From: Tomocerus qinae
Taxonomy: Eukaryota; Arthropoda; Collembola; Entomobryomorpha; Tomoceridae
DNA: 64,000 nucleotides
NCBI GenBank assembly: GCA_020055645.1
Contig: CM034547.1
Span: 52,144,909 to 52,208,908 of the forward strand
Direction: 5' to 3'
In this document: positions 1 through 64,000 of the stretch, piece after piece
Layout of the letters: every line of letters begins with the position of its first letter
How positions within the stretch are numbered: position 1 is the stretch's first letter
Notes under the pieces: generated by a model
What the model was told of the DNA's origin: nothing
The model's input: only the letters and a program-made list of their open reading frames with translations
Databases searched by the model: none
Translations under genes and position numbers: made by a program

Positions 1-3000
1 TGGTCTGTTAACACAAGGTTGTCTTTGTTATTTCCGCGGAGAAAAACACATTAGAAAATGATGTCTCCAATTAGTAAAAGTGTCAGGATACACAAAAGTT
101 TCACACACACTTGTGGCATTTGAGGGAGAACAGAACTGAACTGAATTTATTCGGGCAGACGTTGAATTTTGAGTGTTTCGGCAAGAAGTGTCGAGGAAGT
201 TATGGTCTCCTGACGCTGATAGTCAGAGTCATTGACAGTTGTGTCAACAATGCACTAAAGTTGATAGGAAGACATACAGTTTGTCTTGGCTCTATCTTCC
301 AGTCGCATAGAGAGGAGCTAAAGAATAACTAAAGGCTATTCTCAACAAATCGCACACACTTATATAACTTTTTACAGACGAGGGATCGTGTATTTCCTCC
401 AATCCTCAACTAACGGCAATACCTCTGAGTTTTTCTGGGCCAAAAGGAGTCAAAGTCAGAAGAAGGAGAAGAACACACACACAATATATATGTACATAAA
501 GGTAATCACGGCTAGGGACTTGCTCTCAAAATAGCGTAGTTGTACTATCTGCAATGAATCATCTCTAGTACTTCCTATCCCACCTACTATGTACTTGGTG
601 CAGACAGCTAACTTGAATCCTTGCTTCAAATGTACCTACTTACCTACCTAATGTACAATGCATTTATCTTATAAAAATATTTCGGTCTTTTCCCCTAATG
701 AAATTGATGTTGCACTCAACTCACTACCATATGCCGAGAAACAAACTTTATGATAGACATGTCCTATTTGTATAAACTCGAGTATAAACCTACATTCACC
801 TTATACATGTACTTATTCATGTTTTACATATACATTTACCAGTTAATACTAAGCACTAGTATCAACGTTAATGTGTGCAGGAAAAATACATGTAAAAACT
901 CTCTAAAACGCTTCTTGCTGTTGCAAATTTTAACTATTAACTCTTCCATTGTTCGTTCGTCTTTGATTTCTCTAGGTATGCTTATAATATCTGCCAGCTT
1001 CTGCATGATGTGTAGATAAACACAAAAATGCTTATGCGTATAAAAATAGCTACTGCTTAGGTACTATTAGAGGAAGCTTTAAGACATGCTATAAATAGTA
1101 TGTCCATTAAAAGAATTGTCACTTTGTGGTGGGCATGTAATTTATTTTAAAATCGCAATTTGTCATGAAATTACTCACAGAGGTTTAGGCCAGCTTGGTG
1201 TTCCGAATCAAATGTAAATCATAGAATTCATTTAGCTGTGGTCTGTTTTGTAAGAATGCTTTCAAGTAAATACTATTGTAAATTAATATAACAATCTGTT
1301 CTTAATTACGATTGTTAAATGAATATTTAGCTGTAACAGGAGCTCTATAAACTAAAGTTCTTATTACTATATTTTGATTGATGTTGTCATTGATGTAGAA
1401 ATTAGAAAGTCTTTTGACATTAATTAGAAACATTGATTAATTGCTATTTACTTAACCCGTAAATAAAATTTAGTTGAATATCAAGATGATTTTTCAGCTC
1501 GTTGCAGGGATCTTAGAACAGATTATCGTGGAATTGGGACTGATGAATGAAGAAAATTTTACAGAATCTGTTTAATGAAAGCATTATAAATTTTGTGTAG
1601 ATATTTGTGGTTTACCTATGTGGCTTCATATTACTCTTGAGCTATTCTTTCAATCATTCTATGAATATTTAGTGGACCTTATAAACTACAGGAATAAAAC
1701 TGACTTACTAAAATAGGGTGGCTTGTCTGTCTGGTCTTGACTTGACTGCAAAAAATCTATCGTGCTTTTGTTAGCTTCAGTTGGATGATCACGTTTAAAA
1801 GAGTTGCTTTTGATGTGTGAGATTCATATAACGGTATGTGGTCATTGTAATTCAATAATTGGAAGATGCGGCATCTTTAAGAAGAATGTTCTTTTGCACA
1901 CATCGTTTTCATAGACATAATGTGGTAGGTATACATAAACAGTAAATACAACTAGGTATACTAAACACCAACCCCTGTAGTACTTGTCTAACGCATCACT
2001 ACTTAGATAAAGTACATGACTTATGTCATACATGCCTATATAATTATGCTGCTTTACAAATGCATTCTCATCAAAAACTCAAATTAATTTCTGTCAAATT
2101 CGCCTACTGTACTTCATTGAAATATTTCGTTCTATTTAATTTCCTTGTGAAGAATGGCTAACAGTAAGAATAATTTTCAATGAGTAAATTAGTAGATGAA
2201 TAAATGAAATAAAATTCGAATAGCAATTTGTAGGCAATATAGTTAGTAATAAAAATGTAATCTGCTATCTGTATTTAAGTTGATGCATGTCTGAAACTAA
2301 TTTTCGCATATGTAGAAGTTGTATTTGTAGTTAACATGCGTATACTACTACGAATTATGCACAATTAGTATTATTGTAACAATTAGATTCTCATGAATTA
2401 GTGATCTCAATTTTCATTTGAAATATTTCTTCATTGCAGATTCATCGTCCCAACAAATGTCACTACAGATGCATGAGTTTTTTTCTATTGCAGCAAGCAG
2501 TGTTACATTTAATATTTGATGATACGCTGTAAGTTAAGTTTTTTATGATGATTTAAACTAAGAAAGTAATACTAGATATATGCAGCCTCCTCCGTACATA
2601 ATATTATGATTATTCCGTCAATTATCCAAGCCCTAATTTTGAATACAATGTGGCATTGACAATGCAACGCATGCACTACACTGCTGTTATCCTACTTAAT
2701 TTTACAAAGATGAGTGTATGGGGAGCGAATCTCTATTTCGTAGGAAATATATAATTGCGTAAGTAGAAAAGCTACGAATTCACGAACTAAACTTAGTGAT
2801 GAAATGAACATGATGCATATAATTTCTACCACATTAGGTTTTGGTACATATTAATTATAGGATTTTACATATAAAATGAATATATTTCGCATTGCAAATG
2901 GCAATGTTGCACATAGTATGCGCTTCAAATGATATCCTTTTCAATCCTTAGAATGTTGAAGAATAAGGCTCACAAAACATCAGAAGTAGATCCCAAATTT

Positions 3001-5192
3001 CATTATTCGTCGTGGCAGAGAATGGGAAATGCTAAATATGTAGATGCATATCCACACACATCGTGCACAAGAGATAAATAGACATTTAAGTTAGATTAAC
3101 TTTTTATGAATGTTAAATTGCTTTGTTGGTGTACACATTCACTAAGAATTACCTGCTGTAAGTATTCCTTAATCCATTCAAACTTATCAGTACGAAACTT
3201 GTCAATTCATTCCTTTCATCTCACTACTTTATTACGGCTTAAATGTACACTCACTGTTGGCTTTACCTTTACCTTCAGTTGTGCTAAACCTATACTTTTA
3301 TTTCAATAGCTACGATTCACAATAAATCGTGGAGGCTTGCATTAAATACACTGACTAGGCTGCATACCTAGATTAGTTTGCTATTTTAGTACATTTGAAC
3401 TGCATCACTGAATATATAGAAACTAAACATATACAGCTATTTATTTGCCCACTGCAGCCAAATAGATGCATGCTAATGCTAACTGTCAATTACGTATGGC
3501 TGTGCAAACAACAAGCTACTCTGCTGTAATAATACACACCATAATCTATAAATCCATTGCAATGATTTTTGGTTTGGGCGTAAATTATTTTTAAATACGC
3601 AGTTATGTTCATTCTCAGTAACAAATGTCAGTGTAAAGTGTACAGATTTTAAATAAAAATCTCACCCATGGTTTAATTTATTAATTTCACATCTCGGAAA
3701 CAAACCAGTCACAATTAGTGCGTGAAAGCCAACTCAAGACCCTTATTTCATGAAGAAACATTTTAAAGGAATATTGAAGAAATGATTAAATAACAAATTA
3801 ATACTTGTTTGGCAAGTTTACCTATTGAACATTACGGGTTGTAAATGCGGTCAAATTACCTACATGTCGTTAGTTATAATAATATTTAAATGCGTATGGT
3901 AGAAAATAATGCATAACACTAAAGATATAAAATCAGTACATTGATTTTAAATTGAATTTCCTTAGTTGTTGAAAAAATAAATCTGAAAAATATTGACGCA
4001 TGTAGAAATATGAAGTTTAGACTACATAAATACAACTACTATCAATTCCAAATCCATATCCATAGTCATTGCCATCCCATTTTTTCCTCTCTACATTTTT
4101 CAATTCAAATAAACTAAATATCAGTAGTTAAATGAAAATCTACTTGAGTTCATATTTTGCATCTTAAAGTTCGTAAATGTCTTTAGTTCAGTTATCATTG
4201 CATATTTATCCGTCAAAGAAAATGGAAATAGATTGAGAAAAACTTACAATATCGGATAAGGCAACGGAGAATTTTTTAAAACATTTTGATTATTGCATCA
4301 ATTTTTATATTTGATTTTAATATTTATTAATTTTCCTACATTAGTAAAGATAATAATTTCCACAGTTCTATTGTCTATAGTCTATACAATACGTCATGAA
4401 GCAGTGAATATGAATTACTTAGACTCTATTTTTATATAATATCGAAGAATATTTTTCGACGAGTACGAGTTGAGAGCTGTTTATCTCTGTAGTCATAATT
4501 TCTGAACCATAAGTAGTAATGACTACAAGATGAAAAAGTTTATTGTACTAGATCTATATTACCGGTTATCTTCAATAATAATCCTCAGGGTATTTAAATA
4601 AACATTAAGGTGGAAGTGATTATTACTTCCACAAAGAGGAAATTGCCAATTACCAATAATACTATTAATAATACTGGTTTTGTAATTTTCTCGATGCTTT
4701 TTGGACCTTTTCAGACTACAGAAAAGTAAACATTTTCACGTTGCATTTCCTCTATTTTTATACTGATTTACTAAATAACATCTTTATTAAGGTAGGTACA
4801 TGATTTATTTTATGTTAACTGTATTAAAGTACATTGTAAATGTTTAAATAATTCATTACTCTTTACTAGTTTTGGTAAAGCACGAACTGCAGTCGATTCT
4901 AATGAAGTGCAGCATGTCTCATTTTAAACAGCAGCACCTGCTTGATTAAGTGCCAAAGAACAAAACGTAAGTGTATTACATTTATACATAAGAATTCATA
5001 TATTGCGTGTAAATCTACTTACAAAATGGATAATTAGCTGTACTGTACTTTTCTAAGTATTTACAAAAGGGTAAGAAAATATTTCCACCTGTAGACACGC
5101 TATATTCTATATTTTCTATATTATAGTCTACAATACATCCAAAAGATATTTAAGATTCATGAATCCTGAGACTTCATGTAATAAAACAACCA
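1..5192. other. Intergenic, no gene seen
   Basis: AT-rich sequence with many stops in all frames. The longest open frames are under 90 codons, and none has a recognisable domain, signal peptide or coding-like composition. No clear long repeat was seen. The right end abuts the probable 3' end of the minus-strand secreted-protein gene. Confidence 0.6.
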
Positions 5193-5198
5193 TTTATT
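5193..5198 (-). terminator. Candidate poly(A) signal of the 5.5-kb gene
   Basis: AATAAA on the minus strand, about 330 bases after the stop codon of the minus-strand secreted-protein gene. Position and sequence fit a poly(A) signal. No transcript evidence is available. Confidence 0.4.
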
Positions 5199-5527
5199 CT
5201 TCTACATGCTACAAAACGATATTGTCGTTTTACGGGACTTGAAGTACACGTAAAACGATCAGAATAACAAAATCTCGTACATGCACAATAAAAATAAATA
5301 AGCTAACAGTGTGTAAAAGATATGTGGCAAAAACGAAAATCATTAACCAAGTCATAAAATATTTTATATTCTGTACACTGTGCTGCAGCGCACAATCTAC
5401 AGTTGAAAAATGCATTCTTCTCAAATACACTAAACATATAACTGAATTTTAAGCAGTAAAAACGGCTAATTTACTTTAAATATCGCTAGAAATATTTACC
5501 GTAAACTAATTTCGAGCGCTTTTAGTT

Positions 5528-8143
5528 TCATCGTAACACATGTTGTTGATTCGATGTTTTTTTGTGGCTACTAGTTTTGTACGAAGAGTAAACATCCCCT
5601 CTGGTGTCAAATGCACCTCTGTCAGGTACATTCGCTAATTTGGAAAAGACAACTTCCTTTGAACTTGATTTATTGCTGATACTACTGAGAAACTTAAGAG
5701 TAGCAAAATCAGCGTCATTAAGATTTACAATGGTATAACTGTTCTGTACTCCTCTCTTTTTTCTGCCTAGGACCATCGGAAGGACGGCGGCCATAGTGGC
5801 GGGAATCATCCCAGCACCGACAGCCGCATAAACTGGGTTAAGTCCTAATCCTTTTCGATTTCTCTTCTTGGTGGGTATTGTTGAATTTGCTGCTCTCCCA
5901 TCTCCGATGTTATCAAGAGAGTCTTCAGCACTGAGACTGCTAGGTGTGATTGTCTTTAAGACAGGCGGGCGTCGGGTAGAAGTCCCCGATCCTCTGTGAG
6001 TCAAAACTGGAATTAAAGATTGTAAAGTAGCATTAATTCGGTTGAAAGCGTCATCTTGAATAGTAGCTGAAGTTGTTGGTGTTGTGGAAGCTCTTTTGAA
6101 TAAATCCTTGGCAAGTCGATGACCCGAGTTATATAAATTAGTAGAGTATCTATCTAAATCGTTATTATATAATTTTCCGGTATCATCTAAGTAGGGCGGA
6201 CGATTTCTATTGTACAGACTGTGACTCTGAGAATGAGAGGTGGTATGATGCGGTGACACAGTCACACGGCGACTGTTGGAGACCAAAACCCATCGAGGAT
6301 CGTTGCTATTTGCTTCAAGATCAGGATAGGACGGAGGACTGTAATTCCTGTCAAAGTGGCCATTGAGATTTGTGGGATTTCTATGAATAGCGAAACGACG
6401 GTTACTGTCACCATTATGTAAGGAATGACTGGAGGGAGCTGACCACGAGCCAGTAGGACGTCTTCGAGTGTCAGAAGGCCATGAATTGGAGGATGACGAA
6501 TGATGCGAGAGTGGGAAGGAGGACGGATAGTTAGAAAGACCCGCTTTAGAAGCTTCCCAGCTTGCTGTAGCAGACGTAGGTCCTTCTGGGTAAATAATGT
6601 CACCCCAAGCGTTAGTAGGTTTCTTTGTCACAGAAGGATATCTATTATTTAAGAAGTCAGGATATCTTGTAGTGTGAGATGAAGAGCCCTTGCTGGGCCA
6701 CCCATCACCACCACTATTGGGACGAAGGATATTAAGACCATCTGAATGGTGAGAATTATGTTGTTGATTCTGTTGATGTGTGTCCCAGTAGCTATTCGGT
6801 TTGTCACGTATTCCCCAATTTGTTGTTGGCAAATCCGAAGGTGGAGTTCCTTTAGGTACCCATTTAGATATGGAAACCCCCGCCACAGGAATCGGATCCA
6901 GTTTCACCCAGTTTTTGATATCTTCATCTCGAGTAGGACCTGGTCTCCTTATATCTTGAGAATGTTGATGCTGGTTCAATTGTTCAAGCCACGAGGGGAG
7001 TCTTGATCCACCATGATCGGTTATATGATGACTGTTACCCCATCCATGACGTTCTGCAAAACTTTCTGGATTCAATTCAACTCCGATTCTTTTAGTAATC
7101 TGTGTCTGTGGATTAAAATCGTCAGCCTTGACAGAACTAATGTTATTATTATTTAAATAGGCAAATGGGTCGTATACAGCTGATGAAAATAAAGGTTGTA
7201 GTTTAACCCAGCCTGGTGATTTTGTTGTAGTAGATGTTGTTGTTCTAGACACTCGATGTCCAGGTCTTGATGAAGAAGATGACAATGGGTAGCTGTCTTC
7301 ATAATGAGAGAGTTTTCCAGGAACAGAAGGCTCAATTGTAAAAGGCATAGTAGAATATCTCGATTGATAGCGACCCCCGGAGCTAAATCCATCTCCGTAA
7401 TTACTGCTGCCACTGGGGTGTTCCTGGTAATTCTTATTTTTCTTGATGTCACTATTCAGTTTAGAATGATATGTCTTCCATTCATCGAGATCTGGGTGCA
7501 GTCCTTCTTCAGTCGCAGTCATTAAGCATTTCGTACCAAAGCAATTATTATTTCTTCGATCGTAGTTGTGGTAGTAGGTCGACTGCTCTCCTTTCTTGTT
7601 ATAGTTACCAGATGACGAAGAAGATGAGTATTGAGGGTAGGATGAGCCTTGCGTATAGAAAGGAGAAGAAGATTTACTACTATCACTGCTACTTCCGGTT
7701 GTGATAATTCCAACAGGTTTTGTGTTTAGTATGACAGTCGACGCAGAATTCCCGGGCTTCACCGAATAAGAAGTGGAGGAGATGACAGTCTGCATTCCTG
7801 AAGAAGAGGAAGGAGTTGATTGAGAAGAATCCCCTTTTCTCCAATCCATTCGACCGCTTCGTTTCGACTGTATTTCTCCATTATGCATTAATTCTTCCTC
7901 TTCAACAGGTTCATCCAAAGCTAGAACAAGGTCTTCTGAAGGACTTGACGACTGGTAAAATCTGGCTTCGTCATACATTTGGTCTTCCACACCATTGAAA
8001 TCCAATGCACCCCTGTTACTCCGACTGTAGTCAGCAATTTCTGTATTTTCCGTTGCCTCTTGACAATTTCCAATTCTTAGTGGTGCTGCGAAAAGCAGCA
8101 ATACAGTTAAGAAGACACGGTGCGATAAATCCGTTGTAAACAT
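5528..8143 (-). CDS. Secreted Ser-rich low-complexity protein, 871 aa
   Basis: One uninterrupted minus-strand frame. The start is the first ATG (8143), preceded by CAACGAA. Residues 1-28 form a signal peptide with a Leu/Val core (FLTVLLLF) ending near NCQ, so export is likely. The mature chain is rich in Ser, Pro, His, Asn and Trp, with runs of Ser, and looks disordered. It has an isolated C201-x4-C206 motif (CFGTKC). Near residues 765-790 lies a hydrophobic Ala/Met/Pro segment, directly followed by RKKRG, a typical furin-type site; about 78 residues follow. The hydrophobic segment plus basic site resembles those in the 27.7-kb and 40.4-kb genes. I do not recognise the family and assign no function; a cuticular or extracellular-matrix role is only a guess. 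A possible initiator (TCAGTCAG) lies about 85 bases upstream of the ATG. Coding status is well supported by length and signal peptide. Confidence 0.85.
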   Translation of the reverse strand: MFTTDLSHRVFLTVLLLFAAPLRIGNCQEATENTEIADYSRSNRGALDFNGVEDQMYDEARFYQSSSPSEDLVLALDEPVEEEELMHNGEIQSKRSGRMDWRKGDSSQSTPSSSSGMQTVISSTSYSVKPGNSASTVILNTKPVGIITTGSSSDSSKSSSPFYTQGSSYPQYSSSSSSGNYNKKGEQSTYYHNYDRRNNNCFGTKCLMTATEEGLHPDLDEWKTYHSKLNSDIKKNKNYQEHPSGSSNYGDGFSSGGRYQSRYSTMPFTIEPSVPGKLSHYEDSYPLSSSSSRPGHRVSRTTTSTTTKSPGWVKLQPLFSSAVYDPFAYLNNNNISSVKADDFNPQTQITKRIGVELNPESFAERHGWGNSHHITDHGGSRLPSWLEQLNQHQHSQDIRRPGPTRDEDIKNWVKLDPIPVAGVSISKWVPKGTPPSDLPTTNWGIRDKPNSYWDTHQQNQQHNSHHSDGLNILRPNSGGDGWPSKGSSSHTTRYPDFLNNRYPSVTKKPTNAWGDIIYPEGPTSATASWEASKAGLSNYPSSFPLSHHSSSSNSWPSDTRRRPTGSWSAPSSHSLHNGDSNRRFAIHRNPTNLNGHFDRNYSPPSYPDLEANSNDPRWVLVSNSRRVTVSPHHTTSHSQSHSLYNRNRPPYLDDTGKLYNNDLDRYSTNLYNSGHRLAKDLFKRASTTPTTSATIQDDAFNRINATLQSLIPVLTHRGSGTSTRRPPVLKTITPSSLSAEDSLDNIGDGRAANSTIPTKKRNRKGLGLNPVYAAVGAGMIPATMAAVLPMVLGRKKRGVQNSYTIVNLNDADFATLKFLSSISNKSSSKEVVFSKLANVPDRGAFDTRGDVYSSYKTSSHKKTSNQQHVLR

Positions 8144-11100
8144 TTCGTTGTTGAACTTCTCCGTTTCTTTTTACTGAGTTTACTAAGACACTTGTTATGC
8201 TCAAATGCATCTGATGCTCGGATCAACTGACTGACGTGACTTGCCTGGGCTTGCTTCAATGACACAAGAGCTGATGCTGCCACACAATGCTTGTCAATCT
8301 GGAAAATCAAAGGCAAATTCTAGAAATCTGTTGGAGATTCAACGTACTCTCTTTGTTTTTTCTAACATTTTACATGAATGCGTAAGATCCGTATTATTGC
8401 ATTGTCACCTTCATTTTTCCCTTATTTCCCTCTCTCTTGCTAAGAAATCACTTCAGCCACAGCTCATTCACTCTTTTTTCACTACTTATACAAGCTATTA
8501 TACTTGGTCTTGAATAAAAACTCTGCATATTCCTATTTCACACTATATTTATCTATCAATCACTAAAATTTATAAAATCCCTTTTGTAGATCAGAAAATC
8601 TTAAACTATCAGCTCATGAAATAAATATTTTTCGTTTACAGCCATTTTATAAGCAACTGTTGAATATACTAATAATTCATTTCGAAATTATAACCTAGAT
8701 CTACAAGTGCCAATAACGAACACTGTGTCATATTATCATTACTTTCCTTTTACAGTTGTGAAGGAAAGGACGACTAACCTGAACTGAATTAGATTTGCTG
8801 AAATTACTATGCTACCTTTCTTATTACTCGACTTTGACTGAAAGTGGAAACATCATTTGAGATCTTCTCTTTAGTTTGACAGTGATTACATGGCCGACTG
8901 TTGTCCGCGTACTTTTATATTATCTCTCGTGAGTATCATAACATACATACGCTACACATTTGCACAATATCATGCTAAACGCTCATCCTCTTAAGCCTTT
9001 AGGGAATTTTCTGATGGCATGTGTAGATTAGTATAATGGTGGAGTATCTCTCTGATTTAGCCTACTTTTTTCAACATACTCTACAAAAGGAGTGAGTTAA
9101 GTAGGAGTTGAAATGCCGACCTACGTAAGTAAGTAATAGGTTTAGGTAAGTAGTATGCTATAGCTATACTTAACAGAATTATTTAGTACATCACATCAAC
9201 AATTAGGTACTTACTTATACACAGTATAAAACTTTTCATTGTCACATTTCAAATGCACACTTAAGCAATCTTAAAGATGCATCTTCACTTGACTTGATTG
9301 CGGCTCTGATTAAACAAACTTGGATCTCCACAGAGTTACTTGTATTTTCATAGTTAACTCTCTGCGTTCTCTATCTATCTAAACAACTTATCAATTTTCC
9401 ACATCCACTCACTCACTACCATTTCCCACAAAGTGAAAATATGATGAAAATCAGGTTTCGGTTTTGTGCTTTGTGATTTGCATTGATAAACATCCAAACC
9501 TTTACCTTAGCATGGTACATAAATCTCAATCTATACAAATACCTAACTACTTTGGTTAGTGGCCAACGCTTTCGTGAAAATGAAAATGAATTTTTTCTAT
9601 CGTTTTATTCATTATTACACACTAACTTATTGCGGAAAGGAAATCGAATTAAAAGCCCATGATTTCTGTTTACTTAGGATTTTAGTGCGAATAATTTAAT
9701 TTTGTACCTATACAAAACACAATGAAAAAGGCACAAAATGCAGATAATATAAAACTTTCAATTACCAATTCAATTACTAAGTAGTTGTGGAATAAAAACG
9801 TGGAAATAAACACGTGGAATAAAAAAATTAGCTAAATTGTTTCATAAAACCAAACAAATTATTTTATGATGCTAACCAATTTTTTATGGTTAACCACACA
9901 TGAGATCCATAGGTACACACATGTACACACACATATTATGTACATATTATCACAATACCCACAGTATGGAATCACCACTTATTGTGAAGTCCACTACTGG
10001 AACGTTATCAATTTAGAAATCTGCCTGCATAAACTTCAATTTATTAGTGATAGTAAGTGAGTAATTGGTGATACTAAAATGCATACAAAAAAATCGAGCC
10101 CAGGAAGACAGTTATCGTATCCTATCTGTTTTATACTCTACTGCAAATAATAAATAGTTAAAATAAAGGTGCTATATAAATAAGGTTATAATAGGAAAGT
10201 GTAGCCGCTAATAAAGGTTCCTTGAATGTGATAATCACTCAGGCATATTATAAACAGTAATGTACATGCTATAAGTTAAAAGAAGGCACAAAGCACACAG
10301 CTCATATACAAAACTAATAAAAAGTTTTAAATAATTGAATCACTGATATAATGAATGATAATATGCATTGCAACTTGCAAGTTAAGTGTTGCGGGAATTG
10401 TTTGCAATAAATGGATAATCAATGCTGCAACATGGAGCATAATATTAATATTTTACATAATTTAAAACCATATTGCCGTAATTGCCCTACAGCTATAAGG
10501 TGATATGTTTCTGAAGTAAAAATGTTTATGTGCCATGACTAATGTAATAAGACGCAGAGAAAATGTTTTACCAGCTGAGAAAGTTTTAGTTATTTCAATA
10601 GTTATTTCTTCCTTTAGATCAAACGTTTATAAACGTACACAAATGATTATGGCTTCCTAATTTGCTATCCTTATATGCAGTGTACTGATTATTGCAGACA
10701 ATCCCATACGGTAACATTAGCATTACAGGAATCTATATCCTTGCTACCTTTAATTAACAGCTCACGATTGTAATAATTGGCTTAAGGCATCAATCATAAT
10801 ACTTTGACTACATTAGGAGTTAAGATGCTTACTGGCAAAAGTATTATTGCTGTTAAGTACCATCACATTATGTAGTAATGACTAAATATAGGATAACCCA
10901 CCTGTCTGTAAAGAGTTAATTCGTCTATTGTTTATACATCAGAATAAATTATCTGAGACGGAGTTCCAATTTGTGTCTGCTCACTTCAGCCTCCCGGTCC
11001 TCCTGATTGATTGGATTGATTACTGTCGATAAGTTTGGCAGCTGAAATAAACGACGATTTTTGACAGGTGTAATAATTTACAGGATTAGTGGAGTGTCAA

Positions 11101-14100
11101 GTAATATGGTCATTGAATTATATTTAAAGGCTTACGCGTGATACTTACGATTGGAGTATGAGGTGGAAATGATTAGCTGGGGATTCCAAAACTAATCGAT
11201 GATCCAAATGAGTAGTGTGGTAATTTGAAGTTTGTCAGCTTGTTTCATTGTCTTATTTTTATCATTCTTCACGGCAATTTGTCTACGAAATGTTGCTGCG
11301 ATTGAAGGCAATGAGCAAACTTTGCAATCAAATCACTGCATAAAAAACTCCATGTACCAGGAACAGAGATAATTAACACATTTTTTTCTAAACCGATAAG
11401 AATGTAATTATTTTTTGTAGTGAAAAATATGAATTTGTAGTTTTGGATGTCACTCGTTTTGATGGATCATATTCCACAAGGAATGCACTTTTAATTGGAG
11501 GATATTAATGAATGAGGAAGATGTGAGGACAGGATCGTTAAGATGCAAGCAGGTAAAAGCTCAAACGTCTTCTGCTCCTTTCAAGAATAAATGGTGCGAA
11601 CGTTAATGTCTAAGTCAAGTCAATTCAAGTCAAACCTAGTTGAATGGTAAACCAAGTTAGATAAGTTGAGTTAAATGCTTCGTCTCATCTCAAGGAAGAA
11701 CAGAGCATAGTCACTATGCAGTTTACATACAAGGAATCCTTCCTATGGTTGTCGTGAGTGAGTATAAGTTTGACTGCACCAAAGAAGTGGCAGGTGCCCT
11801 GGTTTATAGATCTCGAGCCTTCTCTATATCAACTGATCCCTGTCGCATTCCGTCACACCTGGAGAATTAAACCCCTTCAAAAGAAGAGACCACTTTGGTT
11901 TCCCTCTTTCCTCAACACATCTGCATATATCTGCATTGCATCTCAAACACAATTCTGTAGTGTACCACATCTAACAAACTAATCCCGTCTTCCTTCGTTT
12001 AACTATATTATATGGATTATACATTACTTCATGCCCATATTAAATTCCCTACTCTACGAACTACCTAACAAACTCATCTTTTAACATGCAAATTAATTCA
12101 GGTGGGTATTTGCACATTAATGAGGTAAAGTAGGTACTACTAAAAATTAAATTATAAAAAAACTGGTACATATTTACGCAGTATGTGCATTACGGCAGCG
12201 TTAAGACTATTAAATGTAGAGCACAAATATTCGCAGTAGATTGGAATTATGCAGATACATTACGTTGAAACGCTTTCTGTGCTAATTATATCAATTTTAG
12301 TGTAAATCTGGTACTCTAGAGGGTAAATATCTGACATAATTTCCATATTGAACGAGTCAATAGAAAAGTGGTGTATTTTATGAATCTTAAATGGAGAGTT
12401 AAATGATGAAGTTTAAGATTATAAAAATGGATGTAAATAGGTAAGTTTTATAGGTTTGTTAGGGACTGAAGGAGTTTTAGAGCAAGATTGTGAAGATGGG
12501 ATAGTGAGTTGGTTAAGTTTAGCAGATGATGACGAAGAACAATAAAAACAGAAGAAATAACACCACTTCCGATTAACTTTGCTTTTGTATTACCGTATTG
12601 AATTGGCATGCAGTTGTGAGTAGAGGGGTAGGTATAGGATTTTAAGGGGAGACGGCCTACCTAGAAAAAAGACATCCTAAGAGCCATTCACTTGTGACGA
12701 CTTTTGCCTTGCCTCTTATTATTGTCATCCTGGTGGTGCTGTTGAAACTCTTGCTTTAGCTTTAACCTCGTTGCCTTGAGTCAGAGAGTGTCAACAGTGC
12801 TTATCATTGTGGCTTCTCTCGACTTAAGCTGACTCCGACTACAAGTTTATTATGCTTTATTGCCATTAGTAGCTCTATGAATTTGAATTGAATGTAGATT
12901 TAGATTACTGTCAAGTCAGCAGCGATAAACCCAAGTCAAGTGCCATGCCAGCTCATGCAAAGCTACAACTTTTGCATGAACTCATTTCTTCCTCTCGAAA
13001 AAATTCTCTCTCGAAAGAATTGAATGACAAAGATGAATATCAACAGTAATGACAATCAAATAATGAAATAGTTCATTGCATTCTGATTCTAGTGGTGGTG
13101 ATGAGTCCTAAATGGACAAAGCACAGCAGAGTGCATTTTAACAGTCCTCTGCCCTCCATTGTCAATTTCGGCTGCAGATAGACGTGACGATGACGAGTGC
13201 CATCATTTTATTTGCACACTTTAACAGGACAGCCATAATAAAAATTAAAACACCATTTTCAGTAGGTATAACTAAATGAAATGCTCATCCACAATCTCAG
13301 CCTACCACTGAGTTTGATAATAAAAAGGGAAGACTTTCAAAACTACATCTTGCAGAATAATAGCGAATAACACTTAAGAACAGACAAGTTAGTCTACTTC
13401 TAATTGTACTATTAAAATATGGAAAGACAATGATTATACCCATTGTACCCCTCAAATCTATTAAGACCATTTAGTAGTTAACATTCAATTTTATGATTAT
13501 TTCCTTTTGTTGCAAGACCATCTTCAGTGCTTTTCTTGGCATTATTTCACTCTTTTGTCACTCCTCTATCGATTTAGTGGCCACATGATGGATGCGGTGA
13601 TATGATATGATCTGGGGCGATGCCGGCGACCAGTTTACAGTTTTTAAGGTCGTCTCTTTGTCATCTCCTACAAACAAAATCAAAACTCAACGGTCTGTCC
13701 TCTCCGCCCCGCTCATAATAATGACTATAATATTTCAACACAATGAAAATAGTTCAAGTCCTAGACGAAGCCCAGACAGACTTTTAAAAAAATCTTCTTT
13801 CAGACTCACCTGACCAACAATTAAAAACGGTTTTCATAAGGCTTTTTATTACGCTAGCTGATATGATTAAATGACAAGTCAAAAGCCGGATCTCCAGCTA
13901 TTTAGGCATTTAGAATTAGCACATATTTCAGTCAACTTTAAAAAATAACAATGTTGACTTTTATGACATAGCACCAATCAATCTTCTGCAGAAAAGAACG
14001 TCTATAATTAATTTACTTGATCAAGGTGTAATTAAGATAAAGAATTACTTGTAGATGTAGATATAAAAAGTTGTGCTTCTTGTCATAAAAATAAAATTGT

Positions 14101-17100
14101 GAAATCCATTTTGTATTAATTTGTATCTGCGATAACACTCGTGACCTCAAATAATAATGTCACCAAGCTCAAGTATCAGTAAATATTTCACAGATATTAC
14201 ATTTGGATTTAAGAAATCTGCGTAGCTGTTGCCAAAAAACGTAAAGGAAGTGTTGTCACGGTCCAAAGAGAGTTTTTACTCTGGCAGTTTGCTCTGGTTA
14301 TTTCTGCTGGTTAAATATGTAAAATAGGTCCCCTCAAAGGCGTAAACATTTTTATAATCCGATCGAATGATTCAGAGAGCACGACTTGATTCGTGATATT
14401 TTGTGATATAATTTAAGTAGTTTACGAAAGTATTGTTAATGGTTCATACTGACACAGTAGCATTTGGTTTACATAGCTAATACCCACTAGTGCAATAAAG
14501 TCGTACAGATGGATGAATCCGTTTTGCAAGTCGTGCAAAGATGCTAAATTGCCTGATTCCTATGTGTACCTTCTCCCAAACATGAAATAATAACATTGAG
14601 TCTTTAATATATAGTTCACCCTGTTTAATCTGATAAGCTGTAGGTGAGCTACTATAATTGTAGCATCTTCTTGCGCACACACACCTGTGAATCCCCGTCT
14701 GCTAGGTCAGGAGTCTGAATGACGAAGAATATCTGCGTTTATGCGTTTTAAGATGCTATTTGAAAAGAAGATGTCCAATAATAAACTACATACATGCACA
14801 GCTAAACTATTTATACATGCTTAGTAGGTATGCATGTATGTGCATCATCATTTCTCATTCTGAATTCATCTCTGTTTACCCATCCCATGCTTTTCCGTCA
14901 ATGGAAACCAAGAGATTCAACTTGTAAGCACTGCAAATACCTAAATACAGATAATAAGTATTTATGTACTATCTACCTTAAATCTCTTTGAGAATGGAAA
15001 ACTAAGCGGATGTATACGTATTAGAATTACATTTTCAACAGCTACCACTCTGAATTGTGCTCTTGACCCTATAAGTTTATGGCCGTAACACCGTTGCAGT
15101 TCCCATCAATTCAATTGAGACCGTCGCCCTTTCTTCTGTAGCTATTGCATGTTTATCTCCAATAAACATACCATAGCTCTCAGAAAGGTATTACTAAACA
15201 CCAAATAGTATTCCAATTTCATTGCATTTAATATTTTCAATAATAATTGTACATAGATTGTAGAGTTACAAGTTTTCGAGAAAAAACCAAGAGTAAATAA
15301 ATTCGGAAAAGGATGCAATTTTTATGTAAAAATTCGTGAAAAATGATTAACAGATAAGCTGATTAGTGCAACTCTTAATTAGAACATAATACTTCATTAA
15401 GAAGGGTGAGCAGATTACTATTCAGAATGTTTTTCTCTCTCCCTCTCCAACCATTTACCACTTTCAGAATTTATGGTAGCATTTATATCTCCATCTCACT
15501 ATTCAAATGATAGGAATTGAGATACTATTATAACAGAGCATCACAAGTATAATTAAACGGATACAGTTTGTGCTGTCTTTAGTAATAGGAAACTTGCCAA
15601 ACCACCTTTACTTTTCCTAAGTAGGCATTTTTGCACCTTAATTTACGACAAAATTGCATAGCAGGTAAAATCTGTGTGTGAGGATGTCGACAATTTATAA
15701 ATTGAAGGCTAGGGACGTATACTATATATAGCTGTGTAACATTACATTCCAGTCCTTTGTGCACACAAATATAAATGACTAACTCCCGTTTAACGTACAA
15801 CAGTAACAATAAAGTCAAGTCTTGCTCTGACTGATCTAAAGTTGTGTGCTAAAGATGTGCACAAAAAGAGAATGGGTCGCTCAGTCGTCCTTCTCCGTTC
15901 AATTTAATAGATCATTCTTTATTTTAGCTTCTTAGGGGGTACTCTTTCCATTACGCTGCTTGCATAGCAGGATATGTAAACTTTATTTTGGCTAAACTGG
16001 GATTTACCAAACTCATATGCTCAAGTTATGTAGTACACAGGACACAATTAGGAGTAAGTGCCTTTTATGCATCTGAGCTATATAATTGCTTTTAAACATC
16101 TGCACAAAGTACATACCTACGCATCGACACTAATAGTAAATATTATTGCTTTTCCTCCTCCTGCATCTTCAACTACTTTGCTTTGCCACAATTTCTTGCT
16201 GCATCTACTATGCACACACAAATACACCGTAATTCATGTCAGTCAGTCGTAAACATGAACATTTGTTAACATCCTTCTCCTGATAACAGACAAATGTAAT
16301 GGTTTACATAATAATCAAATACTCAAATAGCATTTTGCCTTTCTTACCATCTGATGCACAATTTTTTTAGATCTCTTTGGCATATTGGGCTTTTAGTAAT
16401 TTAAAAATTATTTTTTTGCAGATTACTGAAGGAACTTAACAAATGGACTTTTTTATGTGTTTCTTTGCACATAGATTTTGCTAAGCAAATTATATCAGCA
16501 GGTAGCTGCAGGTAGTTCCCAAATTCAGCCAGTTTGTTTACCTACTGTGCCCAACTACAAATATGTACATAAAAGTTCAGTCACACAAATGTAAGCTAAG
16601 GTGTCTATGGGTAAATGTAGTTAATTCATTTCCCCGAGTGAAGTGGTTATTTCCCTTAAATTATATCTACCTACATGTGCAACTAACATAACTACCTACT
16701 TGCGAATGCACTTATGTATACATGTTAACAAAAAAATGTAGAAATAGGAAACGGCCATGACAGCTCTACAAAACATACTGTAGTAACTACCTATTTAATC
16801 CTAATACCATTACGTTACATTACACATTCAGGGTATATAAGTGGAGGAACAACATAAACACGTAATAAACACCCGTACCTACCTACCTACACATAATATT
16901 TCTCAATAGCTAAAAGATGCACAAATAAATGGCTCACATGCATTTCCACATACAGCTATACATCTGCTGCGTTCATTTATCTTTACAGAGCTTAATTCCT
17001 TTCTTTACGACAGACAACGAATAACATTCATTTCATCTCACTTCAATGCTCTCGCAAACATCTCAAACTGTTGAGAACTGTGTCTGCATCCGCAAAGAAT

Positions 17101-18865
17101 GTAGAAGAAAGAGTGGAAAGGAAATAAACACAAACCAATTCATTATCATTTTACGTGTTTGAATTCAAAATAATAATATTAGCATATCATCTATTTATCA
17201 GCAAAATGTCGATGCAAAAAAGTATCTTGATTGAAAAAATTATGTAACATTTTATTTAGATTACATGTTTTCCCAATTTAACAGCAATTATGTCGACGTA
17301 AAAAAGTATCTTGATTGATTTAATTTTTATACAACTTATATATTATGTAGATAAAGGTTTTGTTTGTGGTTATCATCCATTTGTTAATAAATCAGAAATT
17401 TTCGCCTATGTAATTCAAAAGCACATCGTTACTCATAGATAAGCCAAATCTACCTTCCACGTTAATCCTGATATACCTATATGTATTATAATCTGATATT
17501 ATACTTGTATCGTTCAGTACAAACTCTTCTTACTTTTAATGTCCTATGAAATATCAAATTGACAATATGTTTTAATAGATATTCTTTACAGAAAATAGGG
17601 GATCGTAAAATGGTTTGTAACTGCTGTGCAGGTAAAATTAAATTAAATGTTGGAATAAAGAGAAACTTAATGATCATTGGTAAGAGAGTTAGTCGCAGGA
17701 AAATAGAATATGACATCTAAACAAAATAAATGTCAAATCAAAGGATGCCACATAGAAAACATTATAACATTTCACCGTATTCAGATCGTGAAACGTGAAA
17801 CCTACCTTGAAAAAGATATAGCTGTACTGTGTGTAAGGCGTATATGCGTTATAAATGTATTTCTGTACAAGTGTCATTTTATTTAAATGTAATAACAATC
17901 ACTGAAAATCATAGAGATCAAAAGCTATAAAGTAAGACAAGAGAAATGACGATTAAGATGAGTGTGATTACAATTTGCTTGGTGTCGTTTATTATTGTTC
18001 AGTCTCATAAGCATGAATTTCGTTCTATTTATTTCATTTATGCAGAAATGTAGCAGACTGCCAGATACCACTTATCTTTAGTAAACCAAGTCATAAAGTA
18101 GCTGGAGTAAATCAAAGAAAAGAAAGACGTAAAACAAAGAGTCGTATAATTTGTCACTGAGTGGGATACTTGGCTACAGAGAAAGGGCTCTGTGTCTATT
18201 TCGCTGCACAACAGTAGGTAGCAAATACACATGCCATATACACACAATTTTATACCTCTTATGCACTCTCTATAATGTCGTCGTCTAAAGGAGAATGAGC
18301 GTGTGTCACGCAAAGATCCTCTCCTTCTTTAAATCTTGCCATTATTATAATACATAAATTATCTATGAATTTAGAGAAACCGACAATCACTATATGAACA
18401 GATAGAAGACACATAATTTGCTCATGGCAGGGCAAACAAAGACAACATTCTGTAATGCACTCTCGTATCTTTTTTGATTATGCCAATTTTATGTGCAGGG
18501 GGCTTACACGCTCAAAGGCTTCGTTGATATTCCCTTTTATGTGTCATTTTAATATTTTTGTGTACTAATCTTAATATTAAGACTTCCAAACCATATTAAC
18601 ATTCAAGCCTGAAATTAAGTGCGTTTCAAAGATGTAAAGATTTGCTCTCATAACTTTTTGTTACACTATTTAAGTAAGTCTTTTATACTTGCATTCTTAC
18701 CTATGGTTAGTTTAGTAAGTAAAACAATTTCCAGACACGTCAAGTAAAATTCAGTTACATATCAATGTATGTTTCGAATTTAATAGTTTTACCTTTAAGA
18801 TATTTATCTAACGTATTGCTAAATTCTATTTACCAGGGTCAACTATATTGTTTCAATTATTCCGA
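8144..18865. other. Long intergenic stretch, no gene supported
   Basis: The first 100 bases or so probably hold the 5' UTR and promoter of the minus-strand gene at 5.5-8.1 kb. The rest is AT-rich. GC-richer patches at about 11.75-11.98, 12.64-12.96 and 13.59-13.72 kb could be promoters, enhancers or noncoding exons, but I found no coding exon there that I trust. A degenerate 15-bp triplicate sits near 9785-9830 and a 36-bp direct repeat at 17.2-17.3 kb. Confidence 0.5.
17199..17318. repeat. Direct repeat pair, about 36 bp
   Basis: Two near-identical units, 17199-17234 and 17282-17318, both containing AAAAAAGTATCTTGATTGA after a variable ATGTCGA block. They are 48 bases apart. Origin is unknown; this may be a fragment of a dispersed repeat or a local duplication. 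Confidence 0.6.
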
Positions 18866-19318
18866 TTAAGGTTGCTCATCACGCCTGCTTAGCAACCGCA
18901 TGGGCCTATCTAAATGTGTGTTAAAAAATGCTTTACATCAAGCTTTATTCCTCCCGAAGATTACGGCCAATTTTTATGAGACTTACATTTTTGGAATCCT
19001 GGACTATCGAGAAACACAGGAGGGCGGATGGACTTTTGATATTATTGCTTTAAATCCTTTAAAAAAAATCGAATTCCAAAAAACGTGAATCAGTTTTAGT
19101 TTTTATACAATGCTGATTTTTTTGCACCATTTAAAGCAATAATATCAAAAGTCCATCCGCCCTCCTGTGTTCCTCGATAGTCCAGGATTCCAAAAATGTA
19201 AGTCCCATAAAAATCGGCCCTAATCTTCGGGAGGAATAAAGCTTGATGTAAAGCATTTTTTAACACACATTTAGATAGGCCCATGCGGTTGCTATGCAGG
19301 CGTGATGAGCAACCTTAA
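18866..19318. mobile_element. Fold-back (long inverted repeat) element
   Basis: The left arm 18866-19070 and right arm 19116-19318 are reverse complements over about 200 bases at roughly 90% identity, with a 45-base spacer. Weaker arm similarity may extend outwards by about 20 bases. Each arm holds the same 62-codon open frame (starting MGLSKCVLKN), but the two differ mostly by amino-acid-changing substitutions, so I read it as a chance frame and not a gene. A diverged copy of one arm lies at 56394-56583, showing this is a dispersed family. No convincing target duplication was found here. It is probably a non-autonomous MITE or fold-back DNA transposon; the superfamily cannot be assigned. Confidence 0.85.
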
Positions 19319-22300
19319 GCGAAATTATAGCAATATCAACAATTGAAAGCGTAAGTATGTTTCAAAATGCCACAATTTGTTAAAAATGGTGTCGTTTGTG
19401 ATTATGTGAGCCCTCAACATATTATTAAGAAGACTATACCATTCAAAAGGTCGTCTCAAGATCTACAGTACGATTGATGAATTTCTATATGATTAGCCAT
19501 ATTAACATTTTTTAATTTAGTATTAAGCTAATGTTCAGTAATCATGTTCACCCATATTGTATTTCTTGTTTTATTTAATATACATTATATACGAGCAAGT
19601 GAATTGCAAATAAAAGCCGCAGCTTCCATGATATAGGCAACCAAACAATATTTATGTTTCGATTTGAGTTTAATCCATGCCTATGATCGACTTAATTCCT
19701 ACTTTTGCTTAATTTAGTGTTGAAATATTTCTACAGTTCATTATTGAAAGATGGGGAAAATACTATTGACACATTCTATGTGTATTTACCATTTGTACAG
19801 AATTCCTTAGCCGAATTTAGTTGTAGGAAGGTTGAGGGGACTATTTCAACGAACTCAAGGGTGAGTGCATGAAATCTTGGCGTGCGAAACTTGTTGCACA
19901 AATTGCTGCCTAAAATAGTCATGTAGTAGACAAGCTGTCACAAATCAATTCTTAAGCGTTTAATGATAAATATTAATAGTTCTATCGTAATTCACTTCTT
20001 CACTACTGGTAAAGTAGTTTTTTGATTTTAGTAATAAAACCGACAAGTCTGAAAATCAGAACTCAATTTCAAAGAATAAAAAATTGACTAGATCATTTCA
20101 CGCATGTACAATGTAATACACGCATATTTAATTAACTAAATTATGTAATTTCTTTTGTTGCTCAGTCAGTGTTCGTGTCATTACTACAGGTATACAGATA
20201 CTCCACTTTTAGTTTAATGTGTAATAATGTCTCGTTATATGACTTACTTTCATCCTGTGTGTTTGCGAATGTTACAATTTTCAAAAAAAAATTGATGTAC
20301 TTAGATGTAGAACTGGTTAGAAAGGAAATAACGATGAGATGTATACGATAATGGCTGAGGACGTTTGCTCATCTGCTCAACTAAAGATTAGTGTAAAAAT
20401 TATGTTTGCTTCACTTTTGTACATGCAATTATATCATTATCTCGAAATACATCCCCTCGGGTCTGGATTAGAAGGTACATAATTATCATCAGTATTTATT
20501 GAATTATAGGTTAGACAAATTATTGTTGCAACATATCTTATGCCATATATTTACGTGCACCATCAGCACTGTGGTAGATAAAGTTTAAATGTAACGAAAA
20601 TGAATCTATAATGTCTTATTGACACAGAAAAGGCTAAAAATGATTGATTGGTTTGACCCGGGAAACCTTTGTAATTATGAAGATGTGATTATTCTCTGAC
20701 ATTTTTATGAGATCTCTTGTACGCAGCAAAATTTACAGGCTTACAATTTATACACGTACGAATGAAAGAATGGAAACAGTTGTCGTTAGCCTTTAGCTAG
20801 TTTCTGGTGACTCCAAATGTGTTTTAATGACTACCAAAGGGAGGTAAAGGAAGAAATGGTGCGATTTCCTGCATTAATTTAACAGAGAGAAAACATTTTG
20901 TTCTAGAAATAAACAGCGTTAGTTTACTATCTGTAATAACACACGCTGTGCACGTGAGTGCGTAGTGTTACGGAATTAAAATTATTTATTTCGGAAATTA
21001 TGTGTTACGTTTACATAAAAGAACTCCTTAAAATCATTCACGCACCGTAAAATTCTCTACTTCCATAAGTGTACCTACTTCATTTTTCGCATTACATTTT
21101 TCTCAATGTATTACTAATTTATTAATTATTAATTAGCGATTGTAAAAATATGTTTCCATTTGTAAACTCGAGACTTATCACATTATTCTCGAAACCTAAA
21201 TTATTCCTACATCATGAAATTGTATCAGATAATGATTTCATCTTGTAGGTACTTGTAGTTTAACCAACGTATATTTGTGGATTAGGGCATGTATGCAGTA
21301 AACTTTTTATCCGTGAACAATGTATTACTTAATGTTACTTTCTAATTTGCTGAAGAATGGCTAACCTTTAATATTATTAGTGATAAAAAATTTGCAAGCA
21401 ATTAAAGAAAAATGCTGCATAATACATTTTAATGGAACCGAACTACTTATTGTTGAAGTAATCATAAGGTTATGCATCCATTGAATGGAGCATTTTCAGA
21501 AGTCAATCATGTAACTGTAGCCAAAAAAATACCATTAACAGCTTTGTAAATTGGAATTTATTAGCTATAGCTAAGTATCAATGAATAATGTCGTATTGTA
21601 AAGTCCATTTTATGATTAAAGTGGTACATTTTAGACCAGGTATGCATGGGACGACATTTTAAAAGCGTTTTTATTTAGCCTGACACAGTAAATGTCAAAT
21701 GATTGGACAGGAGGATTACCATTGGCAAATTAAAGTCACTTTAGAATTCCAATGTTAAATGATTTTGCAATTTCTAATTTCTTGAGTGTGTATGTATGTA
21801 GTAACATGATATTCAAATTCAAGCTTGAACTCAGAAACAACAATTGTATTTTATCTTTTCCTTATACTTATATGCTATAACTATATGTATCACAACAATT
21901 CAAGGCATTCAAGGCAAAAATACTCTGCATACAATAAAGTTAGAATCTTGACCACTTTAAAAATATCAAAAAATAAAAAATGCATGTTATAAATAAACCG
22001 TTTAAATGTAATTGTCCCATGCAACTCGCACGGACACATTATTTCCACAGATAGCATTTAATTAATTGCATGGTCTGTGCACGAGTAAAAGTAAGTACTA
22101 TAAGTCCGTCGATAAACTTAATTATACTCCAAGTCAACGCGTGCTAAAATTTACGCATAAGTTAGTTAACATAATGACAAAGTGTAGAAGTTATATGTTC
22201 AGGTGTGGCGTGGCGAATAACAAATTCGAAAGGTTTTCTTCTTCCAAAGTAAATTATAGGCTGGTATCTTAAATGTCATGCTTATTTGAATCTGTGCATG

Positions 22301-23343
22301 AGTCTCAAAGGGACAATAAAAGTTTACAAGTATCGTCTATATTTGCAAGTACACATGAACACATTTTGTGTTTGCATGTAGACACTTTTAGCAGCTATAT
22401 TTATATTATATTGTATATGACAGCAAAGAACTTTTCGAAAATCGGTATTCAGCATATGATTTTATATGCTTATGTTTAACAATTGTTAGTAATCACATAA
22501 TGTGAAAATTTAGTTCGTTCCGGGATATAAATGATTATAATACACATTCCTACTTTGTTGTATGAGACAAAGGACACCAAAGGCGAGACATGCATAAGCG
22601 TAACCTCAAGAAAATATTTAAAAATTAAAGTCATACTAATACCTATGTATCAATTTATTGTACTTGGTACTTAAATGCAAGTCAAATTGATATTTAAAGC
22701 TAATAGCTGTAGTAAATACATGAAAATTAAGCTTTATTGATGTACAAGCTTGTTTAAAGATAGAAAAGCTTCTGAAGTATGATTACTGTTTTCAGGTAGG
22801 GATATCGCAAAAAAATTAATTTTATGTATTTGTATGCAGATAATATGCAGGTAGATTTTATCAAGTAGATTGTAATACCTGTCTAGATATGAAATGAGTA
22901 TGAATGAGTTGTAGTATTTATGTTTAAGTGCAGGAGGAGACGTTTCTTGCTTCGCTTCGTTACTTTAAATAGTTTTAGTCTAGTAAAACTTTTGAATGAT
23001 ATTTGGGTGTGCTTTTTGTCTTTCTATTCCATTGTACTTGCTCTTTGTGGTATAATCATTTGATTTGATACGAGTGCACCCAACTTAACATACTAATATG
23101 ATACACATTCAACCCTTGCCCTAACATAACATAACACTTGTACTTACGTCGTGTATGAATGTGCTATACTGTTCCTAAAGGTACATTCTTAATTGGGCAT
23201 GTGGCTTGTGATGAGTGTACCTACCAACTATATAGTATTCTGCTGAAGGAGCTCGGCTGAAGGTAAACGTATGAAATACTTCTACATAAAACATATAAAA
23301 GAAAATGATCTCGAGAGAAATTTTTGCAGATAAACATTTGCAC

Positions 23344-23536
23344 TCAGACACATAGGTTTCCTTTTACTTTCGTTCGCGTGCGTCGTGTCACAATTTACAA
23401 TTGTGTTAAAACCCACTGGCATATATTTTTGTGAAAAACGGGAATTTACTCTTTACTATCAACATCGTGTTAAAAATCACCCACTACTAAAATATCGGAT
23501 TGAATTCAGATTTATGTTATTGGATTTCGTTTGGAG
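23344..23536 (+). promoter_or_regulatory. Candidate 5' UTR exon of the His-rich gene
   Basis: The ATG at 27686 follows a splice acceptor (TCTTTTCAG) with no coding base before it, so a noncoding first exon is expected upstream. This stretch begins with an initiator-like CTCAGAC, has a pyrimidine-rich, CG-containing leader (CTTTCGTTCG) like that upstream of the 40.4-kb gene, and ends at a good donor (GAG|GTGAGA). The implied intron is about 4.1 kb. This is inference only; RNA reads would decide it. Confidence 0.25.
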
Positions 23537-25316
23537 GTGAGAAACACTTTTTTTTTACTAATTTACTACTTCGTTAATTTGTCTCATATTTGTCGTGATG
23601 ACAGTTCGTGTTTGTCTTTCATGATTCTTTGTACTTGATAAATCGAATACACGGTCAAAACCCTCCCTCGGAGGTAGTTACAAATAATTGCTAAGAAGCA
23701 ATACTAGTATTTCTAACGTATTGCTATATATCTATTACACTTCCAAAAACAGATTGTTTTTTTTAATTTTTGCTGAATTTCTTAAGAAACTATCACATCA
23801 TAAAGAGTATGTACATCAAATGGGTATGTATCATACATTTCCATTTTCTTTATTTAGACATAGAGTCATGTTGCGCACTTAGCAATTATAGTATCAAAGA
23901 ATATGTGTGTACCTACAAGGAAATATCCTTGTATGAAATGCTTTTGCAACAGGCAGAGTGTATGTAGTTTCATCTGTCGTCATTAAATGGATTACATAGA
24001 AGGTACAATACTTTAGGTTCTAAATTTTAACTCAGATTTTTGTTATTATAAAGACGTGAGGTGACTATAATACAGTGCAAAGTATAGCATAAACAAAATA
24101 ACAGTTCGTCAGTCTTGACAGCACAGACCTAAAAAAGTCAATTCTAACTTTTAATGTATTACATTGTGTCTGTCTTCACTTTACTTTCGTACACTAGCAA
24201 TAGGTGTGCTCCTTAAGTACAGGCTGTAGAAGCATACTTATACATTTGACATTTAAAACAAAGAGATCTCCATCTCGCCAGAAAATGCAATTTACAGTAC
24301 GTCACAAAAAAATTGCAGTACCGACATGACATGTATACGATGATAATGGTGATGATATTTGTGGTCAACTGGCTACAGAACAAGTATCACGTTTTCATTT
24401 CACTTTGTTTTTATTAGAACACAACTCACTATCAGATATTGTTATTTGGGTTTTAAAGAATTGGTACTTTTAGTTTCACGTTTTAGAAAACATTTTACTA
24501 CAATTCTCATCATGATCTTTCATCAGCCACAAAGGCCAAACTTGAAATTGTGAAGAGATAATCTCTAAAAGTGCCTACACTAAGATTAATCGTTGAATTA
24601 GGAAATGAAATTGGAATTATAATATGTAAATCACAATTTCTTAGCCAGTTTAAGTTTCAAGGTGTCAAGTAAACAATACTATCTTCAATTGCTAAAAAAA
24701 GTATAAATATTTGCTTTACTACTCATATCTACGGAACTGATTATATCATACGCATACCTAACCTACACACATCATATCACATTATGATGCAAATACACCA
24801 TGGGCATGAAACTTTAATTATAACTAGACTAAGATATTTTATCAGTGTCAGACATGCTGAATTACCCAATAGAAAATGAATACACTAAAGTTTTCTTAAT
24901 ACTTTGAGTATAAAAGCATTGGGTATAGCACATGTCGTATCTATAGCCAAAGTATAATAACAACTGTAGTATTTCAGACGAATCAGATATCTGACGTAGT
25001 ATCTAAAGTCAGCAAGTACGCTGATGAAACTTAATTAGTGAGAAAGAAGTTCATATTTATAACCGAGGTCCACCAACCACTTCCAAACACAATGTTAATG
25101 TTATCTGATTAGTGCACAGCGTGGAGGAGAGGTAAAGGTTGCTGGCAACTTAGTTGGGTTTAGATGTTATAAGTTTCTACACATAAAAAATCGTTGTGTT
25201 CATTTCACCTTGACTAAAAGTAGCAAATACTACTCCAAAATGTACCTATTTCACTAAGTAAATGTGGCTTTTGTTTTCAATGGAATACAAATAATGGGTT
25301 TCTTTATAGAAACGCA

Positions 25317-25359
25317 TCACAATTACAATTTATGTACTTTGGTGACTTTGTAATTGTGA
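25317..25359. repeat. Perfect 12-bp inverted repeat, 19-base loop
   Basis: TCACAATTACAA at 25317-25328 is exactly complementary to 25348-25359. This is an isolated hairpin in AT-rich intergenic DNA. A palindrome of this length can arise by chance at this composition, so its role is unknown. Confidence 0.5.
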
Positions 25360-27685
25360 ATGAGTTGCTGAGGACAGTTGGTGCATTGTGTTTTTGATGT
25401 GCAACTTTGATTAGCTTCATGCGACCAAAATAATTTCAAAGACAAATGAAAGCAAGAATTGCGCTCGTTACTTTTTACGAGATGACATTTCAACCCAAAG
25501 CAATTAGTTTATATTTTCTCTGCATCCTGTACACAAATGCCTGAGAGAATACCACAAGGAATATAATATCAGAACAGAAGTAACTATAACATAATTTCAG
25601 CCAAGTCAGAGAATCCTATTTCATTTAGATGAGTTCACATATTATTAACAGTTTCATTTCCATGCAATTTGCTTGTACGGTTAATTGTGCCTCTAAATGA
25701 CAATTAAATAGGTACAGGACTAGTTAAATTACTTGCGTCTTTCTCTAAGGGAACTCGAGGCGATTTTCAAGACGATATAATGTACTCGCATTCATGTCAA
25801 AATGCAGTAATAGCATGATACATTCAAAATCATACCCCTAATACTACTGACACTGTAAATGGGCTACATGCATTCTGCATTAGCGAGGAATTGCTACTGA
25901 CTGCAATTTACTAGATCATTACATGAGTAAATAGACAACAAATGATTATTCTATCCAAACGATCCAGATTATTACACCTTACGATTAATCAATAATGTCA
26001 TATCCTGAAAAACAACCAATGTATCATTTCATATTGTATCGTTACTCCATTTACCGGAAATTGTATATTTTATACCGATATTTTCCTAATAATTATTATA
26101 TAGGTTTTAACCATCAGCAATCCGTGGAAATGATGCGCTATGTCGACTATTTACTTTAATTAGTGTACCAATGCTTATAAATTCCCTATTTCCAAATAGA
26201 TCGCAAGCTATAATAGAATCAGTAGTTCCCTTAGATGTGCATAACATATACCTAATTCTAATGGAATGAAATTTTCGATTTACTCTTATATTCTATGTAA
26301 GTTGTTATATTTTTATATGCAATAGCACAATGAGAGTTATTTTGTACAGAATGATTGATTTTGATTTTAAATATCTACATGCTCAAACTTGATGAAAATT
26401 TTCAAACTATCCTATTGTAAAAAGTGAATTTAAAAGTTGTACTAACAAAAATGGGTGCCCATTTTGAGATTTGAAAATAGGTACAAGTATCCATTCCGTA
26501 TTGATGATAACGATAATTTTTCCTTATGTACCAGAACAAACATGTTAAATGTAACTAGAGTTATATAAGTTACCTAACCAGAACCACATTTAATAGCTAT
26601 CTAATATTGTCAATTGTGTATACATTAGTATTTTGCCTGTACGAAATATTACCGTAAATCGTATTGTGTTATAATATTTACTATATCATTCATTACATGC
26701 AAAATAGTAGGCAAACAACCATAATCAAAACGTCTTGCTTGGGGCTTACATTCAGTTTACGTTTATCTGCGTGTATCTGCTCATTTCTCGTCCTCTTTCT
26801 AGTTAATATATGCATGGTACAATTAATTACGGAATGTCTTCAAGAAAGACAATGATTGAACACAAAATATCCATAAACATCTGTATGTAATTTACTCTAA
26901 TAGTGAGTCCTAGTAGTTGTAAGCTGTATGGTATGAAATATATTCGCAGTGTGTAAGGTGTATATATGGTAATTAAGCATACAGCAGGAAATGAAATTGG
27001 TAATTTTAAACGCACCACGCACCACACTACTTCTTATGATTATGATAAAACTACTGCAAACCAAAAAAGCATATTTTCATAATCACACCTAAGTAGGTAC
27101 ATGTTTTACAAGTTTGTGTTGTAAAAGATATTGTCAGACTGTAAACAAGACAAGATATTTGCTAATTTAGTTGCTTAGCCTAAATGTGTGTGATGTGAAT
27201 ACGCGTTCCGTATCTAATAGTATTAAGGCTACTTAGCAGACCTTTAAAGCCCCTCTTCTATGAAATTGTCATTAAGTTACCTCCGTTGAAGTATTTACTC
27301 CTAAACTAAATACTTCGAGACTTTGTATATGTTAATACAATTTAGGCACTGCATAGTTAGATATTTAGGAAAATCTCATTTACACTGGATTAAACGAGGA
27401 CTACGACTAAACGCTCTACGTACGTGTAATAATTACCTAAATGTTAATTATACCCATGTGGGTATAGGCCAAATTTTGTGACACGAAATACTTCAGTTTC
27501 TGTACACAAATATCGTATACTGGTAAATTCATTTCTCAATACTCTCCAATAAAGTTAAGAAAAAAAGTACGTATTATTATGAATCGTCACATAAGTAAAT
27601 AATCTAGATTTAGTTTCCTTGTTTATTTAAAAACATTGGTTTTCTCGTATATTAGCTTCAACTAAAATTAGTATTGTCTTTTCAG

Positions 27686-30600
27686 ATGAAAATCAGGATG
27701 CTTGGGCACAAATCGTGTGCCTGCTACATCTTTGTAGTAACTTTGACGCTTAGTGGTGCTGTGGCAGTAACAACAGGATCTCAGATAGCGAATCTTCAGT
27801 CAGATTCAACAGATGGACAGGCTGAATCTCTAGTAAGCACGACTACAAGCCCCGTTGCAACAACTGTTGCAGATTTTTCCTCAAGGCAAGGAGTCAATGG
27901 CTTTAAACCTTCATTTGATTACGCTCGTTTCGCTGAGCAGAGAAGTGCCTCGAATCAAAACTCAAGTAAGGTTAAATTTTCAGCTGGAGAAGAAGCTCGG
28001 ACTAAGAAACACACCCGAGGGCAGAAAATCCCTCCTGCTGCATTGAAACTCTACGACAGCCACCGAGACCAGTACAACAGTTCTTCCACTGATCAGGTAC
28101 AAAAAGAGGAATCTTTACGTAAGCTTCCAACGCTTTATTATGGAGATGTATCACATTCAAAACAATCTCCTCTGCATGAAAATACACAGATAAACAACAT
28201 TGAAGTCGATTTGAAAGACCATCATCCTCATCACCATGAAAATCATAATTATGAAGGAGGAAAGGTGGGCATTGAAGAACATCCTAAATATTACTTTCCG
28301 AAAACTCTACTGGGCAAAGAGGAACCACAGGATCATGCTGTCGATCATGGACATGGGCACCATCATGAACACTCGATCGACCACGGACATGGACATCATC
28401 ATCCTGTAGATGATGTTAAAGTAAATTACGGACATTCTCATGGGTATGGCTATGGATATCCTGAACACCACGATCACCACGATCATCACCATGATCATCA
28501 TGATCACCATCATGGTCACCACCATCATACCCATTCTTTTGGGCACAGGTTAGTGAATTTTGTTGATATATGAATTTGAAATTATATAGTGTAAAATAAT
28601 ATTTCATGGAAACTCCGAGGTGGAAAAAATTCTGTGCTCCAGTTTGTTACTTGTATTTGCGGCTTTACTATAAAACAAATCTGAGTATCTTGACGGTAAT
28701 ATTTTTAGTATTTGCCCTGTTTGAAGTATTACATTAAATGTTGTACGAGCTACTGCATGCATCGTTATGCATGGTATAGCTACTATAGTCTTTAATTTAT
28801 CAAAGGCATGTTGTTTCATATACTAATGTATCTACACCCCACACAAAGCACAGATAGTATTGTATAAACGTTATCTGTATGAGGTGAGCTTTAAGTTTCC
28901 TCTGAACGAAACTATATGCGAATAATTACGAAAGTACGCTGTGTTTATGTATGCAGTCAATGAAAACATAAACAGTGCTACGTGACAATGTGATAAGTAT
29001 TTACAGAGTTTATAATAATAATATTATGTAGGTGGGTGGGTGGATACTTTTGAAATTACTGTCAAGTCATTATTAAAAAGAGAGAGTTTTCTTTTTGCTG
29101 GGTTCATGTATATAATTATCAATGTAATTGGTAATTTTCATTAGAATTGACAATTTTTACTTGAATTAAACAAAACACTTTCTCTCTGTTTGTCATAGTC
29201 TGAAGCATTCGGATCACCACAAAGGACATGGACTGGAAGGAGCCATTGGAAAAGCCTTCCACCTTCTCATTCCTTCTGCCCTTTTCCTAGGAGGTGTTTC
29301 AGCTCTATTTCCCAACCGAGTTCACGTACCAACCACAGATAAGTAAGTTTCAAACAATGTAAATTTTTAACTTTGCAATCTATGCATGTAAATTGAACAG
29401 CAGCAAATAATATTTCACATCTTACGATAAGTAATGGAACAAGTTAAATCAGATAGTTAAGGTTTGCGATACTTAATTATGGTTTTATTTTTATGATTGT
29501 AGTAAATACAGACAAAAGAGAGCTATATCTTATCAAGCGGGTAGTTCAGATCCTTCTGACTTTGAGGATATTCCAGCCAAATACTTGAAAAGAGAACACA
29601 GAAGTGACGATGATGGTGGAATTGAATTAGACCTTGATGATGGGGATAATCCATTTCCCTTTCCAAATATAAGACCACCATTATCACCTTCAAGAGATGG
29701 TCACAGAAATTATAATGCAAGGCTTACTCCTCATCAGCGGTTTGAGTTGTCTCCTCCAACGACACAGAGGACACCAATTGGTCTGAGACATAGACATCGT
29801 CAAAATAATCGGGGAATGCCGGAGCAGTACGATGCTTTCTTCTTTAATAATCCAGCATCATACAATTTCGATATTCCACCACCAACATTTTCACCAGATA
29901 ATGAACCATCCCCGATTCCACCAACTTTCCCAACAAATCGCCTGCAACCAACTGAAGAAATGGTGTCTGAAGAAGAACTTGCTCCACCTCAAGAAAGGAC
30001 AACTACTACAACGACCACAATGCCAACTACAAGAAAACCGAAAACCAAGAAAACCAAAAATCGTAATACACTAGGAGCCGGGCATTTTGTTCCAATCCCA
30101 ATTGAAGAACCAGTCCTTGATGTTATTCAAGATACTACCACTGAGACAGATGGGGAAGAGTTGGAGACCACAACCAGATCTCCAATTGTAAATAAAGACA
30201 AAAGTAGTAATAACAGTACAAATACTCGGGATCGGGAAGCAAGAATACAAGACGAGATAATAAATCCTCTACAAACTCTGAATATGATTTCCCCAAATCA
30301 AATATCAGATGATGATGAAAAAGCCAAAACGAAGAATGTTGACCTGAGCCCTGACGGTCCAGTCATTGGACTACTTAGCAGTTACGCGGCACATGACAAA
30401 GACTCCCCAGAGTGTCAAAAGAAAGCTCTGTGTCAACTAGCAATGAAAGGAGCATCACCTGTAGCTACAAAATTTGAATCATTCTTATGGAATCTCGCTA
30501 ATCTGTAAGTGCCCTGATATTTGCATTAAGTATAACGAAGAATGCTTTTAATACTTTTTTAAATAATTCTAATCGTTTCTTAACAAATATTTATTGTTTC

Positions 30601-30717
30601 AGCGTTCCAGATCAGTTTAGTCAACTTTATGATTTGGAAGAAATTTTTAATTCAATTAAAAAGAAGAACTGCAATACATTCTTGTGTGACAATCCCAACC
30701 TTGACATACAAATGTAG
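27686..30717 (+). CDS. Secreted His-rich protein, paralogue of the 40.4-kb gene
   Basis: Four exons: 27686-28548, 29199-29342, 29503-30504, 30603-30717, all with GT-AG borders and consistent phase, giving 707 aa. The ATG immediately follows an acceptor, so the first exon is noncoding. Residues 1 to about 32 are a signal peptide (core CYIFVVTLTLSGAVAV). LYYGD is at 150-154. A long His/Asp/Gly stretch, with two DHGHGHHH units and many HHDH blocks, closes exon 1 and could bind metal. Exon 2 encodes a hydrophobic segment (LLIPSALFLGG), and exon 3 opens with the basic site RQKR, so cleavage by a furin-type protease is likely. The middle is Pro/Thr-rich. The C-terminus has C640-x5-C646, then the phase-2 intron at codon 670, then C693-x4-C698. 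I do not know the family; the Cys layout distantly recalls DM4/DM12 proteins. Function unknown; extracellular by inference. Confidence 0.87.
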
Positions 30718-31370
30718 AACAATATTACGTTATTACACAAAATTTTGAGCTGGGCTCGATTTAATTGAGCTTCAAGGCTCCAACATGTCTTCATGAAAAC
30801 AACAATATATCAACAAATATTATTGCTTATCCTGTAGATTTTAATATAAATAACCTTAATTTAGTAAGTATACGAGCATTAAATGCTATTAGATTTCCCT
30901 TCCTAATAACAAGTCACATATCTTAGTCACATCATGGTTTTAATTTTAGTTTTAAGTTTTGTGAAATGTTCCATTCTATTTTGCACCTTACATTGTATAA
31001 ATCCTTCCTAAAAACTGTCTCTTAATTGTACATGCAGAAATTTCTATGAATTTCAACTTAATTGTTTTGTTAATTATGTTAAGACCATTTTTGACTTTTG
31101 GGAAGCTGAAATAAAATATCATTTCCAAAAATTTACCCAATACATACTATTCTAACTAAAAATAGTACTAGATTTACATTAGGACTTATAGTTAATTCAT
31201 AATACACGTATTTCAAGACAAACAGAAAAGTCTTGCTCTACCTTCCTACATACTATACGTTTAAGTTTTCAATTGAAACTCCAACCGTTCCATTCTACTA
31301 TAGTCTATTCGTGTATATTTCAAATCTTTGAATTGATTACATACTAAATGAGTACATAACAGAAGGTCAT
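30718..31370. other. 3' UTR and short intergenic gap
   Basis: Probable 3' UTR of the His-rich gene, with AATAAA at 31110-31115 about 390 bases after the stop. After that, AT-rich sequence runs up to the transposon terminal repeat. Nothing else was seen. Confidence 0.5.
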
Positions 31371-32076
31371 ACCGAGGCTAGCGTAATAGGAAGGCTCACT
31401 CATTTTGTATCTTACACATGCAAATTTTGACGGGCAAAAGTTCCTTGCGAGTTACTGTTAGAGGGCGCACATACACTCCCGAAAATTACTTACTTTTCAT
31501 AACCCTTTACATAGCTTTATTACAGTTTTTTAACTTTTTTGGACAAAGACTTGTTATGAAACTTCACTTTATCAATTTTATCCGTCACACTTGTTGTGTA
31601 GTTTACAAGATATATCTTAACTACATATCTAAGAATAACATTTATTATTTGTAATGAATGAGAAGCATCAGAGCATCCACATCTGATTTGACTTGCCAGT
31701 ACATAATTTTCTAAAAAACGAATGATTTTTTTATCCACATTATCTACGGTTAGTACTTGAGGTCCAAACGCTGAAAGCGTATCAACGATACATTTTATTA
31801 TACCACTGAAACGAGGCGAGGGGTAGCACAAGCCACCTCTGTCTTGAAGAGCTATAAAACGATTACATTCTAAAGATTTGTCTTCTACCAAAATGTTTTG
31901 CGCTGATATAGAGCAAGGTACTTTTTCTTTAACAATTTTTGCACAGAATCCAGCAATCATAGTTATCCCTGCGCTTTGATAGTCTATTGAGACCAAATCT
32001 GTGCGTATAAATAGTAACCATTTATTTTAGCTTCAGAAATATAAATATCTAAGGATCCTATTACGCTAGCCTCGGT
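31371..32076 (-). mobile_element. Truncated DNA transposon, P/THAP9-like
   Basis: The 706-bp element is bounded by perfect 21-bp terminal inverted repeats beginning ACCGAGGCTAGCG (31371-31391 and 32056-32076). Inside, on the minus strand, an open frame (31996-31520) of 158 codons resembles the C-terminal part of P-superfamily/THAP9-type transposases: LQDRGGLCYPSPRF, then CSDASHSLQIINVILRY. The N-terminal DNA-binding and catalytic parts are missing, so this is an internally deleted, non-autonomous copy. The flanks share only CAT on both sides, not the 8-bp duplication expected of P elements, so the superfamily call is moderate. The left end lies about 650 bases past the His-rich gene stop. Confidence 0.65.
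31520..31996 (-). pseudogene. Transposase C-terminal fragment
   Basis: Remnant frame of 158 codons inside the transposon at 31371-32076. It shows DRGGLCYPSPRF near residues 52-63 and CGCSDASH near 109-116, followed by an amphipathic LQIINVILRYVVKIYL stretch, a pattern I associate with the C-terminal domain of P/THAP9-like transposases. No THAP finger or RNase-H-like catalytic core is present. It is not expected to make an active enzyme. Confidence 0.6.
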
Positions 32077-32352
32077 CATACACGTCGGAAGGCGTATATG
32101 ATATCATTTACTCCCGTTTACATGTTTACGCGGCTTAAATTATAGTTCCAATAGCAAATTCCGCTATGATTTTATTCCTTCACTTTTATTTGTACAAAAT
32201 CAATTATTTGCTATAGTGCATAATGGAAAACCTTCATTTTCAATTCCAACAAACCTAACATAACTAATCACTGTAATAAATTGTAAGACTTGTATTAATC
32301 AGTGCTGAATATATCTACACAAAAAATCTAGAATCCATCTATCACAACACTA

Positions 32353-32889
32353 TTGGCGTACAGGACGGTCTAATGGTGTAAAAACCTGGCTGGCTGTCTG
32401 CAATTTTGGGTTCGAATCCTAAGAGCGCCTCAGGTTGTGTGTTAGATAGTCTGGAATTGGGAGAAGCTATCTTTGCCGTATATTCGTTATTAGCATTGAT
32501 TTGCCTATCTTGGTAACAATATGACTATCTTTCCTTACCCTGTCTGCAGTGTGCAGATTGCTCTCTTGGTTAGGTGTACACTACGAGTTTACCTAGTGAT
32601 ATACTGGACTGAGGAGCACATGCGAAGGGATGCGGGAGGTTGCGATGACTGTCACACCTAATGTGGTCAGCTCACCTAACCTTGCCACCTAAGCACACAT
32701 AGGTAGAGTACGGGACTGTGTAGGGCTGTACCACATAATGGTTTAGTACCCCTCACCAAAGTCTCTTCGTGTAAGTCTGTACACTCAGTAAAGTTGTCCG
32801 GGAGTCACTGCAAGTAAGCCACCCCAGGCTTGAGCGGTAGCATAGCTCTACTACTATAGTAGATGCTGTGCTCTCCCCCTAACACATAC
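32353..32889 (+). mobile_element. tRNA-derived SINE with 12-bp target duplication
   Basis: The 537-bp insertion is flanked by exact 12-bp direct repeats ATCACAACACTA (32341-32352 and 32890-32901). The head has a pol III A-box-like CGGTCTAATGG (32366-32376) and a perfect B box GGTTCGAATCC (32409-32419), separated by 32 bases. The 5' GGCG (32355-32358) can pair with CGCC just past the B box, like a relic acceptor stem, so the head derives from a tRNA. The roughly 460-bp body is not one I recognise and has no open frame of note. The tail ends in CCCCTAACACATAC and not in poly(A), so the partner LINE probably recognises a specific tail. The perfect target duplication suggests a fairly young insertion. 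Confidence 0.85.
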
Positions 32890-32901
32890 ATCACAACACT
32901 A

Positions 32902-33528
32902 CAGCTAATAAGGGGATATAATGAAATTAGTTTTTGTGAAGAAAATATAGGTGTATATATTGCAGTGTAGTATGTAGATGTCAATTACATGTACACTTCT
33001 TATCAGTATTCTAGTAGATATTTTCTGCATCAAGGCAATAGGTACTATGCATATGCAATGCAAATATTATGCAATACAGGAGTCCACATCCATTCTAACT
33101 ACAATGAATACTAATAATAAATAACTCAGACATTAAATTTTAATCTCATAGTCAAAGTCTGTACTAAGTCTGTCGTCTCTGTATCAATCATGCATAGTTG
33201 GTTCTAAATTGTTAACCCTAGACCCTACCGTCTCCGTTCCAACCCAACTCTATAACATTGTGATATGCATATTACAAAATAATGTCGTTCCCGCATACCT
33301 AATCAAATTACAAGTTCCAGCCGAAATTAGTCTACAGTCTACACTTTACCTAGTCCATAATAGAGATATTTGAATATGAATCTTAACGTAATAAATGCAA
33401 GAATGCAAGAAGAGCGTCAAGGAATAGTTTCTAATCAATTATAATATTATCGACTCTACAATGGAGTAAGACTTTCTATAAACAGCATTTCGGAATATTC
33501 ATCATTCGATTCGAAGCAGATCGGACCA
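32902..33528. other. Intergenic gap between two mobile elements
   Basis: AT-rich sequence between the SINE and the hAT element. No open frame, repeat or regulatory motif stands out. Confidence 0.5.
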
Positions 33529-33536
33529 AGCACAAG

Positions 33537-34550
33537 CAGTGTTCGATGACCAGCCGGTTAGCCGGCTATAATGGTCAGGTTAAAATGGCTAGCCGGCTGG
33601 CAAAATACCCTTGTTAGCCGGCGGATAAAAAGGCTAAATTGGTTAAAATGGTCAAAAATAAAATATACGTAAAATGGGGCAAAGTAAAACCCTATCCTTG
33701 ATCTACACCAAAGTTTAAACTAATTTTGTTTAAGGTGGGATTCATTGTTTCATAGCGGAATCTATATTCTGCGACAAAACTTAAAAAAATAGGGCGTGCG
33801 CGCAAATTGTGGATGAGAAGGAATTGCTGCGAGTTGTTGAGTTGTTTTGATGGTTGCGGAGCTTTTGTTTGTAAAGAAATTGTTTGTGGACGTCTCCTTG
33901 TTCTTCCCACATTTTTCGCAGTAATTATCAAAAATTTTACATGGAAAATCGCATTTTCCAAATTGCGAAACTTTAGGACATTGTGCAGAGGTGAAATAAA
34001 TTTCAAAAAAAAGACGATCAAAATATCTATCGAACTTGAAGCCGCTTTTTTCAGTTTTCATCATTTAAACAGTAAATAAAATTTATATACATTTCTGCAA
34101 CGCATTTCTCCTACTCAAATTAAATTCAAATTTTCAGCTTTCGAAAAATATTTTTGAAATTTTGGCCTTCAGGTTCGATAGAGAAATATGCGTAGATTTC
34201 AAAAGTGTCAATTTTATTACTATACTCTTTGCCGTTCTCTCTGAATCTGGAATTTGCGAACAATAAACCCACCCTTAAGAAGGACCTACATACTTACAAT
34301 CTACAAATCAATCTTCTGGTCACAATTCTTCCAACTAAATTTGAGAATTAATTTGTTTGAGAAGAGAGTACACAGAGCAAAATGGTGCCAGTCTATTTTT
34401 ATTCATTTGTTGGACGCTGTGGCTTGAAGTTTGAACTCCTGTGCTGCAAAATCAAGGAGGTTTCAAGGATATGGACATTTTTAGCCATTTTAACCATTTT
34501 AGCCGGCTGGTTGGTCAAAAAGCTTTTTAGCCGGATAAAATCGAACACTG
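33537..34550. mobile_element. Non-autonomous hAT-superfamily transposon
   Basis: The 1014-bp element ends in 11-bp terminal inverted repeats, CAGTGTTCGAT at 33537-33547 and its complement at 34540-34550. It is flanked by an exact 8-bp target duplication AGCACAAG (33529-33536 and 34551-34558). The CAGTG start and 8-bp duplication are the hallmark of hAT elements. Both subterminal regions carry repeated AGCCGGCT and GGTTAAAATGG blocks, the usual kind of clustered transposase-binding sites. The interior encodes no hAT transposase. A minus-strand frame (34064-33762) has a Cys-rich stretch (CDFPCKIFDNYCEKCGKN) that could be a decayed BED-type finger, but this is weak. The right end lies 321 bases from the ATG of the next gene, so the insertion sits in that gene's promoter region. 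Confidence 0.88.
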
Positions 34551-34871
34551 AGCACAAGCACAATAGCAGCGTTTTCAACAAGGGTAGAGTGTTGTAGTTG
34601 TTGTAGTGTAGCGCATATTGAGGAAAGTAACATGAGTAGAATTTAGACAATTTAGAGTAGTGTTTCCGAATCTAACCCTGATAATTGCTACTAATCTTGA
34701 ATCCTGGTTTGTGTGTGTTTATTTTCTTTTAAACTTTTTTTAAATTACTAATTTCAACCTAAACTATTAAAACTTTTTCTCCATTTTTATTTATTGATTA
34801 TGTAGGTCCTGGAAAAGCTTGGTGCCCTTTGAACACTGGACTGCAACTGCACTGTCTGACTGAACTCGAAA

Positions 34872-36132
34872 ATGGAGCTAGAAACTAGCAAAAGCCTGTA
34901 TATGATTCCATTTCCAGAGATAAGCGTCAATGCAGAAAATGACAAGACGGTTTTTGTCAGTTCAGAATTGGTATGCACTAGCCGAAAACTTCGTCGACGT
35001 GTCACAAGACACATGCAGGAGTACAACAATTGGCCCAAAGGACATAATTCACTACTTAAACTGTCATACGCTTCCCACAGCGAAGAAATATCCGCCATTA
35101 AATTCATCGACTGCACCAAAGATATTACTGATGGAAGCGACAGGGATGTTTTTGGAAAACTGCCAATTTTGTCAAGCTATGTATGGCGAATGCTAAATCA
35201 CTGGAGTATTTTTCATATTCAACAGGTTAGTTATATCGTTATAAATATACAATATACAATTTCTTAATAGGTTGACTTGTAACTTCAAACTTAATTTTAA
35301 TTAGCACGCTATTAAAGTTAGTTAATATAGTTTATAACGACTGAACAACAGTAATTATTGATTTGTAAAACAAATTAAGTCCTTGTTTTCCCTACAGATA
35401 AAAAAGCAATTAGAGGAACGTGAGATGGAAAAGTACAATAATAGTAAAATTCCTGTTATTACCATTGAGCCTGACCGAGATTGGAACTCTGTTTCTCGAT
35501 TTGAGGAAAAAATTTTTGGGAATATGGAACCCCACCAATTCTTGGCTTTAGTTCAGGTTTGAAAACATACTGTAACTGACAATAAGATATATATTTGTCT
35601 ATAAAAATAAATTGCTGCGCTAAGCTAATCACTCAGTAGTTAAAGAAAAATCTTTTTTGGATTGGGTATATAATTAATATAATAATCTTTATTTTTTATC
35701 ATTAATCCTGATTAAATGTTGTATAGACTACTTCTGACATTCTGACTAGTTCTGACTCTAACAGTAAGTCAGTACTAGTACGTAAGGACATCATTAGCAT
35801 TTTTCATATTTTGAACTTAAGAATCTGTTTTCTTTCACTTTGTATAGGGCAAAAATGATCTTGGATTGGATGACCTACATAAAGTTATGGAAAACTGGTT
35901 CCGTTTGTATAAGGGTCGACAAGTAAAATTGGATAAGGACGGAAATGAAGTTTCTGTGGAGCCTAATACGGTTTATAAGAAAAATCGTCGCGTAGGAAGC
36001 AACCATTATGCTTCAAATATTAATTTTTATGGACCGGCAGTACGACCAGTTCCATACAACATAAAAGGATGGGGTTGGTGGTGCCGAGATAAACCTGGGA
36101 GCAATAACCATTCAAGTACCCCAAGATCTTAA
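34872..36132 (+). CDS. Unrecognised 265-aa protein, three exons
   Basis: Exons 34872-35225, 35398-35556 and 35848-36132, all phase 0 with good GT-AG borders. The start is fixed by an in-frame TGA four codons upstream and a fair Kozak context (GAAAATGG). There is no signal peptide or membrane segment, so it is probably cytosolic or nuclear. Visible features: a basic stretch SRKLRRRVTRH near residues 37-47; conserved-looking tryptophans (YVWRMLNHWSIFH near 103-115, RDWNSVSRFEEKIFG near 142-156, MENWFRLYKGRQ near 185-196); and a C-terminal GWGWWCRDKPG near 245-255 before a Ser/Asn tail. The sequence looks like a folded, non-repetitive protein under selection, but I cannot name the family. AATAAA at 36391-36396 is a likely poly(A) signal. 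A competing frame in exon 1 (from 34930) ends before the splice site and does not continue into exons 2-3, so I rejected it. Confidence 0.85.
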
Positions 36133-39100
36133 TAATAATTAGCTAAACTATATATTTTATGCTATGCATTTTATATGCTATTAATGTGGTTAAGCAAGTT
36201 TTACATGCTGTGTCCCTTTAGTTGAGAACTAGGTCCCTTATTGCCATTTGTTAAATTCTCTTATTTCAGTTTTTTGTAAGGTTCATGGTTAAAGACGTAA
36301 TTTTGTGGTGAGAACAGAAATAGAATTATTAGTAATGATTTGATAATAGTAGTATTTAAGTAATGGTAATTAATGACTTACAAAATGGACAATAAAGTAA
36401 GGGAATATTCTAAAAAAAAAGTGGTATCATATTTCTTATTGGTTATTAGCATTTAAATATCGATGACCATCCATCTGTTAAAAAAGAACTAATAGATATT
36501 GATAATCTTTGGTGAAGTTTTTTGGGTTTGAAGGGTTTGAAGTTTTTTTCTTTAAATGTTTATTATATTGATAGCTGTGTGGTAAGTTGTAGTAGTAGTA
36601 GTGGCTGACGTTTTGAAGGTATTATCAGGATGAAAAATGTGGCACACTTTTACCTCAAATAGATATTTCACTGAGATTATAAACATTACATTGCATATTG
36701 CATGGCATTGTACCGGAAAATTACCACTTACCATCTTATCACTAATATGGTCCATAAATGTAGTTAGATAGGTATAGAATATAGTGATATATTATAGTAC
36801 TATATACTTTTACTGATATGCAACAAATAGAATGATCTGTTTAGTGATACAATACAATGATACAATCTTGAATTGAAACCGCACCAGTAGTTACTCTGAT
36901 TACTAATTACCAAATGAATTTTTATTGCATGTAGTATGGTACTATATCACATGTAGTAATGCAATTACATGTGTTTTTAGTTAAGTCTGTAAAATGAGTT
37001 AAATCTTATTACTCATCATCATTGATGAATGACTATCGAAGTCAAGTAAGTCAACGTTAAACCCTAAAATTCCAAAAGCAAAGCAGCCGAACATACATTT
37101 TGTTAGATTTAATAGATGCGAAGGATACTATTTAGTACTAATACATTAGTTGATCTTTGGTTTCGTCTATACAGTAAAAGAAAAATGAGGTAATGAAATG
37201 ACTAAATGTAGGTCGCTTACTATTCCCATTAAATGGCTAAGTTAGCCAGCCAAGATGAGTACAAGGCATAATTTGTTCCTAATCTAAAGCTACAATGTAG
37301 AAATTACGAGAAATACATTGAATAGTCAATGCAGCATCATTCATTCTCATGTGGTGTAATGCAAGTAGTATATGTAGTAGTTTTGGTTTTCATTGGGCTG
37401 TCTCGCTAGAGAAGGTGTGATGATGAAAGAGGAATCCAGCAAGGAAATGAAGGTTAAGATTCCTTGTGTTGTCTATACTAAACTCAAATAATTGGAGATT
37501 CTATCTGAGAAAATAGTAGGTAGTTAAATGAGTACATGCAACTACTTACACTGTAACTCCATTCTACTGCAACAAATAGTAATCTAATTGTATCAACATG
37601 TTTTCATGTCTACTATGTTTGCTGTAATGCTGTATATGTCAATATGAGATCATAGGAAAAATGAGACTGAACACAAAAGTGTAACACCACAGAGATGAGC
37701 TTTATTTTGGCAGTGAATACAAATAAGGTTAGACAACTAGGAATTGTTATATAGTTCAGTAGTAGTATTACTATATTAGATTTCAAAGTCGCGACTTGGT
37801 TGGTTTATTGATGAGGCAGCTTTATTGTCTCACTGAATTGTAATTGTAAGTTCACTTAACGTGTACGGAACACTTACAATGCACATACAAGTTAATACCA
37901 GTATACTACGTATGTAAAGTTTGTATAATCTTCTCAACAGGTTTTGCATTACAATTACGTATCTCATGATGCCGATGACAATGCATGCGTACGGATGAGT
38001 GAACAGATATCACGTAATGGAACATTATAACAGAGGCAGTACCGGAATGACTGGATTATTTCTTATTAAATGCCAAAACTTACAATATTTTGATGTAGGT
38101 ACTCCCATTTGGGTTTTGTTTTATACGAAGGTATGTGACTATGGAGAATTGACCATAGTTCAGGAAAGTAGCAATAGAGTAGCAAGTACGTACCTAATGA
38201 TAAGTGGTTTTCGAACATTATCTACAGAAAATACATATATAACACCCATTAGCCATACCAGTTATGAGATATAATACGCAATGCAAATTAGTTGAACGTT
38301 TACCATTCTCGTGTGCATAATCATATGCATCTATACCCTTATAACAGATGTAACCCATGCAAATAAGGGGTTATACCATAGCAGCACCCAGGCCAGGCAG
38401 TGAAGTAACATCCAGTTACAAAAATCTCATCGTGTCAGCCAATACTGTGTTACATATCAGATACTATGAAAATACCTGTACTATTCATTTCAAATATCTG
38501 TGTCAAACAAAGTCAAAAGCAGAAATACATCAAGTTCAAGACTCGCTGATGTCTGCTGCACTAAACTAACCCGGCCAGAAGAGCAGAGCAGTTGACTTTT
38601 GTCAATTACCATTACATACAATTTACATACCAGACATCTCTTTAAGGATGATATCCAAATCTATGCGCATTTTCCTGTATAACAATTCAAATGAGGTAAG
38701 AAGGGGTGAAAAGTTGCGACGTAAGCTTGTTGCAAAGACATCACTTTAGATATGGACATATGCGATTTGCTTGAATTTCATGGTGTCACTGAGTAGGAAT
38801 GCCACCCGTCGCAATGACAAGTTAAATTATCATTTTAAGCACAGCGTATCTTTTTGCAAAGCTGTGCAAAAGTAAACTTGAATAACTGCAAAAATATTAT
38901 TTCATTCATTTCCTACGCAAAATCTCATTTCTTTGTGAAGGAAATAGTAGGTTACAAATACTGGCACAAAATTGGTTTCAAAAACGGTATAATAGCTCCG
39001 CAAGGTTAAGGTTTATATATGTACTGTGTTAAACGAAGAAAACTGGCATCAAAAGGCGGATGACACCAGGAGACTGTAACATAGGGATAAGTGATAGTTA

Positions 39101-39658
39101 ATGGGTACAATATAATTGCATAGAAAATAGAAAAGAATGAGAAATTACGTATACTGTGCATGTAGCAATGTTGATGTTATGTCGCCTATACCTACTTACG
39201 TATACTTGTCTTAGGCTTTTCATCATCGGTTTGGTTGAGTTTCATCAAGTTGCCTTTTCTTCTTACTTGAGACTGATACTTTGAGTCGATCGAAGTTCTC
39301 TTCTGTATTCCGTGCATACGAGGTCTGCTTCGTAGTGTTGCTCTTGAACATCTTGCTGCTCTGCTGACACAGAAAACAGCAAGTTCTGTACGCCTTCTTT
39401 TCTCCATCCGGTCTCCCCAATCCAAGTTAGTGGATTCCTATACCATACCATTCACAGATGAACATCCAACTTCAGTTCGCTCTCAAACATCACTTATGAT
39501 TGTCCAACGAAATATCTCTCTTCTTTTAATCAGTTTCATTTCAATTGAGCTCCGGCACGTAAACTAATCCAGTTTGGCTCGTAAAACTTTGACGAGCTCC
39601 ACTCAACTCTTACATTTAATTTGTAAACACGACAAAGATAAAAGTGAGATTGGTTATT
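36133..39658. other. 3' UTR and intergenic region
   Basis: The first 260 bases or so are the probable 3' UTR of the 265-aa gene (AATAAA at 36391). The rest is AT-rich without a supported gene. Near the right edge, 39192-39451 is GC-richer, open in all three minus frames, and could belong to a divergent transcript from the promoter of the 40.4-kb gene (see findings). Confidence 0.5.
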
Positions 39659-39793
39659 TCAGTGCAGTGTGCGACTCATTTTTTTCGTTCGTTCACCGAA
39701 ACATTTTTGGAAACATGCTAAGGACGTAAACCATTCTATTTCCGTGCTACATTAGCAGCTTCCAAAAATTAGTGAGCTTTAAATTTTTATCAG
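39659..39793 (+). promoter_or_regulatory. Candidate promoter and 5' UTR exon of the Q-rich gene
   Basis: An initiator match TCAGTG at 39659-39664 lies about 20 bases after an AGATAAAAG box. A pyrimidine-rich leader (TTTTTTCGTTCGTTC) follows, and the stretch ends at a strong donor CAG|GTAAGT (GT at 39794). The leader resembles that in the candidate first exon at 23.3 kb. Splicing to an acceptor shortly before the ATG at 40383 is inferred; I could not identify that acceptor with confidence. Confidence 0.35.
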
Positions 39794-40382
39794 GTAAGTA
39801 ACTAAAAGTTATTCATAATTTTACATTCGTAGTAAAGTATCATTGTACCTAGTAAAATAGTCGATATTCGTACAATATATTGATTTTCGATAAAATACAT
39901 AAAATGCCAAATTAGAGGTATGTAATGTAGTTTATGCATGAAATATCATATCTGTTAATTACACGCGTAGGTAATGACGATGAGTTACGTCTTAGGAATT
40001 AGTTCATTACCTTTACATTTCTACTGCTAAGGGATGATAGAATAGAAAAGAGCTGCTTGACTGGGTCTGTTGAGTTTGAATGTCGTAGTTCTCACTAAAG
40101 GTAAAGAAACCACGGAACAAAGGCAAGGCAAAGCCAGACGATCTAGATTTCTCCTTATTTCATTAAATTCCTACGTGCTGCAAAATGAAAGTCAATAAAT
40201 TACATTCTCACCCATAGACATGGGTCAAAATCGAAGTTAGCTTTTTACACATGCAATTTGCATTAGTAGATATGATAAATATAAGTATTTATGAGGATAC
40301 CGCACAGAAGGGAAGGAAATGTAAATGGGTGTTGCTGTATTGATTGATAGAGTGGAGATATCTCATCCGTTCTGCGACCAAG

Positions 40383-43300
40383 ATGCGTTGGAGCAGTTGT
40401 GGATCTTTAGTCGTTTTGTTGTTCACGCTAACCTTCACCTATTATACACATGCAAAATCAATAGATGATTTGCATTCGTCCCATTCTTCGCATCATCCCT
40501 CCCTGTCAATAGCAGGGGACCCGAAAGATGTCAAGCTAAAAGCTTCAATAGATCAGCTAGTAAGAGCTTTGCAGTATACGGAAAAACCAAAGGAAGAAAA
40601 GAAACCAAATCTGATTCGTCGGAGGATCACCCCCGCAGAGTTGATCACGAAGAAAACGAGGAATCTTTATTATGGCGATAACCCCGCTCAAGCGATACCC
40701 GATCCCATTACTGTCTCCTCCCAACCCATTCAAATAACTGGAGCAAATGGAACTGGAGGAAAGCGCGGGCGGAGTCTTACATCTATTGACAAGGACGGTG
40801 TGAAAACGATCGAAGGTATTCGTGTTCCGGACAATGAAGAAGATAAACATTACACATGGAGAAATGCTCGTGTCATCAAGGGATTTTTGGTGCCCAACGA
40901 CAGATCCGCACAACCTCATCGTAAACGCCAAATTGCTTACGCAGATAGCAGTCGACATTATTTGGCCCAACAGGGATCAACTTTGATAGATTCGGCAGGT
41001 TACCAGCCTCAAGCTCAAGCCCAGACTTCTCAGAGTATAATTTACCAAACTCAGCCTCAAGCCCAGACACAATATGTACAACAGGATTTGGGAGCAGCAA
41101 CCATTTACACTACTGCCAATAATCCTTCTACTGTTCAGTACCAGAGTGGCCCAGGTTCTGCCACAATTCTGACCACGGCACAAAATATTCAAGCCGCATA
41201 CCCACAATATCAGCAGCAACAAGGTCAAATGTATGTTCTTCAAGAGGGAACTAATACATACGTGCCATATAACCCAGTTCAAGCGAGCCAAACCCAGAGT
41301 CAAAGTCAATTCACGTCAAGAACTGGTGAAGCAAGTCCGCCTGCATCCCAGACTCAAAGCCAAACTCCAACTCAGGCTCAACAACTTGCTACCACTGCTG
41401 AACAACAACAGCAGCAATTGTATCAACAACAAGTTTTGCAATATCAACAGCAGCAGCAACAAGCTGCTGCTGATGCAGCCCAAGCTGAAGCTGCTCATGC
41501 TGTCCAGCAAGCCCAAGCAGCTCAACAAGCCCAAGCTGTCCAGCAAGCACAGGCTATTCAACAGGCACAAGCTGTCCAGCAAGCTCAAGCTGCACAACAA
41601 GCTCAAATTGTCCAACAGCAAGCACAAATTGTCCAACAACAGGCCCATGTCATTCAGCATCACGAACAGCCCGCAGCAAATGCAGTAGTACCGCAAGAAA
41701 GTCAGCGTCCTCCCCAAATCCAAGCTCAGCAGGTGCAACAAGCCCCAGTCCAGCAAAATGTCATTGTCCAGCATCCAGCTCAGTCACAACAACAAATCCA
41801 CCAGCAAAACATTCAAATTTCTCAAGCACAACATCAAGCACAATATCAACAGCAGCAACAAATTGCAATTCCACAAGGTGCGACTGTTATCCAAACTCGT
41901 ATTGACCAACAGTCTCATGACATCGGTGCTAGCCCATCAACTCAATACATTCAATTGCAGCAGCAACCCGGCCAAACTGTTTACCAAATTCAAACTCCTG
42001 CATCCTCTCAATTTTCCGAGAGACAATCCGTAACTTACCAGCAATCCAATTCAAATCCTAATGCTTTCGTTATTCAACCTCAGACTTATGTAACTGGGCC
42101 TGGAGGTCAAATGTTTACAGTTCCTGTCCCAATTCCCGCAGAGCAAGCTCATCACGATCAGCAACAACAACAACAACAACAAAATCAGCACGCTATTCAT
42201 TCTCACCACCAACAGCAACAAAGTGGCAGACTTCGCCATGACCTTGGTCAAAACCAACAGAACCCAAAGGACAAAAATGTTAGCGAGCATTTCCGTGACA
42301 AATTTTCACTGGCCAACCGGCTGATGCAATCATTTCAATTCAATAGGAAAACAATGGAAAATGTTGAGAGAAATGCCGTAGTCCCAGCATTAGCTTCCAC
42401 TGGACTTTTCTTAGGGCTCGGAGCTTTGGCTGCTGGTTGGTATCTATCAAAAGCCAACCGAGAAGTGGGAATAGTTCGAAGAAGTGGACGACCAGTAGGA
42501 AGTCCTGGAGGACCTTTGATTCAGCCACAGATCACTTCTTACATTCCAGGTCCCACTGCTCCAGCTGCTCCTGTGGTAGCCGCCTCTCCTCCTCCTGCCG
42601 CTGCTGCTGTAGCCGCATCAACAGGTAGGAAACGCTCTCGTCGTTCTCCTCAAACTCATGAAGTAGACCAGGCAACATTTTTCCAAAGTATTATTCAACA
42701 ATCTCTTGAGAAACAGCAACAGAAAATTGAAGACACTCGGCCAGTATACAGTCCCCCTCCTCAGCAAGTCAGGGAGATTGTTCCAGAGTACAATCATCAC
42801 CAAGAAGCAGAAAGCAGTTACAGACCAAAACACTCAAGTCGCAATGAACGAATCCACCCGAAATACAGTAGTAGCCGAGAGGATGACTACTACACGAGCA
42901 CCTCTCCAAACTCCAAGGTTTCCAAACAATACGCACAAGAGAAATCCGGCTGGAGTCTTGGCTCTGCTAAGAATTTCGCAAAAGTTGCAGTTCCGGCGGT
43001 TATTTTAGGTGGAGCGATTATTGGGATGGCAGCTTTGATTTTTGGTTGGTACATCAGTGGCACTAACCGTGAAATCGCTTTTCTTGAGCCTGCTGCCTAT
43101 TCCCGGCGTAAACGATCCCTCACTTCTACTGCTCTTTCTGATGGTTGGCTTCAACGTGTCCTTACTTCTATTCATGGGAACCCTTATGAAAACCTTTCGT
43201 CTCGAGAGCAGGCATTTGACTCAAAGAGCGTCCTTCCTCACCCTTTCATCGAAAAAGAGACAAGTAAAACTTCTGATTTGGAATTTAAAATTTCTAATGG

Positions 43301-46300
43301 TGGGCTCGCTGGAGTTCTTGCCGGTGGAGCAATTATTGCTGTTCTTGCTTTAGGTTTGGCTTCTTCTTTTTCAGAAACAAGTCGTCAACTTAACTCAGGA
43401 GCAACTAACATCTTTGGCTCCCATTCCACTAATTACAAACTCTCTTCTCCGTCTGTCTCTTCTAACTCTTTTTCACACCTTCGGGTCCCTCGCTCAATCC
43501 TTACGAATGAATTGAATGTCGGTGTGCAAGAAAACCCGGGCTTTTTGGGAAGCATTCTCCAGAATCTGGAGGTTAGTCAAACCACCATCCTTAACAAATT
43601 ACAAGAGGCTGGCTACACTAAGTGGCAGGAAACTCCATGTGCCAAACGCATTTTCTGCGATGTCATGTCTGCTCAGAGTGACGACTCTGTAAGTCTCATG
43701 GAGAAACGGATGGCGACTGTTATCAACTTGTAAGTTCACGCAATCTTTACACATTCACAACTTTTCTCTTCCTATTTCTCTAAATTTTCTCAAAAAAATG
43801 AATCATTGACTCTTAATTATCCCTTTGCTCAATATTCGAAAAATGTGCAAGATTAGTTTCCTTTTCTTTACATGTGAATCCTAATCTTAATGTCATTGTC
43901 ATGTGTAATCAACATGCACAGCCTTTCACTTTTCATCCGTTTAAGGAAGTCAGATTACAAGGAGTAAAATCCTCATGAACTTCAGACATACCTGTTAAGA
44001 AAATTGCACATGTGCAAGTGTGTATGTAGAACTGCTGTGGTTTCGCTCCTGCGATTTCATGCTAACTAGATTTATACGTCTACTGTCGAATTCCGTTACT
44101 TCTGCCCTGTGGCGAATTTTTTTCTCATATAACATTCGTGTATAGACATTAAGCTAGAAAGTGAAGTTGTGGCAGTGGTAGAAAACAGTCTGCTAGTGGA
44201 GCAGTAGGAGAGATGTAAGTAGATGAGTCAAGTCAGTAAACCACAACACACAAAACCTCCATAATTATAAACGTAAGAATTATATTGCACACATCCTCAG
44301 GTGCAAGATAATGTAATGCCACACTGTTCAACAGTTCAGAGTTCACTCTTGTAGATTGCATGAGACCCAATGAATGCCAAATACTTTAAAAATTCCACTG
44401 CTGATTTTCTTTTTGTGTGCTCAATGCCAATGGGCTCTTATGTGGTTTATCCAATTTCCTTTTCTTTACGTTAGCTTTCATTACATATTATTACTGAATT
44501 CTTAACAGCAGAAAGGATGCAATAACTTTTCGTTTAATCAAATAATTCTTGAATACACTTGGCATTAATGCTCAGAGCCTTCATTTTATTAACCTCAGTG
44601 CGTGTTACAGTTTATCACTCTGAGTAATAAAATCATAGGTACAATGATTATAAGTAGGCGTACCTGTACATACAGCATTAGATAGTTATGAACTTATCGT
44701 CCAAATTATAAGATGTATATCTTGTGTAAAATAGTGTATCTTCATTTGCATTTCTCAATACAGTATAAATGTAACAACTACATAGAAGAAATTTATTTAT
44801 ACTTAGAATTAAGAAAGCTCAGGAAAAAATGTCCCCCTTCGTTCCTCACGATATTTCACTTTTCATCATTTACTAAGATATCAGAAAAGTCTTCATATTT
44901 GGTAGGACGGAGACTCAGCTAACTTTAGCAGTAAAATCCTTACAGGAAATAATCGCCCCCCAAATCCAGCACAAATGTGTTGTAAATGTAGGGGCACATT
45001 GCACAATGGAAACAGCCCATTGTAACGTATATTCGGTATTGAGACGTTGAAAGACCAACTTTTAAAGCATCTGCAACATTGTGGAAATGAATTCTTTTCA
45101 AGAGGAAAAAGTATGGCAATCGACAGTGAAGTGACCGAGATCATTGTTCTAAAAACTTTCTAATAATGATCCCTTTCATTGTTCCATGCGACCCATTTCA
45201 CTGAGGGGAATACCATTTACTACAAGATCTTCCTTTTCAACCATGAAATTAAGAGCTCTCAAGTTGATTTATCACGGATAGTAAATGTTCCTATTAATAG
45301 AATGCTACGAAATCGCATCTTACTACAGATTATAACGGTTTTACTAGAATTCAGTAGTGCATTGCGTGCTAGCTACTCATTCACAGGAATCAGCTACTGT
45401 GTAGTCGTTACAACTTCATTTTATGCACAATTTCCGATGAGTTTGTGGTAGTAGTAGTTTGTTCATGTTTTATTGCTGAATTTAAGTAACATGCCCACAG
45501 AATGTTTACTAAGCGCAATGAATTTATATAAGCATGCTAATGCCTATTCATCGCATTAAATCATCATAATGTTACATACCAAGGTATAGTGTCAAGTAAT
45601 TGACTTACTTGAACTGATTGTTTTATTGACTCAAGTTGAATGTCTCAAGTTTAATGTCAGCAGGTTACTTACTAATAATTACAGTGATAGACATTGATAA
45701 CACAATTTAATAGTACCTACTTTAATCAATGTATCTGGTTCATTGTACAGTATCAATGTTATGGAACAGAAAGATGTTTTGTGAATGATGTTCATCGTAG
45801 AGACTCATAAAATGGACTTTGCTTCGTAGTATAGCATTTTAGCTCAAGAATGGTACATGCTACTTAATACTAGTAGAGTAGGTTCTGTACAGGTGTGTTT
45901 AAGTATTTATTGCAGTATTAAATGATTTACACATTTTATAACCAGTATCTTAGGTTCAGGTTTTGTCAGTGTCAGCATTGGCAAAAGAAGGGTAGATGTT
46001 TAAGAGTAGGATTCATATTCAGATGCATGTAAGTATACTACTATTACTTGCATCTACAGTGCCTTGTCACGCTGACCTAAAAATCAAACCATGCAGTAAT
46101 TGCTACATTTTTTGTTCCACAGCTAACATAATGCGGTGTATACAATCTCGATGATTCACAGTTTTGCTCCTTACTTATGAATGGCAGGTGCTCGTTTGTC
46201 ATGTTGCTAGTTAGAGGATTCTTATGATCAGTTTTCCGTACCATTTTAATTATTAATGCACTTCTGCCATACTGTAAGGAAAAATTTAACTAAAACAACA

Positions 46301-47895
46301 GGAAGTTTATACGGCCATTTGCATTGTACACTTTCTTATTAGTAGTTATAAGTTTAATTAAATTGATTAGCATAGGAGGATCACTACATAAGAAACTTAA
46401 TTGTTCGATAATACAGTTCTGACAGAAAGTGATTTTTGAAATATCCTATACAAACCCTGCTTTATAAAGTTTTAACAAGTATATACACTTATATGCAAAA
46501 GAATTATCAGTTAAGCACGCTTATTGGGTAGGAATGGAGTGAGATGATTTGAACATAAGTAGATTAGATACATAACAATCAGTAGGCTGTAATTGTGACT
46601 TACATAGCTTTCTTATTTGCTACATTTTATGAATATTAAACTAAATTAGGTACCTTTGTAAGCATACTTAGTTATAGGTACTATGTGTTATTGTTATTTG
46701 TCCCACTTCTCGTTAGTTTTTTTATCGTAGTGATATTATGTCAAAATGTGTAGTGACACAAGTAATTCAAACAGGTACCTATCAGCCTTGTGCAGATTGT
46801 GTATGTACTCGATAAGAATTTTCTAGTTTTGACTAATGAATGTTATCTGCTTATTTGTCGAGTTAAGGTGTATAGTATTAGGTTCCCAAACAGATATGAT
46901 ATGGGTAGATTAGCGTATCTAATAATTTTAAAGAATTGAACCCTCCTATTTCGTTTCAGTCTCACTCATCTTCATCTTAAGTAGATTTGGGCTTCTTTGT
47001 GGAATTCGTGAATAAGTGTTACATATAGGCACTTGAATTTAGCATAATAAAAGTGTACCCATTTGTAAACAGGTTTTCTTCAATTTGCAATTCCTGGGCT
47101 TTCGGACGAGGTCTATATTTTAAATCCTTGACTTAAACATAATAGTTAAGAAAACTGGTCCTAAAGTGTATTTGTAAAACCGGGTTTGAGGCAAAACTGG
47201 GCTACGCCAACTAGAGAATCATGCATTGCATATACATTACGTTGGCAGAAGAGTCAAGTAGGCAGGTAATCAAAAACTTTGGCGATCACTACTGATATTT
47301 TGTTGTTGGGTGAGTTTTTACGCATTTTTTTCTTCTGCGACTGAGGTTTATCTATGTTTTCCCGACATTTTTCTCTTTCATTCCACTGGGGCACTGTGTC
47401 AAACTGCTGCCAGCTCTTACAATTAGTGCATCAGGGTCAATTCTTATGCTTTTCATACTGACACTGTTGTGGTTCGAGTCTGATTGGACTACTAGTATCA
47501 ATTGTACGCAATTAAGTTGCCGAATTATTATTCATCAATTCTTTATCGCTAGAATACTGTATGAATTGCCATAAACAGAAAAAATGTTAGAGAAAATTTT
47601 TCTCTTGAAACGTATGTTCACCCAAATGCTCACACGCACCAATGATTCATTTAAAGTCAATGTAATGTCATTGTCGATGAATATGGGAATACCAAAATAG
47701 GAAGATGTACTCTTATTATATTGTGATTTCCTTAACAGGTTGCCAAAGTCAATGTCAAGCCCCCTGTCAAAAACACTGGGTGACTTGATGTCTTCGATAA
47801 ACAGAAGAGATTGTTCCGCATATAGTTGCGGCGGTCATTGGGTCGACCCTAGTATAGTGGACCAGCCATCACCTCCAGCCAATCAACCAAGATAA
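40383..47895 (+). CDS. Secreted Q/A-rich protein with triple hydrophobic repeats
   Basis: Two exons: 40383-43729 and 47739-47895, joined over a 4.0-kb intron (phase 2), giving 1167 aa. I chose the ATG at 40383 over the one at 40344 because a signal peptide follows directly (core SLVVLLFTLTFTYY). Residues: LYYGD 95-99; RKR 180-182; Gln/Ala-rich tract about 210-620 with (QQAQA) repeats; hydrophobic segment 1 about 667-690 (GWYLSKANRE); basic site GRKRSRR about 748-754; hydrophobic segment 2 about 868-895 (GWYISGTNRE); SRRKRS 907-912; hydrophobic segment 3 about 973-1000. The three hydrophobic segments look like internal duplications. The C-terminus has C1086-x5-C1092, the intron at codon 1116, then C1141-x4-C1146. 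It shares this layout with the 27.7-kb gene. Secreted or membrane-tethered and processed, by inference; function unknown. AATAAA lies at 48769 and 48779. Confidence 0.87.
43730..47738 (+). other. 4.0-kb intron of the Q-rich gene
   Basis: Starts GTAAGT and ends CTTAACAG. No trustworthy gene inside. A minus-strand open frame near 44.9-45.1 kb has no support. A tRNA-like A-box/B-box pair lies at 47424-47481 near the 3' end of the intron. Confidence 0.75.
47424..47481 (+). repeat. Possible tRNA-like relic (A and B boxes)
   Basis: TAGTGCATCAG (47424-47434) fits the pol III A box and GGTTCGAGTCT (47471-47481) is a near-consensus B box, 36 bases apart. I could not fold a full cloverleaf or find flanking duplications, so this may be a decayed tRNA pseudogene, a SINE head, or chance. 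Confidence 0.25.
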
Positions 47896-50800
47896 ACGAG
47901 AATCGACAAATTAAATTTTTAAAATTGTATTAACTTTCAAGAAAGACATTTCTGTTTTGTCATAACATCATTTTGTATTGTATTTACGCAGAGAGTACAA
48001 TGGTTCATTGACGGACAAACAGATAACTGTCACAAATTACACATTCAGTACCAAAACATAATATTTTTTAATACGAGTGATTGTTTTGTCATTAGGACAG
48101 GGCAAGTCAAACATTCAAAGGGGTTTGAATGAAACAAAATTACATTGTGTAAGTGTTCATTTTAACCCTTTGAGAATGGGAGTAGGTGATTACGATTTTA
48201 CGTTTATAATGATTGAATCATTTGACTGATATTAGTGTCCAATACAGATAATAAGGTACATGTTCTGTGTGTAAGGTCATTTAGTTTGAACAAGTATATT
48301 TCTAGTGCCTTATACCCAATTGTATGCATTTCTTGTTTGATTGTTAATCCATGTACTGTAAGTGAGGCAGTAGACATAGGTATTTATAGGTAATTAATTT
48401 TTGCTCAGGTGAAATGTACAGAATGAAAGATTGTTTGGATGCTATTGTTGGATAATGGATTTTATAATTAGGTAAGGTTATTAGTTAAGCATTAGAGTGA
48501 AATACAGATGCAAATGAATTAATTAGGTCACTTTTTTGAGATTTTCCCGATAGGTAACTGAAATTTTAATAATCGGACACATCAATTTAAGAATACAAAC
48601 GGAAAGACAACACACACAGTTCATTACATAATGTTATCGTGAATATTGTTACGAATAAGATTTTTATACAAAATAGCATGTAAGATTGTTGTTGTTGCTA
48701 CTGCTAGTGTAATGTTGTTATAATATTGTTGTAAATATACTACTATTGTTAAGCTATATAAAGTTATAAATAAATGTTAATAAAGAACAATATTGTTTTT
48801 CCGGATAAACTAGGTTGGAAATCATTATTACAACCAAATGGTACACAAAAGTTAAGAATACCCATATGAAGTTTCACTATTCTCTGCAATTTTATCTTAT
48901 TCAATATCCTAGGCGCTACAAATATAACATTTATGCTACAGGAATAACGACGTAGTGCCTACAATCTAATGTTACCCATGGAATAGATAGAATAGGTACT
49001 TTTATTATTTATTTCAGTATAATATTTCTCGTCATCACGTCTTGTATGTTGTTACTTGATTATATCTATCTGCATTTATTTCCAACTCGCTCCATCATTC
49101 ATTCATTTCAGATTGTAACAAGCAAAGACGTAAAAACGATGGATCTTTTGAATATATATTAGGAACATATTTAATTATTTTTGGCAAATGAACTTAGAGC
49201 GATCATCAAAGAATTACTGATTGGTATAGTCTAATTAATGCTAACATCCAACCTATAGTATGTTTTCATTAGTTAAACCACAGTAACCTAAGACAAGTAT
49301 AACTATTTCACATAAATCTAAAAAATCATTTCTAAAGTGAATAATAATAGTATACAGCTACAGAGACACGTTTATATATGATAATCGAAACTCTAAACAC
49401 GTACTGCATTTGCTATGTATACTAAATCCATAACAGTAAACTCTAATAGTGTCTTCTTCTATAGTACTCTATCAAAAACACATGTATGCAATGATATTGT
49501 ATGTAACGTAAATTATAACGACTTGTATACCAGCTTAGCATCGATCAACTATAGCTATAACTTTTTTGCAACAATATCCATACAATACATTACATCCGCC
49601 GAATAACATTACTATCTCGAAACACTTCTTCCAATTAGTAATTACCACAGCATTACAGAACTTGACTTCGTAGGACCCACTTACAATCACTATTTACAAT
49701 ATCTACAAACGGGAGTCCTAAATATTGGGCTACTTGGATATCCTGCTCATACCCTATATACACTATTATAGATTGACATCCCTATTTAAACTATTACACA
49801 TATAATAATACGTATCATACTATACTATCGGAAACAACAGACACAAGTTCCATTATTCTGAAACATGTATTCTGTATTTCCCTTTCCCGAGAGTCCATAA
49901 AATTGGGTTTATATATTATCTGGAGAGCTAATTAAATTTAAATACTTATTCTTAACTTTATTTTTTGTTTTTAATGGATTAATTACGATAAACGCATTTT
50001 CTTTGTATTTGCGTGTTTTAGTGACTAACTACTAACTGTATTGTAGTGTTGTGAGAAGCAAAAAATCTTTCATGTATCCTAATTTAATTGACTGAGACAT
50101 ACTTTTAGGTCTATATTTTATTCGCGGACATTAAGTGCTAATACTACTCACGGAAAATAATCTACAATAATGTACTTATTAGTCTTATTAATAGGTGTAC
50201 TGTGTATTTGTGTTGTGTACTACATTCAGGTAGTTTCTAACTAATTTTCTATTCTAAATTAGAAAAACGTCCTAAAAAGCTTGATGCAATGCTCTAGTAA
50301 GTCTAAAACAATCAATACACGACGATAAGAGATGAACCGGAGATTTTAATACTAGTGAATATATATTTTGTTTACATGAAGTCATTATATTTTTGTTTTG
50401 AGATTTTTTGCGTACGTTAGAAATTGTCATAAACGTGCTAGTACTATATATAGACAAAGACAAGCCTATCCAGTATATAATTTCATAGTTCACTTAAACC
50501 TTTTTCGATGGTTTACACACTAGAACAATCAGGCGAAATGTAAAATTCTTGAAAGTAGAAGTTGGCATATTATTGCAAATTACTTATTTTAAGGGCGTAG
50601 CGAGAGAATCACTCTTACCGATACCCTTCATGATAGAATTTGCATTTTGCATATTAGATTTACTTTTGTTTTGTTGGAATTGAGAATCTTCAAAACAGAA
50701 AAAAATATTGATTGATGCTATCCCTAATTAATTTCTAATTTTATATTTAGCTGAATACACCTTCATTCGATGCAGTAGAATTACTATAATAATAACTGCC

Positions 50801-51641
50801 TTGCTTAAATTTAATGCTAAATCTACCTTTCCCATAATGCAGAAGATTAATGAATGAAGACTGCTATTATACACAATAAGCTAGAAATAAACTTAGGTAG
50901 TCTTGTTTCAATTTATGAAAAGGACCCTTATGCCAAATATACATATAAATACGCCGCTTTTAAGAAAATTAGTCATGAATCAATTGACTATTCAGAAGAA
51001 TTAATTTGCCGGACATTTTCATGGTAATATACATTAATTCACCACAAGCAATTGATCCGTAATCAATTTGCAAGGATAACATTATATTCCACAAACTACT
51101 TATTTACACGTCCTTATTCCAAAAGAGTGCCTCTTGATGTACTACAACTGTACATTTTTTTCAATTTCAAGATTTTATAATCTATTCAATAAGGTTTAAA
51201 CATTTTCGAATAATATAGGTTATACTTTCGATTTACGAATTATGTAATCGTCACTAAAAGCTTTATTACCTTCGACAATATTTTCAGTAATTATTGTTAT
51301 CACAAATTAATTAGTAATTCGAAACGACTTCAATAGTATATAATAGTCTATTACGATACAAAATTATATTTCACTCGATAGCTCACGAACGATGAATATA
51401 TGCAAGTGAACACTACGCATAACTTACATTACAGTTAGATAATGTGAACGAAATAAATAGACAAACAGCTTCAATTTACAAACGGACACCTGAAATCAAC
51501 CTCAACACGACAAGCCACACCCGTATAATCATAACGCATAAGGCAATTCATCCATTCATTCTTCAAGTCCATAAGCTAACTCAATTCATTTATAGCTTAA
51601 GTCATACTGAATTGTTGTCAAGGGGCAAAGAAAACGTTCCA
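47896..51641. other. Convergent intergenic region with two 3' UTRs
   Basis: The left end is the probable 3' UTR of the Q-rich gene, with AATAAA at 48769-48774 and 48779-48784. The right end is the probable 3' UTR of SIRT1 (minus), with AATAAA at 51267-51262. Between them the sequence is very AT-rich, with low-complexity TTG runs near 48.69-48.75 kb and no supported gene. Confidence 0.5.
51262..51267 (-). terminator. Candidate poly(A) signal of SIRT1
   Basis: AATAAA on the minus strand, 375 bases past the SIRT1 stop codon. It is the first clear match downstream. Confidence 0.4.
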
Positions 51642-54600
51642 TTAGTCCTTTTTGGGTTGACTCTCGACCTCGACCGGAACAGCAACAGTCGCCGCTCTGG
51701 TAGATGTTTCATTGTTCAATGCTTCTTGATTAGAAGAAGAATTTGATTCGTTATCACTGTCCTCACTTTCATCTTCATCGGGGTCGTATAATTCTTCAGC
51801 ACCTTCAAATATATACTGACGCGGTCTCCAGGACAAATAAGAGTTTTCTATGAAAATCATTAAAATATGTTTCAGCTGGAAATGTTCATCAATTTCAACA
51901 CTTAACACTTTCTACAACTGCAGTGAAAGTACTAGAAATTGACTTACGTGGCAGTCTTTCTGATATATTTTCATTGACTTTAGGCTCCCAACATGACTTC
52001 AAAGCTTGGATGTCATGCTCAGATTGAGGGACAGGAAGAGCATTATCTGTAACTTCGACCCCTTCCTTGGGTAATTTGTCAATCTCAACTAATTCAGTGT
52101 CCGATGACAATTCATTGAAGTCAGACCCCATGCTTCGACTTAGATGAGTTAAAATTTCATCGCAGTTCCCCAGTAACTCAACATCAAACCGACAATGTGG
52201 CAATGATTCACGATTAATGAGAATTTGTGGTACTGTCGGCGGCAACATACCTATTGAATTAAAAAATAAAAGTATATTAAATAAAATATTTCACACCTAA
52301 TTTTCATTGCAATTATTGTGATTGCTACTTTGTTGCAATCATTTTATATGTCTCTAGTCTCTATATGTAACAAGCAAGACTAAAATTTACCAGGTATAAG
52401 GGAAACGGGTCGAACGCGCAGTGATGATCCAATTACTAGTAAAAGATCGCAGTCAGGCTTATCCGTCTGTAGATTGTTATGAAATTCATCAGGTAAGTCT
52501 TCACCAAAGAAAACTATATCTGGTTTTAGGACTGGCGGTAGTTGTACAGGCTCCAAAGGAGTGTAATAATCTTCTTCGTCATCAAAAGATTCCCTTCGTT
52601 CAGCTGAGCTCTCTTGCTGAATAGACGGTGGTTCTTCTCCTAACGGAAACTGAAGCTGACTTATCTCTTCTGGCGTAGAACATTTAGTGCAAAAAGGAAC
52701 TTCACCAGCTAAAACTTTTTCTTTGATATCTTCTGCCATCACTCTATCTCTGCAACGGATGCAAGTAGCAGTAGCAAACGACCCTGTTAATCACAAGTTG
52801 AAATTTTTAATTTTCAGTGCTTGCTTACAAGCAAGCCTTCACAAAAAGACATTTTGAGACTCATTTCATATTTTTGTTAGTTAGTATTTCAAATTCAAAA
52901 CATTTTAGAACAACTTTCTCAAGTAATTATATCGCTACTTATAAGTAAGGGACCGATTCCAACGAGGGAATCACTCCTAAAAGACTTTACTCCAAAAGGA
53001 TTCCTAAAAAGTACTTCTTCCTCCAATGCAATATATTAACTGATTGTTTTTAATTATTTTAGAGTTACCCTTCCTTTATACCACATTTAATCGTGACTAT
53101 TCGATGGGTTTACAAATCAGTTTAATTTTCAATATCTTTAATATTAGTTAATTGTTAAGACAATCTTAAGCTGTTATTGCATGATTAAGTTGGACTGGAC
53201 ATAGTATTAGCTGGCTGTAGGAGTCCTTTAGGAGTAAAGTCTTTTAGGAGTGATTCCCTCGTAGGAGTCGTTCCATGTAATCGATCTTGTGGCCTACATA
53301 CAACGATTTTGAATTTATTAAAAGATAAAACTCTCACCGTGGCACATGGTTACACGCTCTATTCCAGCGATCTTTTCCAAGGTATCGATATTTTGAGAAT
53401 AATTTCTAAGTAGTTGTCCCCGATCCTCAAGCTTTTTAATAAACTTATGGGAAAGGGAAGGTTCAAACTGGCCAGGATACAGTTCTTTGGCTGTGAGAAA
53501 AAATGGACGAGGGTCGCGTCGGAACAACCTGATGTCAAAAATACTTTGTGGATCTCGAAGATCAGGGAAAATCTTTGAAACTCTAGAATACAAGCCATCC
53601 TTAGATCTAAAGTCTGGAATTCCACAGGAGACTGAGATCCCTGCTCCAGTGAGCACCAGAATTTTCTTGGAGCATCTTCAAAGAAATATAGAAATACATT
53701 ATTGTAAAATGCTAATATTTTTATACTTTCCTTTCATGATATGATATAAAATACTATTTACGACATTGAAGAATATAATCTACCTCAATAATCTTGCAGC
53801 ATCGCTAATGGTTGTTACGTGCCGAAGTCGCTGACGAGCCGGTGCGAATTCCGGACCAGACAGCAACAGTGCAAGAAAATGTTGCAAATGAGCATCATTA
53901 GGATTGCTTCGGAATTGAGACAGAAATCGCTGCATCATAATAGTTCTAGAAGAGTTTCCAGCGATTTCAGGATTTGCAAAGATTTCTCCCCAAGTGTCGT
54001 CAGAAGATGAATTGTTTCCACTTGCAGAAGAACTTGAGCGGCTACTACTTGTGGTACTACTGTTAAAAGTGTCGATGTTTCCGTTGTTTAATAATTCTTC
54101 GACACTTTTTTCATCCACTGGGTCTTTATCTTCATCTTCTACGACGTGATCACGATCGGGCAGGTCACTGACTTCAGTATGAAGGGACAGTGTATCTATG
54201 GATGTGGTCCTTACGCTTCCACAGAGAGGATGATTGGCATCTTCAAACAGCTGAGACGCTTGTCCTAAACAAAATAAAAATCATGAAAATCTAAAACAAA
54301 TTAAATCAAAACAAAACTTAATATATAAATAAATAAAAGTAACACGATCGATCGAATATTCGAAGTCCATAAATATTATGAATCGGTTACTTTTACCACA
54401 TCTAACGAAAAATATGAAGAAGTTCTTACGACGAAAAGTTGCAAACGGTGTCCTCTAGCAATGTATTTAGTATTTAACAGAATTATTAAATGACTAAATT
54501 CAAACGCTGCCGCTACTCTTGTGTCAAACGCTGATCGGGTGTTGCAGCGGAGCACCTGACCCCTAAATAACCAATTGAAATGGTAAAGAAGGGCGTGCTT

Positions 54601-54846
54601 ACCGTCCACACTGAAGAAAGAAGCCACCTCTGGGACGCCATTTTCCAAATCTTCAAACTTACTGCTTGCAGACAACTCCCCAAACCCGGAGTCGGCCACT
54701 AAAAGCGGGTCTTCAGCGCTCAGGTCAGAGGCAAAGCGTATGCACCGCTTTTTTCGTTCCGGTTCGGCAGTTTCCAAAACGCTGCTACAAATTTGATGAA
54801 AATTACAGGAATGATTTGAACCCTGCCCAATCTCACTGGCGTCCAT
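51642..54846 (-). CDS. SIRT1: NAD-dependent protein deacetylase sirtuin-1
   Basis: Class I sirtuin that removes acetyl groups from histones and transcription factors using NAD, mainly in the nucleus. Six exons on the minus strand: 54846-54603, 54264-53784, 53675-53338, 52783-52391, 52250-51948, 51847-51642; all GT-AG, in frame, 654 aa. Residues 1-241 are a Ser/acidic disordered tail with a basic cluster ERKKRCIR. The catalytic core has the NAD loop LTGAGISVSCGIPDFRS (250-266), QNID (336-339), the catalytic His in MCHG (H354), zinc ligands C362, C365, C386 and C389, and GSSLRVRPVSLIP (473-485). The C-terminal segment QNSYLSWRPRQYIFEGAEE matches the ESA region that activates SIRT1, followed by an acidic tail. 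Residues 390-440 are an unusually long acidic insert after the zinc module. An inverted-repeat element sits in intron 3. Identity is certain; exon borders are well supported. Confidence 0.96.
52949..53274. mobile_element. Small inverted-repeat element (MITE-like) in SIRT1 intron 3
   Basis: A 326-bp element inside the intron between exons 3 and 4. The left arm (about 52949-53008) and right arm (about 53215-53274) are complementary over about 57 bases, sharing a GAGGGAATCACTCCTAAAAG core. It shows no coding capacity and no clear target duplication. The superfamily is unassigned. The intron borders are intact, so splicing should be unaffected. Confidence 0.8.
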
Positions 54847-56393
54847 GATGGTTTTGTGCTGTTTTCCCTATCTCCTCTGTGTGTTTTCCTCTCGCTCGCC
54901 GAGTTGCTGCAGTTAGAAAATCTAACGAGGACAGGACGGCCTTTCAGACGAGCTAGGGAACAGCAGACAGAGCACAGTGAGAGGAGAAGAAATGCGAAAT
55001 CCTAGTAGCGGTTCTGTTCTCTGACTGGAGTGGACGGAGACCTTGGTTTACCCTATTCTTCCGTATTCTATTCCTTTTCTCATAGAAATTATATGGGATT
55101 CATTCAGTTGGGTTGGGTGGCTGCACGTTGGCTTGGTTTGGCTCTAGGCTTTTGCCTTGCTTGCCTTTTCTATGCGTAGTACATGCGATCGATGCACTCC
55201 TCTCGATTCTCAAATGCTTCACTCACACACGGCTATCCTGCTCCTCTACACCTCACTCAGTTGCTGCGCTATGTTGACGTAAAATTCAACAGATTTTCCT
55301 ACTAGACTCTTTCTAGTCAAGTCTAGCTGTTCTGTCTGCATGCGCTGCCTGCGAAGCGAGCGAGTGACGTATGTTTATACACAATACACACCAATGCAAT
55401 ACCAAACGTATTATTTATATGCGATGCAGTAGAGCTTTACGTTAAACTTGAAATTCTTTTATCCTGCATACCTTATTCATATATACTTATTTAACTGCAT
55501 GATTTTCTGGGTTTAGTATAACATGGGTAGTATATAACTTCGTGCAATGTTTGTATTCTGAGTTTACAGTGTGGGTCAAAAATGTTAATGCTAGAACAAA
55601 AGTTTCCGCTCAAAACAACAGAATTTCCCTTTTGCCTAAACAACTTTAAAATATTACACCGAGTCAATGAAAAATTGTCTCAAAACGTAAAAAGACCTGG
55701 CCTAGACTATAACATTCTTTGTACCTTAATAATAACTGAGGAGTTCGACAATGTACCTTCATAATAATATTGTGTAAAATGGTGTACTTCATGTACACTA
55801 TTGATGTTTTCTATTATTAATTAGTAATAAAAATATGTTGGGATGAAACATAGCTTCTGAATGGTATGAAATGATCTTATCGACGTAATCAATAAAATTT
55901 AAGGACGAATAAAAGTTAGAATTCAAAATAATCAAAACATTGAATGGTTTTATTTGTTTTAAAATTTTGAAAATTTATTTCTTAAATATCGTGTAACGGA
56001 ATGCAATTTCATGCTAAAAAAATTGTTAATTATTTAGCCAAATAGCAATAAAAGTGTAAGGATGAAACCAAACTATTTCGGGTTCACTTTATGAGCTTTG
56101 ACAGCGATTTTAAATTAAATGAAAACCTAATTTCTAATTGCCTCCTAAACTATTCTATACTAGACATATGGATATACTGTCACACGGACGGGAAATTATC
56201 TACAGTTGTTGAATCATTATTACAATAGTATAACAAATTCAATGATTTTACCGAACAGTGAAACTTTTTCTTTAGTTGCTATTTAAAGTCTGTAGGCGAT
56301 TTTAATAATAACATTATTGACAAAATGTGACCCCGTTATTTTCAATATTCTTGGGGTTTTTAATAACCCTCGGTTTGTTACCCCCGGTTAACT
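54847..56393. other. SIRT1 promoter side and intergenic DNA
   Basis: About 54.85-55.4 kb is GC-richer than the surroundings and lies directly upstream of the SIRT1 ATG, so it probably holds its promoter and 5' UTR. The remainder is AT-rich with no supported gene. Confidence 0.5.
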
Positions 56394-56583
56394 GATGTTT
56401 TTTCGCCATTTAAATCAACGATATCAAAAATCCAGCAGCCACCTTTTGTTCCTGGATAGTCCACGATTCCAAAAATGCAGTTCCCATAAAAATTGGACTG
56501 ATCCTCCGGGAGAAGTTGAAGCCGATGTAAAACATTTTAATAGTCCATTTTGGTTGCTATGCATTTGCAAATTATAACCTTAA
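56394..56583. mobile_element. Single-arm copy of the 18.9-kb fold-back family
   Basis: About 190 bases matching, in the same orientation, the right arm at 19116-19318. Shared blocks include ATTCCAAAAATG, CCCATAAAAAT and TTGCTATGCA, and the copy ends AACCTTAA; one internal block is deleted and divergence is clearly higher. The repeat AATAACCCT occurs at 56362-56370 and again at 56583-56591, a possible 9-bp target duplication. The 60-codon frame across it is in a different register from the arms at 18.9 kb, which argues against coding. Confidence 0.75.
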
Positions 56584-56631
56584 ATAACCCTTATGTTTTA
56601 CATACCCCAAAATTCTAAATACCCCCAATCA

Positions 56632-57546
56632 AGGGTTAATGATTTTGTGGCTGTAGAAGAAGTAACTTTGGCAGTAAAATAAAGTCTTTTGGGCAAGGGT
56701 ATTATAGGCAGTACGTCTAATTTTTCAGGGCAGTAAAATAAAGTACGAAAGGCAGTAATACGAGTAGTAGTGGCTGTAACAAAAAATGATTTTTATTTAG
56801 TCAAAATTAAATCACAATTAGTTCAAAATTAAATCAGCGGGCTAATCAGTGTCGATTTTCAAAATTTAATGGATCAGAATTTATGCTTTCACTATGGCTT
56901 TAGTTACACTTAGAGGTCTTCCTGCATTGCGTTTTATAGCGATTGATATCTGTTAAGCACTGGGGGGAAGGTAAGGTAAGGGAAGTAAGTAGTAGTATTA
57001 AATAGTAGGAGTATTAAATTTTAAAAGTTTCCAGTTGATTTTAGTATTTTTCGGGGTATTATTGGTACTATTTTCAATTTCTGAATCTGTGTCAGAATTG
57101 GAAGAATAAGCAAGTTGGGAAGCCATTTTCTACTAAAACTAAGTCTACTAAGTAAACTCAGTTAAGTATACGAAGAGTCTACGTCTAAGTCTAGTCTGAG
57201 TCTTAGAATTAATGAAACATTTTGTTACAAACCACCAACAACTCCAACGAAATAATGAATTACCTTAAAATTCTTATCTGATGTAAAGTATATAGCAAGC
57301 TATCACTGCATCGCACTACGTCAAGTTGAATTGCATTCATTTGTATGCTCAAAGAGTATTCAAAGCCTTAAGTCTTCTAATTACTGCTAATTTTTGTGCT
57401 ACAGCCACTAATACCCGTACTACTGCCTTTCGTACTTTATATTACTGCTGTCAATACTCAGTTTTAATGCCTATTGTACCCTTGCCCAAAAGACTTTATT
57501 TTACTGCCAAAGTAACTTCTTTTACAGCCCCGTAAATCCCTACCCT
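56632..57546. mobile_element. Second inverted-repeat element, about 915 bp
   Basis: Arms 56632-56788 and 57387-57546 are reverse complements, containing AACTTTGGCAGTAAAATAAA, AAAGTACGAAAGGCAGTA and GTGGCTGTA. The unit GGCAGTAAAATAAAGT is itself repeated within the left arm. The roughly 600-base middle is AT-rich with no transposase. It is probably a non-autonomous DNA transposon. It has no visible relation to the fold-back family just upstream. A target duplication was not resolved. Confidence 0.8.
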
Positions 57547-58640
57547 CCAATCAATATCATCATCATACTTATAGTATAACCATGAAGTGGAGTTGCGCAA
57601 TGAGAAAATTCCCTGACAATGATTGAATGTAAAATATGAACTTTGTGTAACTACGAAGGTGCAAGAAAAATATTGGGGTAATAGAATATTTCGAAATTAA
57701 ACCAAATACTGACTCGCAAATCATTTGAAATTCAATAGGTTTACTGGGGCCTAGTTTTACATTTATTTTTGGTATTCTTTTATTCATTCTTCATATTTTT
57801 TCATTAGCTGTATTATTTAATTTAATTTAACTTGAGCCGAGCCCGATGCTTTAACTAAATTTACTTTGACCCCATTCTCACCATATAAATAAGTAATTAA
57901 AGAACCGACCCTTTTTGTTAAAAATAATATAATATGATGTAGACGTTTACGCTTTATCAGACAGACTCATTTCTATGCTCCTCGCAACCATATAACGGAG
58001 GACTACTGAGTCTACACCTATTTGAGTAATGCGGCACTCTAGCACAGCCATACATGTAAAGGTTTCAAACAATTTTCAAAATTTTTGAAATTAAAAAATC
58101 AAGCTCTAGAGCCTCTAAGTTTAGGTCATTAGCAGCTCCTCAAAAAGTTTCATAATGATCGGTGGAAAACTGTAGGAGAACTTGAGTTTTTCCCTATCCT
58201 TTCTATGTTAAAATCTGACATTCGAAAAATCATAAAACGATTTCTATGAATCCGAGCGTTATGAAATTCATCATTTTAATTTCTGACTATGCGATGCAGT
58301 AAAAATTTCAAAGAAATCTAACAGTAATTAGAGGTACTTGAAATGCTAATATTACCCGACCATGTCATAACATTCTATGACTTCCATTGCTAAATATATT
58401 CATAACAATAATATATAATATTAAAGTATACCACATTATCACTCAGGCTTGCAAGAATTAATGGCCGTCTTACAATTCTTTCGTCCCTCCCTGTACATTT
58501 TTAGTGCGTGAAATAATAGTACTGTCTTGTCCTGTGTTCTGCTGTGTGTGTATGTATGTGTAATAGTCAAAGAGCTTCTAATAATACACAGGGAAATAGA
58601 GCAAAAGTGGAGAATATTTTTTTTATAACATTGATGAATA

Positions 58641-58743
58641 GCTCCGCCGTTAAACGGCGCGAAAATTTACCGATACCTACTAATACATCCGACAACTTCC
58701 GCCGTAAAACGGCGCGAAATTTTTACCATACCTACTGATGCAT
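58641..58743. repeat. 48-bp direct repeat pair carrying a CG-rich palindrome
   Basis: Units 58641-58688 and 58696-58743 share CCGCCGT, AAACGGCGCGAAA and ACCTACT. Each contains an inverted repeat of GCCGT around AAA, in otherwise AT-rich DNA. This could be a paired protein-binding site or a repeat fragment. Confidence 0.6.
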
Positions 58744-59611
58744 AATCGAAGACAATAGGGATTGATTTTTGTACCATTGAAAGGCATTACGGTTTGACTC
58801 TACTTTACAACCTGCGTTGCCAACTCTCTGGTAATAGTATAGTCGTAGTAGTGCAGTGTGCAGTAACTCTGACATAGGAAGCATAGTTAAAAAAGTACGA
58901 CTATATTTTGTGTTATTGCCTATAATAAAAAGAGTTGCCTGGGCTAAATTTTAACTCATGAATGCAATAATTGTAATTATGATTAAACAATGATGATTGA
59001 TGACTGTTACCATGTGTTACCAAAGGGTTTTATGAAATGGACCTGTTACGACTTAAATCAAGACAAAAATGAGTCATTTTCAACTACGACTTTTGGTAAT
59101 TCAAGACGAAAAACGATGCTTATTTTGTAAAGTTCCTTATCTCGATTACATTGCTATTATTACTGCATTAGAACATATTATATGTAAAGTAATTATGATT
59201 CTTTTATAAACTTAATTGTTAAAAGCGCAAGGCTGTATTGAGTATTGATGGGACATTGTGTCAAATGCCCTTGTTCTCCCCGAAATCTAAGAAAAAGAAA
59301 ATTTTAATATAAAATGCCAAAAACCTATTTGGGCCATTATTACCCATTTTCGAAAAAATGAGCCTAAATTTTTTGCACTGCTCTGTACTCGAATATACCT
59401 AGTATATGTTTAAATATAGCGTCATTGCCCCATCCATAATCGACTTTTAAACACAGTAGTAGCAGTAATGTAAACTGTAAAGGGCTTGGATTAAAAATTT
59501 TAGAAGACAAAAAATCTCTTTCTGGTAAGGAATTGATGACATTGATAAAAGCAAATTTAAAAAATCTTCTATAGTTTACATTTTATATTATTAAGCCCCG
59601 GATAGAGCCTC

Positions 59612-59752
59612 ACTTCCTTTTCACTTCACACGTGAAAGGAACATTCGTAAATAAAATGTTGCCGTTGCCACATGTGAGGGGGTTTTGAATTTTATGCAGA
59701 ATTAGTACCTGATTGGTCCTTTTCTCGCGTGACGTGAAAGGGAAAGTGACAT
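59612..59752. repeat. Imperfect inverted repeat
   Basis: TCACTTCCTTTTCACTTCAC on the left pairs imperfectly with GTGACGTGAAAGGGAAAGTGA on the right, about 75 bases apart. This may be a small decayed MITE. Confidence 0.35.
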
Positions 59753-61044
59753 TCAAAACCTAGCTTTATTCAGTAAAGCAATTTTAAGGGAAAAATTCAT
59801 TTTTTCCTCTTCGTAATTAGCAGCTGTGGTGCTGCAAACCTCAAACTCAGGTAATTATTAAGAAAATACTGCACCGAATCAAATTAAATCAATTCGAAAA
59901 ACCAAAGTTTTTGTCAATTAAATTTTAATAACTTTGGCTCACATGATAGGTATGATTGCTTATATTTTTCAATTTCACAAGCAAACTTAAATTGTCTGGT
60001 CGTTCGGTTTCTCATTTCAAGGCCTTTATATATTATACTCGATGCGGGCTAACACTACTTTTTGAAAAAAAGCTTTAAATGATATTATGGACATTCAACT
60101 TCAACTCTACTGTCATTCTGACCTTCCCAGGCAACTCTCTAATTTATTATGCAGTTCTCTGTATTATATTGATACTTTGCAGTGTACATGCATATGATAG
60201 TGAGCGAAGCATAGCATTACTACTATACTCTACTGTGCGCCGCGCCGGTAAATCTTGTAACATGTTCAGCAGCCGAAACAGGGACTGTTTTATGGGGACT
60301 GGCCATTGAAAATGTTTTCGTTCCCTAAGCCAAAAGACACGACACACGAGTTCATCGACTCGATTTGAACTTTGCTTGCTGATTCGCCCAAACAGACGTT
60401 GAGTCCATCCTTCCTATTTTTGGAAACGCCTTGACATGGGCACTTCTTGTTCCAGGTGGCGAATTCGCGGTAAATTATGAACAGATGATAAGTCTAATCG
60501 CTAAGCGAAGGATCTTCTTTAGCTGTTGCAACTTGGCTGTAGTGGACGTAATTCCACCTATATTCTGGGAGAAGAACTTTAACTTTGTTGGTGGATGAGT
60601 TTGAATTCTATGTTGTCTCATTCTGATGCGGCTGTAATTGATTGCACTGATTCCAAATAAAATAGGTAATATTTTTTTTTTAACTTTCAAGGTAAATATA
60701 TGGTTAGTAGTTATTTATTGCTGTATTGTTGGGACTTGGGATCGTACAAAAAGATCCTGCATGTCACAGATTCTTTCGATGTAGTAAGATAAAATATTTA
60801 TTTTATTTGCTATATAAAACGGAAAACAAATATTTTGAAAAACTTTTTTTTTCGTTTGGTATGATATGATGTATGGTGAGAAATCGTCGATTGTAGATTG
60901 CAATGATGAATGTGGAATGGGAGTATTGTGAGATATAAATTAATTGTTTTGGTTTTTCAGATAATTGAAAAATTGAAGTTCTGTTAACTGAAATCCCATT
61001 CGTCTTTCTTCGATTTGAATTGCATTAGTTGCGAAGAAGTATAA

Positions 61045-62100
61045 ATGGCAGACGATTTACTTTTAGATCCAGACATTCGGCTATGGGTGTTTTTCCCAAT
61101 AGTTATCATTACTTTTCTAGTCGGAATCGTTCGTCATTATGTCGCCATGCTCCTATCTACCCAAAAAAAAGTGGAATTGTTGCAGGTACAAGATAGTCAA
61201 GCTATGATCAGAGCACGTGTTTTAAGAGAAAATGGAAAATATCTTCCCGAGCAAAGTTTTCTCATGAGAAGACATTTCTTCAATGATGAAGATTCAGGGT
61301 ACTTCAAAACGCAGAAGAGACAGGCTGCTCCACAAAATCCAATGTCAGATCCTAACATGATGACAGAAATGCTGAAAGGAAATGTAACAAATGTCTTGCC
61401 AATGATTTTAATTGGAGGCTGGATTAACTGGACCTTTTCTGGTTTTGTCACAACGAAAGGTGTGTCTATTATCTTTATTTACCGATGCACAATATTCAAT
61501 ATATTAGAGCAGATCTTTAAAGCTGATAGAATAGCTTTTAATAGTTATAAATAGCAATTAGTAATGGTTTATGGACACTGCGGCGGACCGAAACTCGGCT
61601 GTTGGGTCTATCTTTTTAATGTCTCAGTGTCTCGCCTATGGGTGCTGCGTGAATAGCCAACAGGTCAATTGATAGCACACCGGCGGACATTATTCGAATT
61701 ATTGTAATACCTCAATCTCAAAGATTAAGCAAAGTGACATTTTTGTTAATTCTGGTGCATTTTATTTACAGTTCCATTCCCATTGACTCTGCGTTTTAAA
61801 CCGATGTTACAGCGAGGTGTTGAACTTCAAACACTGGATGCTTCTTGGGTATCCTCTGCATCATGGTATTTCTTAAATGTATTTGGTCTCAGAAGTATCT
61901 ACACATTGGTGTTAGGAGAAAACAATGCTGCCGATCAATCCAGGGTGATGCAAGAACAAATGTCTGGAGCCGCAATGGCAATGCCACAAGATCCAAAAGC
62001 GGCGTTTAAAGCTGAGTGGGAATCTCTAGAAGTAGCCAAACATAATTGGGTTCTCAAAGATGCGGACAAAAAGCTAATTGGAAGCATGCATAAGGCCTAA
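61045..62100 (+). CDS. EMC3: ER membrane protein complex subunit 3
   Basis: Core subunit of the ER membrane complex, an Oxa1-like insertase that places tail-anchored and multi-pass proteins into the ER membrane. Two exons, 61045-61459 and 61772-62100 (GT-AG, phase 1), 247 aa. The ATG is the first in the exon and the N-terminus [15 protein letters not shown] is the expected EMC3 start. Three membrane segments: about 13-35 ([18 protein letters not shown]), 113-133 ([16 protein letters not shown]) and 166-187 ([15 protein letters not shown]). The strongly conserved [12 protein letters not shown] and [13 protein letters not shown] blocks follow the splice junction at TTKVPFPL. The C-terminus ([19 protein letters not shown]) matches, but the tail after [15 protein letters not shown] is somewhat shorter than the 261-aa human protein. 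AATAAA lies at 62149 and 62319. Identification is secure. Confidence 0.97.
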
Positions 62101-62713
62101 ATCATTTTTCACTGAGCAGTCAAGAATGTATCTCGTCGTTAATTAAACAATAAATAATAGGTATTGATTTCTTACGTCGAAAGACAATCGCTTCTTTAAA
62201 TTGTCCGCATTTATTATCCTTTTATTTATGCAACTTTCAAAATAAGACGTTCATTATCTGCTACGTTTGTAAACTATAATCACTGTAATTTACATGTCCA
62301 AGATGTGTTGTTGAAGAAAATAAATGATTGTTTCTTTACTTTGTTTTGTATTCATACCATTCATGCCTTCAGGACTTTCATACTGGATTGACATTTAACA
62401 CCACACTTTTACCGTACTGTTTCTTCATTTTTTACAATTATTAAACAACAATATTTATTTAGAATCCTGTTACGCGAGTCGCCATGCATGAGTAACACCA
62501 TTACCACTTTCCTTACGTTGACACTAAACGTTCACTGTCCTTTCACAAGAATATTAGCGTAAGTAATGATACAAAAGTTCTTCACAGAAGTAAGGAAAGA
62601 AAACAAATAATAGAACAAAGCACTTAAGTTGTTTCTCTTTTTGACATTAACTCCATTAAGAATTTCCCTAACTTTTACCACTCCGAAACTCATCGGCAGT
62701 GATAAAAAATTCA
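62101..62713. other. EMC3 3' UTR and flank
   Basis: Two possible poly(A) signals, 62149-62154 and 62319-62324. The minus-strand open frame at 62532-62795 overlaps the tandem repeat and looks like chance. Confidence 0.5.
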
Positions 62714-62835
62714 GGTGAAAGATCTGTGAAAGTTTTATTAGGAGTTGGCAAGATCTGGGTGAAAGCTCAGTGAAAGTTGCATTTCGAGTTGACAATCGTT
62801 TGGTGAAAGTTCTATGAACGCTGTATTTGGAAAAG
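62714..62835. repeat. 44-bp tandem repeat, about 2.7 copies
   Basis: Units start at 62714, 62758 and 62802, exactly 44 bases apart, each opening GGTGAAAG followed by a CTGTGAAAGTT-like block and GAGTTGRCAA in the first two. Diverged between units. A short minisatellite about 600 bases downstream of EMC3. Confidence 0.65.
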
Positions 62836-63449
62836 ACCGAAAGAAAAGATATGTGTAAAAGTTACTTTAGCTTATTTATTTATTTTTTTACTGTTTATTT
62901 ATACCGTTGATGATGAAATAGATGAAATTCCTAATTCTATCATGAAATACATTGCAGAGTATATTATAATATTTATAATTAGTTAGAATGACTTCAGAGC
63001 ACAATGAAAAAGTATGCAGTTTAATGAAAATGACAACACGTGTTGAAATCCATATTTATACGCTTTTTGCAGATAATCGCATTATTTATTTCGATTGAAA
63101 TAATTTTAACGAAGTCTATCAATTTATCCGACATTCGACAGTTTTATATTATGACAGATCTATAAAATACGTACACGTTTGAAAAATTGCATAAAGTGCA
63201 GTCAAGCCACTTAATCTACAACACGAAAAAATGAGATACATACTATAAAAATTGGAGTAAATAGATAGGTAATTCCCACCTATATAGGGAAGATAAGTCT
63301 TGAAATACTATGCATTCTCTAACCCCCGATCCTAAATTGATGCATATATATATTATTATTAACTCATTAATTTTGCTTTTGATTTAAACAATAAGTAATT
63401 ATTAATCATCATCAGTTGTCAGTTGCCATCATTATAGCCACCATCGGAA
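62836..63449. other. AT-rich gap
   Basis: No gene or repeat was seen. AATAAA on the minus strand at 63090-63085 could serve the possible terminal exon at 63450-63617. Confidence 0.4.
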
Positions 63450-63617
63450 TCACAGTTCACTATTTTCGTTACCACTACTGCTATCGGCTATTGCCTCTAA
63501 TAAAACCGCGGCCGACGATGTCTTCTCAGAACTCGTGCTCTTCAGTGCCTCTTCAATACTTTTGCCGCTGTTGTATGTCGTTATATGGTACTTCAATGAT
63601 TCCAAATCAGTTTCTGC
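63450..63617 (-). CDS. Possible terminal exon of a minus-strand gene (partial)
   Basis: After a plausible acceptor (TTTGTAG) the minus strand is open for 55 codons to a TGA at 63452-63450: it starts AETDLESLKYHITTY, continues SGKSIEEALKSTSSEKTSSA and ends GNENSEL. The stretch is GC-richer than its surroundings and is Ser/Glu/Lys-rich with a short amphipathic helix, as in the tail of a nuclear or cytosolic protein. I could not find a matching upstream exon in phase before the window ends, so the rest of the gene would lie beyond 64000. It may be a chance frame. Confidence 0.35.
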   Translation of the reverse strand, partial: AETDLESLKYHITTYNSGKSIEEALKSTSSEKTSSAAVLLEAIADSSSGNENSEL

Positions 63618-64000
63618 CTACAAATATTAATAATTTACAATTCAAATTAACTATTATTTCATTCAATAATGTCTCCCTTACTATTTGCCTTCCCCCATAT
63701 TTAAACTCTTTGAAGTGGTTCGCTCAAAACTACGAAATAAATATATAAACTAATAAATACACTAATTTTAAAAGCTTAAATATGCTGATGCATCAAAATA
63801 TTTACAATATACTAAACACCAAAATGAGGGGTTTAAATTAAAATACAATGAACATAAAAACAAATCATGGAAAAATCGACGATATTATCAGTAGTTAATC
63901 AGAGCCACAGACCTGTAGTTAATATATAATATGGTACAAACAAAGTAGTACATAATAATAATAATTACAAGGGTTTATCGCTATGATGGCCATCAAAAGA
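63618..64000. other. Window end, possible intron
   Basis: AT-rich. If the 63.45-kb exon is real, this is part of its upstream intron on the minus strand. No other feature was seen. Confidence 0.35.

Follow-up and report, generated by a model that had tools for sequence, protein, structure and literature searches.

The locus examined here raises the question of whether two neighboring genes, here termed A and B, whose products differ markedly in their low-complexity middles, descend from a common ancestor and, if so, to which family they belong. Both lie on the forward strand of the window, i.e., the whole 64,000-nucleotide stretch of Tomocerus qinae contig CM034547.1 that was analyzed.

Gene models and the shared cysteine module

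The features of the two genes are as follows.

Gene A, plus strand, 707 aa; exons 27686-28548, 29199-29342, 29503-30504, and 30603-30717 (including the stop)
27686-28548, plus: gene A exon 1, with a signal-peptide-like start, LYYGD (28133-28147), and a His-rich stretch (approximately 28206-28548)
29199-29342, plus: gene A exon 2, containing the hydrophobic segment AIGKAFHLLIPSALFLGGVSALFP (29242-29313)
29503-30504, plus: gene A exon 3, with the furin-type site RQKR (29510-29521) and a Pro/acidic middle; its 3′ part, from 30413, holds the first half of the Cys module (C640, C646)
30603-30717, plus: gene A exon 4, with the second half of the Cys module (C693, C698; to 30687) and the stop
Gene B, plus strand, 1167 aa; exons 40383-43729 and 47739-47895 (including the stop)
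40383-43729, plus: gene B exon 1, with a signal-peptide-like start, LYYGD (40665-40679), and a Gln/Ala-rich middle; its 3′ part, from 43638, holds the first half of the Cys module (C1086, C1092)
42372-42446, 42966-43061, and 43290-43379, plus: the three hydrophobic segments of gene B exon 1, with furin-type sites downstream of segment 1 (63 residues on) and of segment 2
47739-47895, plus: gene B exon 2, with the second half of the Cys module (C1141, C1146; to 47829) and the stop

The two gene models, including the 3′ exons proposed in an earlier note on this DNA, were found to hold. GT/AG ends and phase 2 are common to all four introns, and the proposed 3′ exons, with a score of 40, ranked first among the 177 (gene B) and 179 (gene A) candidates within 8 kb, each tying with a shortened form of itself, while the best unrelated candidates scored 28 (gene B) and 33 (gene A). 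The last introns are 98 nt (gene A) and 4009 nt (gene B) in length. Because a possible acceptor AG directly precedes the ATG of gene A, a further exon may be located 5′ of this start. The translated models contain Cys residues at positions 11, 13, 640, 646, 693, and 698 (A) and 6, 1086, 1092, 1141, and 1146 (B).

The arrangement that the earlier note had described, namely, C-x5-C, a phase-2 intron 24 codons on, and C-x4-C a further 23 to 25 codons later, was confirmed in both genes. In each, the 24th codon past the second Cys (C2) is split by the last intron in phase 2, the third Cys (C3) follows 23 codons (gene A) or 25 codons (gene B) beyond that intron, and the C2-C3 distance amounts to 47 (A) or 49 (B). 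Alignment of longer pieces around the two modules gave a score of 62, whereas shuffles averaged 25.6 and reached this value once in 1,000, and the score of the tight pieces was matched by none of 1,000. When the Cys residues were masked, the resulting score was reached by 145 (long) or 19 (tight) of 1,000 shuffles, and since masking weakens the similarity in this way, most of the A-B signal is considered to reside in the Cys residues and the intron. The paralogy claimed through the C-terminal module is thus supported by a module score that exceeds those of shuffles and by an intron at the same codon and in the same phase, and A and B are regarded as diverged paralogues.

A search of 264 kb on both strands for the whole pattern (C-x5-C, a phase-2 donor, and a compatible last exon bearing a Cys pair and a stop) returned six rows, every one of which started in the first half of the module of A or B itself. 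Single-protein queries with either module retrieved no convincing further copy elsewhere in the genome, and the same was true of queries with the gene B N terminus, the gene B hydrophobic regions, and the C terminus of a third gene, C (described below); the additional matches had E values of 1.34 (with a stop) and 0.93 and 5.24 (with stops). The best two solved-structure matches of an A-B profile, poxvirus F9-type proteins (E values of 0.0079 and 0.013), were rejected as a product of chance Cys spacing.

LYYGD, which had been put forward as a second link, is indeed present in both N-terminal regions (residues 150 to 154 of A and 95 to 99 of B). Its use as family support was abandoned: the A-B N-terminal alignment score was reached by 297 of 1,000 shuffles, and because these regions align at chance level, the motif alone carries no weight.

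Probable relation to the DM4/DM12 domain

No Pfam family was assigned to A or B as whole proteins. The longer piece of the gene B module scored 13.3 bits against DM4/DM12 (Pfam PF07841, InterPro IPR006631), below the curated cutoff of 22 bits, and the same piece also matched three unrelated families at E values of 0.05 to 0.25; none of 20 shuffles of it with the Cys residues fixed yielded a DM4_12 match. PF07841 was matched neither by gene A, as a long or a tight piece, nor by the tight module of gene B. Two genuine DM4_12 domains of this genome, once spliced, scored 74.4 and 39.5 bits, and A and B were absent from the 12 DM4_12 matches obtained in the genome. A profile built from the DM4_12 domains of this genome scored A at 2.9 and B at 2.4 bits, essentially on a single Cys loop, values which were reached by 13 (A) and 9 (B) of 500 free shuffles and by 37 (A) and 21 (B) of 500 Cys-fixed shuffles. 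Profile-profile comparison with DM4_12 (hhalign) returned a probability of 1.2% over 16 columns.

Gene structure and Cys spacing are nonetheless shared with this domain, although intron position and phase form no part of its Pfam definition. Among the 10 DM4_12 loci read, 8 carry an intron at this place, in phase 2 in all 8 cases, located 21 to 26 codons past C2 compared with 24 in A and B; these eight are close paralogues rather than independent observations, their splice sites were chosen by eye, and the donor of one of the DM4_12 loci, L009 (gttct), is weak. As in DM4_12, A and B carry four Cys residues near the C terminus, the first pair being C-x5-C, and the loop C-x2-[KR]-[ASTLI]-[ILVFM]-C, with its basic residue, is present in all 10 loci and in both A and B; this pattern, which was set after seeing the data, was fitted by 193 (A) and 176 (B) of 20,000 Cys-fixed shuffles. 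The C2-C3 lengths of 47 and 49 fall within the 47 to 52 of the interrupted DM4_12 domains, whereas the C3-C4 spacing does not agree, being x4 in A and B and x5-6 in the eight interrupted domains. A and B also differ from the family in being long low-complexity proteins.

It is possible that A and B are paralogues whose four-Cys module originated independently of DM4/DM12, the pattern and intron phase being coincidental. Such an origin would agree with the subthreshold or missing DM4_12 scores, the hhalign result, and the C3-C4 mismatch, and a phase match by itself is expected by chance in one of every three to four cases, but we consider it unlikely, as position, phase, C-x5-C, loop residues, and C2-C3 length all fit the interrupted DM4_12 domains. 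A distant relationship of the A/B module to DM4/DM12, rather than membership, is therefore the likely interpretation. The family that the earlier note could not name is best called DM4/DM12-like, a name which conveys relationship and leaves membership unclaimed, given the score of B and the lack of a match for A. Because the DM4/DM12 genes of this genome resemble A and B in Cys pattern and have an intron of phase 2 at the corresponding place, the module probably extends beyond these two genes.

DM4/DM12 is a common, little-understood arthropod domain. Two published studies place 30 fly genes in a DM4/DM12 domain-only class (PMC8664486) and list DM4/12 beside insect cuticle protein, chitin-binding, and DUF1676 domains in honeybee larval expression sets (PMC9764631); a literature search combining the domain name with cuticle returned nothing. 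According to a further report, the planthopper proteins Osiris 17 and 24 combine DM4_12 domains with DUF1676 (PMC12825958); these resemble A and B in their signal peptide, hydrophobic region, and near-C-terminal four-Cys DM4_12 domain but differ in the possession of DUF1676. An Osiris identity was rejected, neither A nor B having a Pfam match to DUF1676 (PF07898); no DUF1676 was found in the window, and the three matches in the genome all lie elsewhere. So low a number of matches would suit a hexapod outside the insects.

Hydrophobic segments, furin-type sites, and neighboring genes

Seven further long open reading frames (ORFs), several of which appear secreted, adjoin A and B, and this run of similar-looking genes lies mostly outside the window. 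No credible Pfam family was found in the six neighboring ORFs submitted. Gene C is located within the window:

5528-8143, minus: gene C, an 871-aa ORF with a signal-peptide-like start and with GRKKR after its hydrophobic segment

No C-terminal Cys module was seen in gene C, which shares a common architecture with A and B; sequence homology is not demonstrable.

The earlier observation of hydrophobic segments near R/K cleavage sites was borne out downstream of the A segment and of B segments 1 and 2. The nine cluster proteins contain 10 internal hydrophobic segments, with lengths, as measured for this count, of 19 to 62 residues; a furin-type site lies downstream of 6 of them, against a random mean of 1.0, and none of 2,000 randomizations reached 6. 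Comparison of 11 segments in 55 pairs, with two segments taken from DM4_12 loci, indicated homology between gene B segments 1 and 2, whose score none of 500 shuffles reached; the other pairs to stand out were gene B segments 2 and 3 (5 of 500) and the two DM4_12 loci, L012 and L014 (0 of 500). Segment homology between a cluster gene and any other gene was rejected: A paired with the −5557 gene was matched by 4 of 500 shuffles and gene C paired with L014 by 2 of 500, neither being significant over 55 tests.

The segments could be true membrane spans, which would make A a single-span and B a three-span protein with a cytosolic Cys module. Hydropathy peaks in A and B of 1.8 to 2.4 over 19 residues are in keeping with this, as is the helical prediction for the segments of B in a single-sequence model of residues 640 to 1115, albeit one with a mean pLDDT of only 48.8. 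The basic sites after the A segment and the first B segment would, however, then be cytosolic and beyond the reach of furin, and the conserved Cys pattern suggests an oxidizing compartment; this topology is accordingly thought quite unlikely.

Alternatively, the segments may themselves be the product, furin-like cleavage and amidation releasing hydrophobic amidated peptides from a carrier. G-R-K-[KR] is an amidation-plus-cleavage signal in peptide-hormone precursors, and five cluster sites read in this way: of the 12 R[KR][KR] runs that the nine proteins contain, 5 are preceded by Gly (Gly frequency of 0.049; binomial tail of 1.7e-4, post hoc), and 4 of these 5 lie no more than 13 residues from where a hydrophobic segment ends. 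Gly is, however, missing at the sites after the A segment and the second B segment, and the segments, at 19 to 62 residues and unlike in sequence between genes, are long rather than repeated short peptides such as those of amidated neuropeptide precursors. We regard this role as very unlikely.

Proposed explanation and significance

A and B are very probably secreted pro-proteins, for which the description “fast-evolving, extracellular” in the earlier note is fitting; that they are unrelated, with Cys spacing and intron agreeing by chance, would suit the weak Cys-masked similarity of the long pieces but is highly improbable in view of the same codon and phase, neighboring positions on one strand, a common overall architecture, and 3′ exons ranking first among all candidates. 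Each opens with a signal-peptide-like start and has a low-complexity middle of considerable length, free to drift, and one (A) or three (B) hydrophobic segments, with furin-type sites after that of A and the first two of B; at the C terminus it would form a small folded cap whose four Cys residues probably make two disulfides. This cap probably represents a far-diverged arthropod DM4/DM12 relative which still carries the phase-2 intron of that domain.

A furin-like protease of the secretory pathway would cut downstream of the hydrophobic segments, which may act as removable pieces holding back assembly; the low-complexity parts could then form an apical extracellular matrix, e.g., cuticle or eggshell, leaving the disulfide cap as perhaps the sole part under structural constraint. 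ZP-domain matrix proteins carry an external hydrophobic patch and a furin site, and A and B resemble them in having a hydrophobic segment adjoining a furin-type site in a secreted precursor but differ in that Pfam reveals no ZP domain in either. A role in the apical matrix is judged about evenly balanced, and the explanation as a whole, in which A and B are paralogous secreted pro-proteins with a far-diverged DM4/DM12 cap that function in matrix building, is slightly favored.

More tentatively, A and B may constitute, together with gene C and the six left-hand ORFs, an undescribed cluster of secreted pro-proteins; a literature search for an insect gene cluster with furin sites returned nothing. 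The members of the cluster would have in common a unit in which a multibasic site, frequently (G)-R-K-[KR], comes after a hydrophobic segment and which would work as an assembly switch that can be removed, or else as an amidated peptide; two of the members, both at the same end, would bear a hyper-diverged DM4/12 cap, and switch and cap would be kept while the middles are nearly unconstrained.

If A and B are hidden DM4/DM12 relatives, this family is larger than profile searches reveal, and the conserved intron is a better tracer of it than its sequence. A cluster with recurring hydrophobic segments and furin-type sites would, moreover, be a testable model for the timed assembly of arthropod surface matrices.

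Shared module and last intron of genes A and B

The cysteine positions and exon junctions that the earlier note had claimed for genes A (707 aa) and B (1167 aa) were borne out in the gene models, which are as follows:

27686-30717, plus strand, gene A, four exons
40383-47895, plus strand, gene B, two exons

All four introns of A and B lie in phase 2. As had been described, the last intron, which divides the C-terminal four-cysteine module (C1 to C4), splits the 24th codon past the second cysteine in both genes, with C3 being located 23 (A) or 25 (B) codons beyond it. Candidate 3′ exons were defined by phase-2 acceptors within 8 kb which opened an exon of 15 to 150 aa ending in a stop, each being scored against the last exon of the other gene; the modelled exons ranked first among 177 (B) and 179 (A) candidates, equalled only by shorter forms of the same exons. 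Both strands of a 264-kb stretch were also scanned for the complete pattern (C-x5-C, a phase-2 donor, and a compatible last exon with a cysteine pair); the six rows returned all began in the first half of A or B and represent the two modelled genes plus four alternative second exons for the same donors. The existence of a gene pair with a shared module and intron is confirmed.

The A-B module alignment score of 62 was reached by 1 of 1,000 shuffles; with the cysteines masked, the corresponding masked score was reached by 145 (long pieces) or 19 (tight pieces) of 1,000. The first reading of the pair is partly supported: the module and intron stand, while LYYGD lends no statistical support to a link between A and B, as the N-terminal alignment is at chance (297 of 1,000 shuffles reaching its score).

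Probable relationship of the module to DM4/DM12

The A/B module pattern is, in our view, reminiscent of the DM4/DM12 family (Pfam DM4_12, PF07841). Whole A and B proteins matched no Pfam family. A longer C-terminal piece of B matched DM4_12 at 13.3 bits (E = 0.15; cut-off, 22) and also matched three unrelated families (E = 0.05 to 0.25). The sole Pfam match of the A C-terminal piece was an unrelated family (E = 0.16), and DM4_12 was likewise absent from the Pfam matches of both tight modules. Among 20 shuffles of the B piece with cysteines fixed, none matched DM4_12 and two matched families other than DM4_12, in one case with E = 7e-4. Two further tests were weak: alignment of the module to DM4_12 by hhalign gave a probability of 1.2% across 16 columns, and against a profile built from the DM4_12 domains of this genome A scored 2.9 and B 2.4 bits, values attained, respectively, in 13 and 9 of 500 free shuffles and in 37 and 21 of 500 cysteine-fixed shuffles. 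Because the Pfam matches are subthreshold or absent and unrelated families match too, the DM4_12 question is not settled by sequence alone.

The genome assembly (334 Mb, 115 contigs; window at G000:C2:52144909-52208908) yielded 12 DM4_12 matches, 8 above cut-off, with A and B absent from the 12. The ten matches that came with loci were read (L008 to L017, L016 and L017 being below cut-off). L011 carries its four cysteines in one uninterrupted frame, and in L016 the frame is open across an extended loop that may yet contain an intron; the remaining eight are interrupted between the cysteine pairs, always in phase 2, and the codon that is split lies 21 (four loci), 23 (three), or 26 (one) codons after C2, a range which includes the position in A and B (24). 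The loop C-x2-[KR]-[ASTLI]-[ILVFM]-C, a pattern composed post hoc from sequences already in view, occurs in all ten loci and in A and B, and in 193 (A) and 176 (B) of 20,000 cysteine-fixed shuffles (approximately 1%). The intron and loop figures are generous, given this post hoc pattern, the inclusion of close paralogues, splice sites chosen by eye, and a weak L009 donor. C3 and C4 are separated by five to six residues in the eight interrupted DM4_12 loci, whereas four separate them in A and B. Gene structure nonetheless adds weight to the relationship. A and B are likely to be distant relatives of DM4/DM12, but they fall short of DM4_12 membership.

Neighboring genes, hydrophobic segments and basic sites

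Seven long minus-strand ORFs (L019 to L028 plus gene C) extend from -26669 to +8143, negative coordinates lying left of the window, and two further genes lie right of B:

Low end -26669, minus strand, long ORF
Low end -24907, minus strand, long ORF
Low end -19943, minus strand, long ORF
Low end -15523, minus strand, long ORF
Low end -7729, minus strand, long ORF
Low end -5557, minus strand, long ORF
5528-8143, minus strand, gene C (871 aa)
51.6-54.8 kb, minus strand, sirtuin, presumably Sirt1 (two SIR2 exons; Pfam E = 2.2e-34 and 5.6e-20)
61.0-62.1 kb, plus strand, EMC3 (Pfam E = 6.5e-30)

Several left ORFs open with a signal-peptide-like or hydrophobic start; others have none inside the ORF, and their first exons may lie elsewhere. 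Several of the seven look secreted, and several carry a hydrophobic segment with a multibasic site after it. Pfam returned no credible match for gene C or the five left ORFs submitted (all except -5557). Farther left lie an EndoU ORF, a somatomedin-B-domain ORF, and a rhodanese-like-domain ORF. An inverted repeat at 18851-19333 (two 233-nt arms, 91% complementary, 17-nt spacer) looks like a short mobile element.

Across the nine cluster proteins (A, B, C, and the six left ORFs), a furin-type site ([RK]x[KR]R) follows 6 of 10 internal hydrophobic segments within 45 residues (random placement: mean, 1.0; six reached in 0 of 2,000 trials), being absent over that distance after B segments 1 and 3 and the -15523 and -19943 ORF segments. 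Glycine precedes 5 of 12 R[KR][KR] runs (binomial tail, 1.7e-4, post hoc). G-R-K-[KR], an amidation and cleavage signal, occurs at five sites:

5753-5767, gene C
42624-42635, gene B
One site in each of the left ORFs -5557, -7729, and -15523

Gene B encodes three hydrophobic segments (42372-43379), the first two of which have clearly arisen by internal duplication (0 of 500 shuffles) and share VPA...GWY.S..NRE; on sequence likeness, the third is probably part of the same set (5 of 500). Shuffle tests detected such likeness only within B, homology of segments between different cluster genes not being demonstrable. The low-confidence predicted structure of B residues 640 to 1115 (mean pLDDT, 48.8) places helices across the hydrophobic parts and some others.

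Putative role of A and B

Signal-peptide-like starts, the cysteine pattern, and the basic sites suggest that A and B enter the secretory pathway. If cut by a furin-like protease, the basic sites must face the lumen, and the hydrophobic segments, which contain Gly, Ala, and Pro, are therefore more likely to be patches in the lumen than to span the membrane. ZP proteins combine a hydrophobic patch with a furin site and, by analogy, the segments could delay assembly until cleavage. The middles rich in His, Pro, Gln, or Ala may represent structural material, with the disulfide cap as the putative tightly constrained part. Insects carry approximately 20 copies of the Osiris domain, DUF1676; three matches were listed across this genome, only one above cut-off (on contig C3), these counts being lower bounds from an exon-by-exon search.

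Two Osiris proteins of a planthopper combine DM4_12 domains with DUF1676 (PMC12825958), and expression sets from honeybee larvae list DM4/12 alongside DUF1676, chitin-binding, and cuticle domains (PMC9764631). From these contexts we infer, as a first guess, a role for A and B in the cuticle or another apical matrix.
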